NCBI GenBank assembly: GCA_024275165.1
Contig: JAJRZQ010000019.1
Location: 6,259 to 70,258 of the forward strand
DNA from: a bacterium
GTDB lineage: Bacteria; SAR324; XYD2-FULL-50-16
Length of the DNA stretch: 64,000 nucleotides
Direction of reading: 5' to 3'
The notes under the pieces are model-generated. The model had not been told where the DNA came from. It was given only the letters and a program-made list of their open reading frames with translations, and ran no database searches. Of the stretch, positions 1-64,000 are shown piece after piece. Positions within the stretch are counted from its first letter, which is position 1; every line of letters starts with the position of its first letter. A program made the translations under genes and the position numbers.

Positions 1-789
1 ATCGAGCCCAATGAAAGCCCCCTCAAAGAGTTCATGAACGAGGATGTGATTTCCATCCCCGCCGACACTGATCGGGAAGACGCGGCCCGTGTTTTTGAGC
101 GGCATCATTTAAGCGCTCTTCCCGTGGTGGACCCGCAAAACCGCATGCTGGGGATCATCACCATTGATGACATGATCCATGTCCTGCGTTCTGAGGCCAC
201 CGAAGATATCATGAAACTCGCCGGAACCACAGCCGATGAGTTTACCCTTCAGTCCCCCTTCAAGGGGTTTTTTCGTCGTATGCCCTGGCTTTTGGTCTCT
301 TTTTTCGGGGGCATGATCACCATTCAAACCAATATTTATTTCGCCGGTCAAATCAATCAGGTGGAATTCTTAGCCTTTATCACCATTATTGCCGGCATGG
401 GGGGAAACATCGCCAGTCAATCTTCGACCATTGTGGTGCGGGGCTTGGCAACGGGTAAAATCTTAGTGAGCGAATTATGGTCGGTCTTAGCGAAAGAAAT
501 CTTAATCGGCTTGCTGCTGGGCTTTTTTTTCGGCTTGCTCTTGGCTATCGTAGCGAGCCTGCAATTTAGCGATGTGCATCTTATCGGGTTTTACGTAATG
601 GCGGGAATGCTGTTTTCCATGCTCATTGCCGCTACGGTAGGCAGCCTGATGCCCATTGTGTTCCAACGCTTTTCCATTGACCCTGCCGTGGCCACCGGCC
701 CCTTTGTCTCCACCACCATAGACAACTTAGGGCTCTTGGGATATTTTGGCAGTGTCATTTTGATCCTCCGACTCTTTTTTGTACCATGA
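1..789 (+). CDS. mgtE: MgtE-type magnesium transporter, 3' part
   Basis: This gene is open from base 1 in frame 1, so its start lies outside the window; the ATG at 34 is internal. MgtE proteins are inner-membrane Mg2+ channels gated by cytosolic CBS domains. The visible part begins in the second CBS domain (LPVVD then GIITIDDMI, residues about 40-60), followed by the linker helix (EDIMKLAG) and the membrane domain of about five hydrophobic helices. The membrane domain keeps family motifs such as GNIASQSS and the late PFVSTTIDN. The TGA stop overlaps the ATG of serA (ATGA), so the two genes are probably co-transcribed. The family is certain; whether it carries Mg2+ or another divalent metal is inferred. 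Confidence 0.93.
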   Translation: MEPNESPLKEFMNEDVISIPADTDREDAARVFERHHLSALPVVDPQNRMLGIITIDDMIHVLRSEATEDIMKLAGTTADEFTLQSPFKGFFRRMPWLLVSFFGGMITIQTNIYFAGQINQVEFLAFITIIAGMGGNIASQSSTIVVRGLATGKILVSELWSVLAKEILIGLLLGFFFGLLLAIVASLQFSDVHLIGFYVMAGMLFSMLIAATVGSLMPIVFQRFSIDPAVATGPFVSTTIDNLGLLGYFGSVILILRLFFVP

Positions 790-1580
790 AAAAAATTATG
801 ATTACCGGTGCCTTGCACCAACGAGCCTTTGATATTTTAGACAGTGACCCAGAGGTAGCTTACGATTACCGCCCCGACCTGCCTCGTCCCGAGATTTTAG
901 AGATGATCGGCGACTTTGATTGCCATATCTCTCGTAGTGAAACGGATGTGGATAAAGAATTCATCGACCGGGCGAAAAAGCTCTCCGTTATCGCTCGCGC
1001 CGCCGTGGGGATTGGCAATATTGATGTTGATCAGGCTACCCAAAAGGGTATTTTGGTTTTCAACACCCCGGGGAAAAACACCAACTCCGCTGCCGAATTA
1101 ACCTTAGGTTTAATGATCGCGGTCCTGCGCAATATGTCTAAAGCGCATTTATCCATGTCTCAAAATAAGTGGAACCGGCATACCTTTATGGGAACGGAGC
1201 TTTTAGGCAAAACCGTGGGAATCATCGGCCTCGGCAATGTGGGGCACCGGGTTGCCCGCTTTTGCAACGCCTTTGATTGCGAAGTGATCACCTATGACCC
1301 CTATGTGACCTCTGAATATTGCGACGGTCACAAGGCAAGGCAGGTGGAATTTGCCGAGTTGATCGAACAATGTGATATTATTACCATCCACACCCCGAAA
1401 AACAAAGAAACGATCCATATGATCGGGGACGCGGAAATCGCCAAAATGAAAGACGGGGTGATTTTAATCAACGCGGCCAGAGGCGGGCTCTATGACGAGG
1501 CGGCTCTGTATCAAGGGCTGAAATCAGGCAAAATCTTTGGGCTCGGTATTGATACCTGGGATATTGAACCGGTGAAATAA
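786..1580 (+). CDS. serA: D-3-phosphoglycerate dehydrogenase, N-terminal part, ended by an in-frame TAA
   Basis: SerA oxidises 3-phosphoglycerate to 3-phosphohydroxypyruvate, the first step of serine synthesis. This reading frame holds the N-terminal substrate domain and the NAD-binding domain with GLGNVG near residue 155 and the catalytic-arginine motif NAARGG near residue 235. It ends at TAA 1578-1580, just after WDIEPVK. The protein resumes in the same frame with HPLKEF and TPHIGAST, which holds the catalytic histidine, so a single codon is affected and no bases are gained or lost. The start ATG overlaps the mgtE stop. Without the downstream part the enzyme would lack its catalytic His and ACT domain. 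It is either a real nonsense mutation or a sequence error. Confidence 0.9.
   Translation: MKKIMITGALHQRAFDILDSDPEVAYDYRPDLPRPEILEMIGDFDCHISRSETDVDKEFIDRAKKLSVIARAAVGIGNIDVDQATQKGILVFNTPGKNTNSAAELTLGLMIAVLRNMSKAHLSMSQNKWNRHTFMGTELLGKTVGIIGLGNVGHRVARFCNAFDCEVITYDPYVTSEYCDGHKARQVEFAELIEQCDIITIHTPKNKETIHMIGDAEIAKMKDGVILINAARGGLYDEAALYQGLKSGKIFGLGIDTWDIEPVK
1578..1580 (+). other. In-frame TAA inside serA
   Basis: The reading frame is uninterrupted on both sides: gtg aaa TAA cac ccc. Related dehydrogenases usually have an acidic or polar residue here, just before the HPL segment. GAA to TAA is a single G-to-T change. This is one of three such codons in the window (also 3446 and 51830). Confidence 0.85.
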
Positions 1581-1604
1581 CACCCCTTAAAGGAGTTCGA
1601 GACC

Positions 1605-2381
1605 GTGGTCATGACCCCTCACATTGGGGCGAGTACCAAAGAGGCGCAATTCCGCATCGCCGATTCCGTGGCCAGTGAGACCTTAAAAGCCCTACGGGGC
1701 GAAATCGTCTCCACTCCCGTCAACCTGCCCGATATCGCGGGCTTGAGCGGAGAACTGGCCAGCCATTACGCCTATCTCGCGGGTAAATTGGGCGCCTTTA
1801 GCCGCCAGTTCATGCGCCAAGAATTCGTTCCCGGGCAAATTGAGTTTTTGTTTCGAGGGAAACTCAACCCCGAAGACTTTGCCTTGATTAAGCTCAGTTA
1901 TTTGAAATCCTTTCTTCAGGGTACCCTGGATGAAACGGTTTCTTATGTGAATGTGCTGCAAATCGCCCACTCGAAAGGGATTCATATGATCGAACAAGAA
2001 GATCACGGGTTTTCGGATTATGAATCGGCGATTCGCGTTCAGGTGAAGGGCGGGGGGCATCAAATCACCATTGGCGGCACGGTGATGGGCCGCAGCCGGG
2101 TGCGTTTGAGCTATTTAAACGGTTTCGCTTTCGAAATCGAGCCCACCGGCTGCATCCTCTCGATTGAAAACGAGGACAAACCTGGAGTCATCGGTCATGT
2201 GGGGACTATTTTAGCCAAGCACTCCATCAACATCAATCGCTTTGAGCTTTCTAGGGAAAATAAAGGAGGCCAAGCCATGGCCATGGTCATGGTCGATGGA
2301 GATGTGACCGGGCAGGCCTTAAGCGACTTGACCCAATACCCCCACATCAACCGGGTACAGACCATCCGCTTAGGGGGATGA
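1605..2381 (+). CDS. serA: D-3-phosphoglycerate dehydrogenase, C-terminal part (after the internal TAA)
   Basis: This is the in-frame continuation of serA. It begins with the TPHIGAST motif carrying the active-site His, the helix back to the substrate domain, an intervening domain, and a C-terminal ACT domain (about residues 185-258, CILSIENEDKPGVIGHVG) that usually binds serine for feedback control. The GTG at 1605 is preceded at 9 bases by AAGGAG (1590-1595), so separate initiation as a second polypeptide is possible. Most likely 786-2381 was one gene of about 531 codons. The stop overlaps the next ATG (ATGA at 2378). Confidence 0.88.
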   Translation: MVMTPHIGASTKEAQFRIADSVASETLKALRGEIVSTPVNLPDIAGLSGELASHYAYLAGKLGAFSRQFMRQEFVPGQIEFLFRGKLNPEDFALIKLSYLKSFLQGTLDETVSYVNVLQIAHSKGIHMIEQEDHGFSDYESAIRVQVKGGGHQITIGGTVMGRSRVRLSYLNGFAFEIEPTGCILSIENEDKPGVIGHVGTILAKHSININRFELSRENKGGQAMAMVMVDGDVTGQALSDLTQYPHINRVQTIRLGG

Positions 2382-2971
2382 GGCGGTTTTCCCTTCTGCT
2401 GTTGCTCTGCCTGTGGGTTCTTGTAGGCAGAGCCTCTGCCCAAGGGCTTCAGGTTGGCCTTGGGGAATCCTTGGATACCTCGACTGGGGTTTACAGCCCC
2501 CAGGCCGTGCTGTTGCTTCCCCCCTACTTTGGCTTGCGGGTGACTCAGTGGAAAGGGCTCCCCTTAGAAGAACATTACCAAGTTCAAAACAGTCAGATCA
2601 CTCAGTTTAATCTGGAATTGGAGCAAACCCTAACCGAAGCTCTATGGCTGATTGATTACCTCCATCACGGCCCGGCCCGGCCCATGCCCTTTGAGTTTTT
2701 AACCGCTTATCTCGGGATCGGCTACGCCTCGGGCCCCATGCGGGTTCGGCAAACCAGGTACATCGCCGACAAGGGGCAGCTTGTCCAAAGCATGCGGGAA
2801 GAATCGGCCCCGGCAAAAACAGGCAGCCTCACCCTCGGTTTGTATGGGGGGGAACGATTTATCAATTTGGATATTGGCCTTCGTTACCTCTTGTCCAACT
2901 ACCAAACTCAAGAGGGAAGCTCATCGGCAAAAAAACTTCAGTTTTTATTGGCAATCACTTTGGCCTACTAA
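2378..2971 (+). CDS. Exported protein, probable outer-membrane beta-barrel
   Basis: I do not recognise a named family. The 197-residue product starts with a clear signal peptide (RRFSLLLLLCLWVLVG, cleavage likely after ASA). The mature part alternates short amphipathic strands with turns and ends in an aromatic residue (ITLAY), as outer-membrane barrels often do. There are no cysteines in the mature part. It overlaps serA by four bases (ATGA) and so is probably the last gene of the mgtE-serA transcript. Barrel fold and location are inferred from composition. Confidence 0.7.
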   Translation: MRRFSLLLLLCLWVLVGRASAQGLQVGLGESLDTSTGVYSPQAVLLLPPYFGLRVTQWKGLPLEEHYQVQNSQITQFNLELEQTLTEALWLIDYLHHGPARPMPFEFLTAYLGIGYASGPMRVRQTRYIADKGQLVQSMREESAPAKTGSLTLGLYGGERFINLDIGLRYLLSNYQTQEGSSSAKKLQFLLAITLAY

Positions 2972-3052
2972 GGCCACTTAAAGCCATTCAGGCATATTTC
3001 TTGATATTCTTTTTGCTTTGCGAGTTCATGGTACCACCTTTTTTTTGATTTA

Positions 3053-3448
3053 ATGGATAAGTTTCAATCTTGGTTTAAGCGAATTGCCGGCAGCTATGTG
3101 ATGCAAACCTTTCTTGGTTTCTTGGCATTTTTGTTTTTCGCTGCCTGGGCCATGTATTTTTTTGAGAGCCCGGTTCAAAACACCTTTGATTCTTTTTTTC
3201 ATGCCCTGTGGTACGCGATTGTTACGGTCACGACCGTGGGTTATGGAGACATGTCGCCAAAAACCGAATTGGGGCAGATTGCCGCTGTTTTTATCATGTT
3301 TGTGGGCATTGCCTACGCAGGGGTTTTTACCGGCTTAATCACCACTTGGCTGGTAGAAAAAAATCGTCGCAAGCAATTGGGTCTGAGCCCCTTAAAAAAG
3401 CTGGAGAAAAAATTCTTGGTCTGTGGTTGGAAAACCGACATGGCCTAA
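3053..3448 (+). CDS. Potassium channel with RCK domains, N-terminal part ended by an in-frame TAA
   Basis: This is a two-helix potassium channel pore: a first transmembrane helix (about residues 18-40), a pore loop with selectivity filter TVTTVGYGD (about residues 56-64), and a second helix (about residues 75-100). It then enters the first cytosolic RCK (TrkA-N-like) domain at FLVCGWKTDMA, where TAA 3446-3448 ends the frame. The same frame continues to 5428. RCK domains gate such channels by binding nucleotides or ions. The full gene would encode about 790 residues. Truncated here, the pore would lack its gating ring. Confidence 0.88.
   Translation: MDKFQSWFKRIAGSYVMQTFLGFLAFLFFAAWAMYFFESPVQNTFDSFFHALWYAIVTVTTVGYGDMSPKTELGQIAAVFIMFVGIAYAGVFTGLITTWLVEKNRRKQLGLSPLKKLEKKFLVCGWKTDMA
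3446..3448 (+). other. In-frame TAA inside the potassium channel gene
   Basis: The two RCK domains of this protein can be aligned with each other here: GWKTDMA-stop-LLKDIL against GWKPELPEMLHFLI. The stop falls exactly on a glutamate of the second copy, so the lost residue was probably Glu (GAA to TAA). Confidence 0.85.
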
Positions 3449-3451
3449 CTG

Positions 3452-5428
3452 TTGAAAGATATTTTAGACCTCCATGGGCGTAAAAGCGATTACTTGATTT
3501 TAATCAATAACATGAACCCCAATAAGGTCAATGAACTCCGCCTTGATCCCAAATTACAGAATTTCTATTTTTATAAAGGGGATGATACCAGCCTAGAGCA
3601 TTTAGAGGCGGCCTGCGCGGCAACGGCAGATAAGGTTTTGGTTTTGGCGGATCAAAAGCCCAACAGCTCGGCAGAAGAAAAAGATTTTCAATCGGTCTTG
3701 ACCTGCCTCGCCATGGACCGGATTAATCCGGAGATCTACCTCATCACCGAGATCATTTTACCGAAATTTCAGCTTTATCTACAGCACGCGAAGGTGGAAG
3801 AGGTGGTTTATTCCAGCTTCAACGAGCGCGCTCTTTTGTGCAATATCGCTTTAAACAGCGGGATGTATAACCTTTTTCGCGTTTTGTTTGATATTCATCA
3901 GGGGCAGCTCGACATTGTTTTACTCCCCGAGGAGAAGGAAGGGAAAAGCTACCGCGAGGTGAAAAGCGTACTGAAGGATCGACTGGTGATCGGTTTATTG
4001 GAAAATGTAGGTAATTTGACCCGCCGCAAGCAAGAAAAACTCAAGCAGGTGCAACAGCTTCCCTCCATCAAAAAAGCGATTCAAGGTTTACGGGAGTTAA
4101 AGGAAATGGAGTCCAACATGCCCGTTTTGCACCCCCCTCCCAATTATCAAATCAAGAGCAACAGCGCCTTAATCGTACTCAAGTCCCCCCCCAACGGGCT
4201 CAACCAGGTTTACGACACCTATGGCGCCAGCAACCTCGCTTTGAGCGAAACCAAGCAACTGATTGAATTCAACCTACAAGAAACGCTACTCCAAAGCTCA
4301 AGTTGGAGGGAGTACTTCGGTTTGTTGGCGACCAACTCCATTAAACTCTTAGTCGATGAGGGCACCATCCACAGCGTGCAAAGCGGAAGAGAAATCTATA
4401 AATTGAGTGAACTGGAGGTTGATGAGGAGCTGACCAAAGAAATCGTGCAGGCTTACCTCGCGGAAATCCATGCAGAAGACGAGACCATACAAGCCTTTCA
4501 CCCCACTCCCGAGGCTTTTTTAAGCGGGAGCAGAAACAAGGTCAAACTGAGGAGTCATGCCTTGGAGGCAGACAAAAAAGGGCGTCTTTTTATTTTGGGG
4601 TGGAAACCGGAACTCCCGGAGATGCTTCATTTTCTTATTATTCAACAGTTCGTCAACAGCACGGTGGAGTGGAAGGATATCACCGTGGTTGCCAATTTGG
4701 AAGAAGCCTTTTTTATAAGCATGCAAGAGCAGTTTGCCAACTTCGACAACATTCGCCTGTTCCGCGGCGATGTAGCGGATCACGATGTGTTGAAGATGGC
4801 GCAAATCGAAACGGCGACCAAAGTGCTGATCTTGGCGGAAACGGCATCGAAAAAGAGCTTCAACGAGATTGACGCCCAGACCGTACTGGCCACCATGATG
4901 GTTTCAGAATTGAACAAGAGGGCTTATAAGGTGGCAGAGATATTAGATAAGCGATACGAGACGACCTTGGCCCATTCCAAGGTGGAAGAGATCATTGCCT
5001 TGGATGAATTCAGCCGTAGGCTTTTGGCTTTAGGCAGCCACGGCAAGGGAATCACCAATGTCTTAAAGGAGTTCATCAACCTAGAACGAACAGTGGTGAG
5101 TTTTATTGACATCCCCCAGCAATTCGTCGGCCAATCCATGTCAACCCTCTACCAAGCCCATACGGTGCCGGGGATCATGGTGCTGGGTATTTTAGAAGAA
5201 GCGGGGAATATGTATGTCCGCAAATCGGAAAAGATTCGCCAAGCGCAGTTCAACCCCCAGATTCAAACCGCGGTAGAGGAGTTGGCCCGGGTCAAGGAAC
5301 TCAACCCGAATCAGGTGCGGATTGCCCCTCCTCCAGATCACCTCATCCCCTCCAACTCCCGATTAATTCTCTTGCACAGCTCGGACCACCGAGGTTGGGA
5401 GGATTACCTTGAGGCAAGCGACAACTAG
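3452..5428 (+). CDS. Potassium channel RCK-domain portion (after the internal TAA)
   Basis: This is the in-frame continuation of the channel gene. It holds the rest of the first RCK domain (YLILINNMNPNK, then VLVLADQKP) and a complete second RCK domain beginning LFILGWKPELPEML near residue 385 of this part. Tandem RCK domains on a single pore subunit are typical of a channel class that includes the CASTOR/POLLUX-like proteins. The only in-frame start close to the stop is TTG 3452, with no Shine-Dalgarno sequence, so separate translation looks unlikely. Whether it carries K+ and what ligand it binds are inferred. Confidence 0.85.
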   Translation: MKDILDLHGRKSDYLILINNMNPNKVNELRLDPKLQNFYFYKGDDTSLEHLEAACAATADKVLVLADQKPNSSAEEKDFQSVLTCLAMDRINPEIYLITEIILPKFQLYLQHAKVEEVVYSSFNERALLCNIALNSGMYNLFRVLFDIHQGQLDIVLLPEEKEGKSYREVKSVLKDRLVIGLLENVGNLTRRKQEKLKQVQQLPSIKKAIQGLRELKEMESNMPVLHPPPNYQIKSNSALIVLKSPPNGLNQVYDTYGASNLALSETKQLIEFNLQETLLQSSSWREYFGLLATNSIKLLVDEGTIHSVQSGREIYKLSELEVDEELTKEIVQAYLAEIHAEDETIQAFHPTPEAFLSGSRNKVKLRSHALEADKKGRLFILGWKPELPEMLHFLIIQQFVNSTVEWKDITVVANLEEAFFISMQEQFANFDNIRLFRGDVADHDVLKMAQIETATKVLILAETASKKSFNEIDAQTVLATMMVSELNKRAYKVAEILDKRYETTLAHSKVEEIIALDEFSRRLLALGSHGKGITNVLKEFINLERTVVSFIDIPQQFVGQSMSTLYQAHTVPGIMVLGILEEAGNMYVRKSEKIRQAQFNPQIQTAVEELARVKELNPNQVRIAPPPDHLIPSNSRLILLHSSDHRGWEDYLEASDN

Positions 5429-5433
5429 GCCCC

Positions 5434-6189
5434 ATGGAGCTGTACCAAGAACCTCTTTTTTTGCTGGTGAAGTACCCCCTCGGGGAGGCCGATTTTATCG
5501 CCCACCTCTTAAGCCGCTCTCAGGGGCCTTTGCAGGCACGCGTTCAAGGGGGGCAGCAGCTTAAAAAGGGCTTCGCTTATGAGCCGGGGGATCAAATCGA
5601 GGCCACCTTTGAGGGGCAAGAGGGTAGCGAGTTCATCCGCCTTAAAGAGGTGCGCCCCCTTTTTCAGCGCGACCCTCAACCTTTGGGCTATGTCTCTATT
5701 TTAGGGCTGGCAACCATGATGGAGTTGGCCAATCGTCTGGGGCGGAGGGGGTGGGACGCGGCGGGGCTCTTTGATTTGCTGCGGGCCTCGCAAACTTGGG
5801 ATTGGTCTCGCCCTAGCCTGCTCCAGCGACTTTTTGACTTTTTATGGCTCTTAACCGATTTAGGGGGCATCAAACCGGAATATCGCCAATGCATGACCTG
5901 TCATCGGGAGAGTTATTTAGTCAAGGGGGAGGGGATTCAGGTCAGGAAGTCCTTTTACCTTCTCAACCACGCCCAGGGGGGCTTGGTTTGCGGGGGTTGC
6001 GGCGAGGGGGGGGATTTAAACGGGAGTAGCGTGAAGCTCTTTTGGTTGGCCGACCAACAACAACCCCTTGAGGCGGTTCCCGCAGATATTATGTTGCAAG
6101 CCCTCTGGCAGCTTTTTGACTACCTCGCCTTTCACAGCCACTTTCAGCTCAAAGCCTTGCCTCTTTTGCGAGAGGCCTTAAAGGCTTAG
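5434..6189 (+). CDS. recO: DNA repair protein RecO
   Basis: RecO helps load RecA onto SSB-coated single-stranded DNA (RecFOR pathway) and anneals strands. The 251-residue length fits the family. An N-terminal OB-fold (about residues 1-80, with the ARVQGGQQLKKGF stretch) is followed by a helical domain and a zinc-finger pair CMTCH (about residue 153) and CGGCG (about residue 190). The start follows the channel stop by five bases, so it is in the same transcript. The TAG stop overlaps the stop of the convergent ABC exporter gene. Confidence 0.88.
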   Translation: MELYQEPLFLLVKYPLGEADFIAHLLSRSQGPLQARVQGGQQLKKGFAYEPGDQIEATFEGQEGSEFIRLKEVRPLFQRDPQPLGYVSILGLATMMELANRLGRRGWDAAGLFDLLRASQTWDWSRPSLLQRLFDFLWLLTDLGGIKPEYRQCMTCHRESYLVKGEGIQVRKSFYLLNHAQGGLVCGGCGEGGDLNGSSVKLFWLADQQQPLEAVPADIMLQALWQLFDYLAFHSHFQLKALPLLREALKA

Positions 6190-7928
6190 GCCTCCTGTTT
6201 GGGTTTTTCCAATTCCTTTAACAGTTCCAAATAATAACCTCCTTGCTCTGTTAAGCTTTCATGGGTGCCTCGCTCAATAATTCGCCCTTGTTTCATGACT
6301 AAAATCAAATCGGACTTGGTGATGGTAGAAAGGCGATGGGCCACGGCGATTACGGTTTTTTCCTGAAAGATTTTTTCAATGGCCAGTTGGATCAGGTTTT
6401 CGGTTACCGAGTCCACATTGCTGGTTGCCTCGTCTAAGAGAATCAACTCCGAATGACCGGCAATGGTACGGGCAAAGGAGATCAATTGCGCTTGCCCGGC
6501 CGAGAGATTGCGCCCGTTGTCCATCACCTTATGCTGGTATCCGGCGGGGATGTTTTGGATAAAGCGGTCCGCGTAGACAAAGGCCGCCGCCTCTTCAATC
6601 TCTTTTTGTCCGATCCCTGGGCGCTCCAGCCCAATATTAAAGGCTAAGCTCTCATTAAAGAGGTAGACATCCTGCTGCATTAAACTCACACAGCGCAAGA
6701 GACTGGTTTTAGACAGGTCTTTCAACTCGCGCCCATTCAATTGAATCTGCCCCTCATAGCCCCCATAGGTTTTGCTGATCAAGCGTAAAATCGTGCTTTT
6801 TCCCGAGCCGGTCGCCCCCACCAAAGCAAGTTTTTGCCCCTTTTTTAAGTGGAAACTGATTTCTTTCAACACCGGGTCGGCCGACTCTGAATAGGCAAAG
6901 CCAACTTGGTTAAAGCGCAGTTCGGCAAACCCGGTCAGCTTCGGCCCTTGACGCTCTTCTTTCTCGCTCGGTTCATTAAAAAGTTGCTCAATATGCTCTA
7001 AAGCGGAGAGTGCCCTCTGGATCATGGCAATTTGCTGGGCGAATTCTCGAATGGGGATAAAGATTTTATTTAAGGTCTGCATAAAACCGATCAAGACCCC
7101 GATGGTAATGGCCCCGGCTAAAATCAACTCGGCTCCCTGCCAGATGACCAGGGCCAAGGTGACCGAGGTCATCCCCTCAATGGTAGAAAACAGTACCGCG
7201 TCATAGATGTTGGAATGGCGTTGGGCCTGTAAGAATTGGTTGTTTTTCCCCTTGAAGATGCGGGTCACCTTGTTCTCGGCGGCAAAGAGCTGAATCATCT
7301 TGATCCCGTTGAGACATTCGGTGAGGTACGAGGTCGCCTCGGCGAGAGCGGAACGGCTTTGATTGAAATAGGTTCTTAAGCGTTTGCGCAAAAAGCTTAC
7401 CAAAAAATACACGAGGGGCAGCGCCACCATGATGACTAGGGTAAGCTTCCAGCTTAGGTAGGCCAGTAAAGCAAAAAGGGCGAGAGTTTTGATCAAGTCC
7501 GTGAAGAGGCTCAATACCCCCATGGCGAGGGATTCCCCAATGGCTTCCATGTCGCTGGTCATGCGGGATAGGGTGCCCCCCATGGGGTTGTGGTCGAAAT
7601 AGCTGCGCGGCAGGGTCAGGCAATGGGTAAAGAGTTCTGTTTTCATGTCGGCAATGGCGTATTGCCCCGAGCGTTGCAGGCTATAGGTATAAAAGGCGTC
7701 CATGCCGTAGCCGACGACAACCACCAAAAGCAGCAGGCCCCCGGAGAGATACAACCCGGGGAGGTCTTTCGCGGCTAGGTTGACATCCACGATACGCACC
7801 GTCATCCAGGGGATTAAGAGAGCCGAAGCGGTGCTAAAGGGAATTGCCGCCAAGGCGAAGTAAATCCAGATTCGGTGGGGGCGCAGATAGCGAAAGAATT
7901 TTTTTAACAGTTGTAAGTCTTTATTCAT
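6186..7928 (-). CDS. ABC exporter, MdlB-like half-transporter
   Basis: This 580-residue half-transporter has an N-terminal six-helix exporter domain (about residues 15-310) and a C-terminal ATPase: Walker A GATGSGKST (about residue 370), signature LSAGQ, Walker B ILLDEATSNVD with the catalytic glutamate present. The upstream gene overlaps it by eight bases, so the pair is co-translated and most likely forms a heterodimer. Heterodimeric exporters of this type pump lipids or drugs out across the inner membrane; the substrate is not predictable. The signature has A in place of the usual first G of SGGQ. Confidence 0.88.
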   Translation of the reverse strand: MNKDLQLLKKFFRYLRPHRIWIYFALAAIPFSTASALLIPWMTVRIVDVNLAAKDLPGLYLSGGLLLLVVVVGYGMDAFYTYSLQRSGQYAIADMKTELFTHCLTLPRSYFDHNPMGGTLSRMTSDMEAIGESLAMGVLSLFTDLIKTLALFALLAYLSWKLTLVIMVALPLVYFLVSFLRKRLRTYFNQSRSALAEATSYLTECLNGIKMIQLFAAENKVTRIFKGKNNQFLQAQRHSNIYDAVLFSTIEGMTSVTLALVIWQGAELILAGAITIGVLIGFMQTLNKIFIPIREFAQQIAMIQRALSALEHIEQLFNEPSEKEERQGPKLTGFAELRFNQVGFAYSESADPVLKEISFHLKKGQKLALVGATGSGKSTILRLISKTYGGYEGQIQLNGRELKDLSKTSLLRCVSLMQQDVYLFNESLAFNIGLERPGIGQKEIEEAAAFVYADRFIQNIPAGYQHKVMDNGRNLSAGQAQLISFARTIAGHSELILLDEATSNVDSVTENLIQLAIEKIFQEKTVIAVAHRLSTITKSDLILVMKQGRIIERGTHESLTEQGGYYLELLKELEKPKQEA

Positions 7929-9684
7929 TCTCTTTCCCCTGCTGCAATTGCCAGGTTTGTTGGTAGAATCCGGGCCGGGTTAAGAGTTCGCTATGGGTGC
8001 CTTGATCTACAATTTGGCCTTCATGCAAGACTAAAATCTGGTCGCAGCGTTCTAAGGCCTGGACTCGATGACTGACAATCAACAGGCTTTGGCAGGCGCG
8101 CCTTTGTAAAATTTGCTCCAGCAAAAACCGCTCCGTGGCGTAATCCACTGCGGAAAGCACATTATCCAAAATCAACAGGGGCGCGGGCTCGACTAAGGCC
8201 CTAGCGAGGCTGATACGCTGCTTTTGGCCTCCAGAAAGCATGATCCCCTTTTCCCCCACTAAAGTTTCTACCCCCGCGGGGAAGCGTTCTATTTCCTCTT
8301 CCAAGGCCGATTCGTAGATCACTCGTTCCAAGGCTTTGGGGGTAAGCTGTTCCACCCCAAAGGCAATATTGTTTTGCAGGGAATCACTGAATAAAAAGAC
8401 ATCTTGGGTCACGGTTTTGATGGTTTTTCGCAACGCCTCCAGGGGGATTTGGCTGATGTCGTGCCCACTGAGGAACACCTGCCCCGGTTGAACCTCTAAA
8501 TAGTGGTTCAGGCAGTTGACCAAGGTGGTTTTGCCGCTGCCGATTTGCCCTAAAACCCCTAAGGATTCCCCGGGGCGGAGGTAAAAACTCACCCCCTTTA
8601 ACACCGGTTCTTGGCTGTTGGGGTAGGTATAAGATAAATTCTTTACCCGCAAGCCTTGGGCAAATAACTCCGCCGGGGGTTGGGTTAAGGCGGGGCGAGC
8701 GAGGTGGGGGGTTTCTTGTTTTAAAATCGTCTCAATGGATTCCACCCCGACCATGGCCTGTTGATAGAGCGTGCTGATCCAGCCCAAACCGGTTAAGGGT
8801 AGGGTCAATAAAGCTCCATAGGCCATGAAGGCGGTGAGCCCTCCGATGGTCATTTCCCCTTGAATCACCGTCCAACCCCCTAGGGTGAGAATCATCACCT
8901 TTAAGATGTTTTCTAGGTTGTTTAAGATGGGGATGAGAAAGGAGCGCACAAAAGAAATTTTTAAAGAGGCCTGCAAAAAGGCTTGGTTTGTTTCTTCAAA
9001 GCGGTCTGTAGTCCAGCGGGTCAGGTGATACCCCTTGATCACATCCATTCCCGTCAGGCTCGCTACAATATAACTGGAGATGGATTGCAGCAACCCTTGG
9101 CGCCCCTCGGAATACTGCACCACAACCTTCATCCCCATGCGCACGGCTAAGAAGACTAAAGCAATGGGGATAACGGCATACAGGGTCAGGCTTGGCGAGA
9201 TCGTCCACATCTTGTAGGGGGTAAAGGACAGGGCGGTAAGGATATTGAAAAACTGCATGAGGACAAAGCCGCACAGAAGCCGCAACCCCGTGATGTCATT
9301 TTGCACTCGGCTGATGACGCTGCCGGTCGTGTTGTGGTCGTAGTAATTTTTTTGCAGGTGAACCAGCTTGGTAAAAAGCTCGTTTTTCACTTCAAACTCA
9401 ATCGCCCTTCCGGGATTAAAAAAGAGGATGCGCGACAAGCTGCGTACGACAATGATCACTAAGGCAAGCCAAAAAATTTGCCAGAGATGACCGTAAAGCT
9501 CAGTTTGATGAGCTTTGAGTTCTTCTGTTCCTAAAGTCAATAAATCCACCCCCGCTTGAATGTGCAGGGGAATCGTTACGGTAAGCCAATTGGTGGCGAT
9601 GATAAACAGGATGCCTAAGCTATAGCTCAACCGATGTTGACCGAGGTAACGGAGAAAAAAACGCGCTCGCTTCATGGAAAACAA
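7921..9684 (-). CDS. ABC exporter, MdlA-like half-transporter with degenerate Walker B
   Basis: This is the partner of the preceding half-transporter: 587 residues, six-helix exporter domain (about residues 15-320), then an ATPase with Walker A GQIGSGKTT and a standard signature LSGGQ. Its Walker B reads LLILDNVLSAVD, with Asn where the catalytic glutamate normally sits. Asymmetric heterodimers of this family often keep one consensus and one degenerate ATP site, and this fits that pattern. It is the first gene of a two-gene operon divergent from the ferredoxin gene at 9776. Confidence 0.87.
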   Translation of the reverse strand: MFSMKRARFFLRYLGQHRLSYSLGILFIIATNWLTVTIPLHIQAGVDLLTLGTEELKAHQTELYGHLWQIFWLALVIIVVRSLSRILFFNPGRAIEFEVKNELFTKLVHLQKNYYDHNTTGSVISRVQNDITGLRLLCGFVLMQFFNILTALSFTPYKMWTISPSLTLYAVIPIALVFLAVRMGMKVVVQYSEGRQGLLQSISSYIVASLTGMDVIKGYHLTRWTTDRFEETNQAFLQASLKISFVRSFLIPILNNLENILKVMILTLGGWTVIQGEMTIGGLTAFMAYGALLTLPLTGLGWISTLYQQAMVGVESIETILKQETPHLARPALTQPPAELFAQGLRVKNLSYTYPNSQEPVLKGVSFYLRPGESLGVLGQIGSGKTTLVNCLNHYLEVQPGQVFLSGHDISQIPLEALRKTIKTVTQDVFLFSDSLQNNIAFGVEQLTPKALERVIYESALEEEIERFPAGVETLVGEKGIMLSGGQKQRISLARALVEPAPLLILDNVLSAVDYATERFLLEQILQRRACQSLLIVSHRVQALERCDQILVLHEGQIVDQGTHSELLTRPGFYQQTWQLQQGKENE

Positions 9685-9775
9685 AAAGAAAGGAAGGGGA
9701 GGAGAGGGAGCTTGATTTTTACCTTTACTTATTTTTATTTTTTATAGTAAATTATTTATATATAAAGGAGGTCCG

Positions 9776-9994
9776 ATGAACAAGAGCATTCAAGGCAAGC
9801 TTGCCTATGTAGAAAAAGACGATTGCACCAGTTGCCAACTCTGTGCCGATACCTTACCTCAGGTATTTCAAATGGACGCGGACGATCTTTCCGAAGTCCA
9901 CAACCCCTATGGGGCAACAGAAGAAGAGATCCAAGACGCAATGGACTCTTGCCCCGGCGAATGTATCCTCTGGAAAAAGCAGGAGGCCCCATGA
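9776..9994 (+). CDS. Small [4Fe-4S] ferredoxin
   Basis: This 72-residue electron carrier has Cys-x2-Cys-x2-Cys near residues 17-23 (CTSCQLC) and a fourth ligand in SCPGECI near residue 60, giving one [4Fe-4S] cluster. It is preceded by a strong Shine-Dalgarno sequence (AAAGGAGG, about 9765) and by AT-rich DNA. An isolated ferredoxin gene could supply the Rnf, PFOR and KOR enzymes encoded from 25 kb, but nothing in the sequence links them. The C-terminal domain of the protein at 37822 has a similar cysteine pattern. Confidence 0.88.
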   Translation: MNKSIQGKLAYVEKDDCTSCQLCADTLPQVFQMDADDLSEVHNPYGATEEEIQDAMDSCPGECILWKKQEAP

Positions 9995-10071
9995 GCCTCA
10001 TTCTTTTTGCGCGCGTCTGGTGGGCGAAGCGGCTGGTGTTGCGCCGTCGGCCCTGGGGAAAAAAGCATTAA
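9991..10071 (+). CDS. Possible 26-residue basic small protein
   Basis: A short frame begins at an ATG overlapping the ferredoxin stop (ATGA) and ends at TAA. The product is hydrophobic at first and then strongly basic (LVLRRRPWGKKH). The coupling to the ferredoxin gene is the only evidence that it is translated. It may simply be a chance frame. Confidence 0.22.
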   Translation: MSLILFARVWWAKRLVLRRRPWGKKH

Positions 10072-10113
10072 TAACCATCTCTGAGTCGCGGGCTCGGTTG
10101 GTGATGTGGCGCT

Positions 10114-11166
10114 TTAATTGTTGATTCGAGGAATCACCACAATATCCACCCGCCGGTTTTGCGAACGATTTTCCGGGGTATCATTTGAAACCAAGGGCTG
10201 GTAAGCCCCATACCCCGCAGCGGAGAATCGCCTTTCGTCCATATCGCTTTGTTTCAATAAGAAACGCAGCACCGACAAAGCCCGCTTTGCCGAGAGTTCC
10301 CAATTGTCCTTAAAACGCCTTCCCCGGTAAGGAATATTATCGGTATGGCCTTCGACGATAATACGGTTTTCCGCATAATCGGAAAGAATTTTTTTAATTT
10401 TCCGCAAGGCCTTTTTCACCCCCGGTTTTAATTTATCCGAGCCGGAATCAAAGGAAATTTTATCATCTAAATTGATGATTAAGCGGTTGGAAAATTTCTT
10501 TAAGCGAATCTCGCCATTTTTGATTTCTTGTTCCAGTTGCTTTTCCAGTTCTTTCCCCTGGTTTTGCATCCGTTCCAACTCGTTTTTTTGGTCTTTGCTG
10601 AGCTTTTGCAAGCGAGCCAATTCCGCTTCTAGGTTGCGGATGTTCTCTTTGAGTTGGGTTGCTTCTTTTTCGTTTTTCGCTTTTAAGTCCGCTATTTCAG
10701 CGAGTCGTTCTTCCCGTTCTTTTTGGAGTTCTTTTTTGAGTCGCCTTAATTCACCGCCGAGTCGTTTTTGCAACTCCTCGTTGGCTGCGAGGAGTTCTTT
10801 TTCCTTGCCCGTGGCGGAATCCTTTAGGGTCTTTAGGGTTTGTTCCAGTTCTTTGATGCGTTGGGAGAGGGCCTGCTCTTGGTCTTTCGCGTTTTTTTGA
10901 GTCAGGGCCAATTGCGCGCGAAGCGCGTCTAATTCGGCTTCTAAGTCGTGGATACGGCTTTTGAAGGCGGCTTTTTCATTGCCATATTGTTTTTTTAATT
11001 GTTCCAGCTCGGTTTCGGCGGCGATTTTATCCTTATAACAATATTTATTTTTGAGTTCCAGGGCAACATTGTCGTTTTTGCAGGTTTTTAAATCATCACT
11101 TCCAAAGAGGGCAAAGAGGGGCAGAGGCCAAAGAAGGAGAGCGAAAATCAAGAGTTCTTTTTTCAT
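10114..11166 (-). CDS. OmpA-family protein with a long coiled coil
   Basis: The 350-residue product has a signal peptide (LLIFALLLWPLPLFA), two cysteines just after it, a charged coiled coil over about residues 45-225, and a C-terminal OmpA/MotB-type peptidoglycan-binding domain (about residues 235-350; IIVEGHTDNIPYRG, then NRSQNRRVDIVV). Such proteins anchor envelope structures to peptidoglycan from the periplasm. The start follows the stop of the upstream lipoprotein gene by six bases, so the two are co-transcribed, and both carry long coiled coils. A joint role as an envelope scaffold is inferred. Confidence 0.87.
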   Translation of the reverse strand: MKKELLIFALLLWPLPLFALFGSDDLKTCKNDNVALELKNKYCYKDKIAAETELEQLKKQYGNEKAAFKSRIHDLEAELDALRAQLALTQKNAKDQEQALSQRIKELEQTLKTLKDSATGKEKELLAANEELQKRLGGELRRLKKELQKEREERLAEIADLKAKNEKEATQLKENIRNLEAELARLQKLSKDQKNELERMQNQGKELEKQLEQEIKNGEIRLKKFSNRLIINLDDKISFDSGSDKLKPGVKKALRKIKKILSDYAENRIIVEGHTDNIPYRGRRFKDNWELSAKRALSVLRFLLKQSDMDERRFSAAGYGAYQPLVSNDTPENRSQNRRVDIVVIPRINN

Positions 11167-11172
11167 GGCGGC

Positions 11173-11868
11173 TTATTCCTTAGGGGGTCCCGCGGCTTTT
11201 GCCTGAGCCAATTTTGTTTCGGCCCGGCGCAGTTTGAGGGTTAATTTTTCAAACTCTTGTTGTTGGTACTGCAAATATTTTTCATAGATTTTCAAAGAGA
11301 TCATCCCTTCATCTTGTTTTTTATCCTTTTTCGCTTCGCCCTCTTTAGCCTCTGGTTCAGGGGGGCGCTGTGCCTCTTGTACCCTGCGGCCAATCTTAGC
11401 TTGAGACAATCGTTGTTCTGCCACTTTCAAGGCAATTTCAGCATCCAGCATTTCTAGCTGGGTTTGCCCTAACTCTAACGCCATTTGATGGTAGGCGAGC
11501 TTTTGCCTCTTGCGCTCTTGGGTGATTTCTTGTTCCCGCGCTTGGTTCTCCGCGGCTTTGAGTTGCTCTGGGCTGCCTTTCTTTTTTAAGGCGGCGAGCT
11601 TGTTTTGGGCTTCTTTGAGCGCCGACTCGGCTTGGGCCAACTCTTGCCGCGCCGCGTCACGAGCCTTGGTGAGTTTTTTGTTTTCCTTGTTTTTTTCTAT
11701 TTTTCGATCTGGAAAATCAATCAGGCTGCGCTCGAGGGTTTCTAAGGCTTGCGCTTCGGCAGGGGTCGCCTTTTCCAATAGCGTTTCATCAATGGGGGGG
11801 GGGAGGGCAGGGGCGCAAGCCGAAATAAAGAGTAGGGCAAATCCAAAAAGTAGGGCTGAAAGTCGCAT
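11173..11868 (-). CDS. Coiled-coil lipoprotein
   Basis: I do not recognise the family. The frame extends upstream, but the start at 11868 is chosen because it gives a signal peptide with lipobox (LLFISAC, Cys near residue 18) and has GGAGGA just upstream. The mature protein is almost entirely charged coiled coil (about residues 35-225) rich in Ala, Glu, Lys and Gln. It is directly upstream of the OmpA-family gene. The likely place is the inner leaflet of the outer membrane or the periplasm. Confidence 0.8.
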   Translation of the reverse strand: MRLSALLFGFALLFISACAPALPPPIDETLLEKATPAEAQALETLERSLIDFPDRKIEKNKENKKLTKARDAARQELAQAESALKEAQNKLAALKKKGSPEQLKAAENQAREQEITQERKRQKLAYHQMALELGQTQLEMLDAEIALKVAEQRLSQAKIGRRVQEAQRPPEPEAKEGEAKKDKKQDEGMISLKIYEKYLQYQQQEFEKLTLKLRRAETKLAQAKAAGPPKE

Positions 11869-11953
11869 AGTTCCTCCAAAGGCTTTATATAACGCATTGT
11901 CGGTCATTGTACCCCTCCCCCCTTGAAAGCTCAAGGGGAGGCGGGAAAAAAGC

Positions 11954-11980
11954 AAAAAAAAGGCGGGACAAGCCCGCCTT
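11954..11980 (-). terminator. Rho-independent terminator of the gene at 11999
   Basis: Read on the minus strand this is an 8-bp perfect stem (AAGGCGGG / CCCGCCTT, plus-strand 11960-11967 and 11973-11980) with a 5-base loop, followed by a run of T (11954-11960). It lies 18 bases past the stop of the beta-barrel gene and separates it from the lipoprotein gene. Confidence 0.85.
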
Positions 11981-11998
11981 AGGCCCTAAAATTAATTT

Positions 11999-12616
11999 TT
12001 AGTGACCGAAACCGACTTTCCAACCGAGGGAAATATTAGCTCCCTTAGGGCCGTCAATGAAAGCTTTTTCGTATTCAACCAATAAGTCGTTGTGACCGAA
12101 AAGCTTATATTCACCGCCGACAACAATCACCGCCCCACCGTTGGTCGCCGAGGAAGAGACACTGTCGATGGTCAGGGTTTCCGCCTCACTCGCGTAGCCG
12201 AGTTTGCCTAAGAAGGCAAAAGCCTCGTTGAGGTGGTAGAGATAAGTGCCCATTACTCCCGTAGAGGTGTATTTGCCCTCGCCGGTCAACTCATGCTCAG
12301 ATAAGCTGTTGCTGCCTGAATTGTAGGCTAGTTCCACCGCGAAATGCGCGGTGATTTGATAGCCGAAATCAAAGCCGAAGCCGCTACCGGAAGCACCGTT
12401 AATGGTTGTTCCGGCATGCTCATAGCTGCCGCTTTGGATGCTGAGGGCTTTTACGACTAAGTAACTTTTAGACCAAAAATCGTCTTTTGGAGCCGATTCC
12501 ATCGAGTGCGTTGTTTCGCCGGACATTTCCTTTTCATTTTCTTGTTCTGCCTCTTCCGCCAAGAGGGGGGTCCAAGAAACGAGTAAAAAAGCTGCAAATA
12601 AAAGTAAGTTTTTCAT
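11999..12616 (-). CDS. Outer-membrane beta-barrel protein
   Basis: The 205-residue product has a signal peptide (KNLLLFAAFLLVSWTPLLA), an acidic linker (residues 22-50), then repeated amphipathic strands with Gly and aromatic residues (GFGFDFGYQITAHFAVELAY), the pattern of an eight-stranded OmpW/OmpA-like barrel. It ends in SLGWKVGFGH. A terminator follows it, and no gene partner sits upstream in the same direction within 160 bases, so it looks monocistronic. Its cargo or function cannot be told. Confidence 0.77.
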   Translation of the reverse strand: MKNLLLFAAFLLVSWTPLLAEEAEQENEKEMSGETTHSMESAPKDDFWSKSYLVVKALSIQSGSYEHAGTTINGASGSGFGFDFGYQITAHFAVELAYNSGSNSLSEHELTGEGKYTSTGVMGTYLYHLNEAFAFLGKLGYASEAETLTIDSVSSSATNGGAVIVVGGEYKLFGHNDLLVEYEKAFIDGPKGANISLGWKVGFGH

Positions 12617-12780
12617 GTTCTCTAGATCAAAGAATTATAATTTATCAAGCTCGAGCGGAACTTTACCCTGTTTACTCAAAAAGAAAAAGGGAAAATTTAC
12701 TTTAAGCCGAACTAATTTTATTTGCATCCACGAATATTTATTTTTTTTCTTAAAAAACAGGTAGTTATTGGGCCTTTTTT

Positions 12781-13107
12781 CTATTGCTTCATCCATTGCC
12801 GGGCTTGGTTCTCATCCCCTAAAAGCGGAATAAAGCGAAACAATTCCGCCACTAAAAGCTGATGGGCAATCTGAGGGTTTGCCTTTAAGAGCGCGAGCCT
12901 TCCCCCCCGGGCTTTGAGTTTTAAGGATAAATCCACTAAGAGGCTCATGCCCGCCACATCAATCAATCGCACTTGTTCCATCTGCAAGATCAACCCCCGC
13001 AGGTTTTTTGTTTTGAGCAGAAAGAGAAAGTTTGCCTTGAGTTGATCGAGGTTGTCGCTTACGAGGTCCCCCTGGAGGGGGACGATTTTCACCTCTTTTG
13101 TTTTCAT
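12781..13107 (-). CDS. STAS-domain protein (anti-sigma-factor antagonist-like)
   Basis: This 108-residue single STAS domain follows the large kinase-like protein by six bases. In SpoIIAA-type proteins a Ser in a D-S-S-G motif is phosphorylated by a partner kinase. Here the motif reads IDVAGMSLLV, with Ala at the usual phosphorylation position, although a Ser follows two residues later. It may therefore act as an unregulated binding module. Its operon position suggests a partner role for the kinase/GAF protein. Confidence 0.82.
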   Translation of the reverse strand: MKTKEVKIVPLQGDLVSDNLDQLKANFLFLLKTKNLRGLILQMEQVRLIDVAGMSLLVDLSLKLKARGGRLALLKANPQIAHQLLVAELFRFIPLLGDENQARQWMKQ

Positions 13108-13113
13108 GGGGCC

Positions 13114-16100
13114 TTATTTAGCTGCTTTAGCTTGTTTTAATTGTTGTTCCAATTGTACGATTTTTTCTTCCAAGCTTTGCTTGGAGCGGCTCAAATCCAG
13201 GGTGCTGTTCGCTAAGTCGGCATAAAGACTGGAGTTTTCCATGGTAATGGCCACCAAGCTGTTTAGGAGAGTTAAAAATTCCACTTTTTCATGGCTAAAG
13301 GCATGGGTAACCCGGTTGTTTTCGAGGTACAAAATGCCGATAAAATGGCTGTGGTGCGCTATGGGTAGGGCGAGAATAGATTTGGGTCTTTCTTTTTGAA
13401 TATAGGCGTCATAACCTAAAAAGTTTTCCTTGAGCGCATCCCCAAGGAGTACGCTTTTCCCGGTGCGCTGCACATAACTAATCACCTTATGGCTCAGGTG
13501 TTTACTGTTTTCATAGGCAAAACTGCATAAAGTCACTGGTGGGTCCACTTCATTGCTCCCCTTGGCGCGAATGATCAAGGCTCCTTTTTGCTCTACCAAA
13601 AAATATCCCTTTTGCGCTCCGGAGTTTTCTAAGATCATGCGAAATAGGTTGGCTAAAATTTTTTCAAAACTGATTTCTAAGGAGATACTTTCAAAGGCCT
13701 TGTACAGGGTAGAAAGATCAAAATAACTCGGCATGGTCCGTTTCAGGGGCTCTAAGGCTTTTTTATGGGGGGCTTTGAGGGGGACTAAGTTTGAATCCGC
13801 GCGCAAGAGATTAAAATATTTTCGTTCGAGTAGGGTCACCTTGGCCCGGGCACCCCATTTGATATAGGCGTGATAAGCTTCTTGCAAATAGGCCTTGGCA
13901 ATGGTTTCTTTCTTGCGTTGAAGGAAGTAGAGGGCGGCCCGTTCTAAAATCAAGGCCTCCACCTGGATGAAGTGGTTTTTTTGCGCGGCCTTGATCGCCG
14001 CGTCGTAGAGGTTCATCGCTTCTAAGGGGTTGCCCGCTACTCCAGCCATCTCCGCGGCGATGAGCAGGTATTTGTCCTCAAAATTGACCTTGCTCGCCTC
14101 GGCAAAATTTTGCAGGCGGTCGCGGTTGTTTTTTAAAATATCCCAGTAGCGCTTTTTTTCTTCTTGGCTGTAATGACTGTAATTGGAAAGAAGAATTAAA
14201 GAATAATAAAAGTAATGTTCCGGAACCGCCAACTGGGAATAACCACCGATCAACTTATCGGACGCTTGGATCCAAGTTAAGGCTTGGCTGGGTTTGCCCA
14301 AGTGAAACTCAATCATGGCGGCCAAGAGATGAAACCATTGCAGCGCGATGGTGTTTTTTTGTTTTTTTAGGCTTTCGAGCAGTTCATCTTGGTGTTCCAG
14401 CCTGGTGTTGGGTTCTTGCCCTTGATCTAAAGATTGGCAGAGGAGCAAGGGGATATCCATCATCTGCATGATTTGAAAAAGCTCTGGGTCTTTGATCTGC
14501 TCTGTAAAGTCGAGATGAGTTTTGACTTCCTTGCGCAGCTCTTCTAAGGGTTGACCTGTAAAAAGCTTGGTCACTAAGGAAAACTCAATCCCTTCGGCCA
14601 CGGTATGCAGGTCGCCTTGGTTCATGCCCGCGGTCATGGCTTTTTTTAAAAAACCAATGTTGCCTCGGGCTCGCCCTCGCCAATGGCTGATATAGGCCCC
14701 AAAGAGCAAATAAAGTTGCGCCAGCAAATCCTTGCTTTCATATTTTTCCGCTAGCCTTAAGGCCATTTCCGCGACAGCGTAACCCTTGGCATAGTCTTCT
14801 AAACCACTGCAAAGCAAGACCGCGTAATTCATGTAGGCAATGGGCGAAACGGCAGAGTTCCCCTTTTCCAAGGTCAAACGCACCATGGTCAAGGTGAGGA
14901 CAACCCACAAATTTCTCTTAATCAAGTAGGCGGCGGGCAACATCAAGGAAATAAATTGCATCAATTCTTGATCCTGGCCCCGGGGCATGGTTCCCATAAA
15001 AGGTAGGTTTTCAATTTTGCTTTGGGCGAAACTTTGTTCGATCTCCATCATCATCATATGAGCGCGAATCGTCAGTTCCGCTTCATTGGGGGGAATGGTT
15101 TCATTAAAAAAGTGTTGCAGGCATTGAATTCCCAACTCAATCGCTTCTTTGTGCTTGGTCGTTTGGATATAGAGGTTCAGCTTGGTTTTTTCGACCTCCA
15201 GCCGTTCCGCTTCGCTTTGTACATGGCTTTTTAAAACCTCGAAATAGGGAATGGCGGCTTCCACATTGCCGCTATAATACTCGCTCTCTGCCCCTCGTAA
15301 AAACAGTTCTTTGGTCAATTCATAATCGGTCTGCCACGAATCTTCAGAGAGCAGGTTGACCCCAATGGTGTAATAGCGCCACGCGGTTTCATAGGCTGCC
15401 GCGGCCTTGGCATTGATTCCCGCTTGCAGGTTGAGCTTTGCTAGTTGATGGCGTTCCTCGCTTGCGGTTACCAGAGCAAGCCCTTGATTCAAATGCCCTA
15501 CTAAGGTAAAGAGTTGGTCGGATTGAGAGGTTTGGGTATGTTTTAAAAGGTGCCTCCCGATTTTTAGATGGGCTTGTTTTTTTTCAGCGGGGTTGAAGAG
15601 CTCCATCGTCGCTTGGTGAATCCGGGAATGGGTAAAGTGAAAGGCTTGATTATTGGGGTCTTGAAAATCCCTAAATTCCATTTCTTCAGCGAGCAGGCCC
15701 GCTTGAATCGCTTCGGCAAGGTAATTGTAGAGTTTTCCCTTGCTCTTTCCCACCGCCCAGCTGAGGGTTTTTAAATCAAACCGCACTCCCAGGCAAGCGG
15801 CTTGTTTTAAAACTTCCAAAGTCTTTTGGGGCAAGGTTTTGAGTTTGTCGCTCATTAAACTGACCACATCACCGAAAGCGGCGGCATCGCGAATTTGCCG
15901 GACCTCCCATTCCCAGCGGTTGCTCAGGCGGTTAAAGCGAATCAGCTCTTTATCGTAAAACGATTGCAGCAATTGTTTGATGAAAAAGGGGTTGCCATTG
16001 GTGGCATGGGTTAATATCTCCGCCAATTCGTGATTGTTTTGCCCTCCCCCCACGGTGTCTTCCAGTAAGCGCAAGGTATCTTCAACCGTCATGGAGTGGA

Positions 16101-17640
16101 TGTTTAAGCGGGTAATGGTCACCCCCGCCTTTTTTGTTTCCGCCAACGCCAACTCAAAGAGGTTGTCGCGAAACATGGTTTGTTCTCGATAGACCAAAAC
16201 CAAAAGCAGATATCGGCTCTCTATGTCGGTCAATAGGGCTTGTAAAAAGGAAATACTGCTGGCGTCGGCCCAATGAAAGTTATCTAAAAAAATAACAATG
16301 GGGACGCTCAAACCGGCAAAGGCCTCAAAAAACTTCGTGCAGGCATAGACAAAACGCTTTTGGGTTTCTGCCGAGTCCAACTTAGGTAAGGGATCAAAAG
16401 AGCCGAGCAGGAATTTGAGGTCTGGGAGGAAATCAACCATCACTCCGGCGTTTTTACCTAAAGCGGCTTGAAAAGCCCTTTTGGATTGTTCCAAGGTTTG
16501 CTCGTCTTGGGCCAGAATCTGCAACACCAACCCCTGCAAGGCCTTTTGCAAACAGAAATAGGGGGTATCTTTATGGATTTTTTCAAAGGAGCCGGGTACA
16601 AAGTATCCCTTTGTCGTGGCCACGGGCTCTCTTAACGATTCGATCAGGCTGGTTTTACCCACTCCGGGCTTCCCCTCGACCAACACGACTTCAACCTGCC
16701 CTTGAGAAATACGCTCAAAAGCTTGGAGCAATTGGGCTAAATTTTCTTCCACTCCATAAAGGTGCGTAGGGATTTGAAAACGACCTTCCGTGTCGGAGCC
16801 CTCGGGCGTAAAATCAGCAACGGGCAACCCCCGTTCGACCTGCGTGAGAATGCGGGTGAGGTCGCGAGAAAGGTTTTTTGCCGATTGATAGCGATCTTGT
16901 GGATTTTTTTGTAAAAGCTTTTCAACGACCTTGATTAAGGGCGAGGGGAGGTCTGGATTGGATTCCAGTAGCTTTTGGGGTTGCAAGTCCGCTGGTCTGT
17001 AGGTCTGGGGAGAGGGGGCCGCCCCGTTAAAGGGGATTTGCCGCGCCAAGAACTCGTAGAGGATGCCTCCCAAGGAGTAGAGGTCTGCCCGGTGGTCGAC
17101 CTGATCCAGGGCATCTTCCAGGAGTTCGGGCGCTCTGTAAGTGAAATAAGCTTGCTCTACCCCTCGGTTGGGTTGGGGCTGTTTTCCCGCTTTTTCAAAG
17201 CCGTAAAAACCAATGAAACGGATCTCCTTTAAACTTTTGCCCACTAAAATGTTGCCGGGGGTTAAGTCTTGGTGATAAATCTGCGCTTGGTGGAGTTGAT
17301 GAAGTTGATCGGCAATGGCGATACATAAAGAAAGGATGGAAGTGAGGTCGAGGTTCCCGTCTTCAATGAGTACCCGCAAAAAAACCATCCCTAAATCAGG
17401 GTAGACAAAACCTAAATGCTGGTTGACGAATAGATATTCTAAGGGCTTTAAGATCTTGGGGGATTGCGCCTCATCGTCGATTTTTAGGCTCTGCAAGCTG
17501 GCGAGTTCATCTAAGGAGGATTCTTTTTTTAGGATTTTAATCAATACGGGGCGCTCGTCGCTGCTGCGCACGCCTTTAAAGAGGATGGAAAAGGGGCCGT
17601 CGTGAATTTCTTCGATGCTGTGGTAGTTGGAAAAATGCAT
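13114..17640 (-). CDS. Kinase-like / AAA ATPase / GAF multidomain signalling protein
   Basis: 1508 residues. Residues 1-270 form a Ser/Thr kinase-like domain: lysine in VLIKIL, catalytic loop YHQDLTPGNILV with Asp and Asn present, but the Mg-binding DFG is replaced (FIGFYGFEKA). Next is an AAA ATPase (Walker A GKPGVGKTS near residue 325; Walker B IVIFLDNFHW near residue 460), a long helical TPR-like region (about 700-1270), a GAF domain (about 1300-1440) and a C-terminal coiled coil. This is the architecture of large PknK-like sensor kinases. The missing DFG aspartate makes catalysis doubtful. It is followed by the STAS gene and preceded by a lipoprotein gene three bases away. Confidence 0.87.
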   Translation of the reverse strand: MHFSNYHSIEEIHDGPFSILFKGVRSSDERPVLIKILKKESSLDELASLQSLKIDDEAQSPKILKPLEYLFVNQHLGFVYPDLGMVFLRVLIEDGNLDLTSILSLCIAIADQLHQLHQAQIYHQDLTPGNILVGKSLKEIRFIGFYGFEKAGKQPQPNRGVEQAYFTYRAPELLEDALDQVDHRADLYSLGGILYEFLARQIPFNGAAPSPQTYRPADLQPQKLLESNPDLPSPLIKVVEKLLQKNPQDRYQSAKNLSRDLTRILTQVERGLPVADFTPEGSDTEGRFQIPTHLYGVEENLAQLLQAFERISQGQVEVVLVEGKPGVGKTSLIESLREPVATTKGYFVPGSFEKIHKDTPYFCLQKALQGLVLQILAQDEQTLEQSKRAFQAALGKNAGVMVDFLPDLKFLLGSFDPLPKLDSAETQKRFVYACTKFFEAFAGLSVPIVIFLDNFHWADASSISFLQALLTDIESRYLLLVLVYREQTMFRDNLFELALAETKKAGVTITRLNIHSMTVEDTLRLLEDTVGGGQNNHELAEILTHATNGNPFFIKQLLQSFYDKELIRFNRLSNRWEWEVRQIRDAAAFGDVVSLMSDKLKTLPQKTLEVLKQAACLGVRFDLKTLSWAVGKSKGKLYNYLAEAIQAGLLAEEMEFRDFQDPNNQAFHFTHSRIHQATMELFNPAEKKQAHLKIGRHLLKHTQTSQSDQLFTLVGHLNQGLALVTASEERHQLAKLNLQAGINAKAAAAYETAWRYYTIGVNLLSEDSWQTDYELTKELFLRGAESEYYSGNVEAAIPYFEVLKSHVQSEAERLEVEKTKLNLYIQTTKHKEAIELGIQCLQHFFNETIPPNEAELTIRAHMMMMEIEQSFAQSKIENLPFMGTMPRGQDQELMQFISLMLPAAYLIKRNLWVVLTLTMVRLTLEKGNSAVSPIAYMNYAVLLCSGLEDYAKGYAVAEMALRLAEKYESKDLLAQLYLLFGAYISHWRGRARGNIGFLKKAMTAGMNQGDLHTVAEGIEFSLVTKLFTGQPLEELRKEVKTHLDFTEQIKDPELFQIMQMMDIPLLLCQSLDQGQEPNTRLEHQDELLESLKKQKNTIALQWFHLLAAMIEFHLGKPSQALTWIQASDKLIGGYSQLAVPEHYFYYSLILLSNYSHYSQEEKKRYWDILKNNRDRLQNFAEASKVNFEDKYLLIAAEMAGVAGNPLEAMNLYDAAIKAAQKNHFIQVEALILERAALYFLQRKKETIAKAYLQEAYHAYIKWGARAKVTLLERKYFNLLRADSNLVPLKAPHKKALEPLKRTMPSYFDLSTLYKAFESISLEISFEKILANLFRMILENSGAQKGYFLVEQKGALIIRAKGSNEVDPPVTLCSFAYENSKHLSHKVISYVQRTGKSVLLGDALKENFLGYDAYIQKERPKSILALPIAHHSHFIGILYLENNRVTHAFSHEKVEFLTLLNSLVAITMENSSLYADLANSTLDLSRSKQSLEEKIVQLEQQLKQAKAAK

Positions 17641-17643
17641 AGG

Positions 17644-18261
17644 CTATTTTGCGGGGCAAACCCAAAAGCCGGAGCTTGCGCCTTTTTCGGCTTGATTGAT
17701 CTCACTTAAACTGCGTGCCGCTTGTACCCCCAGCGCCTGGGCAAGCTCTTTGCTCTGCGCTTGAGGGTAACGGGGTTGTTGACCCTGCTCCAACATTTGA
17801 TCACTGAGGAGGTACAACAAGAACTCCACTCCTTCTGCGTAAAAAGGGCGACCGGTGTTTTCAAAGAGACGAAAGGAAATCTCTCGATTGGTCAAGGGCC
17901 GGCAGGCTAGCGCCTTTTGAGCCGTTTGCAAGCTCTTTGGGTTGGGCGACCGGGCAAAAGAAACCCAATAAAATCGCCATTTTAACCGTCGGCTTTCCCT
18001 TAAGCGCGGTACCACAGAAGGGGCAAAGGGCTCTAAAGGGTGTTTAAATTGGCGGCGGGCTTGATAATCCGCCCCCTTTGCCAAGTCCTTAGCCCGTTCC
18101 CAATTCGGCTGTATCTCAAGGTAACTCATGCCCCTTCGCCCCTCAAGAGTTTTTTTCCAATTATCTTGCGGCGCGTAGTCCAAAGGGATCAAGTAAGGGG
18201 CCAATCGAGTCTGCGTTGAGCAGGCGATTAAAAGGGGGAGCAAAAACAAGCAGAGTCGCAC
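17644..18261 (-). CDS. Hypothetical lipoprotein
   Basis: I do not recognise the family. The 205-residue product has a lipoprotein signal (LFLLPLLIACS, Cys near residue 14) and a mostly basic, helical mature part without clear motifs. It lies between aroB (one base away) and the large kinase-like gene (three bases away), so it is probably part of one minus-strand transcript. The predicted site is a membrane-anchored periplasmic location. Confidence 0.72.
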   Translation of the reverse strand: MRLCLFLLPLLIACSTQTRLAPYLIPLDYAPQDNWKKTLEGRRGMSYLEIQPNWERAKDLAKGADYQARRQFKHPLEPFAPSVVPRLRESRRLKWRFYWVSFARSPNPKSLQTAQKALACRPLTNREISFRLFENTGRPFYAEGVEFLLYLLSDQMLEQGQQPRYPQAQSKELAQALGVQAARSLSEINQAEKGASSGFWVCPAK

Positions 18262-18262
18262 C

Positions 18263-19384
18263 TTAGGCCTGAATGGTCTGGTCGATCAATTTTCCTCCTT
18301 CGGCTAAGTAGGCTTTCCAGGCCTCCCAAAGTTCAAGGGGTTGAATTTCCTTCATCAAGCTGCATTGCCCTAGGGCGTTTAAACCTACGAATTTCAACCC
18401 CTGGGCCCCGACTTTTTTATCTAAACCGAGGATTTTTAAAAATTCTTCTTTTTTAACGGGGTTTAAGCTTAAGCGAACCCCTAAGCGGGATAAAAAGCCT
18501 TGCATGAGTTGGTGGTCTCGTTCATTTAAAAATTTTCTTCGGGCAGAAAACCACAAAGCGAACTCCATGCCGGCCAGCACCGCTTCCCCATGCAGGCAGC
18601 CTTGGTATTGGGTAAAGGTTTCAATGTAATGGCCTAAGGTATGCCCAAAATTCAGCATGGCTCGGTTCCCCCTTTCGGTTTCATCTTCTTCGACAATTCT
18701 GGCCTTGACTTCTAAAGAGCGCTCAATCGCCTCCTTGAGTAAGCTGGGGTCGCCTTTGAGTTCTTCGGGGGTCAATTTATGAACCAACTGGAACAAAAAG
18801 GCATCGGCAATAAAGGCGTGCTTGATCAATTCTGCGTATCCGGCAACAAATTCCCGTAAAGGGAGGGTCTTTAAAAAGTCGATGTCGATGACCACCGCGA
18901 AGGGTTGTTTAAAGGCCCCGATAAAGTTTTTCCCCGCGGCGTGATTGTAGCCCGTTTTCCCCCCGATGCTGCTGTCTACCTGAGATAAAAGCGTAGTGGG
19001 GATTTGTAGGTAAGGGATCCCGCGCATATAGGTCGCCGCGGCAAAGCCAACCATATCCCCAATTACGCCGCCCCCAAAAGCGACCAAAAGGCTTTGCCGA
19101 TGCGCCCCGCTACGGGCTAAGAAATCATAGATCTTCGCAATGGAGTCCTCGTTTTTATAGATTTCACCATCGGGCAGCACCAATTGATGCACCCCGACTC
19201 CGGGCAGTAAACGGCTCATGAATTCAGGGTAGATTTCTTCAATCTGATCGTTGGTGATCACAAAAATATCTTGGATCCCTTTATGTTCCAATAGCTGGGT
19301 TACCGTGGATTGAAGGATCCCTTGCCCCACGGTAATGGAGTAATGATACTGACTTCGTTTTAACTGAATTTGTAATGTTTTCAT
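18263..19384 (-). CDS. aroB: 3-dehydroquinate synthase
   Basis: AroB cyclises DAHP to 3-dehydroquinate in the shikimate pathway, using NAD+ and a divalent metal. The 373-residue length is normal. Visible motifs are the nucleotide-binding GGGVIGDMVGF (about residues 104-114), the PTTLLSQVDSSIGGKTG stretch, and metal ligands in the AELIKHA and NFGHTLGH segments (the latter near residue 247). It starts just after the acylphosphatase gene and is followed closely by the lipoprotein gene. Confidence 0.94.
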   Translation of the reverse strand: MKTLQIQLKRSQYHYSITVGQGILQSTVTQLLEHKGIQDIFVITNDQIEEIYPEFMSRLLPGVGVHQLVLPDGEIYKNEDSIAKIYDFLARSGAHRQSLLVAFGGGVIGDMVGFAAATYMRGIPYLQIPTTLLSQVDSSIGGKTGYNHAAGKNFIGAFKQPFAVVIDIDFLKTLPLREFVAGYAELIKHAFIADAFLFQLVHKLTPEELKGDPSLLKEAIERSLEVKARIVEEDETERGNRAMLNFGHTLGHYIETFTQYQGCLHGEAVLAGMEFALWFSARRKFLNERDHQLMQGFLSRLGVRLSLNPVKKEEFLKILGLDKKVGAQGLKFVGLNALGQCSLMKEIQPLELWEAWKAYLAEGGKLIDQTIQA

Positions 19385-19387
19385 AAA

Positions 19388-19663
19388 TTATCGTATGGTA
19401 AATCGAGATGGCGCCGGTGAGGGGGACCAGGGGATAGGGATTACTTCTTCAACCTTAGCCCAGGGGGAGCCTTGACAAGACCAGGTCAATAAAGCCTCTA
19501 GGGCTTCTGGCCGGCCCCAGGCATAAATTTTGACCTTTCCGTTGTTTAGGTTTTCCACGCTTCCTGTGAGCCCAAGTTTTTGAGCCTCTTTTTGGCAATA
19601 GCTGCGAAAGCTCACTCCTTGTACTTTTCCTGAAACTTGAATTTGTAATCCTTGAGGTTGCAT
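19388..19663 (-). CDS. acyP: Acylphosphatase
   Basis: This small (91-residue) enzyme hydrolyses acyl phosphates. The family signature VSGKVQGVSFRSYCQKEA (residues about 10-27) supplies the phosphate-binding loop and catalytic Arg, and GSVENLNNGKVKIYAWG carries the catalytic Asn. The frame is open further upstream, but the ATG at 19663 gives the normal acylphosphatase length; the upstream extension crosses the miniature repeat at 19746. It is tightly linked to aroB (three-base gap). Confidence 0.88.
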   Translation of the reverse strand: MQPQGLQIQVSGKVQGVSFRSYCQKEAQKLGLTGSVENLNNGKVKIYAWGRPEALEALLTWSCQGSPWAKVEEVIPIPWSPSPAPSRFTIR

Positions 19664-19745
19664 GTTTAGGTTTTGGCGTTGATCTTGCTTTTGTAAGAAG
19701 CCTGAATGATTCGCTATCGTTGCAAAAGTGCGGCAAAATATCTTA

Positions 19746-19772
19746 GGAAACTCTGAAAAACACGGAGGTTCC
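19746..19772. repeat. 27-bp miniature copy of the dispersed hairpin repeat
   Basis: This 27-bp unit starts GGAAACTCTGAAAAAC and ends GGAGGTTCC, matching one end of the 211-bp repeats at 46257, 53928 and 57291. Its ends pair with each other as a hairpin. It is flanked on both sides by CTTA (19742-19745 and 19773-19776), or TTAG with a one-base shift, consistent with a target-site duplication. It lies between acyP and the gene at 19936. Confidence 0.7.
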
Positions 19773-19935
19773 CTTAGAGTACGCATAAGGATTTGCCCTG
19801 AAATATCTAGTTCGCAGTCAGGCTATTTTGCGTCAAGGCGATCTTTTTGTCTACCAATGCCGATGCTTTAAACCTTGGCCAAACCAATACATCGGTTTAT
19901 ACTTTGATCAAATCTTAGTTTTTTTCGAGTCTTTT

Positions 19936-21249
19936 ATGAGCGAAAACGCAGCAGCCCAAAATACCGACAAAACCAAACTGGACTCTCAGGCCAAAGTAAA
20001 TGAGTTGGCTGCTTTTGAAGCGAGCTTAAATAAAAAGCTCGCTCAGGTTTCGGATATCCCCATTCCCGGAATGGGCGAGAGTTGGTATTTATCCCCCATT
20101 GTGAAAAATAAGGGTTCCAACTTAAATATTCTGCATTTATTTGGTAAGAAAAAAATCAGTGATGAAGAGCTGATCGAACTCCGAAAAACCTCGATTCTAC
20201 AACCGGGAAATACCCAAACCAAGGTACAGAAACTCAAAAAACAATACCCCGGGAACCCGGAACTGATGATGATCAGCGCCATCTGCACCCAAGGGATGAT
20301 GGCCAACTCCGGTATGGGCAAACAGCTTGAGGGTTATAAAGCCGCCACCCGTGACGCGGGTACCGCTTTGATGAGCAACGGATTGAGCCTCTATAATGCC
20401 GAAAACTTCATCAAGCTTTATTTTATGATGTTGGAGCGTTATAAACGAGAGCAAAATAAGGTTTTTGACGAACTGCGCCACGACCCCCGCCTACAGGCGC
20501 AAAAGCAAAAAATGGCGCATGAGATGCAACTGGTCGATTACCTCACGATGGATCGGAAAAAGAGCTTGAACATCCTCGCTCACCTGAAAAAAAAGATTAA
20601 AAGCAGCGCCTACTCCCAATATTTTGATGTTTTTAGCGTTGCCAAAGCTTGCCAAATGATCAGCGACGGCAAACAGAAAGAAACCCTCGACTTTTGTTCC
20701 GCCGGGGAATTCATTGCCTATCTTTATGCCTTGGCGATTGCCTTTGCTAAAATTCCGATTCTTTCTCCCCTAGTGGATCAAATTTTAGAAGGCATGAACA
20801 CCAGCAATATGGGGGTTCGTTTGCGCCGGGTCTCGGTTTCTTCGGTACGGCATTTTTCTCAGTTGCGTATTGCCGCGATTTTAAACGAGCAAACCAAGAT
20901 GAAAAAATTGGGCAGCATGATCTACCAAGAAAACTTGACCTATGTTAAAAAAATGGAGAACGCGGCTCTTTACCAGGTCTATGAAACAGACCCTTTTTTC
21001 AATCTTGCCCACATGGCGGAGTTGACCTTTGGGCTTTACGAGAGTTCGGACCAACCCAAAATTGTGAGAAACGCGATTGTGGCCATGGAAACGGTGATAA
21101 AAAAAGACATGAGCCCCAATCATGTTTTTACGGAACTGGCAAAAACCCATACCTATAAATTGGGAGAACTGATTGCCAGTGGGGAAACGCAGTCCAAAAC
21201 AGATTCGGCGGAGGCTCCAAGCAAGGCGCATTCTCAAGGTTTGCCCTGA
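19936..21249 (+). CDS. Uncharacterised 437-residue protein
   Basis: I do not recognise this protein. The frame opens at 19828, but the ATG at 19936 is preferred because the upstream stretch is unlike the rest of the protein. There is no clear signal peptide. It is largely helical with conserved-looking charged helices, a hydrophobic stretch near residue 260 (EFIAYLYALAIAFAKIPILSPLV), and a polar Ser/Ala-rich tail. Its end overlaps the end of the convergent hemH by 16 bases. A cytosolic or membrane-associated location is a guess. Confidence 0.7.
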   Translation: MSENAAAQNTDKTKLDSQAKVNELAAFEASLNKKLAQVSDIPIPGMGESWYLSPIVKNKGSNLNILHLFGKKKISDEELIELRKTSILQPGNTQTKVQKLKKQYPGNPELMMISAICTQGMMANSGMGKQLEGYKAATRDAGTALMSNGLSLYNAENFIKLYFMMLERYKREQNKVFDELRHDPRLQAQKQKMAHEMQLVDYLTMDRKKSLNILAHLKKKIKSSAYSQYFDVFSVAKACQMISDGKQKETLDFCSAGEFIAYLYALAIAFAKIPILSPLVDQILEGMNTSNMGVRLRRVSVSSVRHFSQLRIAAILNEQTKMKKLGSMIYQENLTYVKKMENAALYQVYETDPFFNLAHMAELTFGLYESSDQPKIVRNAIVAMETVIKKDMSPNHVFTELAKTHTYKLGELIASGETQSKTDSAEAPSKAHSQGLP

Positions 21250-22256
21250 ATGATTTCAACTAAGGCCTGGGCAAACAGGTCTGTGCTATTGAGCGATTCC
21301 ACTAAGGTAAATTCTTCCCCTCCCAGGGCTAAAAATCGTTCCTTTTCCCCTATGGCCAGTTCTTCTAAGGTTTCTAAACAATCCGCGACAAAAGCGGGGG
21401 AAAACACCACCAGTTTTTTGACTTCCTCTTGAGCTAGCTTGCTGAGGACTTGATTGGTCGCCGGGCCGATCCACGCGGCTTTGCCTAAGCGAGATTGAAA
21501 GGCGACTTCGTATTGGTCGGGGCGCAACCTTAAACCTTCTGCGATGAGGCGCGCGGTGCAAAAGGCCTGAGCCCGGTAGCAATGGGCGTTGCGCGGGGTT
21601 AAGCTTTGGCAGCAGTCCGGGCTTGCCAGGCAGCCCCCTTTTGGGTCCGCCTTTTGGATCTGGCTTACGGGGAGCCCGTGAAAGCTGAACAGCACCTTGT
21701 CAAAGGGTTTCCGCAAGTAGGCCTTTCCCTGCTCCACCCAGGCGCGAATAAAGGCGGGGTGGGAGTAAAACTCGGGGATGATCTTCAAGGAGGGGTAAAC
21801 CTGCCAATCTTGTATTTCCCGCAATAAAGCCTCCACCATACTGCCCGTGGTGGCGCTCGCCTGCTGGGGGAAGAGCGGCAAGAGGGTAATGCTTTGCGCC
21901 CGCTCTTGCGCTAGCTGTTTGAGTAGAGCTTGCAGGCTCGGCTCTCCATAGCGCATGACCAATTCAACCCGGTGGCTTTGGCCTAGCAGGGCTTGCACCT
22001 TGGCGGCCAGTTTTTGACTGTGGGCAATCAGGGGGGAGCCCTCTTCTGTCCAAATTTGCGCGTATTTCGGGGCCACCTTAGAGGGCCGTTTGCGCAAAAT
22101 CACCCCGTGAAGCAGCAGGGTTTTAGGAAGAGGCGGCAAATCCAAAACCCGATCATCACCTAAAAACTCGCGTAGATATTTTTTTACCGCGGCCTCTGTT
22201 GGGGCTTCTGGACTGCCTAATTGGGCCAAAATCAAAACATTCTGAGGGATGGTCAT
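21234..22256 (-). CDS. hemH: Ferrochelatase
   Basis: HemH inserts Fe2+ into protoporphyrin IX in the last step of the classical haem pathway. The 340-residue length and motifs match: N-terminal NVLILAQLGSPEAP, YAQIWTEEGSPL, the VLFSFHGLPVSQI segment with the invariant metal-binding His near residue 188, and the late FSPAFVADCLETLEE with the catalytic Glu. It is transcribed divergently from panC; only about 50 bases separate the starts. It implies the cell makes haem. Confidence 0.93.
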   Translation of the reverse strand: MTIPQNVLILAQLGSPEAPTEAAVKKYLREFLGDDRVLDLPPLPKTLLLHGVILRKRPSKVAPKYAQIWTEEGSPLIAHSQKLAAKVQALLGQSHRVELVMRYGEPSLQALLKQLAQERAQSITLLPLFPQQASATTGSMVEALLREIQDWQVYPSLKIIPEFYSHPAFIRAWVEQGKAYLRKPFDKVLFSFHGLPVSQIQKADPKGGCLASPDCCQSLTPRNAHCYRAQAFCTARLIAEGLRLRPDQYEVAFQSRLGKAAWIGPATNQVLSKLAQEEVKKLVVFSPAFVADCLETLEELAIGEKERFLALGGEEFTLVESLNSTDLFAQALVEIIQGKP

Positions 22257-22306
22257 AGTACAAAAGGAATGATATTTCTAAGCTACTTTTTGAGGAAAAA
22301 TATAAC

Positions 22307-23149
22307 ATGATCATCGCAAAAGAGCCAGTAGAAGTCCGCGCCTATATTCAGTCCAAACCAGGGGCAGCCGTGGGTTTCGTGCCCACCATGGGATATTTGC
22401 ACGAGGGGCACCTGAGCTTGGTGGAACGAGCGAAAAAAGAAAACGATACGGTGATTGTGAGTCTTTTTGTCAACCCCACCCAGTTCAACAATCCCTTCGA
22501 CCGGGAACAGTATCCCAGAAAAGAGCAAGCCGACCAAGAGATGTTGCGAGCCGCGGGGGTGGACTTGCTCTTTCAACCGAGCGTCGATAGCATGTACCCC
22601 TCTGGTTTAAATACACAAGTAGAGGTATTGGGCCTCACCGAGGTTTTGGAAGGGGCTCATCGCCCCGGTCATTTTTCCGGGGTCACCCTCATTGTCGCCA
22701 AGCTCTTTAATATTACCTCCCCTACCCGCGCTTACTTTGGCTTAAAGGACTACCAGCAGTTGAAGGTGATTGAGCAAATGACTCAAGACCTCAACTTCCC
22801 TGTAGAGGTGGTTGCCTGCCCCATCCTTCGCGACCCGGACGGGGTGGCGATGAGCAGCCGCAACGCTCGCCTGACTCCCTTGCAACGGCAAGCGGCCAGG
22901 GGGTTGTATCAGTCCTTATGCCATGCCCGCAGACGATTGACAACAAGCAACCCCCCGACTTTAGAGCAATTGCGCGCGGAGATGAAAGAGATCCTCCAAC
23001 AAGCGGGGCAGAGCGAGATTGATTATATCTCCTTTAATGACGCGGAGACTCTGCGACCCCTCAGCGAGGTCAAAGGCCCTCTGCTGATCTCCCTGGCCGT
23101 GTTTTTTGGCCCCCTGCGCTTGATCGACAATCTGCGGCTTGATTTGTAA
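22307..23149 (+). CDS. panC: Pantothenate synthetase
   Basis: PanC joins pantoate and beta-alanine using ATP to give pantothenate for coenzyme A. The 280 residues include the N-terminal PTMGYLHEGHLSLVERA with the nucleotidyl-transferase HxGH motif, and the MSSRNARL loop (about residue 183) that acts like KMSKS. Its TAA stop overlaps the next ATG by one base (TAATG), so tilS is translationally coupled. Confidence 0.95.
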   Translation: MIIAKEPVEVRAYIQSKPGAAVGFVPTMGYLHEGHLSLVERAKKENDTVIVSLFVNPTQFNNPFDREQYPRKEQADQEMLRAAGVDLLFQPSVDSMYPSGLNTQVEVLGLTEVLEGAHRPGHFSGVTLIVAKLFNITSPTRAYFGLKDYQQLKVIEQMTQDLNFPVEVVACPILRDPDGVAMSSRNARLTPLQRQAARGLYQSLCHARRRLTTSNPPTLEQLRAEMKEILQQAGQSEIDYISFNDAETLRPLSEVKGPLLISLAVFFGPLRLIDNLRLDL

Positions 23150-24105
23150 TGGATCCCCAGACCTACCAAGTCTTTCAGCGCTTTGCCAAGCAAGGGGTCT
23201 GGCAAAAAGATCAGGGCTTGATTGTCAGCCTCAGCGGAGGCCCCGACTCGGTTTATCTCTATCGTTTTTTATCCGAGGTGGCCCAAAAAATACCCTTGAG
23301 GCTCTACCCCGTCCACTTCAATCATAAAAAGCGCCCCCAAGCGGAGAAGGAAGCGGAGTTCTGCCAAAAGCTGGCCCGCTTTTTGGGGCAAGAGTTGATC
23401 TTAATCGAAGCAGAGGGCGAGTTTCAGGGAAATTTTCAGCAAGCGGCCCGGAAGTGGCGCAAAGAAGAACTGCTCTACTGCAAAGAAAAGCACCATTGCG
23501 CATACATCGCTCTAGGACACCAGGCGGATGATGTAAGCGAAACCATGCTATTTCGGCTTTTGAGAGGAACAAGCCTGTTCAGCTTAGAGCCCATGAAGGA
23601 GCTTGACCCTCCCTTTTTTCGCCCCCTCCTCCGCTGGAGCAAAGCTGAAATCCTAAAGCGTCTGGCAGGTTTAGAGCAAACTTATTGCCACGACCTTTCA
23701 AATGAAAGCCCCCGCTACCGTAGAAATCAACTGCGGATTGAACTGCTTCCCCTGCTCAAAGAGCTGGCTTTGGGGGATTTGAATGAAAAATTAGGGCAGA
23801 TTGCCCAAGAAGCGGGGCTGCTAAAAGAGGCCTTTGAGCATTATCTCCCCCCAGTAGGGTACGGCGACTCCTTGCCCTATGCCCAGGTGTCGTTGTTGCC
23901 CACTCTTTTCGCGCGGGAGTTGATCCACCGTTTTTTGCTCCATCACGGTTTGACCGAGATTCACCGCGGTCAAATCGAAGAAATCCATAGCCTGGTGCGG
24001 CAGGGTCGGGGAGGCTGGCGATTGGCGATGAAAGGCGGCAAGGCTTGGGGGGAGAAAAAACAACTTTGGGCTAAAAAAAATGACTCTCTAGGGGAACTTT
24101 ATTGA
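23149..24105 (+). CDS. tilS: tRNA(Ile)-lysidine synthase
   Basis: TilS converts C34 of the CAU-anticodon tRNA-Ile to lysidine so that it reads AUA. The PP-loop ATP motif SLSGGPDS is near residue 27, and the helical substrate-recognition region follows (GHQADDVSETMLFRLLRGT near residue 123, RYRRNQLRIELLP near residue 183). At 318 residues it is the short form, lacking the extended C-terminal domain of the E. coli enzyme. It overlaps panC by one base. Confidence 0.92.
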   Translation: MDPQTYQVFQRFAKQGVWQKDQGLIVSLSGGPDSVYLYRFLSEVAQKIPLRLYPVHFNHKKRPQAEKEAEFCQKLARFLGQELILIEAEGEFQGNFQQAARKWRKEELLYCKEKHHCAYIALGHQADDVSETMLFRLLRGTSLFSLEPMKELDPPFFRPLLRWSKAEILKRLAGLEQTYCHDLSNESPRYRRNQLRIELLPLLKELALGDLNEKLGQIAQEAGLLKEAFEHYLPPVGYGDSLPYAQVSLLPTLFARELIHRFLLHHGLTEIHRGQIEEIHSLVRQGRGGWRLAMKGGKAWGEKKQLWAKKNDSLGELY

Positions 24106-24152
24106 ACATGGTATGCTTCTGGAATTGACAAACGACCTATTTACTCGATTCC

Positions 24153-25271
24153 ATGCGAAGGCACTTGCGTACGATTTTTTCCCTTTTTGTTGTTTTCAGT
24201 CTCCTCTGCCCGGCAAGGCTCTGGGCCGGCTACAGCGACCCTGAAATCAAGGTTTTGCTGCTCAATGCCCGGGGCACCGTAAGCTTTTCAAGCCGCCGGG
24301 GGATTGAAATCTTCCAGGGCCCCAAAACCCTCTCTCCCCCCAAACGAATCAAATTGAGGTTTTTAGGCCCTAAGCAGGTTCAAGTGGGGCATTTAGGCAA
24401 GGTGACGGCCCCCTTTTACTTGGTCGGCGAAGGGCCTATTTTACTGAATGGGCGCCTCTATCAAGGAGAATTGGAGATTCGCCCCCATAAAAGGGGTTTT
24501 TATGTCATCAACCATATCCCGGTGGAAAAATATTTAGAAGGAGTCCTCAACGCGGAGATCAGCAGCAAATGGAATTTAGAAGTGGTCAAGGCCCAGGCGA
24601 TTTTGGCGCGAACCTATGCCTTAAAAAAAGCCAAGACCAATCACGCAAAGGCCTGGCATTTAGAGGCCGGGCATTTAGATCAAGTCTACCAAGGGGCCGG
24701 CATCAGCGATGCGCGTTCCAGGCAGGCTTTGAGGGAGACAAAAGGGCTGGCGCTCCATTACCAGGGCCGCCTTGCCGAGGTCTTTTACCATTCCAATTGC
24801 GGCGGCACCACCGAAGAGCCGGGTAACCTTTGGGCTTACAACCTCCCTTATTACAGTATTAAAGAGGTTCCCTTTGGCTTGGAAGACCCCAATTACTACT
24901 GGCAATTAAGCTTAAGCCAGCGCGAGATGCGGCGTATTTTAAAAAAAACGGGAATCCGCGATTTTTGGGCGATCTCGGTGGAGGAGCGCAATGACAGCAA
25001 CCGAGTGCAAACCCTGTTGCTGCAAGGGGAAAATGAACAATTCCTGCCCGCTAAGGAATTCCGCCGCTTAGTCGGCTACAGACGGCTCAAAAGCCTCCAT
25101 TTCGATCTGATTGCCACGGATGGGGGTTGGCTGATTCAAGGGCAGGGCAATGGTCACGGGGTTGGAATGTGCCAATGGGCGGCCAAGGAAATGGCGGAGA
25201 TGGGGTATCAGTACCAAGATATTTTATATTACTTCTATGATGGGGTGGATATCGAACCCTACGGATTTTAG
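24153..25271 (+). CDS. SpoIID/LytB-domain exported protein
   Basis: The 372-residue product has an N-terminal signal peptide (TIFSLFVVFSLLCPARLWA) and a SpoIID-type domain over about residues 120-370: YLEGVLNAEISSKWNLEVVKAQ, TYALKKAK, HSNCGGTTEEPG, and the closing GNGHGVGMCQWAAKEMA. SpoIID of sporulating bacteria is a lytic transglycosylase; homologues in non-sporulating Gram-negatives are thought to act on denuded peptidoglycan strands in the periplasm. There is no other sporulation gene here. Confidence 0.88.
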   Translation: MRRHLRTIFSLFVVFSLLCPARLWAGYSDPEIKVLLLNARGTVSFSSRRGIEIFQGPKTLSPPKRIKLRFLGPKQVQVGHLGKVTAPFYLVGEGPILLNGRLYQGELEIRPHKRGFYVINHIPVEKYLEGVLNAEISSKWNLEVVKAQAILARTYALKKAKTNHAKAWHLEAGHLDQVYQGAGISDARSRQALRETKGLALHYQGRLAEVFYHSNCGGTTEEPGNLWAYNLPYYSIKEVPFGLEDPNYYWQLSLSQREMRRILKKTGIRDFWAISVEERNDSNRVQTLLLQGENEQFLPAKEFRRLVGYRRLKSLHFDLIATDGGWLIQGQGNGHGVGMCQWAAKEMAEMGYQYQDILYYFYDGVDIEPYGF

Positions 25272-25411
25272 GCCTTTTTTGTTTCCTGCCTTCGGCGCTG
25301 GGCTGCTCCTTGATTTCATCCAAAATTCTATATGTACCTACCCCTTATTTTTTGCTATGAATGAACTAGGTATGGAATTGTCATTTTCGTAAAAAAGTCG
25401 CGAGGTCCCCC

Positions 25412-26281
25412 TTGGTCTATCTTCAACCCCTTATTTTTATGGCAGGATTAGGGGGCTTTCTCGCTTTTTGCCTGATTTTGGCACAGCATTATTTTGCGGT
25501 GGCCGAAGACCCCAGACTGAGCCAACTTGTAGAACTCCTCCCCCAAAGCAACTGCGGGGCCTGTGGGGCCCCGAGTTGCCGCGCCTTTGCCGAAAACCTG
25601 CTCCATCACGGCAGTCAACCGGCGCATTGCAGTCAATCCACTTTAAGCCAAGTCCAAAAAATTGCCGACTTTTTGCAAGTCGAAGTCGGGGTGATGGAGC
25701 GCAAAGTAGCGCGCCTCGCCTGCCAAGGGGGGGGGAATGTAGCTCGGCAACGAGCCTCGTACCGGGGGTTTTATTCTTGCGCCGGCGCCGACTTGGTCGC
25801 CGGAGGGGGCAAGGGGTGCGCTTGGGGCTGCTTAGGCCTAGGCGATTGTGAGGTCGCTTGCTCCTTTGACGCGCTGCGTTTAGACGACTTGGGCCTTCCC
25901 TTTGTTACCCCGGATAAATGCACGGCCTGCGGGGATTGTGTCGATGCCTGCCCCAAGGGTTTATTTCGCCTCCTGCCCTTGTCTCAACCCTTATTTATTG
26001 CCTGCAAAAACCTTTTAGAGGGGGAAGAAGCCGAGGCGGATTGCGCTGTCGCCTGTACGGGATGCGGGTTGTGCGCCCAGGATTCCCCCAAGGGGCTCAT
26101 TTCCATGCGGCATTTTTTAGCCGTGATTGATGAAACTCAAGAGCCACCAGAAGCAGTCCGGCAAAAAGCCATCCAGCGTTGTCCCACTGGGGCTATTGGG
26201 ATTTGGAACGAGCAAGGAACGCTGGTCAAGGGGCGCAAGGCGAAGAAGATTTTGAACCATCAAAGATTAGAGGTGGGCTGA
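25412..26281 (+). CDS. rnfB: Rnf complex subunit B
   Basis: RnfB is the ferredoxin-accepting iron-sulfur subunit of the Rnf ion pump. TTG 25412 is taken as start because GAGG lies six bases upstream and it keeps the N-terminal membrane helix (residues about 5-30). Next is the RnfB cluster motif SNCGACGAPSCRAFAE with a later HC (about residues 47-75). The C-terminal half carries further cluster motifs: CAWGCLGLGDCEVAC, CTACGDCVDACP, CAVACTGCGLC and RCPTGAI. It heads the operon and overlaps nifJ by one base (TGATG). rnfB lies first here, whereas it is often last. Confidence 0.92.
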   Translation: MVYLQPLIFMAGLGGFLAFCLILAQHYFAVAEDPRLSQLVELLPQSNCGACGAPSCRAFAENLLHHGSQPAHCSQSTLSQVQKIADFLQVEVGVMERKVARLACQGGGNVARQRASYRGFYSCAGADLVAGGGKGCAWGCLGLGDCEVACSFDALRLDDLGLPFVTPDKCTACGDCVDACPKGLFRLLPLSQPLFIACKNLLEGEEAEADCAVACTGCGLCAQDSPKGLISMRHFLAVIDETQEPPEAVRQKAIQRCPTGAIGIWNEQGTLVKGRKAKKILNHQRLEVG

Positions 26282-29200
26282 TGAAAAAAAAGGTAAAATA
26301 CCCCGGCATTCCCCTGGTTTTGGATGGAAATTCAGCGGTGATCTATTGCGAGAGGGAGGCGAGCGACGCTGCCGGGGCCTACCCCATTACCCCTTCTACC
26401 CAGATGGGGGAATACTTTGAAAAGGAAATGGCCAATGGGCATCTAAATATCTCGGGGCGGCCCTTGATTTTTATTGAGCCCGAGGGGGAGCACGCGGCGG
26501 CGGCGGTCACCGCGGGCCTCTCCATGACGGGGTTGAGGGCCACTAATTTTTCTTCCGGTCAAGGGGTCGCTTATATGCATGAGTCGCTTTACGCCGCGGT
26601 GGGAAAACGCCTCACCTATGTGCTGAATATGGGTTGCCGGGCCATGACCAAGGCCAGCCTCAATGTGCATGCCGGGCATGACGACTACCACGCGGTGGAC
26701 GACACCGGCTTTTTTCAATTCTTTGCCAAAAATGTACAGCAGGTGGCCGATCTGAATCTGATTGCCCATCGCCTCGCCGAACTCGCCTTAACCCCGGGGA
26801 TTGTCGCCCAAGATGGTTTTTTGACCACCCACTTAATGGAATCCTTACAGGTTCCGGAACGAGAACTGATCCAAGAGTATTTAGGGCTCCCCGCCGACCG
26901 GATTGCCACTCCCAGCAAAGCGCAGGAAATGCTGTTCGGCAAACGGCGCAGGCGCGTCCCCCTGCTTTGGGATGTGGATCAGCCCCTGCTGGCGGGGCCG
27001 GTGCAAAACCAAGAATCCTTCATGCAATCGGTCGCTGCCCAGCGGCCTTACTTCTTTCAGGAAATCCCCCCTTTGGCAAAACAGGCTTTTGCCGAGTTTC
27101 ATGAGCTCACGGGCCGTTTGTACGCCCCCTTGGAAGGGTATAAAATGGAAGACGCCGATTATGTCCTCTTAGGTCAAGGGAGCCTGATCCCCAATGCCGA
27201 GGCCGTGGCGGATTTTTTTCGGAAGAAAAAAAAGCTCAAGGTGGGAGTGATTAACCTCACCATGTTTCGCCCCTTCCCGGGGGCAAAATTGAGTCAACTG
27301 CTCAAGGGGAAAAAGGGCATCACGGTTTTAGAGCGGGTCGATCAACCCCTAGCCGAAGATTTGCCCCTGATGAGAGAGGTTCGCTCGGTGATCTTAAAGG
27401 GGTTGGAAAATGGAACCTCTTCCTCTTCACCCTATCCGGGTTATCCAGCGCTTAACCGCCCTCCCGCCCTCTATTCGGGTTGTTATGGCTTGGGGAGCCG
27501 CGACTTGCAGCCTGAGGCCTTGATCGGAGCGGTCGAAAACATGGTTCGACAGGGCCCTCGATTTTTTTACCTCTCCATTGACTTTTTTCGGGATCAACCC
27601 TTATCCCCCAAAGATGAAATTCATCTAACCAAGTTGCGGGAGGCCTACCCCGAGGTAAAAAAATTGGCGCTTCACGGTAGTGAAAACCCCAATCTGCTGC
27701 CCCCGGGCAGCCTGACTTTGCGCATTCACTCCATTGGCGGTTGGGGGGGCATGGCGACCGGAGAAAGCTTAGCCCTGACCCTCGCTGATATTTTGGGTTA
27801 TTTCGTCAAGGCAAACCCGAAATACGGCTCGGAAAAAAAGGGGCAACCCACTACCTTTTTCCTGGCCCTCGCGCCGGAACCGATCCGGGTGAATTGTGAA
27901 TTCTTTTATGTTGATGGGTTGTTAAGCCCCGACCCGAATCTTTTTGAACACGCCAACCCCTTGGGGGGGCTGAAAAAGGGGGGCTTGTTGCTGTTGCAAA
28001 GCGAAGAAAGCTCGCCTGAAAAAGTCTGGGCTTCCATTCCCCAGCGCTATCAAAAAGAGTTGGTCAATAAGCGGATCCGGCTTTTTGCCTTAAACGGGTC
28101 TCAAATTGCCCGTGAAGAGGCGAGCGATCCGGAATTGATCCTCCGAATGCAGGGGATGGCTTTTCAGGGAGGCTTTTTTCAGGCCTCCCCTTTACGAGAA
28201 AGCTTACAGCTCGGTGAAGCGGACTTGTTTGCTAAGATCGAGGCGCGGCTCAAAGCCAAGTTCGCCAGTCAGGGGCCCAAAGGGGTGCGGGCAAACCTTC
28301 AGGTGGTAAAACGCGGTTTTAAGGAGACCTTCGCCGTTCCCTACGCCTTAATTCAAGCGGAGTTGGAACCCTCCAACAAGGAACCCCCGATCCCTGATTT
28401 ACTCCAAAGGCATCCTCTTTCTCAAGTCCCTCTTGCTGACCTGCATCGTTTTTGGGAGCAAACCGGAACGCTGTATCAGCAGGGGCAAACCGCCCGACTC
28501 TTGGCCGATCCTTTTGCCGCGCTCAGCTTAATGCCGGCGATGAGTGGAGTTTTTAGGGATTTGACCGACATCCGTTTAGCGCACCCGCAATGGGTTCCCA
28601 GTCAATGCACGGGCTGCGGAAAATGCTGGGTCGCCTGCCCCGATTCCGCGTTGCCGCCCCTGGTAACCCCTATTATCGACCTGCTGCAAACGGCCTTGCA
28701 AACCTTGCCGCCAAGCAAGGGCTTGGCAAGGGTGATCCGGCGACTTGAACCCAAATTAAGAACCGCCTTAAGGGAAAAAGCGACTTGGCCGGAGGCCCTG
28801 GAGCAAGTCTTTGCCCAAGCAGGGGAAGCCGCTCCCCCCAAAGGGGTGGAGGGGGCAACCTACCAAAGGGAGTTGGCCCAGTTAAAAGAGGCCCTAACCC
28901 CCTATGAGGCGGCGATTACGCGGCCTTATTTTTACCACAGGGAAGAAAAAAACCAGCCCGGGGGACTGCTCAACATCACGGTTCATCCGGGAAATTGCAA
29001 GGGCTGCATGGAATGTGTAGAGGTCTGCCAGGATCAGGCTTTAATCCAGATTCCGCAAACCAAAACCTCGGTGGAAGTCTTAAAAAAAGCTTGGAGCTTC
29101 TGGCAAAAACTACCCACCACCCCGCCGGACTACCAACGAATTACGGATATAGAAGAGGGAATCGGCGCTTTAGAAGGCTTATTGCTCGATAAGAATGTCT

Positions 29201-30771
29201 ATTTCAGCATGCTCGGAGGGGATGGGGCCTGCTTGGGCTGCGGGGAAAAAAGTGTTTTGCATTTGTTTTCGGCAAGCCTGCACGCCCTGATGGGGCCGAG
29301 GGTACAGGCCTTTATCGAGGAATTGACCCGGTTGATCAATGCCTTACAAAGCAAGTTGCAAGCCGCTTTAACCCCCAACCTGGATGACCCGAGCGCCTTA
29401 GAGAGGTTTCTTGCCCTACACCAAAATCAAGATGTCAATTTAAGGGAAATCACCGAAGAGCTGGGTTTGCATGCTTGGGTCGATGGGGATTCATTAAGGG
29501 AACAGGCTCACTTAATCCAAGGACTGAGGGAGTTGAGGGAACTCTACCTGACAGGCCCAACCGGGAGAGGGCGGGCCGTGATGGGCCAGATCAATTCTAC
29601 CGGTTGCAGCTCGGTTTGGGGGTCGAGCTATCCCTTTAACCCCTACCCCGTTCCTTGGGTCAACCATCTCTTTCAAGACGCCCCCTCTATTGCCTTGGGG
29701 GTTTTTGAGGGGCACATGGCCAAGATGAGCGAAAATTTTAAGCTTGCGCGCAAGGCAAAAATGGCTTTAGGGGAATTGGAACCCAGTGATTTAACCTATT
29801 TGAATTGGGAGGGTTTTACGGATCAAGAATTTGCGCTCTGCCCCCCGGTGGTGACCGTGGGGGGGGACGGGGCAATGTACGATATCGGCTTGCAAAACCT
29901 TTCTCGCTTGATGATGACCGGCAAGCCCATCAAGGTCGTGGTCTTGGATACGCAAAGCTATTCCAATACGGGGGGGCAGGCCTGTACCTCCGGCTTTAGG
30001 GGGCAGGTCTCCGATATGGCGGTGTTCGGGAAAAAGAAACAGGGCAAAAGCGAAATTCGCAAAGAAATCGGGCTCATCGGCATGGGCCATCGCTCCACCT
30101 TTTTGTTGCAAAGCGGCTTGGCCAGCAGCAGCCATTTGATTGAAGGGGTCATCAAGGGGTTAAAATCAAGAAGGCCCGCCCTGTTTAATCTTTATTGCAC
30201 TTGCCAGCCCGAGCAGGGGGTGGCCGATGACGGTTCCACCAAACAGGCAAAGCTTGCCTTAGAGTCCAGGGCGTACCCCTATTTTGTCTATGACCCCGAT
30301 TTGGGGGATACTCCTCAAGATTGTTTGGATTTAAGTGGGAATAGCGACTTAGAACAAGATTGGAGGAGTCTAGAGATTGAAAAAGAGGGAAAGACAACAG
30401 AAATCACCTTTACCTTTGCCGATTTTGCCGCCACAGAAGGGCGATTTCGTCAACATTTTACCCCTCTTGACTCCCAGACTGCCGAGCTGGTGGAGGTGGC
30501 TCCCTACCTTGATTTGGACCCGGAAGATCGGGCGGAAAAAACCCCGGTGATCTGGGCAAAAGACTTTCAGGGGAAATGGCAGGCTTGGGGGGTGAGCCCA
30601 GAGATCATCGCGGCTTGCAGGGATCGGCGTCAATTTTGGCGGACCTTGCGATTTTTGGGCGGTTTAGACCGAGAGACAACGCAGGTGGAGGAATTGACCC
30701 AAGAGATTCAAAACAAGATGGTCGCTACCTTGACTCAATCCTTGCTGAAGCTTGCCCAGGGAGGAGAATGA
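26281..30771 (+). CDS. nifJ: Pyruvate:ferredoxin oxidoreductase, extended single-chain form
   Basis: The enzyme interconverts pyruvate + CoA and acetyl-CoA + CO2, passing electrons to ferredoxin. The start at 26281 has GAGGTGGG just upstream. The order is: alpha domain with AYPITPSTQMGEYFE (about residue 40); gamma domain (HSIGGWGGMATGES, about 485); two [4Fe-4S] motifs (CTGCGKCWVAC about 776, CKGCMECVEVC about 906); TPP domain (CLGCGEKS about 985, GGDGAMYDIGLQN about 1195, SNTGGQACTSGF). At 1496 residues it exceeds the usual 1170-1200: extra residues lie between the clusters, after CLGCGEKS, and in a tail of about 120 residues (FADFAATEGRF). It lies between rnfB and rnfC. Confidence 0.92.
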   Translation: MKKKVKYPGIPLVLDGNSAVIYCEREASDAAGAYPITPSTQMGEYFEKEMANGHLNISGRPLIFIEPEGEHAAAAVTAGLSMTGLRATNFSSGQGVAYMHESLYAAVGKRLTYVLNMGCRAMTKASLNVHAGHDDYHAVDDTGFFQFFAKNVQQVADLNLIAHRLAELALTPGIVAQDGFLTTHLMESLQVPERELIQEYLGLPADRIATPSKAQEMLFGKRRRRVPLLWDVDQPLLAGPVQNQESFMQSVAAQRPYFFQEIPPLAKQAFAEFHELTGRLYAPLEGYKMEDADYVLLGQGSLIPNAEAVADFFRKKKKLKVGVINLTMFRPFPGAKLSQLLKGKKGITVLERVDQPLAEDLPLMREVRSVILKGLENGTSSSSPYPGYPALNRPPALYSGCYGLGSRDLQPEALIGAVENMVRQGPRFFYLSIDFFRDQPLSPKDEIHLTKLREAYPEVKKLALHGSENPNLLPPGSLTLRIHSIGGWGGMATGESLALTLADILGYFVKANPKYGSEKKGQPTTFFLALAPEPIRVNCEFFYVDGLLSPDPNLFEHANPLGGLKKGGLLLLQSEESSPEKVWASIPQRYQKELVNKRIRLFALNGSQIAREEASDPELILRMQGMAFQGGFFQASPLRESLQLGEADLFAKIEARLKAKFASQGPKGVRANLQVVKRGFKETFAVPYALIQAELEPSNKEPPIPDLLQRHPLSQVPLADLHRFWEQTGTLYQQGQTARLLADPFAALSLMPAMSGVFRDLTDIRLAHPQWVPSQCTGCGKCWVACPDSALPPLVTPIIDLLQTALQTLPPSKGLARVIRRLEPKLRTALREKATWPEALEQVFAQAGEAAPPKGVEGATYQRELAQLKEALTPYEAAITRPYFYHREEKNQPGGLLNITVHPGNCKGCMECVEVCQDQALIQIPQTKTSVEVLKKAWSFWQKLPTTPPDYQRITDIEEGIGALEGLLLDKNVYFSMLGGDGACLGCGEKSVLHLFSASLHALMGPRVQAFIEELTRLINALQSKLQAALTPNLDDPSALERFLALHQNQDVNLREITEELGLHAWVDGDSLREQAHLIQGLRELRELYLTGPTGRGRAVMGQINSTGCSSVWGSSYPFNPYPVPWVNHLFQDAPSIALGVFEGHMAKMSENFKLARKAKMALGELEPSDLTYLNWEGFTDQEFALCPPVVTVGGDGAMYDIGLQNLSRLMMTGKPIKVVVLDTQSYSNTGGQACTSGFRGQVSDMAVFGKKKQGKSEIRKEIGLIGMGHRSTFLLQSGLASSSHLIEGVIKGLKSRRPALFNLYCTCQPEQGVADDGSTKQAKLALESRAYPYFVYDPDLGDTPQDCLDLSGNSDLEQDWRSLEIEKEGKTTEITFTFADFAATEGRFRQHFTPLDSQTAELVEVAPYLDLDPEDRAEKTPVIWAKDFQGKWQAWGVSPEIIAACRDRRQFWRTLRFLGGLDRETTQVEELTQEIQNKMVATLTQSLLKLAQGGE

Positions 30772-32099
30772 GAAGTTTCCCCCAGGGGATTCATCCTAAG
30801 CCCCATAAGGAACAAACTCGGTATACAGCGATCCAGCGCCTGGAGTTTGCCCCTTATTTTGTGCTGCTTTTAAACCAGCAAATCGGGAAACCCTCTTTGC
30901 CGCTGGTTCAAGAAGGGGAAGAGGTGAGGCGGGGCCAATTGATCGCTCAGGCGAATGGGGATTTTTCTTCTCCCCTGCACGCTCCGGTGACCGGTCGAGT
31001 GCTGAAGCGGGGGTTGAACTTGGATATGAACGGAAGCATGCAGGATTCGCTGGTGATCCAACCCTTTCCCGCCTCCGGCCAAAGCCCACAGCTAGAGGCT
31101 CCTTGCGACCCCTTTGCTCTTTCATCCTTAGAGTTAATCGAAAAAATCAAAACAATCGGGATGGTGGGTCTCGGGGGGGCGGCCTTTCCCACTCATTTGA
31201 AATTAAAAAGTTCTTTAGATAAAAAGGCGCATACGCTGGTCATCAATGGCTGTGAATGCGAGCCTTTTTTAACCGCGGATCACCGGATCATGTTGGAACA
31301 ACCCGCGAAACTGTTGCGGGGAATCCGCATTATCCTCCATATTTTGGGGGCCAAGCAAGCTGTTTTGGCCCTGGAAGAGAATAAACTAGACGCCTTGCGG
31401 GCCATCGAACCCCACCTTTTACCCCATGACCAAATTTCTCTGGTTCCCCTAAAGACCAAATACCCCCAGGGCGCTGAAAAAATACTCATCCAGGCCCTGT
31501 TTCAGCAAGAGGTTCCCTCTGGTGGGCTTCCCGCGGATTTAGGGATCATGGTGGCGAATGTCACCACCATGTATGAGGTCGGTCAACTTCTCCCCTTGGG
31601 GCAAGGGATTATTGAGCGAGTGGTCAGCGTTAGTGGGGATGGGGTTCAAAAACCGGGGAATTATTTGATCCCGATGGGGACCCCTTTAGAGTTTATTTTA
31701 GAAACCCTAGGGCTTTGTACAAAATCCCCCCAGGTTATTTTTGGCGGCCCCATGATGGGTAAATCGGTGGTTTGCTTGCAAACCCCGACCACCAAAGGGG
31801 TTACGGGAATCCTTGTTTTTCGGGGGGAATCGCGCCCCAAGCCCCAAGCCCCCTTGCCCTGCATCAACTGCGGGGAATGCCTACAGGTCTGCCCTTTGCG
31901 TTTAAATCCCTGTGAAATGGCGAGGCAGGCGGCCAACAATCAGTTGGAGCCTCTTTTAAAGCGTTTTCATCTTTTCGATTGCTTTGAGTGCGGGAGCTGC
32001 GCCTGGGTTTGCCCTTCGAAAATCCCCCTCACCCAATTGTTTAAGGCAGCGAAGAAGCAAATTCGACAAAAAAAACTCCATCCCTTAAAAAGCGCGTGA
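30768..32099 (+). CDS. rnfC: Rnf complex subunit C
   Basis: RnfC is the peripheral subunit that binds NAD(H) and FMN. The frame is open upstream inside nifJ, but the ATG at 30768 overlaps the nifJ stop (ATGA), has GGAGGA before it, and gives the normal RnfC start (IHPKPHKEQT). An N-terminal barrel-sandwich domain is followed by the GLGGAAFPTHLKL nucleotide-binding stretch (about residue 130) and two [4Fe-4S] motifs at the C-terminus: CINCGECLQVCP (about 365) and CFECGSCAWVCP (about 405). It is 443 residues long. Confidence 0.94.
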   Translation: MRSFPQGIHPKPHKEQTRYTAIQRLEFAPYFVLLLNQQIGKPSLPLVQEGEEVRRGQLIAQANGDFSSPLHAPVTGRVLKRGLNLDMNGSMQDSLVIQPFPASGQSPQLEAPCDPFALSSLELIEKIKTIGMVGLGGAAFPTHLKLKSSLDKKAHTLVINGCECEPFLTADHRIMLEQPAKLLRGIRIILHILGAKQAVLALEENKLDALRAIEPHLLPHDQISLVPLKTKYPQGAEKILIQALFQQEVPSGGLPADLGIMVANVTTMYEVGQLLPLGQGIIERVVSVSGDGVQKPGNYLIPMGTPLEFILETLGLCTKSPQVIFGGPMMGKSVVCLQTPTTKGVTGILVFRGESRPKPQAPLPCINCGECLQVCPLRLNPCEMARQAANNQLEPLLKRFHLFDCFECGSCAWVCPSKIPLTQLFKAAKKQIRQKKLHPLKSA

Positions 32100-33118
32100 G
32101 AAACTACCTGCAAGTTTTGGTGGAACCCGCTCCCCACCTACGGCGCGCCCTGGATACAAAACAAATCATGGGCGGGGTTTTTTTTGCTCTTTTACCAATC
32201 TGGGGGCTTTCGATCTTTAAATACGGCTTGGTTTCTTTGTTCATGGGGTTGGTGTGCATGGCGGTCTGCTGCGGGCTGGAATATTGGATTTTAGCTTTAA
32301 AAAAACAGAGCCCAAGTAGGTGGTTGAACGATTACTCCGCCTTGATTACCGGGCTTTTATTGGCCTTGACCCTGCCCCCCTCCCTGCCCTTTTGGATGGC
32401 CGCCCTCGGGGCCGCGGTCAGCGTCACTTTGGGAAAGCATGCCTTTGGCGGCTTGGGTCACAACCCCTTTAACCCCGCGATTGTGGGGAGAGTCTTTTTA
32501 CAGGCGAGCTTTACCGCTCCCATGACTTCTTGGGTTCCCCCTTGGCAAAAGAACCGTTTTTTTGAACTGCTTGCCTCCAACCTGACCCTCCCCTTGATGC
32601 GCCCTAACCTGGATGCCTTGAGCGGAGCGACTCCCCTGGGGCAATATAAATTTGCCGGAGTCGCTACAGATTGGTGGTCATTGCTTTTAGATCAAACCCC
32701 GGGGAGCTTGGGCGAGGTGTCTCCTCTGCTCATTTTGCTTTTGGGGTTGGCCTTGGCTTGGAAAAGATATTTGGATTGGAGGATTCCCCTCGCCATGCTT
32801 GCCGGCTCTCTGATTTTTTCCGGGGTGGTAGAGGCGTTGGGTTGGGGGTCCAATCCCTTGGTTTTTTTGTGTTCCGGCGGCTTGATGTTGGGGGCTTGGT
32901 TCATGGCGACCGACATGGTAAGCAGTCCGGTGACGCCGTTGGGGGTATGGCTGTATGGGGGCCTGATCGCCTTGTTGATCGTGGTGATTCGTACCTGGGG
33001 CGGCTTGCCCGAAGGGGTTGCCTTCGCGATTTTAATCGGAAACGCGGTGACCCCTCTTTTGCACCTGGTGACCCAACCTAGGGTGTATGGAACGCCAAAA
33101 AACAAGGCCCTGGGATGA
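32096..33118 (+). CDS. rnfD: Rnf complex subunit D
   Basis: This is an integral membrane subunit with a covalently bound FMN. It starts at GTG 32096, overlapping the rnfC stop (GTGA). The 340 residues include about nine hydrophobic helices. The flavin-attachment motif SGAT occurs in LDALSGATPLGQ (about residue 180), and the family stretch GGLGHNPFNPAIVGR is near residue 120. It overlaps rnfG by four bases. Confidence 0.94.
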   Translation: MRNYLQVLVEPAPHLRRALDTKQIMGGVFFALLPIWGLSIFKYGLVSLFMGLVCMAVCCGLEYWILALKKQSPSRWLNDYSALITGLLLALTLPPSLPFWMAALGAAVSVTLGKHAFGGLGHNPFNPAIVGRVFLQASFTAPMTSWVPPWQKNRFFELLASNLTLPLMRPNLDALSGATPLGQYKFAGVATDWWSLLLDQTPGSLGEVSPLLILLLGLALAWKRYLDWRIPLAMLAGSLIFSGVVEALGWGSNPLVFLCSGGLMLGAWFMATDMVSSPVTPLGVWLYGGLIALLIVVIRTWGGLPEGVAFAILIGNAVTPLLHLVTQPRVYGTPKNKALG

Positions 33119-33747
33119 ACCATAAAAGCCTTAAAATGATGGGTTCCTTAACCTTGATTTCCACAATTTCCGCCTTTTTGCTGCAAATGGTGGTGCTTTA
33201 TACCCAGCCCATCATCGCGAAGAATCAGGCCCTTTATCTAAAGCAGGCGATCTATGAAATCTTACCAAACACGGCTTCGGTGCAAGGCTACCGGCTCCAG
33301 GAGGGGCGGTTTATCCGCTCCGATTTACCCAACCCCTCTGTTTTTGCCGCTCTCGATGCCCAAAAAAAGACCCTCGCCTTTTTGTTCCAATGGCAAGGCC
33401 AAGGCTATCAGGAGTTGATGAAGATTTTGGTCGCCTATGACCCGGTTTCTAAAAAGCTGCAGGGGATTAAGGTATTAGAAAGTAAGGAGACCCCTGGCCT
33501 CGGGGAGCGCATTCTTACAGATCAAGCTTTTTTGGCTCAATTTCAAGGGCTCGCGATGCCCTTCAACCAAGAACGACAAGAACTGCGCCATCCCCTGCAA
33601 CTCGCGCTGCGAGGCAAGCCCAAACAACCGGGGCGGATCGACGGCATTACCGGGGCAACCATCAGCTCAAAGGCGGTGCTGCGCATTGTCAACCAAGGGG
33701 CGCGGTATTATTTTCCGCTCCTGCAAAAAACAGGAGGGGGGAAATAA
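33115..33747 (+). CDS. rnfG: Rnf complex subunit G
   Basis: RnfG is a single-helix membrane protein whose periplasmic domain carries covalent FMN. The 210 residues show an N-terminal helix (about 10-32) and the flavin-binding motif in GRIDGITGATISSKAV (about residue 180, Thr as the attachment residue). The VLESKETPGLGERI segment is also typical. The start overlaps rnfD (ATGA), and the stop lies one base before the rnfE start. Confidence 0.93.
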   Translation: MNHKSLKMMGSLTLISTISAFLLQMVVLYTQPIIAKNQALYLKQAIYEILPNTASVQGYRLQEGRFIRSDLPNPSVFAALDAQKKTLAFLFQWQGQGYQELMKILVAYDPVSKKLQGIKVLESKETPGLGERILTDQAFLAQFQGLAMPFNQERQELRHPLQLALRGKPKQPGRIDGITGATISSKAVLRIVNQGARYYFPLLQKTGGGK

Positions 33748-33748
33748 G

Positions 33749-34354
33749 ATGGAAAAGGAAGCTCCAAGCTTGGATTTAATCCTCAAGGGCTTGTGGAAAG
33801 AAAACCCGGTCTTTGTCCAACTTTTAGGGATGTGCCCTTTGCTGGCTGTTTCCAACTCCGTTAAAAACGCGCTTTCCATGGGGCTGGCGACGACCTTTGT
33901 TTTGGTCTTCTCCGCGGCATTGGTTTCTTTGCTCAAGCGCCTGATTCCCAAAGAGGTGCGGATGGGGTGTTATATTCTGATCATCGCAAGCTTCGTTACC
34001 ATTGCCGAATATGTGATGCAGGCCATTAGTTTGGAAATTCACCGCAGCTTGGGGGCTTTTACCTCCTTGATTGTGGTCAACTGCATTATTTTGGGTCAGG
34101 CCGAGTCTTTTTCCTCAAAACATAAATTATTGCCTTCGGTCGCGCACGCGCTGGGGCGGGGAGCGGGGTTTAGCTTGGCGATACTCTGCATGGGAATCAT
34201 TCGCGAGGTTGTCGGCAAGGGGAGCTTTTTTGAGATCCCTCTTTTTGGAGAGCAATACCAAGCCTGGACCCTGCTCATTTTGCCCAGTGGGGGTTTTTTT
34301 GTCTTGGCTTTGCTCTTGATGCTCTATGAAACTTTTTCCAAAGAGTCTGGATGA
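33749..34354 (+). CDS. rnfE: Rnf complex subunit E
   Basis: This integral membrane subunit has six helices over 201 residues. RnfA and RnfE form a pseudo-symmetric pair holding a [2Fe-2S] cluster within the membrane; the cysteines fit, in LLGMCPLLAVSNS (about residue 28) and VVNCIILGQAES (about residue 110). The start at 33749 is preceded by GGAGGGGG. The longer upstream frame is only overlap with rnfG. It overlaps rnfA by four bases. Confidence 0.93.
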   Translation: MEKEAPSLDLILKGLWKENPVFVQLLGMCPLLAVSNSVKNALSMGLATTFVLVFSAALVSLLKRLIPKEVRMGCYILIIASFVTIAEYVMQAISLEIHRSLGAFTSLIVVNCIILGQAESFSSKHKLLPSVAHALGRGAGFSLAILCMGIIREVVGKGSFFEIPLFGEQYQAWTLLILPSGGFFVLALLLMLYETFSKESG

Positions 34355-34932
34355 ATACCGACAGCCTGGGGTTTATTTTTCTCAGCAGTTTATTGATCAA
34401 TAACTTTGTGCTGAGTTATTTTTTGGGAATCTGCCCCTTTTTGGGAGTATCGGGCAAACTGGGTCGGGCGTTGAAAATGGGGTTTGCCGTTACCTTTGTC
34501 ATGCTGATCAGTTCGCTCTCAGCCACCTTGATTCATTCCCTTTTGGTTTGGCTGGACGCGCTTTTTTTGCAATTGATCGCCTTTATTTTGGTGATTGCTT
34601 CGGTGGTGCAGTTGGTAGAGATGGTGATTAAAAAGTATAGCCGAGCCCTGTTTGAATCCTTGGGCATCTTTTTACCTCTCATCACCACCAATTGCGCGAT
34701 TTTAGGGGTCGCCTTGTTCCAAACCGCCAGAGAATACAACCTGCTCCAATCCTTGATTTTTGCTTTGGGGGCCGGGTTGGGTTTTACCTTGGCCTTATTG
34801 ATCATGGCGGGCTTGCGAGAGCAATTGGGCTTGGCCAAGGTTCCCAATTTAATTCAGGGAACGGCCTTGACCTTGCTGGTGGCTGGCATTCTTTCCATGA
34901 GTTTTATGGGCTTTGCGGGGTTGGGGGGGTGA
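34351..34932 (+). CDS. rnfA: Rnf complex subunit A
   Basis: This six-helix membrane subunit of 193 residues is homologous to RnfE. The cluster cysteines are in FLGICPFLGVSG (about residue 27) and ITTNCAILGVALF (about residue 110). It is the last Rnf gene: all six (B, C, D, G, E, A) are now accounted for. A 69-base gap then separates it from korA, the largest gap in the operon. Confidence 0.94.
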   Translation: MNTDSLGFIFLSSLLINNFVLSYFLGICPFLGVSGKLGRALKMGFAVTFVMLISSLSATLIHSLLVWLDALFLQLIAFILVIASVVQLVEMVIKKYSRALFESLGIFLPLITTNCAILGVALFQTAREYNLLQSLIFALGAGLGFTLALLIMAGLREQLGLAKVPNLIQGTALTLLVAGILSMSFMGFAGLGG

Positions 34933-34942
34933 AAAAACGCAA

Positions 34943-34958
34943 ATTTTTATATAAAAAT
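34943..34958. promoter_or_regulatory. 16-bp perfect palindrome between rnfA and korA
   Basis: ATTTTTATATAAAAAT is a perfect palindrome in the only sizeable gap of the rnf-kor operon, 44 bases before the korA start. It has no GC stem, so it is not an ordinary terminator. It could be a protein-binding site or an internal promoter region, or just AT-rich DNA. Confidence 0.3.
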
Positions 34959-35001
34959 AGTATGAAATCAGGTATATATAAAGAAAAAATAAGGTGATTG
35001 A

Positions 35002-36843
35002 ATGAAGAAGCTACCGATTTCTCAACATATCTTAGAAATTGTCAGCGACGCAGGGGAAGGCGCGCAAAAGGCAGGCTCGATTTTCGCCCAGACCACGGCG
35101 AAAATGGGCAATTATTTATGGACGGTGGAACTGATTCCCTCAGAAATCCAACCGCCGCCCCATACCACTCGGAGTTCTTCGGGGATTCGGATTCGCTTCG
35201 GCTCCGAACCCATTACCAATGGGGGAAACCTGACCAACCTGATTTTTGTCTTTAATGAAATGTCGCTGCTCGCTCGCTTAGAAGCCCATGCCTTAGCAGA
35301 AGAGGTCATTGTTTTTATCGACAACCAATGGGCCAGCGACCCCAACCCCGACATCGTAAGGCAGTATCAGCAAATTCTGGCCGAGCTGAGCCAGCGCGGG
35401 GCCGACATTTATGAACTCGCCTTGAGCCAAGAGGTGGAACCCTTTACAGAAGACCCTCAAAAGGGGAAAAATATGTTTGTGCTGGGGGTGTTGGGTTTTT
35501 TATACCAACGAGATATCGACCTCTTGCAAGCCTGCGCGGCCAAGGCCTTTTCCCATAAATCAGCGCAAGTTTTAGCCAGCAACCGAGCTTTAATTCAAGC
35601 CGGTTACGCCTGGGGGCAGGGGCAGCTTGATTTTTGCTTTTCTATCCCTCTCCTCCCTCACGCGGCGCCCATGGTTACCTTGAATGGAAACCAGGCCTTG
35701 GCCTATGGGGCCATTGCCGCGGGCTTTGAACTCTGTTCCATGTACCCAATCACCCCTGCCAGTTCGGTTGCGCACACCTTGGCGAATATCTTTGAAGAAT
35801 TCGGCGGCATGGTGCATCAAGCCGAAGATGAAATTGCCGCCATTGGGGTGGCCTTAGGCGCCAATTACGCGGGCAAACCGGCCTTTACCGTTACCAGCGG
35901 CCCGGGGATGGCCTTAAAAACAGAGTTTATGGGCCTCGCGGTGATTACCGAGACCCCCTTGGTGGTGGTGGATGTGCAACGGGGAGGCCCCAGCACAGGC
36001 CTCCCCACCAAAATCGAGCAGGGGGATTTATTGAGCTCCCTTTTTGCCACCCCCGGCGACGCCCCTAAGGTCGTACTGGCGGCAAGCAGCATCGCGGATT
36101 GCTTCCACCTCATGAAAACCGCCCGCACCCTAGCAGAAGAGCTGCGAATTTTGGTGATTTTGCTCAGTGACAGCAACCTGGCCACGGGGATGCAGCTTTT
36201 TGAGCGCCCCGCGATCTCGGCGATTTCTTCTTCCCCGCCTCATGCCGCGGAAATGGAAAGCCTCCCCTACCATTGGGACAAGCTCACCGGAGTACCCCCT
36301 CGGCTGATTCCGGGGGTATCGCAAAAGGTGGGGATGACCAGCAGCTTAAATCATTCCGAAGCGGGTTTGGTGCGCTATGACAGCCTGGCCAACGAAGCCG
36401 CTCACCAGATGCGCAGCCATAAACTCGCTACCTTAAGAAAATGCCTCAAACCCCCTGCGGTACTGGGTGAAGAAGAGGGAGACCTGCTGCTGATCGGTTG
36501 GGGCAGCACCAAGGGGGCCATTGCCGAAGCCGTGCAGATTGCCAGGGGCAACGGGTTGAAGGTCTCTCATCTGCACTTGGTCTTTTTAAACCCCCTGCCT
36601 CCGAGGTTGAAGGAGATTGGCGCTGGTTTTAAAAAGATTGTAGTCGTGGAGTTAAACTATCAAGATGTACCCGGTGACCCCTATACCAAAGATGCCCCTC
36701 GCTTGAGTCAATTGGCCCTGTTGCTTCGCTCGCATACCCTGTTGCCCATAGAAAGTTTTGCCCGGGTGTGGGGGAGGGCCTTTATGCCGCAAGAGATTTT
36801 AACCCAAATTGAGCAAGAGATTTTAGCCTTAGAGGCCTCATGA
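35002..36843 (+). CDS. korA: 2-oxoacid:ferredoxin oxidoreductase, fused gamma-alpha subunit
   Basis: With KorB this enzyme oxidatively decarboxylates (or reductively carboxylates) a 2-oxoacid, probably 2-oxoglutarate, with CoA and ferredoxin. Residues 1-190 are the gamma domain (GEGAQKAGSIFAQ at the start); residues 225-610 are the alpha domain with MYPITPASSVAHTLA (about 250) and GPGMALKTEF. It is 613 residues long, the usual fused form. A Shine-Dalgarno sequence (AAGGTGA) lies just upstream. Its stop overlaps the korB ATG. Substrate choice (2-oxoglutarate versus a branched or aryl 2-oxoacid) cannot be settled by eye. Confidence 0.9.
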   Translation: MKKLPISQHILEIVSDAGEGAQKAGSIFAQTTAKMGNYLWTVELIPSEIQPPPHTTRSSSGIRIRFGSEPITNGGNLTNLIFVFNEMSLLARLEAHALAEEVIVFIDNQWASDPNPDIVRQYQQILAELSQRGADIYELALSQEVEPFTEDPQKGKNMFVLGVLGFLYQRDIDLLQACAAKAFSHKSAQVLASNRALIQAGYAWGQGQLDFCFSIPLLPHAAPMVTLNGNQALAYGAIAAGFELCSMYPITPASSVAHTLANIFEEFGGMVHQAEDEIAAIGVALGANYAGKPAFTVTSGPGMALKTEFMGLAVITETPLVVVDVQRGGPSTGLPTKIEQGDLLSSLFATPGDAPKVVLAASSIADCFHLMKTARTLAEELRILVILLSDSNLATGMQLFERPAISAISSSPPHAAEMESLPYHWDKLTGVPPRLIPGVSQKVGMTSSLNHSEAGLVRYDSLANEAAHQMRSHKLATLRKCLKPPAVLGEEEGDLLLIGWGSTKGAIAEAVQIARGNGLKVSHLHLVFLNPLPPRLKEIGAGFKKIVVVELNYQDVPGDPYTKDAPRLSQLALLLRSHTLLPIESFARVWGRAFMPQEILTQIEQEILALEAS

Positions 36844-37817
36844 AAACCCTGCATGTCGATCAATTTACCGCCGGCTATTGCCCCGAAGAGGCTGGTTTTA
36901 CCCTAGAGCGTTATGCGGGGGAGCAACCTCGTTGGTGCAAGGGTTGTGGTGATTACGCGATTCTTGTTGCCTTGGAAAAGCTTTTGGCCTTAAAAAAAAT
37001 CCCGTCCAATCAAGTGGTTTGCGTTTCGGGGATCGGTTGTTCCAGCCGCTTCCCCTATTATTTAAAAACCTTTGGCTTTCATGGGATCCATGGGCGGGCG
37101 CTCCCGATTTCCACAGGAGTCAAATTAGCCAATCCAAAGCTGACCGTGGTCACGGTGATGGGGGATGGGGATTGCTTTTCGATTGGCTTAGGCCATTGGA
37201 TGCACGCGGTGAGGTATAACCCCAATCTCTTGGTTTTGGTGTTGGATAATGAAATCTATGGGTTGACCAAACAACAAACCTCGCCCACCACGCCTTTAGG
37301 GACCAAGACCAAAACGACCCCCAAAGGGCCTTATATTCCCCCCCTAAACCCCTTAAAATTAATCATGGGGGCTACCGGGGTTAGTTTTGTAGCCCAAACA
37401 GCCACCTGGATGCCCGGCCATGTCAGCGCCACTTTGGCCAAGGGGATGGAGCATTCAGGTTTAAGCTTTATTCGGATTTTGCAGCGCTGCCCGATCTTTT
37501 CCCCCCAGGCATTTGGTCAGGGGGGGAAGGAGCGAGAGGGCTTTTGCTTTTTAACCCATGAACAAGGCATTTTGCTCGAAGATAACCTGCAAAATATGGC
37601 CGAAAGCCTGCCCCATGACCCAAGGGATTTTTCGGCGGCTCAAGCGCTGGTTCAGCAAACCGAAGACGCGGAAAAAGGTTTTACCCCCTTAGGGTTGATT
37701 TTCCAAGCCTTGAACCGACCAAGTTATGAAGAGGTTCGCTTTCGTTCAATAAGCCACCCCAGCCCGGAGGAAAAGGCGGAACTCCTGTTGGATAAACTGA
37801 AACCCTTTGAAATTTAA
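36840..37817 (+). CDS. korB: 2-oxoacid:ferredoxin oxidoreductase beta subunit
   Basis: This is the TPP-binding catalytic subunit, 325 residues. Cluster cysteines appear in RWCKGCGDYAIL (about residue 32) and SGIGCSSRFPYY (about residue 65). The TPP/Mg motif is MGDGDCFSIG (about residue 103) with downstream DNEIYGLTKQQTSPTT. It has no ferredoxin domain of its own; electrons may leave through the Cys clusters to a free ferredoxin or to the protein encoded next at 37822. Confidence 0.91.
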   Translation: MKTLHVDQFTAGYCPEEAGFTLERYAGEQPRWCKGCGDYAILVALEKLLALKKIPSNQVVCVSGIGCSSRFPYYLKTFGFHGIHGRALPISTGVKLANPKLTVVTVMGDGDCFSIGLGHWMHAVRYNPNLLVLVLDNEIYGLTKQQTSPTTPLGTKTKTTPKGPYIPPLNPLKLIMGATGVSFVAQTATWMPGHVSATLAKGMEHSGLSFIRILQRCPIFSPQAFGQGGKEREGFCFLTHEQGILLEDNLQNMAESLPHDPRDFSAAQALVQQTEDAEKGFTPLGLIFQALNRPSYEEVRFRSISHPSPEEKAELLLDKLKPFEI

Positions 37818-37821
37818 ACCT

Positions 37822-39342
37822 ATGGAAGATCAATTATGGAGCTGGCTCCAGGGGGAGGAATGGAAAAGCCCCTTATTTTTAGAGGTACAAGAAGCTTTAG
37901 GCATGGGCAAAGAGTTGGATTTGGCAGGCGAAGAGATCGACAGCGCTCAACTGACCCAAGCCCTGCACCCCTCCCAGAGCCAAGGCATGGAGCGCGAATC
38001 AAGTTGGAACCGGGTACTCAAGGCCCTGTCGGGGGCATTGGTTTTAAAGGGAGGGGGTGACCCGCAAGACTACTTTGCCGCCTATGACCAACATATGCGG
38101 TATGCCTTGCAAGCCTTGGCCTTGATTCGAGGAAAAGAGGCCCCAACAACCTGGCAAGAACTCAGCAACCGGGATTTCGCCTTTATCCCCCCGGTGATTC
38201 TTTATTTTCGTATTGATGAGCTCAACGACCCTGTTTTAAGACAACTCGGGGAGTTGATGAGGCAAGAGAGGGAGTTTAAGCTGATTCTTGTGCAGACTCA
38301 AATCCACGCTACTGTTTCGCGCCTGGGAAGAAGTGTAACCTTAAATCCCCATTGGGATGTGGGTTTTTGGGGGCTTTTTTTCCGCACTTATTTTGTGTTG
38401 CAGATTCCTGCGCATTTACCGGCCCTTAAAACAGAGGTTCAACGAGCGGTTTCAAGCCCTCGCCCGGCGTTGATCTCCATCTACGCCCCCGCTGATTTGG
38501 CTTTATCCGAGTTGGCCTTGCGGACCCGAGCCTTTCCCTATCTACGCTATGACCCTGAAGAGGGGCTTTGTTGGCAAGCAACCCTCGACCTGTCTTACAA
38601 CCCGGAGCCGCGACAATTGTGGGCGCTGGAGGCGAATCAAGAAGAATTAAATTTGGGGCACTTTCTTTTTCGGCAGAATCCATCTGCCTTTACCCCCTTT
38701 ATGGGTGATGGGGTTCCGGTGCGAGATTGGTTGGAGGCAGAGGGGACAAAACCGGTTTTTTTGTCCATGGACCAGCAAAAATGGACTCTCACCCCAACGC
38801 AACAAGAAAAAATTCTTTCCCAAATTCAGCTTTGGGGCAACCTTCAGGCCATGGCCGGGCAGGCAAAGGGGGGTGACCCCGGCCTTGTTGTGGACTGGGA
38901 AGAAAAAATAGACCTAGAACGCCAAAAAGCGGTGACCAAGGCACTGCAAACCTTGTCGGCTAAGCTTTTAGGGGTGACCTCGGTTGATTTTACGGGCTCG
39001 GAGTTGAAATTGAATTTGGGCTCCCATGGGGAGGAGACAAAAACAAAGAGGGAAAAGAGTCGCTTGGAGAAGCCCCTGCCCGTGGCGCAAAGCTCAGAAA
39101 CAGCCTGGATCGAAACCCCTCTATGCACCGCCTGTGATGAATGCACGGGGATCAATCCAAGAATTTTTGCCTATAATCAAGACAAACAAGCCTATGTCAA
39201 AGATCCGGCTGCCGGCCCCTACGCTGATTTGGTCAAGGCGGCGGAAAAGTGTTCCGCCTCGATTATTCATCCTGGGGCTCCCTTAAATCCAAAGGAGAAA
39301 AATTTAGAAAAATGGATCCAACGAGCCGCAAAACTCGGGTGA
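37822..39342 (+). CDS. PFOR C-terminal-like protein fused to a ferredoxin-type domain
   Basis: I do not know a named family for this 506-residue protein. ATG 37822 is preferred to the TTG at 37807. Its middle (about residues 215-260: RPALISIYAP, then RAFPYLRYDPEEG) matches by eye the segment after the TPP domain of the nifJ product (RPALFNLYCT, then RAYPYFVYDPDLG), including the following Asp-rich stretch. It lacks the TPP motifs and a pyruvate-binding domain. The C-terminus (about residues 430-490) is ferredoxin-like: CTACDECTGINPRIF with a later KCSASIIHPG. It follows korB by four bases, so it may be an electron-transfer or regulatory subunit of KorAB. Confidence 0.75.
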   Translation: MEDQLWSWLQGEEWKSPLFLEVQEALGMGKELDLAGEEIDSAQLTQALHPSQSQGMERESSWNRVLKALSGALVLKGGGDPQDYFAAYDQHMRYALQALALIRGKEAPTTWQELSNRDFAFIPPVILYFRIDELNDPVLRQLGELMRQEREFKLILVQTQIHATVSRLGRSVTLNPHWDVGFWGLFFRTYFVLQIPAHLPALKTEVQRAVSSPRPALISIYAPADLALSELALRTRAFPYLRYDPEEGLCWQATLDLSYNPEPRQLWALEANQEELNLGHFLFRQNPSAFTPFMGDGVPVRDWLEAEGTKPVFLSMDQQKWTLTPTQQEKILSQIQLWGNLQAMAGQAKGGDPGLVVDWEEKIDLERQKAVTKALQTLSAKLLGVTSVDFTGSELKLNLGSHGEETKTKREKSRLEKPLPVAQSSETAWIETPLCTACDECTGINPRIFAYNQDKQAYVKDPAAGPYADLVKAAEKCSASIIHPGAPLNPKEKNLEKWIQRAAKLG

Positions 39343-39652
39343 TTGAGTTGGTCGGCGCAAGCATAGGGAATGATTTTTTTTGCAAAAAATCATTAAAAAA
39401 AAGGAGTGTTATTTTTTAGCTATAACCCTTGATTCCCTATGGTCAGCCTGGAAAAAACTCGGATGCGTACAAGATTTGCCCTCTTTGATTTTTTTTAGGA
39501 AGCGTTGCTGAAGGGGCTTTTTCACAATTCATTTATATATTGACTATATGACCAGTCGTCTTTAGAATTGCGTACAATGAGTGATTTTATGTTTTTGCAG
39601 CGGTTCGCTTTTGAACCAGCCATAAACTTCATTCTACTCCTCTAGGATTTTT
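39343..39652 (+). other. Intergenic region before the ergothioneine-type cassette
   Basis: No gene is visible. An AT-only hairpin (AATGATTTTTT / AAAAAATCATT, about 39369-39394) lies soon after the operon end and might be a weak terminator. A strong sigma-70-like promoter sits at 39540-39568 and GACT...AGTC half-sites overlap it. The rest shows nothing recognisable. Confidence 0.5.
39540..39568 (+). promoter_or_regulatory. Sigma-70-type promoter of the cassette
   Basis: TTGACT (39540-39545), a 17-base spacer and TAGAAT (39563-39568) are close to the consensus. It lies about 85 bases before the ATG at 39653 and points at the Fe-S/FMN protein, the molybdopterin-desulfurase fusion and egtD. Confidence 0.65.
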
Positions 39653-41839
39653 ATGCCTGTGATCCGTTGTCTAAAAAATGGCCCCTATCAAGTTGAAGAC
39701 TTGCCCCGTCTGAGGGATCCACAAAAAAACGAGCTTGCGACCCCTCAAAAAATCATGCTGTGCCGCTGCGGCAAATCAAAGAGCAAACCCACTTGCGACG
39801 GCACCCACCAAGAAGTCGGGTTTACCTCAAATAAGGAAACCGCTGGAGAATGGAACTACCGCGGCAATTATGCGGGAAAAAACATAACGATTCACGATAA
39901 CCGTGGGATTTGCTCCCACGCGGGCTATTGCACCTCTGGTTTGCCGCAGGTTTTTTTACAAGGGGTGGAACCCTGGATTCAACCCGATCAGGCCACGCTA
40001 AAAGAGGTTTCCGAAACCATTGATCAATGCCCTTCGGGTGCCTTAAGCTATTCGATTCAGGGGGTTGAGCAGCGAGATCGGTCGCAAGAACCGGAGATAT
40101 CCATCTCCCTCAACGGCCCCTATGAGGTAAAGGGTGGCCTTGAACTCGACTTAGGGGGGGAGCCATGGGGCGAAGGCGCGAGCCAGGAACATTATACCCT
40201 GTGCCGTTGCGGTGCCAGTAAAAACAAACCTTTTTGCGATGGAAGTCATTGGCACGCAAAGTTTCGCGATGATGATAAAATCCGCATTGCCATGCCCGCC
40301 GAGATCAAAGCAGGGCTCAACTCCGTTGAGGCCGAGGGGGTTGAACTGATCGTGCTTCGTTTTGGTGATGAGTTTAAGGTTTTTTCCGGTACCTGTCTGC
40401 ACCAGGGGGCAAAACTCGGTGAAGGCATTTTAGAAGAAGGCAAAGTCGTTTGCCCTGCTCATGGTTGGGCCTATGACGCTCAAACCGGCTGTTTGGAGGG
40501 GGAAGACGCGCAATGCCTTTCCAAACTCGAATGCTGGGTCGAACCCTGGGATTTACTGGTCGAGAGGTCGGCCCTCGCGGCCTTGTCGGGCGCGGGCCTG
40601 CCTAAGCCCGTTCCCACCGAGGAAGAGCCCTATGTTGCCTTGATTCACCAACTCGCTGAAAAGGGCTTGGAGCATAGTCATGGGCCTGTGGTGGCCATGG
40701 GGGTTCCGCGCTCTCAACTGCCCGATTGGAATGATTTACAATTGCTCGCGGCCCAACTGCACCGTTTTCCCTTGCTTGACGAGGAGCCGATTCATACCCA
40801 GACTGTCATTGGGCCTTCTGCGAAAAAGCCGCTTCAGCTCGACATCCCTATTTTTGTTTCGGACATGAGTTTCGGGGCGTTGAGCTTTGAGGCAAAAACC
40901 GCCTTGGCTCAAGGGGCTAACGCCGCTGGAACGGGGATTTGTTCCGGGGAAGGGGGGATGCTGGCAGAAGAGCAGGCGGTAAACCAACGCTATTTTTATG
41001 AATTCGCCTCGGGGCGTTTTGGCTTTGATTGGGAAAAGGTAAAAAAGTGTCAAGCCTTTCATTTTAAGGGGGGGCAAGGGGCAAAAACAGGAGTGGGCGG
41101 CCACCTCCCCGGGAGCAAGGTCACGGGGAAAATCGCGGAAACCAGAGGCCTGGCAGTGGGGCAAGACGCGATCAGTCCGGCCCGTTTTCCAGAATTTACC
41201 TCGCTCCAGGATTTTAAATCCTTAGCGAATGAAGTTCGGGAAAAAACCGGGGGGATTCCCATTGGCTTTAAATTATCGGCCCAGCATGTGGAAAAAGACC
41301 TTGCCGCTGCTTTGGAAATCGGAGTAGATTATGTGATTCTCGATGGTCGCGGCGGGGGGACGGGAGCGGCGCCCGATGTGGTTCGAGATCATATTTCGGT
41401 TCCCCTGATGGCGGCTCTGCCCCGGGCCAGGAAATTCTTAGATGAAGCAGGCAGAACCGATATCACTCTGGTGGGAACCGGTGGTTTGCGCCTTCCCGCT
41501 GATTTTGTGAAAGCCTTGGCTTTAGGGGCCGACGCGGTCGCGATCAGTAATTCGGCGATGCAAGCCATTGGCTGCCTTGGCGCGAGAATTTGCCATACCA
41601 ACCAATGCCCTGCCGGAATCGCCACCCAAGACCCGGTTTTGCGCCGTCGTTTGGATGTGGAGCGGGCCGCGGCTCGTCTGGCCCGATTTTTTACCGCTTC
41701 GACTCAATTGATGTGCGTTTTGGCTCGCGCTTGCGGTCATTCCAGGTTAAGCGATTTTCAGCCCTCTGACTTAACCAGTTGGAAAGAAGAAATCGCCCGC
41801 TTGGCTCGGGTTTCTTATGCTGGCGACTCAAAGCTTTAA
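39653..41839 (+). CDS. CDGSH-Fer4-CDGSH-Rieske-glutamate-synthase-like redox fusion protein
   Basis: 728 residues with five redox modules in a row. (1) CDGSH-type [2Fe-2S] motif, LCRCGKSKSKPTCDGTH (residues 36-52). (2) Divergent one-cluster ferredoxin domain with CSHAGYC and QCPSGAL (about 85-130). (3) Second CDGSH motif, LCRCGASKNKPFCDGSH (about 183). (4) Rieske domain, CLHQGAKLG and CPAHGWAYD (about 247-270). (5) FMN-binding domain of the glutamate-synthase type (about 350-710) with GGQGAKTGVGGH and a C-x5-C-x4-C 3Fe-4S motif (CLGARICHTNQC, about 640). No glutaminase domain is present, so it is not ordinary GltB. It is first in an operon, 18 bases before the molybdopterin fusion, and so a likely electron donor or acceptor for it. 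Confidence 0.85.
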   Translation: MPVIRCLKNGPYQVEDLPRLRDPQKNELATPQKIMLCRCGKSKSKPTCDGTHQEVGFTSNKETAGEWNYRGNYAGKNITIHDNRGICSHAGYCTSGLPQVFLQGVEPWIQPDQATLKEVSETIDQCPSGALSYSIQGVEQRDRSQEPEISISLNGPYEVKGGLELDLGGEPWGEGASQEHYTLCRCGASKNKPFCDGSHWHAKFRDDDKIRIAMPAEIKAGLNSVEAEGVELIVLRFGDEFKVFSGTCLHQGAKLGEGILEEGKVVCPAHGWAYDAQTGCLEGEDAQCLSKLECWVEPWDLLVERSALAALSGAGLPKPVPTEEEPYVALIHQLAEKGLEHSHGPVVAMGVPRSQLPDWNDLQLLAAQLHRFPLLDEEPIHTQTVIGPSAKKPLQLDIPIFVSDMSFGALSFEAKTALAQGANAAGTGICSGEGGMLAEEQAVNQRYFYEFASGRFGFDWEKVKKCQAFHFKGGQGAKTGVGGHLPGSKVTGKIAETRGLAVGQDAISPARFPEFTSLQDFKSLANEVREKTGGIPIGFKLSAQHVEKDLAAALEIGVDYVILDGRGGGTGAAPDVVRDHISVPLMAALPRARKFLDEAGRTDITLVGTGGLRLPADFVKALALGADAVAISNSAMQAIGCLGARICHTNQCPAGIATQDPVLRRRLDVERAAARLARFFTASTQLMCVLARACGHSRLSDFQPSDLTSWKEEIARLARVSYAGDSKL

Positions 41840-41857
41840 TTCGGGCGGAGCGCGTTT

Positions 41858-44800
41858 ATGAATCAACCAAAAAAGATTTCTTCCCAATCCAATTCGGGTT
41901 TTGTCAAAAGCATTTGCGGTATTTGCCCCGCTGGTTGTTGGGTAGAGGCGCGCTTAGACGCAAAGGGAAAGCTGAGCGAGGTTCGGGCTGACCCGGATTC
42001 AAGTTTTGGGACTATCTGCCACTTAGGTGAAGCGAGTACCGAGATCGTCTACGCTAAAGACCGCATCCAAACCCCGCTGAAGCGGGTCGGCCCCAAGGGG
42101 AGTTTTCAGTTTGAGCCCATCACTTGGGATGAGGCAATGGAACTCATTGCCCAAAAACAATTGGATTTTAAAGAGCAATATGGGCCGGAGTCCCTGGCTA
42201 TCTACACCGGCAGGGGGAGCTTTGATTTAAGTCTCTGCGATGTTTACCAACCTGCCGGGGTTGCCGTTTCCTCTGCCGCCTCGGTGCTTTTTCCTCTTGG
42301 CAGCCCCAATACTTTAGGTGTAGGGGCGCTCTGTTATGTTTCCTTTGCCATGATCGCCCCTCATGTGACCTTGGGCGGCATGCTCACCAACATGTATTCG
42401 GATATTGAACAGGCTGAAATCGTGGTGATTTGGGGCGCGAATCCCGCCACCGACAGCCCTCCTTTGGATTACCAGCGCATCACCGATGCCCATGCCCGAG
42501 GGGCAAAGATCATTGTCATTGACCCCAGGGAAACCGCCCTGGCTCGATTAAAAAATGCCCAATGGGTGCCGACTCGACCGGGTACCGACGGGGCCTTGGC
42601 TTTAGGCTTGTGCCAGGTGATCATCGCCGAAGAACTATATGACGAGGGCTTTGTCAAAGACTGGACTTTAGGTTTTGATGAATTTGACAGCTATGCGCAG
42701 CATTTTCGCCCCGAAGTGGTGGAAAATATTACGGGCGTCCCGGCAGAGGTGGTGGTTGAACTGGCCAGGGAAATCAGCGCGGCAAAAGGGGCGGCCCCGG
42801 TGATGTATTCCGGTTTGGAATATAGTGAGTCTGGGGTGCAGGCGATTCGGGCAACCTTGGTTTTATGGGGCCTGGCAGGGCAGTTGGATGTTCCTGGCGG
42901 GCGTTGTTTTACCATGCGGCAAAATCATTTTCAGGTCAATCGGGATGGCTTGGTGGCCAATCCTTGCCCGGATAAAGCCTTGGGGCGGGATCGTTTTCCC
43001 GTTTACAGCCACTACCGGGGAGAGTCGCACGCGATCAGCCTTCCCGAGTCCGTTTTGGATGCCAAACCCTACCGGATTCGCAGCCTCATTATTTTAGGCG
43101 GGAGCATCATCACCTCTTGGCCGGAACCAAAAAAATGGCGCAAAACCCTAGAAAATCTAGATTTTTTAGTCACCATTGATCGGCAATTAACCGCGGATTC
43201 AGCCTATGCCGATATCGTGCTTCCGGCCACCACGGGGTATGAAATCGACAGTTACATGGTTTATGGCCCTATATTTAAGATTCGTGAACGCTTGATTGAG
43301 CCGGTCGGCTTGGCGAGGAATGATTTTTTTATTTTGGCTGATTTGGCAAAGCGCTTAGGCTATGGACACCTTTACCCCCAAAGCAAAGAAGAGTTGTATG
43401 CCTATGTATTGAAGGGAACAGGCTACAGCTATGAGCAGGTGAAGGCCAACCAAAACCAGGTGAGCCTGCAAACCCAGATGATGGAATATAAAAAATGGGA
43501 AAAAGGTGGCCTGCGGGCCGATGGAAAGCCTGGTTTTGATACGCCCAGCGGCAAGCTGGAAATCGCCTCCAGCTTATTGGAAGAATATGGTTATAATCCG
43601 CTTACTGTTTACACCGAGCCCGCCGAATCGCCGCTCTCGCGGCCTGATTTAGCCAAGGAGTTCCCCTTAGTGTTTAATTCCGGCGCCAGGGTAACCACCG
43701 ATTTTCGCAGTCAGCACCATGGGGTTGCCAGTTTATCGAAGGTTCAGCCTGAACCGGTCGTGACCTTAAATAACAAAGATGCCGCTGCCAGAGGGATTGA
43801 AGAAGGCTCTTGGGTTGAGGTGAAAAGCCCCCGCGGCGCGGTCGCCATGCGGGCTTATGTGACCGAGAGAATCGTCCCCGGAGCCATTGATGCCAATATG
43901 GGCGGTGGTGGCCCCATCGGCCCCAAGGCATGGCAAGAAAACAACATCAATGAATTGACGAATTTGTCTCAGTTTGACCCCATTTCGGGGTTTCCCGTTT
44001 ACAAGGCTTTGCTCTGTGATGTATTGCCTTTACAGGGGGATAAGCGCGCGACCCAGAGTGGAGAATACACAGCGCCCCAAACCCAACACAAAGCCGTAAC
44101 GCGTCGGGTTTATTTTGACCACAACGCCACCAGCCCGCTCGCCCGCTCGGTGAAAGAGGCCATGATTGCCCACTTGGATGATTTTGGAAATCCAAGCAGC
44201 ATCTACAGTGAGGGGAAAAAAATCAGGGCCCTGCTGGATCAAGCAAAACGCCATTTGGGGCAGTTGCTCAACTGTACGGCAAAACGCCTGATTGTGACTT
44301 CTGGCGGTTCCGAGGCCAACAACCTCGCGTTGAAGGGATTGTTGCATTTGCGTGGCAAGCGCAACCGCTTGATTACCAGTCAATTTGAACATCCTTCCAT
44401 ATTAAAGGCCTGCCGACAATTAGAGGCCCAAGGCATTGAGGTCACCTATTTGCCCGTGAGCAGCCAGGGAGTGGTTACGCCCCAGGCCTTGACCGATGCC
44501 CTTGATGATGATTGTTTTGGAGTCAGTATTATGCTGGCGAATAATGAAGTGGGGAGCCTGCAACCTATCGCGGAATTGGCTGAAATCGCTCACCAAAACG
44601 GGGCTTGGTTTCACTGCGACGCGGTGCAGGCCGTGGGGAAAATTCCCTTAGATCTAACTCAATTGCCCGTGGACGCCTTGAGTTTGTCGGCCCATAAATT
44701 CCACGGCCCCAAGGGGGTCGGGGCCTTGTTCCTACGCAAGGGGTTCGAGTTGGAACCCTTGATCGCCGGTGGCGCACAAGAGTACGGGGTGCGCGGGGGC

Positions 44801-45253
44801 ACGGAAAACAGCCTGGCCTTGATCGGTTTGGGTAAGGCGGCTGAAGAGGCGGTTAAGAACTTAGCTCAATTTGCCCAGGTGGCCCAACTCCGAGATCAAT
44901 TAGAACAGGGGATTGTAACCCAAGTTCCCGGGGCGGTGATCAACGCCGCAGGGGCAAACCGCTTGCCCCACTGCACGAATATCACCCTACCCCAAACTCG
45001 GGGGGAATCGCTGGTCTTAGCCTTAGACCAACGGGGTTTTGCCTTGAGTTCTGGTTCCGCCTGTCAATCGGGCAGCCCGAAACCTTCTCACTGCCTCTTG
45101 GCTTTAGGCTTGAGCGAAGCCCAAGCGCACTGCTCGATTCGCTTAAGCCTTGGCATTGAAAACACAAAAGAAGAGGTTGAATTGTTTTTAAAGTCCCTGC
45201 AAGAGTTGTTTGCCGGATCCGCCCAGTTGATTCGTTTTGTTCCCTGTCGCTAA
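41858..45253 (+). CDS. Molybdopterin oxidoreductase fused to cysteine desulfurase; probable metallopterin-dependent ergothioneine synthase
   Basis: 1131 residues. Residues 1-740 form a DMSO-reductase-family molybdopterin domain: [4Fe-4S] motif CGICPAGC plus a fourth Cys (TICHLGEAS), bis-MGD segments, and a Cys in GVGALCYVSF that could bind the metal. Residues 750-1131 are a class-V cysteine desulfurase: YFDHNATSPL, PLP lysine in SLSAHKFHGPKG (about 946), catalytic Cys in SSGSACQSG (about 1069). As I recall, this same fusion was described as the metallopterin-dependent ergothioneine synthase of Caldithrix abyssi, which turns hercynine into ergothioneine with sulfur from cysteine. The next gene, egtD, makes hercynine. 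The stop lies 15 bases before the egtD ATG. Confidence 0.85.
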   Translation: MNQPKKISSQSNSGFVKSICGICPAGCWVEARLDAKGKLSEVRADPDSSFGTICHLGEASTEIVYAKDRIQTPLKRVGPKGSFQFEPITWDEAMELIAQKQLDFKEQYGPESLAIYTGRGSFDLSLCDVYQPAGVAVSSAASVLFPLGSPNTLGVGALCYVSFAMIAPHVTLGGMLTNMYSDIEQAEIVVIWGANPATDSPPLDYQRITDAHARGAKIIVIDPRETALARLKNAQWVPTRPGTDGALALGLCQVIIAEELYDEGFVKDWTLGFDEFDSYAQHFRPEVVENITGVPAEVVVELAREISAAKGAAPVMYSGLEYSESGVQAIRATLVLWGLAGQLDVPGGRCFTMRQNHFQVNRDGLVANPCPDKALGRDRFPVYSHYRGESHAISLPESVLDAKPYRIRSLIILGGSIITSWPEPKKWRKTLENLDFLVTIDRQLTADSAYADIVLPATTGYEIDSYMVYGPIFKIRERLIEPVGLARNDFFILADLAKRLGYGHLYPQSKEELYAYVLKGTGYSYEQVKANQNQVSLQTQMMEYKKWEKGGLRADGKPGFDTPSGKLEIASSLLEEYGYNPLTVYTEPAESPLSRPDLAKEFPLVFNSGARVTTDFRSQHHGVASLSKVQPEPVVTLNNKDAAARGIEEGSWVEVKSPRGAVAMRAYVTERIVPGAIDANMGGGGPIGPKAWQENNINELTNLSQFDPISGFPVYKALLCDVLPLQGDKRATQSGEYTAPQTQHKAVTRRVYFDHNATSPLARSVKEAMIAHLDDFGNPSSIYSEGKKIRALLDQAKRHLGQLLNCTAKRLIVTSGGSEANNLALKGLLHLRGKRNRLITSQFEHPSILKACRQLEAQGIEVTYLPVSSQGVVTPQALTDALDDDCFGVSIMLANNEVGSLQPIAELAEIAHQNGAWFHCDAVQAVGKIPLDLTQLPVDALSLSAHKFHGPKGVGALFLRKGFELEPLIAGGAQEYGVRGGTENSLALIGLGKAAEEAVKNLAQFAQVAQLRDQLEQGIVTQVPGAVINAAGANRLPHCTNITLPQTRGESLVLALDQRGFALSSGSACQSGSPKPSHCLLALGLSEAQAHCSIRLSLGIENTKEEVELFLKSLQELFAGSAQLIRFVPCR

Positions 45254-45268
45254 TGAGTGAGAAAAAAT

Positions 45269-46255
45269 ATGAATTTATTTAACCAACCGATTACCTTAGA
45301 AAACCACCTCCACCTAGACTTCAGTCAGGAGTTGAAAGAAGATATCCGCCGGGGCTTATTGGCCAAGCAAAAACGCATCCCCAGCAAATACTTTTATGAT
45401 GATCAGGGTTCGCAACTCTTTGAAGAAATTTGCAAAACACCCGAATACTATGTGACCCGCACTGAATTGGAATTGCTCGAATCCATTGCCGAAGACTTGA
45501 TGCAGGGGTTTCAGGAGGGGGATTTGGTGGAGCTGGGTTCCGGTGCCCATTGGAAGATTCAGCGCTTGTTGGAGGCGACGGATTCCGCCCAGCGCCAACG
45601 ATTGCGCTATCTCCCGATTGATGTGAGTCAAGAGGCCATTCGGGTCTCTTCCCAGGCCTTGCAGCGGAGGTTTCCTGATTTGGCTATTCATGGTCATATT
45701 GCTGATTTTACAGGTAATTTAATCGGTTTAAAGCAAAGCCGACCCTTGATGATGATTCTTTTTGGCAGTTCAATCGGTAATTTTGAATTTGACGAGGCGA
45801 GGGATTTCCTTCGCAGAGTGACCGCGGACCTTACACAAGAGGATCGCTTTTTATTGTCCGTGGACCGGGTGAAGCCTGCTTCGGTTTTACATGCCGCGTA
45901 CAATGATCAAGCGGGGGTGACCGCGGCGTTTAATAAAAATGTTCTTACGGTACTCAATCGCCAGCTCGAGGCGGATTTTGTTTTGGAGGATTTCGCTCAT
46001 AAGGCTTTTTTCAACCTCGAGGCCGAGCGGGTCGAGATGCATTTAGTCGCCCAACGCCCCTTGCGTGCCCGGGTGAAGCATCTTGATATGGAATTTGAAT
46101 TTGCGGAGGGTGAAAGCATTCACACCGAGATCTCTCAAAAATACTCAAAAGAGTCTGCCTTGGCTTTGGTTCAGGCAGCAGGCCTGCAATTAGTGCGATG
46201 GTATCATGCCCAAGATGAATGGTTTTCAATCATGGAACTGCAAAAAGCCAATTGA
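45269..46255 (+). CDS. egtD: L-histidine N-alpha-methyltransferase
   Basis: EgtD trimethylates histidine with three S-adenosylmethionine to hercynine, the first step of ergothioneine synthesis. The 328 residues match the family: KYFYDDQGSQLFEEICKTPEYYVTRTE (about residues 40-65), SAM-binding ELGSGAHWK (about 90), FGSSIGNF (about 165) and late HAAYNDQAGVTAAFN. The start could also be GTG 45257, four codons earlier. Its TGA stop abuts the repeat at 46257. The gene for the iron-dependent EgtB sulfoxide synthase is absent, consistent with the molybdopterin route. Confidence 0.93.
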   Translation: MNLFNQPITLENHLHLDFSQELKEDIRRGLLAKQKRIPSKYFYDDQGSQLFEEICKTPEYYVTRTELELLESIAEDLMQGFQEGDLVELGSGAHWKIQRLLEATDSAQRQRLRYLPIDVSQEAIRVSSQALQRRFPDLAIHGHIADFTGNLIGLKQSRPLMMILFGSSIGNFEFDEARDFLRRVTADLTQEDRFLLSVDRVKPASVLHAAYNDQAGVTAAFNKNVLTVLNRQLEADFVLEDFAHKAFFNLEAERVEMHLVAQRPLRARVKHLDMEFEFAEGESIHTEISQKYSKESALALVQAAGLQLVRWYHAQDEWFSIMELQKAN

Positions 46256-46256
46256 A

Positions 46257-46467
46257 GGAACCTCTGAAAAACTCCTTGCCTACCGCTTGTTCAAGCGGTA
46301 AGTTCGTGCCCTTCGGGCTGATTGTAGCCCTGGGGGCGCGTCGAGTTTTTCGGTCTTTTCGGTTGTGAATGAAATCCACAATCCCAACGCGAATCAATAA
46401 GTCGCGCTTTTTGATTTGGCAAGGCATCCCTGCCTTGCTGGGAAACTCCGCGTTTTTCAGAGTTTCC
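46257..46467. repeat. Dispersed hairpin repeat, copy 1 (211 bp)
   Basis: This copy has imperfect inverted ends (GGAACCTCTGAAAAA at the left; GGAAACTCTGAAAAA read inward from the right) and is flanked by TGAA on both sides (46253-46256, 46468-46471). The left TGAA contains the egtD stop. It is inverted relative to copies 2 and 3. Internally it carries the stems CTACCGCTTG / CAAGCGGTA(A) and GCAAGGCA / TGCCTTGC. It has no coding frame, so it resembles a MITE-like non-autonomous element. Confidence 0.85.
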
Positions 46468-46876
46468 TGAATCGTAAGCTGGAACCTTAAACCGTGGAGG
46501 GCAAATAGCGTATGCTGTGCTTTGGGGTTGTTGGTTGAAATAAAAATATTCTACATTCTAATCCTGTATTTGATTTCTTCGCCCTTTTTCGCCTTTTCAC
46601 CCTCCTTTGTTATCTTACAGGGAAAACATAACCCAGCTGCGAGGGGGGCTGTTTCCTGACCCGAATCCCTTATATTGATAAGCCAGGCGGCCCTTTAGCC
46701 CCTTGTCATTTTTCCCGCTCAAATGGCTTTATATTTTTTCAAGAAAGGCTTCTTTACCTGGGTAGAGAACTTGGGTACCCTCAAGCGTAGCCCAGCGGCA
46801 ATTTTAGAACAAAATTGAGTTAGTCTACGCATCTTTTCAGGATTATAAAAACCGAAGCTGTGTCTTAGAGGGAACC
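46468..46876 (+). other. Intergenic leader of the NRPS-PKS gene
   Basis: No gene is visible. A weak promoter-like pair (TTGAAA at 46535 and TCTAAT at 46557, 16-base spacing) lies about 315 bases before the start. A Shine-Dalgarno sequence, AGAGGGA (46867-46873), precedes the NRPS ATG. Nothing else is recognisable. Confidence 0.4.
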
Positions 46877-49800
46877 ATGTCACAACAAGATACTTGGAGG
46901 GAACTCTCCATAGGCCAAAAGTCCTTTTTCTTTTTCTACCAAGCCTACCCCGAAGCCCCGGTATACAATGTCAGCTATTTTTGGACGGTTGAAGGGGAGT
47001 TGGACCCTGATCGTTTAGGGGATTGCCTAGCGCAAATCATTGAAAAGCATGAGGTGTTGCGTACTACCTTTCACCTCAAATCGGGCCAACCCATGGGCCA
47101 GGTTCGTAGTGACCTTCCCCTCCCTTTTTGCGTACAGGAAGTTGGTGATTGGACTCCAAGCCAGCTGGAGCAATGGCGACAGCAAGAAAACCGAACCCCC
47201 TTCGACCTCTCCAGCGAGGTGCCCTGGCGTTGGAATTGTCTGTTGCAAAAAGGGAAAGCTCTTTGGCTATCGGTAACCTGGCACCATATCTGCAATGACC
47301 TGTGGTCTCATATGCTTTTGATGAGGGAGTTAAAACACCTCTATGGCGGACTCGACCCCTTTAGCCCAGAGCGGCCCTTTTACGAGGCCGTGGAGCAGAA
47401 AAAAAAATGGCTTGAGGGGCCCCGGGCCGCCAAGCAGCTCGCCTATTGGCAGGAAAGGCTTGTAGACGCTCCCCCCCTGGAAATGCCCTGTGACCAACCC
47501 TTAAGCGGTGTCCCCCGTTTTGAGGTCGGCCGCCTGCAAGAGGAGGTACCGCCACCCATTGCTCAGCGACTCGCGGAGTTGGCCCAAGAAGCGAAAACCA
47601 GTGAGTTCACCCTGTATCTTTCTTTGCTTCAGCTTTTGTTGCATCGCTATTCGGGGCAGGAGCGGTTTTTTGTTGGCGCGCCCATGGCGGGGCGCAGCGG
47701 GGATGCCTTTGCCCATACCGTTGGCTACTTTGTGAATATTATCGCTTATGAAGCGGATTTTTCCGGTCAACTTAGTTTTTTACAGTTTTTAGATATCCAG
47801 CACCAACAGGTGCGCCAGAGCCTGCGGCGCAAGGATTACCCCTTTTTTCTCTTGCTCAAGCAGTTGGGGTCTCGTCGGGATTTGCAGCGTCCCGGGGTTT
47901 TTCAAGTTGCCTTTGGCTGGGAAGAACCCAATTCCTTTTTATCTCCTCAAGCTCCAATGGTCAGCCAGGAATACGGTCAACGAGAAACCTGGGATTTAGG
48001 AAGTTTCAAGCTCCGTTTAACTGCCAAGTGGCAGGTTACCGAGTTTGATTTGGTCTTGCGTATCGCCAACAACACCAATAATCTGAAGATAGATTTAGAA
48101 TACAATCGCCAACTCTTTAGTCCTCAGCTGGCTGAGGACCTCTTGACCAGTTTTCAAGTGCTGCTGAGCGAGGTCGCTCAGGAGGCGAACCGCCCCCTTT
48201 CCAGCCTGCCTTTGCTTTCTTCAGAGCAGAGGCACCGCTTGGTAAATCAATGGGGCAAGGGGCCTGGTCAGCGTTGTGATTTTGGTTCTTTTGTGGGGCT
48301 GGTCACAGATTGGGCAACAAAACAACCCAGGGCTCCGGCATTGGAAATGGAAGGTCAGGTGATGAGTTATCAAGAGTTGGATCACCGTTCCAATCAATTG
48401 GCCCGTTATCTGCGCCAAGAGGGGGTAAAGAGGGGAGAAATCATTGGGCTTTATACCCAACCCGCCTTAGAGCGAATTGTCGCCCTGTTGGCGATTCAAA
48501 AGGCAGGGGCCGCCTATTTGCCCTTGGACCCGAGTTACCCTTGGGATCGTTTGGAATTCATGATGAAAGATACCCAGCTCAATTGGGTTGTGGGTCTGGA
48601 AGGGATGGAGGTCTTGGGTCAAGGGGTCAAGACCTTCAATGTCAAGGAGAAGTCGGCCCAGTGGCGGAGTTGCTCTGGAAAACCTTTGCAAAACCAGGTA
48701 GGGCCGTCAGACTTAGCTTATGTAATCTATACTTCCGGTTCCACGGGGGAGCCAAAAGGCGTTTTGTTGGAGCATCAAGGGCTGGTTAATTTAGTTTGCT
48801 CCCTGCGAGGGATTTATCAAATTCAGCCCCTGAGTCGCGTTTTGCAATTGGGCAGTCTCAATTTCGATATTTCTCTTTTTGAAATCGCCTTAGCTCTGGG
48901 TTCAGGGGCTTGCCTCGTGCTGGCCGCCAGGGAAAAGCTCTGGCCGGGGCCGGGCTTGGTCGAGCTTTTGGCAGAGCAGAGGGTCTCTCATCTTTTTATC
49001 ACCCCTTCCAGCCTGGCCGCGCTGCCTCATGGAGAGTTGCCCCATTTGAAGGCGATTATCGCGGGAGGGGAGGCCTGTTCACATGGCTTGGTCGCCCAGT
49101 GGGGCAAGGGGAGGCGTTTTTTTAATGCCTATGGGCCTACGGAAATCACCATTGCGGCCACGACCGCGGAAGTGAGCCCAGAAGATGAAACGGTTCCCCT
49201 AGGCCGCCCCTTAGCCAATCTGAATCTGTTGGTTTTGGATCAAGTCGGGAACTTAGCCCCTCCGGGGGCTACCGGGGAGCTGTACATCGGTGGGCCCGGG
49301 TTGGCCCGAGGTTACCTCAACCAAGCGGATTTGACCGGACGCCGTTTTGTTCCCTCACCGCTGGATCCCAAACAACGGCTTTATCAGACCGGCGATTTGG
49401 TGCGTTACCGTTTTGACGGCCAATTGTTGTACCTAGGCCGGGCAGACCGACAGATCAAGATTCGGGGTTTTCGGGTGGAGCCCGGTGAAATCGAGGTGCG
49501 ACTTTTGCGGTACCCGGGAATCAAACAGGTCAAGGTCATCGACAATCCGCCCAATAGCCAATTGGTGGCCTACTATCTGCCCCAAGGGGTCGCGCCCAGT
49601 GCCGCTAAACTCAAAGACTTCTTGAGCGAACAATTGCCCCCTCAATTGGTTCCTTCGGGTTTTGTCGCGCTGACCGCCTTTCCCTTGACCGCCAATGGAA
49701 AGCTGGATGTCCTTCGCCTGCCCCTACCTTACGCGGAGGCGCAAGCTGAGGCGGAAAGCTCACCCGCCTTAGAGGGGCAAGGTGGCCGGGCAAAGGTGGC

Positions 49801-51832
49801 TCAGATTTGGAAAAAGGTTTTGGGGCATGGGAATTTTGGTCTCCAAGACAACTTTTTCGATGTGGGGGGCGACTCGCTGCTTTTGGTTCAATTGCATCAT
49901 TTTCTTGGGGAATGGACAGAAGAACCAATTCAGTTGATGGATCTCTTTAAAAATCCCACCATTGAACGCCTTGCCGAGCTGATAGGGGGAGGCCCCTTGG
50001 AGGCGCAAACTCGGAGCGAGGCAAAGACCTGGCAGGGGGAAGAAATCGCGGTGATCGGCATGGCGGGGCGTTTTCCCGGCGCGGCCAACCTCGATGAACT
50101 GTGGGAACTCTTGTCCCATGGCAAGGAGGGGATTCGCCGCTTTTCCTTAGAGGAATTGCGTCAAGCGGGGCTGGAACCAGAGTCACTGGACCACAAAGAT
50201 TATGTGCCCTCTTTAGGTTGGTTGGAAGGGGTCGAGTTTTTTGACGCCCCCTTTTTTGGTTACTCTCCCATTGAAGCGAAAAGCATCGACCCCCAGCAAC
50301 GGATTTTTTTAGAGACCGCTTGGCACGCCTTGGAAGACGCGGGCTGCGACCCAGATCAATTTAAAGATTCGATTGGGGTTTTTGGCGGTTGTGGGTCGAG
50401 TGGCTATTACCGAAATCATCTCGCCCCCAATGAGAGCTTATTGGAGCAGTTGGGCAGTGTTCAGGTGGCGCTGGGCAATGAAAAGGATTTTCTCTGTAGT
50501 CGAGTGGCTTATAAACTCAACCTCACCGGGCCGGCAATGACGGTTCAAAGCGCTTGTTCCACTTCCTTGGTGGCGATTCACCAAGCTTGCCGCTCTTTGT
50601 TGAAAAACGAATGCGAACTCGCTTTGGCAGGGGGAGCGTCGGTGATTGACCCGATCAAGACGGGGTACCGCTATCAAGCAGGCGGGATTTTATCTCCCGA
50701 TGGTCATTGCCGCCCCTTTGACGAAAAGGCCCAGGGTACCGTTCCCGGTCAGGGGGTCGCTTTGGTCGCCTTAATGCGCCTGGAGCGAGCCTTGGCCGAA
50801 GGCTACCCCGTCCGTGCAGTGATCAAGGGTTCGGCGATCAATAACGACGGTTCGGACAAAATGGGTTTTACCACCCCGGGAATCAAGGGGCAGGCTCAGG
50901 CCTTGCGCTCTGCCTTAGAGGCCTCTGGGCTTTTGCCCGGTGAAGTGGGTTTGATTGAGGCGCATGGAACCGCGACAATTTTGGGCGACCCGGTGGAAAT
51001 GGCCGCCATCAGTGAAGTTTACGGGGATCGCGGCCCCAGAGGCGAAGCTTGTTTTGTCGGCTCCATCAAAGGCAACTTGGGGCATTTGGATAGCGCGGCC
51101 GGGGTGACGGGGGTGATTAAGGCGGTGCTGGCTCTAGAAAAACAAGTGATTCCGGGAACCCTAAATTTTCAACGGCCAAACCCCAACATCAAGCTGGAGG
51201 ACCGGGTCTTTCGCTTTAGTGGTCAAGCGGTGCCTTGGCCCAGCAAGGGGGCTTTGCGTCGGGCGGCGGTCAGCTCTTTCGGGTTGGGGGGGACCAACGC
51301 CCATTTGATTTTGGAAGAGGCCCCGAGGCCCCAGGAATCCCCACCTCCACAACCGCCGCCCCATCTCTTGGTTTTATCGGCAAAAAGCCAGGTCGCCTTG
51401 CTGCAAAAGGGCAAGGACTTGTCTCATGCCCTTCAGGCTCAGCCTGAGCTTGATTTGGCTTTGGTGGCCCAGACTTTGGCGCGGGGGCGCAAGGTTTTTG
51501 CTTATCGCGGTTCTTTGGTGGTCGAAGATTCCAAGGAAGCGATTGCTCGCTTGGAAGAGCTGAGCTTGATGGATGAACTTCCCCCTGCCAACCCTGTGGG
51601 GCCGGTTTTTTTGTTTCCCGGGCAGGGGACGCAATATGCGGATATGGGTCGGCAGCTCTATGGGCGCTTTCCCCTCTATAAAAAAAATCTGGATTATTGT
51701 GCCGAAGTCTTTGCCGATTTAACGGGGAGCGACTTTCGCAAAGACCTCTTTCCCAGCAAGGCAAATCGAGGTTCCGCTTCGGAGAGGTTGAGCCAGGTTT
51801 GGTTGACCCAGCCCGTACTCTTTGCCACGTAA
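46877..51832 (+). CDS. Hybrid NRPS-PKS, C-A-PCP-KS-AT(N) portion, ended by an in-frame TAA
   Basis: A megasynthase that activates one amino acid and extends it once with malonate. Order: condensation domain (1-430; WHHICNDLWSH); adenylation (470-940; YTSGSTGEPKGV near 617, FNAYGPTE near 749, TANGKLD near 936); carrier (FFDVGGDSLLL near 993); ketosynthase (1055-1480; VQSACSTSL near 1224, EAHGTA near 1360, GNLGHLDSAAG near 1398); and the start of the acyltransferase (FLFPGQGTQYADMG near 1576). The frame stops at TAA 51830 within QPVLFAT. A tentative ten-residue code read by eye is DIFFIGAIA(K); it starts with Asp, expected for an alpha-amino acid. No ketoreductase, dehydratase or tailoring gene adjoins. 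Strong Shine-Dalgarno at 46867. Confidence 0.9.
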   Translation: MSQQDTWRELSIGQKSFFFFYQAYPEAPVYNVSYFWTVEGELDPDRLGDCLAQIIEKHEVLRTTFHLKSGQPMGQVRSDLPLPFCVQEVGDWTPSQLEQWRQQENRTPFDLSSEVPWRWNCLLQKGKALWLSVTWHHICNDLWSHMLLMRELKHLYGGLDPFSPERPFYEAVEQKKKWLEGPRAAKQLAYWQERLVDAPPLEMPCDQPLSGVPRFEVGRLQEEVPPPIAQRLAELAQEAKTSEFTLYLSLLQLLLHRYSGQERFFVGAPMAGRSGDAFAHTVGYFVNIIAYEADFSGQLSFLQFLDIQHQQVRQSLRRKDYPFFLLLKQLGSRRDLQRPGVFQVAFGWEEPNSFLSPQAPMVSQEYGQRETWDLGSFKLRLTAKWQVTEFDLVLRIANNTNNLKIDLEYNRQLFSPQLAEDLLTSFQVLLSEVAQEANRPLSSLPLLSSEQRHRLVNQWGKGPGQRCDFGSFVGLVTDWATKQPRAPALEMEGQVMSYQELDHRSNQLARYLRQEGVKRGEIIGLYTQPALERIVALLAIQKAGAAYLPLDPSYPWDRLEFMMKDTQLNWVVGLEGMEVLGQGVKTFNVKEKSAQWRSCSGKPLQNQVGPSDLAYVIYTSGSTGEPKGVLLEHQGLVNLVCSLRGIYQIQPLSRVLQLGSLNFDISLFEIALALGSGACLVLAAREKLWPGPGLVELLAEQRVSHLFITPSSLAALPHGELPHLKAIIAGGEACSHGLVAQWGKGRRFFNAYGPTEITIAATTAEVSPEDETVPLGRPLANLNLLVLDQVGNLAPPGATGELYIGGPGLARGYLNQADLTGRRFVPSPLDPKQRLYQTGDLVRYRFDGQLLYLGRADRQIKIRGFRVEPGEIEVRLLRYPGIKQVKVIDNPPNSQLVAYYLPQGVAPSAAKLKDFLSEQLPPQLVPSGFVALTAFPLTANGKLDVLRLPLPYAEAQAEAESSPALEGQGGRAKVAQIWKKVLGHGNFGLQDNFFDVGGDSLLLVQLHHFLGEWTEEPIQLMDLFKNPTIERLAELIGGGPLEAQTRSEAKTWQGEEIAVIGMAGRFPGAANLDELWELLSHGKEGIRRFSLEELRQAGLEPESLDHKDYVPSLGWLEGVEFFDAPFFGYSPIEAKSIDPQQRIFLETAWHALEDAGCDPDQFKDSIGVFGGCGSSGYYRNHLAPNESLLEQLGSVQVALGNEKDFLCSRVAYKLNLTGPAMTVQSACSTSLVAIHQACRSLLKNECELALAGGASVIDPIKTGYRYQAGGILSPDGHCRPFDEKAQGTVPGQGVALVALMRLERALAEGYPVRAVIKGSAINNDGSDKMGFTTPGIKGQAQALRSALEASGLLPGEVGLIEAHGTATILGDPVEMAAISEVYGDRGPRGEACFVGSIKGNLGHLDSAAGVTGVIKAVLALEKQVIPGTLNFQRPNPNIKLEDRVFRFSGQAVPWPSKGALRRAAVSSFGLGGTNAHLILEEAPRPQESPPPQPPPHLLVLSAKSQVALLQKGKDLSHALQAQPELDLALVAQTLARGRKVFAYRGSLVVEDSKEAIARLEELSLMDELPPANPVGPVFLFPGQGTQYADMGRQLYGRFPLYKKNLDYCAEVFADLTGSDFRKDLFPSKANRGSASERLSQVWLTQPVLFAT
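51830..51832 (+). other. In-frame TAA inside the acyltransferase domain
   Basis: The context reads QPVLFAT-stop-YALARLW. Acyltransferase domains of this class have a strongly conserved Glu here (a -EYALARLW pattern), so GAA to TAA is the simplest change. Frame and length are otherwise intact. Confidence 0.87.
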
Positions 51833-51838
51833 TACGCT

Positions 51839-53878
51839 TTGGCCCGCCTCTGGATGGATTTCGGGTTGATGCCCTCGGCTCTGTTGGGGCATAGCCTGGG
51901 GGAGTATGTAGCCGCGGCCCTGGCTGGGGTATTTACTTTAGAAGAGGGGGTGAAGATCATCGCGGAACGGGGTCGCTTGGTGCAACAACTGCCCCAGGGG
52001 GATATGATCAGCCTGGAAACGGATTTAACTCAGCTTAAGCCCTGGTTGGAAGGGGATTTGGATATTGCGGGAATCAATTCCTTAAAGTCGATTGTGGTTT
52101 CCGGTTCCCGTGAGGCGGTGCATCGCTTGAAGCTTAGGGCGCAACAAGAGGGGGTGCGTTCCAAACGGCTGTTTACCTCCCATGCCTTTCATTCGAGGAT
52201 GCTCGATCCCATTTTGGATGAGTTTCGTAGCGTGATGCGGCAGGTAGAACTCAAACCTCCGAACATCCCCTTTTTGTCCAACCGTCATGGGGATTGGGCG
52301 GAAAAATATGGGCCGGATCAGGCGGATTATTGGGTAAATCATCTGCGTGGCCCCGTTCATTTTGCCGATTGCGCGGCGCGGCTTTTACAAGAAGAGGCAA
52401 AGCGAACTTTTTTAGAGGTCTGGCCTGGGTTTGTCTTGAGTTCGTTGATGCATAGCCTCAACGAGTTTACCAAAGGGCATAAAACCTTGCGGAGCTTGCC
52501 CACGGGCAGTGATGAAGATGAGGTTCGGCGTTTTTTTAGCCTCTTGGGAAAGTTTTGGGAGGAGAATGCCTTGAGCGATTTAAGCAAACTCAACCCCTCG
52601 GCCCGTCGCCTCTCCTTGCCGGGTTATCCTTTTGAGAAAAAATCCTATTTCGTGCCTCGTGCCGTGGCTCCGCCGGGGGCAAAAGGGGGAGGGGAAATCC
52701 TTAGGGTTGCCACGGAGAAAGCAGCGCCCCAGGTAAAGCAAAAGGCCGCGACTAAACCCCAGCCAGATAAACCTTTACCGAAGTTGGAACAAGAAACCCT
52801 ACAACTTTGGAAAGACTTTTTGCAACAAGACGACTTGAGCGTGCAGGATGATTTTTTTGATCTCGGTGGGGATTCCTTGATGGCGATTCAATTAGCCGCG
52901 CAATTGGAGAAAAAATTCAAACTCCCCCTTTCGGGGCATGTGATTTTGCAATATCCAACCCCTGCCAAGCTCGCCGCGGCTTTGCGGGAGCAACTCTATA
53001 AAGATACGGGAAAGACCCAACGCCAAGCCCGAGACTTGCGACAACAACTCTATAAACCTATTGAGGAAAGCCAGAGTCAAAAGAGCTTTCAATTTGTCGT
53101 TCCCCTACAGCAGCAGGGCCCAGGCACCCCGATTTTTTTGTTTCCCACCGGTGGGGGGTTTGTTTTGTATTATCGGGATTTTGTTCGCCGCATGGGGGAG
53201 GAACAGCCAATTTTTGGTTTTCAGGCTCGGGGGTTGGATGGGAAAGAGCCTCCCTTTGAGCGGATCGAAAGCATGGCTTCAGCCTTTATCGAAGAATTGG
53301 TACAACTCTGCCCTCAAGGCCCCTGCATCATCGGAGGGGCTTCTTTTGGCGGGATGGTGGGCTATGAGGTTGCCCGGCAGTGGGTTGAACTGGGGCGGGA
53401 GGTGGAACTGCTCTTTTTGATTGATTCCCCCGGGCCGGGGCAAATGCCCACTCGCTTTGACAACAATGTGATGATCATCCAAGAACTGGTGGGGGACGCC
53501 TTGAATCTAAATCTACAAGAATTGTCCTTGATGTCGGCAGAGGAACAGGTGAATTATGTCTTTGAGAAGGCGCGCTTAGCCAACTTACCCAATCTTTTGC
53601 CTAGAGAATTCGGCATTCCCTTTTTGACGGTGACCAAGGCCCATATGAGCGCGATGTTCGCCTATCAGCCTCAGGCCTTAAATCAACGCTTGCTTTATTT
53701 TCGCCATAGTGAGCCCCTGCAGCATTACCCCTCTCACCCCGAGCGGCCTTGGGTTGATTTATCTCAGGGAAACATTGATATTCGTACCATTCCGGGCAAT
53801 CATTATACGATGAACTTCAACCCTCATGTGAATTGGATTGTACAAGAAATCAAGCGGCAAATCTCTTTAAGGTCTTAA
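51839..53878 (+). CDS. Hybrid NRPS-PKS, AT(C)-ACP-thioesterase portion (after the internal TAA)
   Basis: This is the same reading frame as the preceding part; the first codons (YALARLW) still belong to the acyltransferase. It contains the AT active-site GHSLGEY, the malonyl-type motif HAFHS, a carrier domain (DDFFDLGGDSLMAIQL) and a type I thioesterase with GGASFGGMVGYE and a late GNHYTM for its His. So one gene of about 2330 codons is predicted, 46877-53878. The nearest in-frame starts have no Shine-Dalgarno sequence. As drawn, the acyltransferase is split, so no extended product is expected unless the stop is read through or erroneous. Confidence 0.88.
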   Translation: MARLWMDFGLMPSALLGHSLGEYVAAALAGVFTLEEGVKIIAERGRLVQQLPQGDMISLETDLTQLKPWLEGDLDIAGINSLKSIVVSGSREAVHRLKLRAQQEGVRSKRLFTSHAFHSRMLDPILDEFRSVMRQVELKPPNIPFLSNRHGDWAEKYGPDQADYWVNHLRGPVHFADCAARLLQEEAKRTFLEVWPGFVLSSLMHSLNEFTKGHKTLRSLPTGSDEDEVRRFFSLLGKFWEENALSDLSKLNPSARRLSLPGYPFEKKSYFVPRAVAPPGAKGGGEILRVATEKAAPQVKQKAATKPQPDKPLPKLEQETLQLWKDFLQQDDLSVQDDFFDLGGDSLMAIQLAAQLEKKFKLPLSGHVILQYPTPAKLAAALREQLYKDTGKTQRQARDLRQQLYKPIEESQSQKSFQFVVPLQQQGPGTPIFLFPTGGGFVLYYRDFVRRMGEEQPIFGFQARGLDGKEPPFERIESMASAFIEELVQLCPQGPCIIGGASFGGMVGYEVARQWVELGREVELLFLIDSPGPGQMPTRFDNNVMIIQELVGDALNLNLQELSLMSAEEQVNYVFEKARLANLPNLLPREFGIPFLTVTKAHMSAMFAYQPQALNQRLLYFRHSEPLQHYPSHPERPWVDLSQGNIDIRTIPGNHYTMNFNPHVNWIVQEIKRQISLRS

Positions 53879-53927
53879 AGCCGTGGAGTTGTTTGCCTGA
53901 AAGAAGCGAACCCCTGACGGGATTGAA

Positions 53928-54137
53928 GGAAACTCTGAAAAACGCGGAGGTTCCCAGCAAGGCAGGGATGCCTTGCTAAATCAACAAGTTACACTTTTTG
54001 ATTTGCCTTGAGGTTGTGGGTTTTATTTCCAACCGAAAAGACTGAAAAACTCGACGCGCCCCCAGGGCTATAATCAGCCCGAAGGCACGAACCTACCGCT
54101 TGCACAAGCGGTAGGCAAGGACTTTTTCAGAGGTTCC
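53928..54137. repeat. Dispersed hairpin repeat, copy 2 (210 bp)
   Basis: Lies between the convergent NRPS-PKS and histidine kinase genes. Ends are GGAAACTCTGAAAAAC (left) and TTTTTCAGAGGTTCC (right). Flanks are TGAA (53924) and TTAA (54138), one base different, so the duplication is uncertain. The right flank includes the kinase's stop codon. A 12-bp stem (CCTACCGCTTG / CAAGCGGTAGG, loop CA) sits near the right end, and the core resembles copies 1 and 3. It could end transcription from both sides. Confidence 0.85.
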
Positions 54138-55823
54138 TTAAGTTAGGGCGGGGGGTTGTATTTCCTTGGCTCTGCTGATCAAGGGCAGGTTGATGATAAA
54201 GCGAGTGCCTTCGCCTAGGGTGGATTCGCAGGAAATCGTACCTTGCATTTTTTGCCGCACCAGACTGTAGACAATGTTGAGCCCCAACCCCGTGCCACCT
54301 TGATTCCTTCGGGTGGTAAAAAAGGGCTCGAAGATATGAGGCAGGCTTTCTGGTTGGATGCCCTTTCCGTTATCGGCTAAGATGAGTTGAACCTCTTCGT
54401 CTTGCAGTTTCGCCTGGATGCTGATTTTCGGGTTTTTTGCAGTAGCGTGAAAAGCGTGGAGCAGGGCATTTTGAATGAGGTTGATGATGACCTGGGAAAA
54501 GGCCCCTGGGTAGCCCGTGATGTTAATGTTTGGGTCACAGTCGATATCCAACTCCGGCTTGAGCTTTTTGAGTTCCGGCTCAATGCTGGCTAAGGTCATC
54601 TTTAAATAGGTGAGCAGGTTAAACTTTTGCCGCTCAAAATAGCTCTGGTCTGCCGCGACTTTCTTAAAATTGGTGATTAATTCGGTTGCCCGCTCAATAT
54701 TGACGCTCAGCAAGTCGCTGTGTTCTTTGGCCTTGCTCAAAAAAGCAGAAAAATCCTTCTCGGTCATGGTTCCCGCGGCGTATTTTTTAGCCAGGTCCCG
54801 AATCCGATTTTTCAAATAGGAGTTGGCCGTTACGCTCACGCCTAAGGGGGTGTTTAACTCATGGGCCACTCCGGCGACCAAGCGGCCTAAACTGGCCATG
54901 GTTTCGGATTCAATGAGCATTCCTTGGGCTTCTTCGAGTTGTTCGAGTAAGGTTTCCAATTCCAAATTGGTGTTTTCCAATTTGGTTTGGTATTGCAGCA
55001 TTTCTTGGCTGCGTTTTTCTTGTTCCGAAATTTGAGTTTTTAGTCGTTCCGCCTCGCGAACCTTTTCAATGCGTTGTGTTGTGTTTTCTTCGATTTTATC
55101 TAAGAGTCGATTTACGGTTGTGGCGAGCAAGGAAAATTCATCCTTGCGGGCATTGGGCGGAGCAATGCGTTGGGTGGAGGTTTCTTCCAAAGAAAGATTG
55201 TTCAACTCCGCAACTAGGTGTAAGAAGGGATGGGTGATGATCCGGTGGAAGACAAAAAGGAGAATCAAGGCGAGAATAAAATTTCTTGCCAGTCCATAGC
55301 CGACGATTAAAATCGCTCGCTCAAAGAATTCAGCGCCTTTGGAGTAGGTATCCAATTCAACCTGAATGCGGCCAGCGGGCTGGAACTTCGCCATGGAAAA
55401 CAGGTCGGTTGGTCGGGGTTGGAATTTAAGATCTAAACTGTAAGGGGTGGTGGGGCCAAAAATGAAATTCACTAATTTACGGTAGGGCCCCTCTCTGAGC
55501 GAGCTTTGGCGAAAGGCGAGTAAATTATTGTTTTTGGTATAAATTTCAACCTTATAGACTGATTTGACTTCAAAAAGCCCGATGAGCAGTTCATTGGCGT
55601 AAAGGCGATCTTCGTAATAGGCGGCGCGAGAGGCGGGCTGGTCTAGGGCTTCTAAAACCTGATTAAAGGTACTGTCGAATTTGTGGCGTACCAATTGGTA
55701 TTCATAGGTCAACTGGGCCAAACTGACCAAAACCCCTAAAATAGCGGCAATGGTGATGGTCCATTTAGCCTGAATGACCGGGAGGCGGTCTTTTCTGCGT
55801 AGATTGAAGGTTGGTTCTGGCAA
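54138..55823 (-). CDS. Membrane sensor histidine kinase
   Basis: The 561-residue inner-membrane sensor has a first helix (about 20-42), a periplasmic sensing domain, a second helix (about 168-193) and a HAMP linker (about 195-250). A coiled coil follows, then the H-box VAHELNTPLG (phospho-accepting His near 320), and an ATPase with NLIQNALLHAF, DNGKGIQPE and GGTGLGL. The sensed signal is unknown. It is divergent from the response-regulator/kinase at 55939, which may be its partner. Confidence 0.9.
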   Translation of the reverse strand: MPEPTFNLRRKDRLPVIQAKWTITIAAILGVLVSLAQLTYEYQLVRHKFDSTFNQVLEALDQPASRAAYYEDRLYANELLIGLFEVKSVYKVEIYTKNNNLLAFRQSSLREGPYRKLVNFIFGPTTPYSLDLKFQPRPTDLFSMAKFQPAGRIQVELDTYSKGAEFFERAILIVGYGLARNFILALILLFVFHRIITHPFLHLVAELNNLSLEETSTQRIAPPNARKDEFSLLATTVNRLLDKIEENTTQRIEKVREAERLKTQISEQEKRSQEMLQYQTKLENTNLELETLLEQLEEAQGMLIESETMASLGRLVAGVAHELNTPLGVSVTANSYLKNRIRDLAKKYAAGTMTEKDFSAFLSKAKEHSDLLSVNIERATELITNFKKVAADQSYFERQKFNLLTYLKMTLASIEPELKKLKPELDIDCDPNINITGYPGAFSQVIINLIQNALLHAFHATAKNPKISIQAKLQDEEVQLILADNGKGIQPESLPHIFEPFFTTRRNQGGTGLGLNIVYSLVRQKMQGTISCESTLGEGTRFIINLPLISRAKEIQPPALT

Positions 55824-55938
55824 GGGTCTTTTTGTAAAAGCTTTTCATATCGTAAACGATTGGTTGCCTTTTGAGTTTGAGGTTGGTATTTTTACCAGAC
55901 CAAGTCAAGTTAATTTCAGTGTGAACCCACAAAAACCA

Positions 55939-57162
55939 ATGGCCTCCGACAATAAACTCATTTTCGCGGCAGATCCGGCCCCCTCTGTGTATCAAGAATC
56001 CTTGCCCCCTTGGAAAGTACTTTTGGTGGATGACGAGGCCGCGGTGCATGAAGTCACCAAGACGATTTTTTCCGAATACAAAATCCTAGACCGAGATATC
56101 GAGTGCATCAGCGCCTATAGCGCCGCAGAAGCGAAGTTTCGCCTGACGGAACACGATGACATTGCCGTTGCTTTTGTGGATGTCGTGATGGAAGAGGATG
56201 ATTCCGGGTTGCAATTGGTGCGCAGCATACGAGAGGAATTGAACAACCACTTGTTGCGGATCGTTTTGCGGACCGGGCAGCCTGGGCAAGCCCCAGAGAA
56301 GGAGGTATTTGTCAATTACGATATCAATGATTATCGGACCAAAACCGAGCTGACAGAAGAGCGACTCTTTACCACGCTTTTAGGCTCAATCCGCTCCTAC
56401 TGCCAAATTCAAGAACTCATTGAGGCCAACCGCAAGGCTGAAGAAGCCCATATTGCCAGGAGTAACTTTTTAGCCAACATGAGCCACGAGTTGCGCACTC
56501 CACTCAACGGGATTACGGGAATCGGTCAACTCGTTTTAATGCAAACCGAGGATGAGAGTACGGCCCACGAGTTGCGGATGATGCTCCAGTCGAGCTGGGC
56601 CTTAAATTCGATTTTAGACAACATTCTCAATTTGGTTTCCATTGAGAAGAAAATCCTGCTGCTGCGCAATCATTCTTTTTCTTTGCCTGAACTGCTGGAG
56701 GAGCAGCAAAAACTTTTTAGCGCCTCCCTACTGGTCAAAAAGCTGCATTATTATTTAGATCTCGACCCAGAGATCCCCCATCAGCTTATTGGCGATTCCG
56801 AGCGCTTGAAACAGATTATAACCAACCTGCTCAGCAACGCGATCAAGTTTACCGACGCGGGGCAGATTGGGTTATCTTTAAAGGTGGTGGAGTCCAAGGG
56901 CAACCAGATCGTTTTAAACATTCAGGTGAGCGATACGGGGGTGGGGATCAAGCCGGAAGTCTTGCCTTATATCTTTGACCCCTTTCGTCAAGGGGATGAG
57001 AGTTCGACAAAGACCTTTATGGGGGTGGGCTTAGGCCTCACTTTAGTCAAGCAACTCATTGAGATGATGGGGGGTAATATTGAAGTGCAATCCACTATGG
57101 GGCAAGGGAGCTTGTTTAGTTTTCACCTTCCCTTTGAACGAGACGAGTCGGCCAGCCTCTAA
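55939..57162 (+). CDS. Receiver-histidine kinase hybrid
   Basis: The 407-residue soluble protein has an N-terminal receiver (about residues 25-150) with DD (VDDEAAVHEV), a phospho-Asp in FVDVVMEED (about residue 80), the VLRTGQ Thr and a Lys in YRTKTEL. Then comes a kinase with H-box NMSHELRTPLNG (about residue 182) and ATPase motifs NLLSNAIKFTD, DTGVGIKPE and GVGLGL. The frame opens at 55774, but ATG 55939 is the first start that avoids the divergent gene's region; GTG 55921 is possible. There is no DNA-binding output domain. Confidence 0.85.
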   Translation: MASDNKLIFAADPAPSVYQESLPPWKVLLVDDEAAVHEVTKTIFSEYKILDRDIECISAYSAAEAKFRLTEHDDIAVAFVDVVMEEDDSGLQLVRSIREELNNHLLRIVLRTGQPGQAPEKEVFVNYDINDYRTKTELTEERLFTTLLGSIRSYCQIQELIEANRKAEEAHIARSNFLANMSHELRTPLNGITGIGQLVLMQTEDESTAHELRMMLQSSWALNSILDNILNLVSIEKKILLLRNHSFSLPELLEEQQKLFSASLLVKKLHYYLDLDPEIPHQLIGDSERLKQIITNLLSNAIKFTDAGQIGLSLKVVESKGNQIVLNIQVSDTGVGIKPEVLPYIFDPFRQGDESSTKTFMGVGLGLTLVKQLIEMMGGNIEVQSTMGQGSLFSFHLPFERDESASL

Positions 57163-57290
57163 AAAAATTCATCCTGGATTTTTGCCTTGTTTCAAGGCGG
57201 GGAACAGAGTTCCTCACCTGAAGCAAATTAACCGATTATTTTGATGGATTGGTTGCTCTGCCTAGCCCCGTAGCCTCCTTTAGTATTTAG
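57163..57290. other. Short intergenic stretch after the hybrid kinase
   Basis: No gene is visible. A small hairpin (GCCTTG / CAAGGC, 57184-57198) has no following T-run, so it is not a standard terminator. The rest shows nothing. The repeat at 57291 follows. Confidence 0.4.
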
Positions 57291-57501
57291 GGAAACTCTG
57301 AAAAACGCGGAGTTTCCCCGCAAGGCAGGGATGCCTTGCCAACTCAAAAAGTGGTACTTATTGATTCGCGTTGGGATTGTGGATTTCATTCCCCACCGAG
57401 AAGACGGAAAAACTCGACGCGCCCCCAGGGCTATAATCAGCCCGAAGGGCATGAGCCTACCGCTTGAACAAGCGGTAGGCAAGGAGTTTTTCAGAGGTTC
57501 C
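57291..57501. repeat. Dispersed hairpin repeat, copy 3 (211 bp)
   Basis: The clearest copy: left end GGAAACTCTGAAAAAC, right end TTTTTCAGAGGTTCC, flanked by TTAG on both sides (57287-57290, 57502-57505). The left 27 bp fold on themselves (GGAAACTC / GAGTTTCC) and equal the miniature copy at 19746. Further stems: GCAAGGCA / TGCCTTGC, GGGCT / AGCCC, and a perfect 12-bp GCCTACCGCTTG / CAAGCGGTAGGC (57456-57481) with an AA loop. The right TTAG overlaps the stop of the following gene. Confidence 0.88.
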
Positions 57502-58071
57502 TTAGTTTAAGAAGGCATTTAATTGCTCAAGGCTGTATTTTGTGGTGGGGTAAAACAACTGCAATTGATAAGGCGTGCCTTGAATCGGCCAGATCAGTAC
57601 CGCTAATTGGAGGGGTTCTTTGGTGTCGGGCCAATAGTGATGCTGAAAAAGCCAGAGCCCTCGCGGGTTGCCGGGGAGCTTTTTACAAAGAATGTGGAAG
57701 GTGGGTTGTCCGTCCAGGTCGCGAAACTTGCGCAAAGCGTTGCGTTGGGTTAACCCGGGGCGCATGGAGGCGATGGGGTGGGTTACATCTCGCAACTCGT
57801 CGCAGCGCATGACGATGACCGGGGTGAAGAAGGGTCGATTGGGCCACCAAGTCTGATTGTGAGCCTCGTTGAAGACATTTAAATCCCCCCCTTTTTGGAT
57901 GTAGTTCGCTGCTTTACGGGCGTGGGCGATAACTGCTTGAGGGCCTTTTTTGGCAAAGGCGGCGTAGATCTCCTTTGTGGTGAAGGAGGGCTTTTCCACG
58001 GCATGCAGCGGCAATGCCAGCAGGAGGGACAAACAAAGGAAAGGGAACGCCAGCTTACTTGGAAACAACAT
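57502..58071 (-). CDS. Exported protein with a single-Cache-like domain
   Basis: The 189-residue product has a signal peptide (FLCLSLLLALPLHA). The mature part has the pattern of a soluble single-Cache ligand-binding domain: an N-terminal helix (IAHARKAANYIQKGG), then strands with MRCDELRDVTHPI. Two Cys could form a periplasmic disulfide. It has no transmembrane or output domain, so it may act as a periplasmic binding protein or accessory sensor. Its start directly follows the stop of the SnoaL-like gene (TAAATG). The assignment to Cache is by pattern only. Confidence 0.65.
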   Translation of the reverse strand: MLFPSKLAFPFLCLSLLLALPLHAVEKPSFTTKEIYAAFAKKGPQAVIAHARKAANYIQKGGDLNVFNEAHNQTWWPNRPFFTPVIVMRCDELRDVTHPIASMRPGLTQRNALRKFRDLDGQPTFHILCKKLPGNPRGLWLFQHHYWPDTKEPLQLAVLIWPIQGTPYQLQLFYPTTKYSLEQLNAFLN

Positions 58072-58569
58072 TTATTGCGTTGCCTTGGCTAGGCCAAGCT
58101 GACTCATAAAGCTGAAGCTATCGAGCATCTCCCAGCGTTCGATCAATTGTCCATCCTGAACTCGGTAGATGCCGTAAGCCCCCCAGGCGAGTTCTTTGCC
58201 CGTTGCGGGGGCACCCATGACATTGCCCTGATGTTTGGCCTTAACGCTCAAGCGAACCGCGACCTTGTCCCCTTCGGCTACCATGTCTTCAATCTTGACT
58301 TGAATCCCGGGAAACCATTCCTTATGCGCTTTGGTGAGCAGGGAAATATATCCGGCTTTAGTGGCGGGTACTCCGGGAAAGGGGTTGTGGTCCACAAAAT
58401 CCTTATGGATCGCCTGATCCAGATAGGCCAAGTTCGAGCGATTGAGTTCCTTGACCCAGTTGGATACGACTTGCTTGTTTGCCTTTAATTTTTCTTGTTG
58501 ATTCGGTTGGCAGGCGACAACAAGCAACATTAGAATAAGCGCGTTAAGAGCAATTAGAGTTTTTTTCAT
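58072..58569 (-). CDS. SnoaL-like lipoprotein
   Basis: The 165-residue product starts with a lipoprotein signal (LLVVACQ, Cys near residue 20). The frame is open upstream, but this start is chosen for the lipobox. The body matches the SnoaL/NTF2-like ester-cyclase pattern: NRSNLAYLDQAIHKDFVDHNPFPG, KVEDMVAEGDKVAVRL, and GKELAWGAYGIYRVQDGQLIERWEM. These folds bind small hydrophobic ligands; many members are not enzymes. It sits in a two-gene operon with the Cache-like gene, with a promoter at 58606-58634. Confidence 0.8.
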   Translation of the reverse strand: MKKTLIALNALILMLLVVACQPNQQEKLKANKQVVSNWVKELNRSNLAYLDQAIHKDFVDHNPFPGVPATKAGYISLLTKAHKEWFPGIQVKIEDMVAEGDKVAVRLSVKAKHQGNVMGAPATGKELAWGAYGIYRVQDGQLIERWEMLDSFSFMSQLGLAKATQ

Positions 58570-58605
58570 GGCTTTATTTTGTGCGTAAGGTAGCTGTAGA
58601 TTGCG

Positions 58606-58634
58606 ACTATACAGGCTTTTACGCCTTTTTGCAA
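58606..58634 (-). promoter_or_regulatory. Promoter of the SnoaL-like/Cache operon
   Basis: Read on the minus strand: TTGCAA, a 17-base spacer, TATAGT, 37 bases before the start. The spacer holds an inverted repeat (AGGC-6-GCCT), a possible operator. Confidence 0.55.
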
Positions 58635-59030
58635 GTTTAGATTGAATTTGATTAAAAGTTAAAATAAGCCTTGAAATATGCAAGGGGTTTTGTGCGGATT
58701 AAAAAGAGCCGTAAAAAACTAATAAACACTGTAATTTGATATGGTTATTGCTTAGATGGTGGGGCTTTTCACTTTGAAGTTGGGTTCAACTTTAGAATAA
58801 ACTTGCGCTGGTTTTTTTTTGTGGGTCGAGCGGTAGGAGCCCCTTTTGTTCCGGCAACCCCGACTTTTCCGATTCCTTTAGATTAGGTGACCTTTTTATG
58901 GCTGGGTATGTGTAGCTCCGATGGCATCCGCAATAGAGTTGAAACTCACGCCAGGTTGCAATCTTGCGCCTCAAGACCCCGCAGAAGGAGAGGGGTTTCA
59001 CTTCAAGATAAATCCATTGGGTTTGTTTTT
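58635..59030. other. Region between the SnoaL-like promoter and lysR
   Basis: No credible gene is seen. A minus-strand frame (58792-59454) crosses it but overlaps most of lysR in another frame and shows no family features. Otherwise nothing is recognisable. Confidence 0.5.
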
Positions 59031-59921
59031 TTAGGTTTGTCGCACAAGGAACTCGTGAAATAGCTGGGCCGCGGGACTGAGTTTTTTCCTTCTTGCCGTG
59101 ATGATGAATAGGTCGCGTTCCGGTTGCATGTGCCGGATCTCTTTGGCTAGGAGTTGCCCCCTTTGAATCTCTTCCTCTACCGATGCCAAAGAAACAATCG
59201 CGACCCCCATTTGCTGCGCTACGGCTTTTTTCAAAGCCTCTGCCCCCCCTAATTCCGCGACCAGGTTCAGCGCTCCCCTGGTGAAGCCTTGGGTTTGGAA
59301 GCGCTGTAAAATGACTTTTTTGGTTCCTGAGTTGTCTTCTCTGAGTAAGAGCGGTTCGCCTGCTAGTTCCTCTAAGGCGATGGAGGGGCGCTCTTTCCAG
59401 CGATGGCTTGGGGCAAGGATCAAGACTAAGCGGTCTTTTTTCCAGGTTTTCCAACGCAACCCGGAGAGGCGGAGTTTCGCACCGACCAAACCGATTTCGG
59501 CCTTCCCTTCCAAGACTTGCTCGCAGGCCTGGGCTGAGTTGGAAAGGGCTAAATAGGGGCGAATTTGAGGGTGGTCTTTGTAAAAACGGGCCAGTAGAGG
59601 GGGCAGAATATAATTTCCCGGCAGGCTGCTGGCCGCCAGGGTTAAATCGCGGATGGCCTTTTCTTCTAAATGGGTAAGCTCGTTGAAAGCAGCCTCCTTT
59701 AAGGCTAAAATCTGTGTGGCATAGGGGATCAGTTTTTTCCCCGCGGGGGTTGGCCGGGCAACATGGCTGCCCCGTTGGATCAATTTTTGTCCTAATTTTT
59801 TTTCCAGTCGGGCCAGGGTCTCGCTGACTCGGGGTTGGGATATCCCTAGGTGTTTAGCCGTGGCGGTAAAGCTTTGTTGTTCGATCAAATTGAGAAATAG
59901 GGCTAATTCTGTATCTTTCAT
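59031..59921 (-). CDS. LysR-type transcriptional regulator
   Basis: The 296-residue product has an N-terminal helix-turn-helix (about residues 15-60; FTATAKHLGISQPRVSETLARLEKKLG) and a C-terminal effector-binding domain. LysR proteins usually activate a divergent gene and bind a small effector. It is divergent from the PhnD-type importer at 60077, and two palindromes lie between them (59932, 59955), so this importer is the probable target. The effector is unknown. Confidence 0.93.
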   Translation of the reverse strand: MKDTELALFLNLIEQQSFTATAKHLGISQPRVSETLARLEKKLGQKLIQRGSHVARPTPAGKKLIPYATQILALKEAAFNELTHLEEKAIRDLTLAASSLPGNYILPPLLARFYKDHPQIRPYLALSNSAQACEQVLEGKAEIGLVGAKLRLSGLRWKTWKKDRLVLILAPSHRWKERPSIALEELAGEPLLLREDNSGTKKVILQRFQTQGFTRGALNLVAELGGAEALKKAVAQQMGVAIVSLASVEEEIQRGQLLAKEIRHMQPERDLFIITARRKKLSPAAQLFHEFLVRQT

Positions 59922-59931
59922 AGAAGGAAAC

Positions 59932-59948
59932 TATCTGATATTTAGATA
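59932..59948. promoter_or_regulatory. Palindromic LysR-type operator candidate 1
   Basis: TATCT-7-AGATA is a symmetric 17-bp site with T-N11-A spacing (AT-rich), 10 bases upstream of the lysR start. Confidence 0.5.
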
Positions 59949-59954
59949 AAATAC

Positions 59955-59979
59955 ATCCAAAATATACGATATTTTTGAT
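59955..59979. promoter_or_regulatory. Palindromic LysR-type operator candidate 2
   Basis: ATCCAAAATAT-3-ATATTTTTGAT pairs with one mismatch. It lies in the shared control region between lysR and the importer gene. Confidence 0.5.
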
Positions 59980-60076
59980 GGATTAAAAAAAAGGGAAAGC
60001 AAAGTTTGTAAGCGCAATAAAAAACTGATAAAAATGAAGATCGTCATTTTTTTAAATCCCCAATGCAAACTATAGC

Positions 60077-60931
60077 ATGAAACGCTTACTTTTTTGTTGC
60101 GCTGTCCTTTTCTTTTTAGTTCCGCCTAGTTTTGCCCTGGAGTTGCGCTTTAGCGCCATTCCCGATCAAGACATGGACCGTTTAGAGCAACGCTTTAACC
60201 AGGTGGCGAGCTACTTGAGCAAAGCCTTGCGGATGAAGGTGGCTTATATTCCGGTGAAGTCCTATGCGGCTTCGGTTTCCGCCTTTAAAAACAATCAGAT
60301 TCAACTCGCTTGGTTTGGCGGGCTTTCTGGGGTACAGGCTCGTTTGGCGGTTCAAGGTTCCCAGGCGATTGCCCAAGGCGCAGAGGACCAGAAATTTATC
60401 ACTTACTTCATCGCCCACCACAGCACGGGCTTGCGGGCTACAAAAAACTTCCCCACCGCCATTGCGGGCAAGACCTTTACTTTTGGTTCGAAGGGCTCTA
60501 CCTCCGGTCGTTTGATGCCCGAATTTTATATTCGCAAGTACTTTCATCAAACACCGAGAAAGGTCTTTCAACGGGTCGGCTTTAGCGGGGATCATTCTAA
60601 AACCATTGCCTTGGTTCAAGCCGGTGTTTATCAGGTTGGGGCGGTCAACTACCAAGTTTATGAAAAGGAACGAAGAGAGGGTAGGCTGGATTCGAAAAAA
60701 CTGATCCTACTGTGGAAAACCCCCTTTTACCCGGATTATAACTGGACCATCCGAGGGGATGTTGAACAAGTCTATGGGCCAGGCTTTATCCAGCGGGTGC
60801 AGAAAGCCCTAATTGAAATGAAAGACCCGAAACTATTGCAAAGCTTTCCCAGAAGCGCTTTTATTCAAGCCGATAACAGCCTCTATGCCCCTATTTTGGA
60901 AACAGGCAAAGCCATCGGGATTTTACGCTAA
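60077..60931 (+). CDS. PhnD-type ABC importer, periplasmic binding protein
   Basis: The 284-residue product has a signal peptide (LLFCCAVLFFLVPPSFA) and a type II periplasmic-binding fold of the phosphate/phosphonate group (LELRFSAIPDQD, VKSYAASVSAF, FGSKGSTSGRLMPE). Closely similar proteins are annotated in databases as putative selenate transporter components; I recall this from family resemblance and it is not shown by the sequence. Phosphonate, phosphite or selenium oxyanion substrates remain open. It is first of a three-gene operon controlled, probably, by the divergent LysR. Confidence 0.85.
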   Translation: MKRLLFCCAVLFFLVPPSFALELRFSAIPDQDMDRLEQRFNQVASYLSKALRMKVAYIPVKSYAASVSAFKNNQIQLAWFGGLSGVQARLAVQGSQAIAQGAEDQKFITYFIAHHSTGLRATKNFPTAIAGKTFTFGSKGSTSGRLMPEFYIRKYFHQTPRKVFQRVGFSGDHSKTIALVQAGVYQVGAVNYQVYEKERREGRLDSKKLILLWKTPFYPDYNWTIRGDVEQVYGPGFIQRVQKALIEMKDPKLLQSFPRSAFIQADNSLYAPILETGKAIGILR

Positions 60932-60934
60932 ATC

Positions 60935-61594
60935 ATGCCGCCACTCCTGGAACTCAATCAATTTCATCATCATTATGGGCAACAAGAAGCCTTAAAAGGG
61001 GTCTCTTTAACGCTGCGCAGGGGGGAGAAGGTAGCCTTGATCGGGCCGAGCGGAGCGGGGAAAACAACCCTTTTGCAAACCCTGTTTCAACGGGCGCAAT
61101 CGCCTAAGGCCTTTGTGCCTCAAGCCCAAGCCTTGGTTTCGCGCTTGAGCTTGTTCCACAATGTATATATGGGAGGGCTGGACCATCATTCTTTTTGGTA
61201 TAACCTTTTAAATCTAGTTTGGCCCCAAGAAGTAGAAAAGCGCCGGATGCGCCCGATTTTGCGAAGCTTAGGCATGGAACAAAGGCTTTTTGATCCCATT
61301 GGTACTTTTTCCGGAGGGGAACAGCAAAGGGCGGCGATTGCCAGGGCTCTTTTTCGCCCCGCGGAATTGTTGCTCGCTGACGAACCGGTTTCCTCACTGG
61401 ACCCGCAAAGGGCGGAAGAGGTTGTTGAACTCCTCTTTCAACAAAAAGAGACCGTCATCCTTTCGTTGCATTCTGTGGAACTGGCCTTGGCCAAGGCCCA
61501 ACGAGTGATCGCTCTGAAGGCAGGGAAGATTTTTTTTGATCGAGCTGCCGGCTTTGTGTCCAAACAAGTCTTAAAAGAGCTTTATCAGCGATGA
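60935..61594 (+). CDS. PhnC-type ABC importer, ATP-binding subunit
   Basis: The 219-residue ATPase has Walker A GPSGAGKTT (about residue 35), signature FSGGEQQRAAIARAL (about residue 127), Walker B LLLADEPVSSLD and a switch His in SLHSVELA. It drives the importer on the cytosolic side. Its stop overlaps the next start (ATGA), and it lies three bases after the binding-protein gene. It is slightly shorter than a typical PhnC. Confidence 0.9.
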   Translation: MPPLLELNQFHHHYGQQEALKGVSLTLRRGEKVALIGPSGAGKTTLLQTLFQRAQSPKAFVPQAQALVSRLSLFHNVYMGGLDHHSFWYNLLNLVWPQEVEKRRMRPILRSLGMEQRLFDPIGTFSGGEQQRAAIARALFRPAELLLADEPVSSLDPQRAEEVVELLFQQKETVILSLHSVELALAKAQRVIALKAGKIFFDRAAGFVSKQVLKELYQR

Positions 61595-63051
61595 TCTATG
61601 CTTCTTTTTTGATTTTATTTTTGGCTTTTTTGGGGTGGGTTTTCGCTGATTTGGAAGTTTCTACGCTAGAGCCTTGGGCAGAGCTTTGGAGGATGCTCTC
61701 TGGAGCCGTGACCCCTGATTTTGTTTCTTTAGCCGATGTGGGTCAGTCCCTGTTCAATACCTTGGCCTTTGCTCTGGTCGGGACTTTCTTAGGCGTCTTG
61801 GCGGGGGGAGCTCTGGCCTTTTTTTTTCATTGGCGGTTGGTTCGTTATGCCTGTGCCTATAGCCGCTCCATCCATGAATTGTTTTGGGCCCTGTTGCTGC
61901 TTCCTGTAGTGGGGCTAAATCCCCTCTGCGGGATTTTAGCCATTGCCATTCCCTATGCGGGGATTTTTGCCAAGGTGTATGCGGAAATCTTAGAAGAAGC
62001 GGACCCGAGGCCCCTCCAAGCCATTCCGTCGCAAGCCGACCCCTTTACCCGCTTTATTTACGGCTACCTGCCTGGGTTATGGAAGGAGTTGAAACATTAT
62101 ACCAGTTACCGTTTTGAATGCGCCCTCCGCTCTAGCGCGATTTTGGGGTTTATCGGGTTGCCGACTTTAGGCTATCATTTAGAGACTTGGTTTCGGGAAG
62201 GGCATTATGCCTCGGCCTTTGCCTTGCTTTATGTCTATTATGCCTTGATTTTTTCGCTTTCTATTTGGGCAAGGCCGAAGCTGGTTGTGTGGTGGGTGAT
62301 GCTGGCCTTGTGGGGGATTTCAAAAGAGGTCTCCTTTTCTTTAGAAAACACGGTGCGTTTTTTTACCGTAGATATCCTCCCCTGGCCCCTTCGGCAAGGA
62401 AAGGGGCTTGAGGCGTTTGGGGATTGGGTTTGGGATATCGTGAAAAATCAAGCTTGGGAAGGGGCTTTAAATACCTTTATCCTGACCCAAATGGCCTTGG
62501 CGCTTTCGGCTGGGGTTGCCTTGTTTTTGTTTCCCTGGGCCAGTCAAGCTTTAGCGGGCCCGAGGTTAAAGTATGGTGGGCGTTTCTTGCTGGTCGTCAT
62601 GCGCAGTACTCCGGAGTACCTTTTGGCTTATGTTGCGATTCAATTGCTTGGCCCTTCTATGCTTCCGGCTATTTTGGCCCTATCCATTCATAACGGAGGG
62701 GTTTTAAGTCACCTTGCTTCGCTCAACGCCGATCAGGTCCAGTTAGACCTCTCGGCCGCAAAAAAGAGTGGGAATCGTTATCTTTATGAGATTTTACCTA
62801 GTATTTACGGCCAATTCATGGCTTTTTTGCTTTACCGTTGGGAAATTATTTTTAGGGAGTCGGCTATTTTAGGTATTTTAGGAGTCTATAGCTTAGGTTT
62901 TTTTATCGACAGCGCCATAGCGGAAGATCATCTGGATGTGGCTTTTTTTTTGATTGGAATCAGTGCGACCTTAAACCTTCTTATTGATCAGGCGAGCCGG
63001 AAAATCCGCCGAGGGTTAAAGGGGAGTACGGTTTTTAAGGCCCGCGCCTAG
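61591..63051 (+). CDS. Double-length PhnE-type permease
   Basis: At 486 residues this is about twice the usual permease subunit: two copies of the inner-membrane importer domain fused head to tail. The first half carries LFNTLAFALVGTFLGVLAGG (about 50-70) and an EAA-like loop (SSAILGFIGLPTLGY near 185). The second half carries TFILTQMALALSAG (about 293) and ESAILGILGVYSLG (about 430). A fused pair can form the channel without a partner. Its position after the ATPase supports one importer. Confidence 0.86.
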   Translation: MIYASFLILFLAFLGWVFADLEVSTLEPWAELWRMLSGAVTPDFVSLADVGQSLFNTLAFALVGTFLGVLAGGALAFFFHWRLVRYACAYSRSIHELFWALLLLPVVGLNPLCGILAIAIPYAGIFAKVYAEILEEADPRPLQAIPSQADPFTRFIYGYLPGLWKELKHYTSYRFECALRSSAILGFIGLPTLGYHLETWFREGHYASAFALLYVYYALIFSLSIWARPKLVVWWVMLALWGISKEVSFSLENTVRFFTVDILPWPLRQGKGLEAFGDWVWDIVKNQAWEGALNTFILTQMALALSAGVALFLFPWASQALAGPRLKYGGRFLLVVMRSTPEYLLAYVAIQLLGPSMLPAILALSIHNGGVLSHLASLNADQVQLDLSAAKKSGNRYLYEILPSIYGQFMAFLLYRWEIIFRESAILGILGVYSLGFFIDSAIAEDHLDVAFFLIGISATLNLLIDQASRKIRRGLKGSTVFKARA

Positions 63052-63069
63052 GGGGGTAGCCTGCCGGCT

Positions 63070-63696
63070 TTATTTTGTAATGGAATTTACATATTCAAAG
63101 GTTTGCAGCGGGAGAACCGGGTTTAATATCCAGTGGGTAAATCTCAGGCTGCGCCAGTTCCCCTGTGGGTCGATAAACGCGATTCCCGCCAAATAGGGGC
63201 TCTGGTGGTTTAATAAAAGTTGCAGCTCAATGAGGCCCTCGTTTGGGGTTTTGGGTTGAAAGGCCAACAGGCTTTGTTGGGCGGTGGGGTTGAATAAGGT
63301 TTGCCGGGGTGAAATGGGTTGGTAGCTTTGCCTTAAGCTTTCTTTTTGAAAGAAGAAGGCCAAGCCCGGCAGGTTTTGCGCTTTGGACGCCTTTTCAACG
63401 GTGACGCTATCTAAAAGGGGGTCGATAAGCCAGATTTTGCTTTTGCCGATGATCACTTGATAGGGCTCTTCCCCTTCGTATTCCCAGCGCATTAAGGCCG
63501 GGGCGCGAAACCACAGTTGACCCGATCCGGTTAAAGTTTTTCCACTGGCCTGATCGTGGTATTTTTGTTGAAAGCTTGCCTGAAAGCTTTGCCAGGTGAA
63601 GAATTCTTTTTCAAAGTGATTTAAGAGAGGCTCCGCGGCCAAGCCATAGGCAGGCCAGGCAAAGCAAAACAGAAAAAAGAGGTGTTTTATTCCCAT
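63070..63696 (-). CDS. lolA: Outer-membrane lipoprotein carrier protein
   Basis: LolA takes lipoproteins released by LolCDE across the periplasm to the outer-membrane receptor. The 208-residue product has a signal peptide (HLFFLFCFAWPAYGLA) and the LolA beta-sheet with SFQASFQQKYHDQASGKTLTGSGQLWF, PALMRWEYEGEEPYQVIIG and a C-terminal FTHWILNPVLPLQTFEYVN. It is convergent with the importer operon, with only about 18 bases between stops. Confidence 0.88.
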   Translation of the reverse strand: MGIKHLFFLFCFAWPAYGLAAEPLLNHFEKEFFTWQSFQASFQQKYHDQASGKTLTGSGQLWFRAPALMRWEYEGEEPYQVIIGKSKIWLIDPLLDSVTVEKASKAQNLPGLAFFFQKESLRQSYQPISPRQTLFNPTAQQSLLAFQPKTPNEGLIELQLLLNHQSPYLAGIAFIDPQGNWRSLRFTHWILNPVLPLQTFEYVNSITK

Positions 63697-64000
63697 GCAA
63701 GCGCCCTGATTCTATAATGAACTGTTTTGTTTGGTGGCGAAAAATTATTTCAGCGCATCGGCATTTCTTTTGTTCTTCAATTTTGGAATATTTTTTTGTT
63801 CCTAGAGCAGACCGGAAGATTTTTTGAGGAGCTGCGCTTTTGTGGAAGTGGCTATTTTTTTGGAGCGGGAAACGAGACTCGAACTCGCGGCCCTCAGCTT
63901 GGAAGTCACCCCATAGACTTGTCCCTCCTTGTCCCCATATTACCTTTATTCTGTAAAATCAAGCTGATAAGCTAGGATGTCAAAAATGGTTTTGACCCCA
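63697..64000. other. Right-hand intergenic edge of the window
   Basis: Between the lolA start and the window end there is no credible protein gene. A frame over 63727-63975 reads through the tRNA fragment and is artefactual. From about 63906 onward the sequence may belong to an integrated element that continues beyond 64000. Confidence 0.55.
63861..63905 (-). tRNA. 3' fragment of a tRNA-Gly(UCC) gene (displaced attachment-site copy)
   Basis: On the minus strand this starts at the anticodon (CTTCCAAGCTGAG), contains the T-arm with GCGAGTTCGAGTCTCG, and ends TTCCCGCTCCA, including an encoded CCA. No acceptor-strand partner (GCGGGAA) or D-arm follows upstream, so it is not a whole tRNA. A 3' tRNA piece of this size is the usual copy left at the far end of an element integrated into a tRNA gene. 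The DNA beyond (63906-64000) has repeated short GGGGACAAGG/GGGACAAG motifs on the minus strand. Confidence 0.75.

Follow-up and report, generated by a model that had tools for sequence, protein, structure and literature searches.

Two genes in a three-gene bacterial cassette, encoding the methyltransferase EgtD and a metallopterin-dependent ergothioneine synthase (MES), would together make ergothioneine without O2, in a host that probably respires O2, while the third gene, for a 728-residue redox protein, would be a lineage-specific neighbour. We consider this combined reading very likely, judging from the sequence and by analogy with a published enzyme. The cassette occupies positions 39653-46255 of a 64,000-nucleotide stretch of DNA (hereafter the window) from a bacterium of the SAR324 lineage. 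The route itself has been published; the new part is the host range of MES, which a specialist would not expect. MES turns up in genomes that encode O2 reductases and for the most part lack EgtB, which breaks the stated link to anaerobes and raises the question of why an O2-capable cell would retain an O2-independent synthase.

The cassette and its synthase

The cassette contains three intact open reading frames, all on the + strand and separated by gaps of only 18 and 3 bases. The first (39653-41839, +) was assigned from its reading frame, Pfam matches and motifs as a 728-residue CDGSH-Fer4_19-CDGSH-Rieske-GltS/FMN redox protein, and it ends 18 bases upstream of the MES gene (41858-45253, +), whose 1131-residue product was recognised from its domains, residues, tree position and structure model. 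EgtD follows (45257-46255, +; 332 residues), the L-histidine N-alpha-methyltransferase that makes hercynine (TMH), with a Methyltransf_33 domain and a match to the TIGR03438 equivalog model of 346 bits (cut-off 291). An initial annotation had described a molybdopterin enzyme fused to a cysteine desulfurase directly before egtD, with which the reading frames and the Pfam and NCBIfam matches agree. It had also placed a near-consensus promoter upstream, and a promoter-like site (TTGACT-17-TAGAAT, a 10/12 match) does occur at 39540-39568 (+). However, this is weak evidence, as the scanned region contains 5 such sites compared to 5.9 ± 2.4 in shuffled sequences, and the site is therefore not above chance. 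The cassette has the same composition as its surroundings in the window, and the window in turn resembles other contigs of the 98%-complete, 47-contig source genome (tetranucleotide r 0.97); by this measure, the cassette did not arrive by recent foreign insertion, nor is its contig mis-binned.

Pfam identifies Molybdop_Fe4S4, Molybdopterin, Molydop_binding and Aminotran_5 (cysteine desulfurase) domains in the 1131-residue protein. These form two modules in one chain, with a bis-MGD module (approximately residues 1-722) fused N-terminally to the desulfurase (approximately residues 748-1131). The [4Fe-4S] cysteines (C20, C23, C27 and C54) and the metal ligand C159 are found at equivalent positions in the alignment, and the PLP lysine K947, the persulfide cysteine C1069, C1092 and C1130 align with the MES of Caldithrix abyssi, with C1130 being the penultimate residue as in that enzyme. 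The other full-length MES likewise keep counterparts of K947, C1069, C1130, C159 and the four N-terminal cysteines. In C. abyssi MES, mutants of C153, K952, C1074 and C1135 are dead, while the conserved C1097 is only mildly important (PMC9516567). The initial annotation had pointed to a C. abyssi fusion of this design that makes ergothioneine from hercynine and cysteine, and this matches the published enzyme, with all essential residues present in the window's protein. By its sequence, the window's fusion belongs fully within the published MES family. Compared to C. abyssi MES and its homologues (PMC9516567), it shares the order of the fusion, the essential residues, the egtD partner and the absence of EgtB, but the window's host encodes O2 reductases and has the additional 728-residue protein gene upstream, whereas the published hosts are described as strictly anaerobic.

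The structure model compares best with acetylene hydratase joined to NifS/IscS. Among solved structures, acetylene hydratase (PDB 2E7Z) is nearest to the N-terminal module; its metal-ligand cysteine aligns with C159 and its [4Fe-4S] site also aligns, although the identity is approximately 26% and acetylene hydratase has no fused desulfurase. The persulfide loop and the C-terminal tail are modelled at low confidence, and the geometry of the relay is not readable from the model. A second O2-independent enzyme, the rhodanese-type EanB, also inserts sulfur into hercynine and has an egtD-type partner, but it is an unrelated protein without a metallopterin, and it uses polysulfide where MES uses cysteine (PMC9516567 and a review).

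For the chemistry, including the persulfide relay, we extrapolate from C. abyssi MES. EgtD would trimethylate histidine to hercynine, and the desulfurase half of MES would take sulfur from L-cysteine, using PLP on K947. The sulfur would then travel as a persulfide, first on C1069 and next on C1130 in the flexible C-terminal tail, to reach the Mo/W-bis-MGD site that C159 holds, and would pass from there to C2 of the imidazole. The predicted net reaction converts cysteine and hercynine into alanine and ergothioneine, with no net electrons. Four MES enzymes yield ergothioneine in E. coli, where MES suffices alone (PMC9516567). The window's genome also encodes MoaA, as well as a NasC-type molybdopterin enzyme that we identified by eye from its sequence.

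The absence of EgtB, which the initial annotation had noted, holds throughout the 98%-complete genome, where the EgtB model matches best to two proteins that have an FGE-sulfatase domain only, with 72 and 64 bits, far under the cut-off of 360. The genome's three FGE-sulfatase proteins were considered as EgtB candidates and rejected; one was scanned directly, two are those at 72 and 64 bits, and the third was unmatched.

The MES family and its unfused relatives

Among the 383 genomes surveyed, 12 contain MES (including the window's genome), and another three have unfused relatives but no MES. All 12 MES form one clade in a maximum-likelihood (ML) tree (support 100/99), separate from the respiratory-type enzymes that were included. 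Two possibilities that would have weakened the initial annotation, that the fusion is absent elsewhere or that its molybdopterin domain belongs among respiratory enzymes, were not borne out by the survey and the tree. The window's MES groups with two MES of its own phylum, from genomes G041 (76-77% identical, the closest) and G001. When the genome contigs were queried with the single protein, the matches were stand-alone desulfurases and other molybdopterin enzymes but no MES, and the plasmids searched likewise yielded none. Within the phylum of G258, a broader look for MES covered five genomes. The MES of G109 was considered as C. abyssi MES itself, but the spacing between its metal-ligand and persulfide cysteines is 916 residues, compared to 921 in the C. 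abyssi enzyme, and hence it is a different protein. In G198 (L091, contig C61), the MES gene is in two pieces in different frames, broken at approximately residue 815 by a frameshift or an assembly error.

EgtD occurs in 10/12 MES genomes and adjoins MES in eight of them (the window's genome, G001, G057, G075, G109, G168, G198 and G258); in the remaining two, which lack EgtD, the contig breaks off within the MES gene. EgtB is absent from 10 of the 12, including the window's genome. G188 (L167) and G226 (L166) have MES plus an EgtB-type gene beside egtD, and thus both the O2-dependent and the O2-independent route in one genome, showing that MES is not always the route served by egtD.

The unfused MES-like enzymes are the sister group of MES in the ML tree. 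One of these (L093; positions 9635-11818 of contig C18 in G023) is 49% identical, retains the metal-ligand cysteine and sits in a complete histidine-utilisation cluster, with HutH, HutU and a GntR/UTRA regulator, then HutI and HutF (5174-9389 and 11925-14542). It is without 13 residues that are invariant in MES and may, from its sequence, remove sulfur or catalyse another reaction on imidazoles. Three more unfused enzymes (L092, L094 and L095, from G031 and from G099, which has two copies) are 47-49% identical, and no hut genes were seen beside them. These unfused relatives, one of them in a histidine-utilisation cluster, are candidate catalysts of new metallopterin-dependent reactions of imidazoles.

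Such relatives, together with the reversible sulfur transfer of the published molybdopterin module (PMC9516567), might suggest that the window's fusion uses a different imidazole or heterocycle as its substrate, or chiefly strips sulfur in the reverse direction, and is no ergothioneine synthase. However, we consider this very unlikely given the adjacent EgtD, the fused desulfurase with its complete relay, and the 13 residues that all MES share and the unfused group lacks.

Oxygen reductases in MES genomes

MES has been stated to be exclusive to anaerobes, with strictly anaerobic hosts (Beliaeva and Seebeck 2022, PMC9516567). The window's genome encodes two heme-copper O2 reductases. One includes an A-type COX1 bearing HPEVY, with COX3-like genes, and shares its contig with rpoB and rpoC; the second has a CuA subunit II. 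The COX1 cut-off was passed by 9/12 MES genomes, including the window's, and a motif check identified A-type (HPEVY or HPAVY) or cbb3-type (WWYGHNAV) oxidases in G000, G001, G041, G168, G188, G198, G226, G258 and G287. Of the ten MES genomes that lack EgtB, seven encode an oxidase. With heme-copper oxidases in nine of the 12 genomes, the published anaerobe-only statement fails for this sample. Strictly anaerobic hosts are not what we observe; that description concerns the distribution of MES and does not define the enzyme.

In G226 (100% complete, 1% contamination), one contig holds both MES (C10:37262-40618) and, around 21 kb away at approximately C10:62 kb, a caa3-type oxidase cluster. This removes binning as an explanation for this genome; such linkage within one contig was seen only in G226. 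An oxidase gene represents the capacity to use O2, and is not proof of MES working under O2. The initial annotation had called the cassette oxygen-independent, which describes the chemistry correctly. The host, however, with its two heme-copper O2 reductases, is not an evident anaerobe and can probably respire O2. As it also lacks EgtB, MES would be its only recognised route to ergothioneine, EgtB and MES being the routes looked for.

The 728-residue redox protein and the cassette's surroundings

The five modules that the initial annotation had assigned to the 728-residue protein were all matched by Pfam and motif searches, in the order CDGSH, Fer4_19, CDGSH, Rieske and a GltS-type FMN domain with C-x5-C-x4-C, and all cluster-binding motifs are present. 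No GATase (glutaminase) domain, by which a glutamate synthase would be recognised, is among its Pfam matches. The protein had been proposed to recycle electrons for the sulfur insertion, but this proposal is not supported. Cysteine supplies S0 via the persulfide, making MES redox-neutral on paper, so electron recycling meets no known need; MES also works alone in E. coli, and the gene is found at no other MES.

The 728-residue protein gene is beside none of the other MES loci, including that of the closest MES (G041), where a divergent cytochrome c gene is found upstream, and relatives of the protein (E<=1e-60) are absent from the genomes of G001, G041 and G057. Co-occurrence of MES and the core family of this protein is weak (2/11 vs 10/371, p ~0.04, with one count being a partial match). 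The 728-residue protein is best read as a lineage-specific neighbour, and no core part of the pathway.

We think it likely that the gene is next to MES by chance and encodes a stand-alone 'glutamate synthase-related' FMN/Fe-S oxidoreductase of nitrogen or redox metabolism. Its Rieske-FMN core is common to 'glutamate synthase-related' FMN proteins with Rieske or CDGSH domains, occurring at approximately 57% identity in around 12 of the 383 genomes, with unrelated neighbours and no common pathway, as well as on haloarchaeal and Vibrio plasmids. The Fe-S modules ahead of the FMN domain differ between these relatives, and the combination of CDGSH and Glu_synthase domains has already been described. 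None of these proteins in the 383 genomes was seen to have the full CDGSH-Fer4_19-CDGSH-Rieske front end, and none is beside MES. The very short gap to MES speaks against a chance neighbour, as it suggests co-transcription in the window's genome.

This 18-base gap on the same strand, together with the complete cluster-binding motifs, would instead fit a dedicated partner that keeps the metal or Fe-S sites of MES reduced, or reduces ergothioneine disulfide, in a cell exposed to O2. EgtD is also found in 9/13 genomes with the core family, a raw count that serves as a lead. In G186 (L141, 1195-7402), a DsbA-like gene and a CDGSH2-GltS/FMN relative of the 728-residue protein lie within approximately 2 kb of an EgtB-EgtD pair. 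However, a dedicated partner seems rather unlikely to us given the weak co-occurrence, the activity of MES alone in E. coli, and the lack of the gene beside every other MES, even that of the 76% identical relative, and in G001, G041 and G057. If the protein has a role here, the most plausible one would be as a reductant or repair partner for Mo/Fe-S sites. It is unlikely that O2-respiring bacteria have MES as their sole ergothioneine route with the 728-residue protein added here to protect or reactivate an O2-sensitive metallopterin site.

Directly upstream of the cassette (32096-39342), the window contains Rnf-type genes, followed by genes for the alpha and beta subunits of a 2-oxoacid:acceptor oxidoreductase and a ferredoxin-domain protein. 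Right after the cassette (46877-53878) is an NRPS-PKS hybrid gene with an in-frame TAA (51830-51832) in its acyltransferase domain, and the reading frame is open on both sides of this codon.
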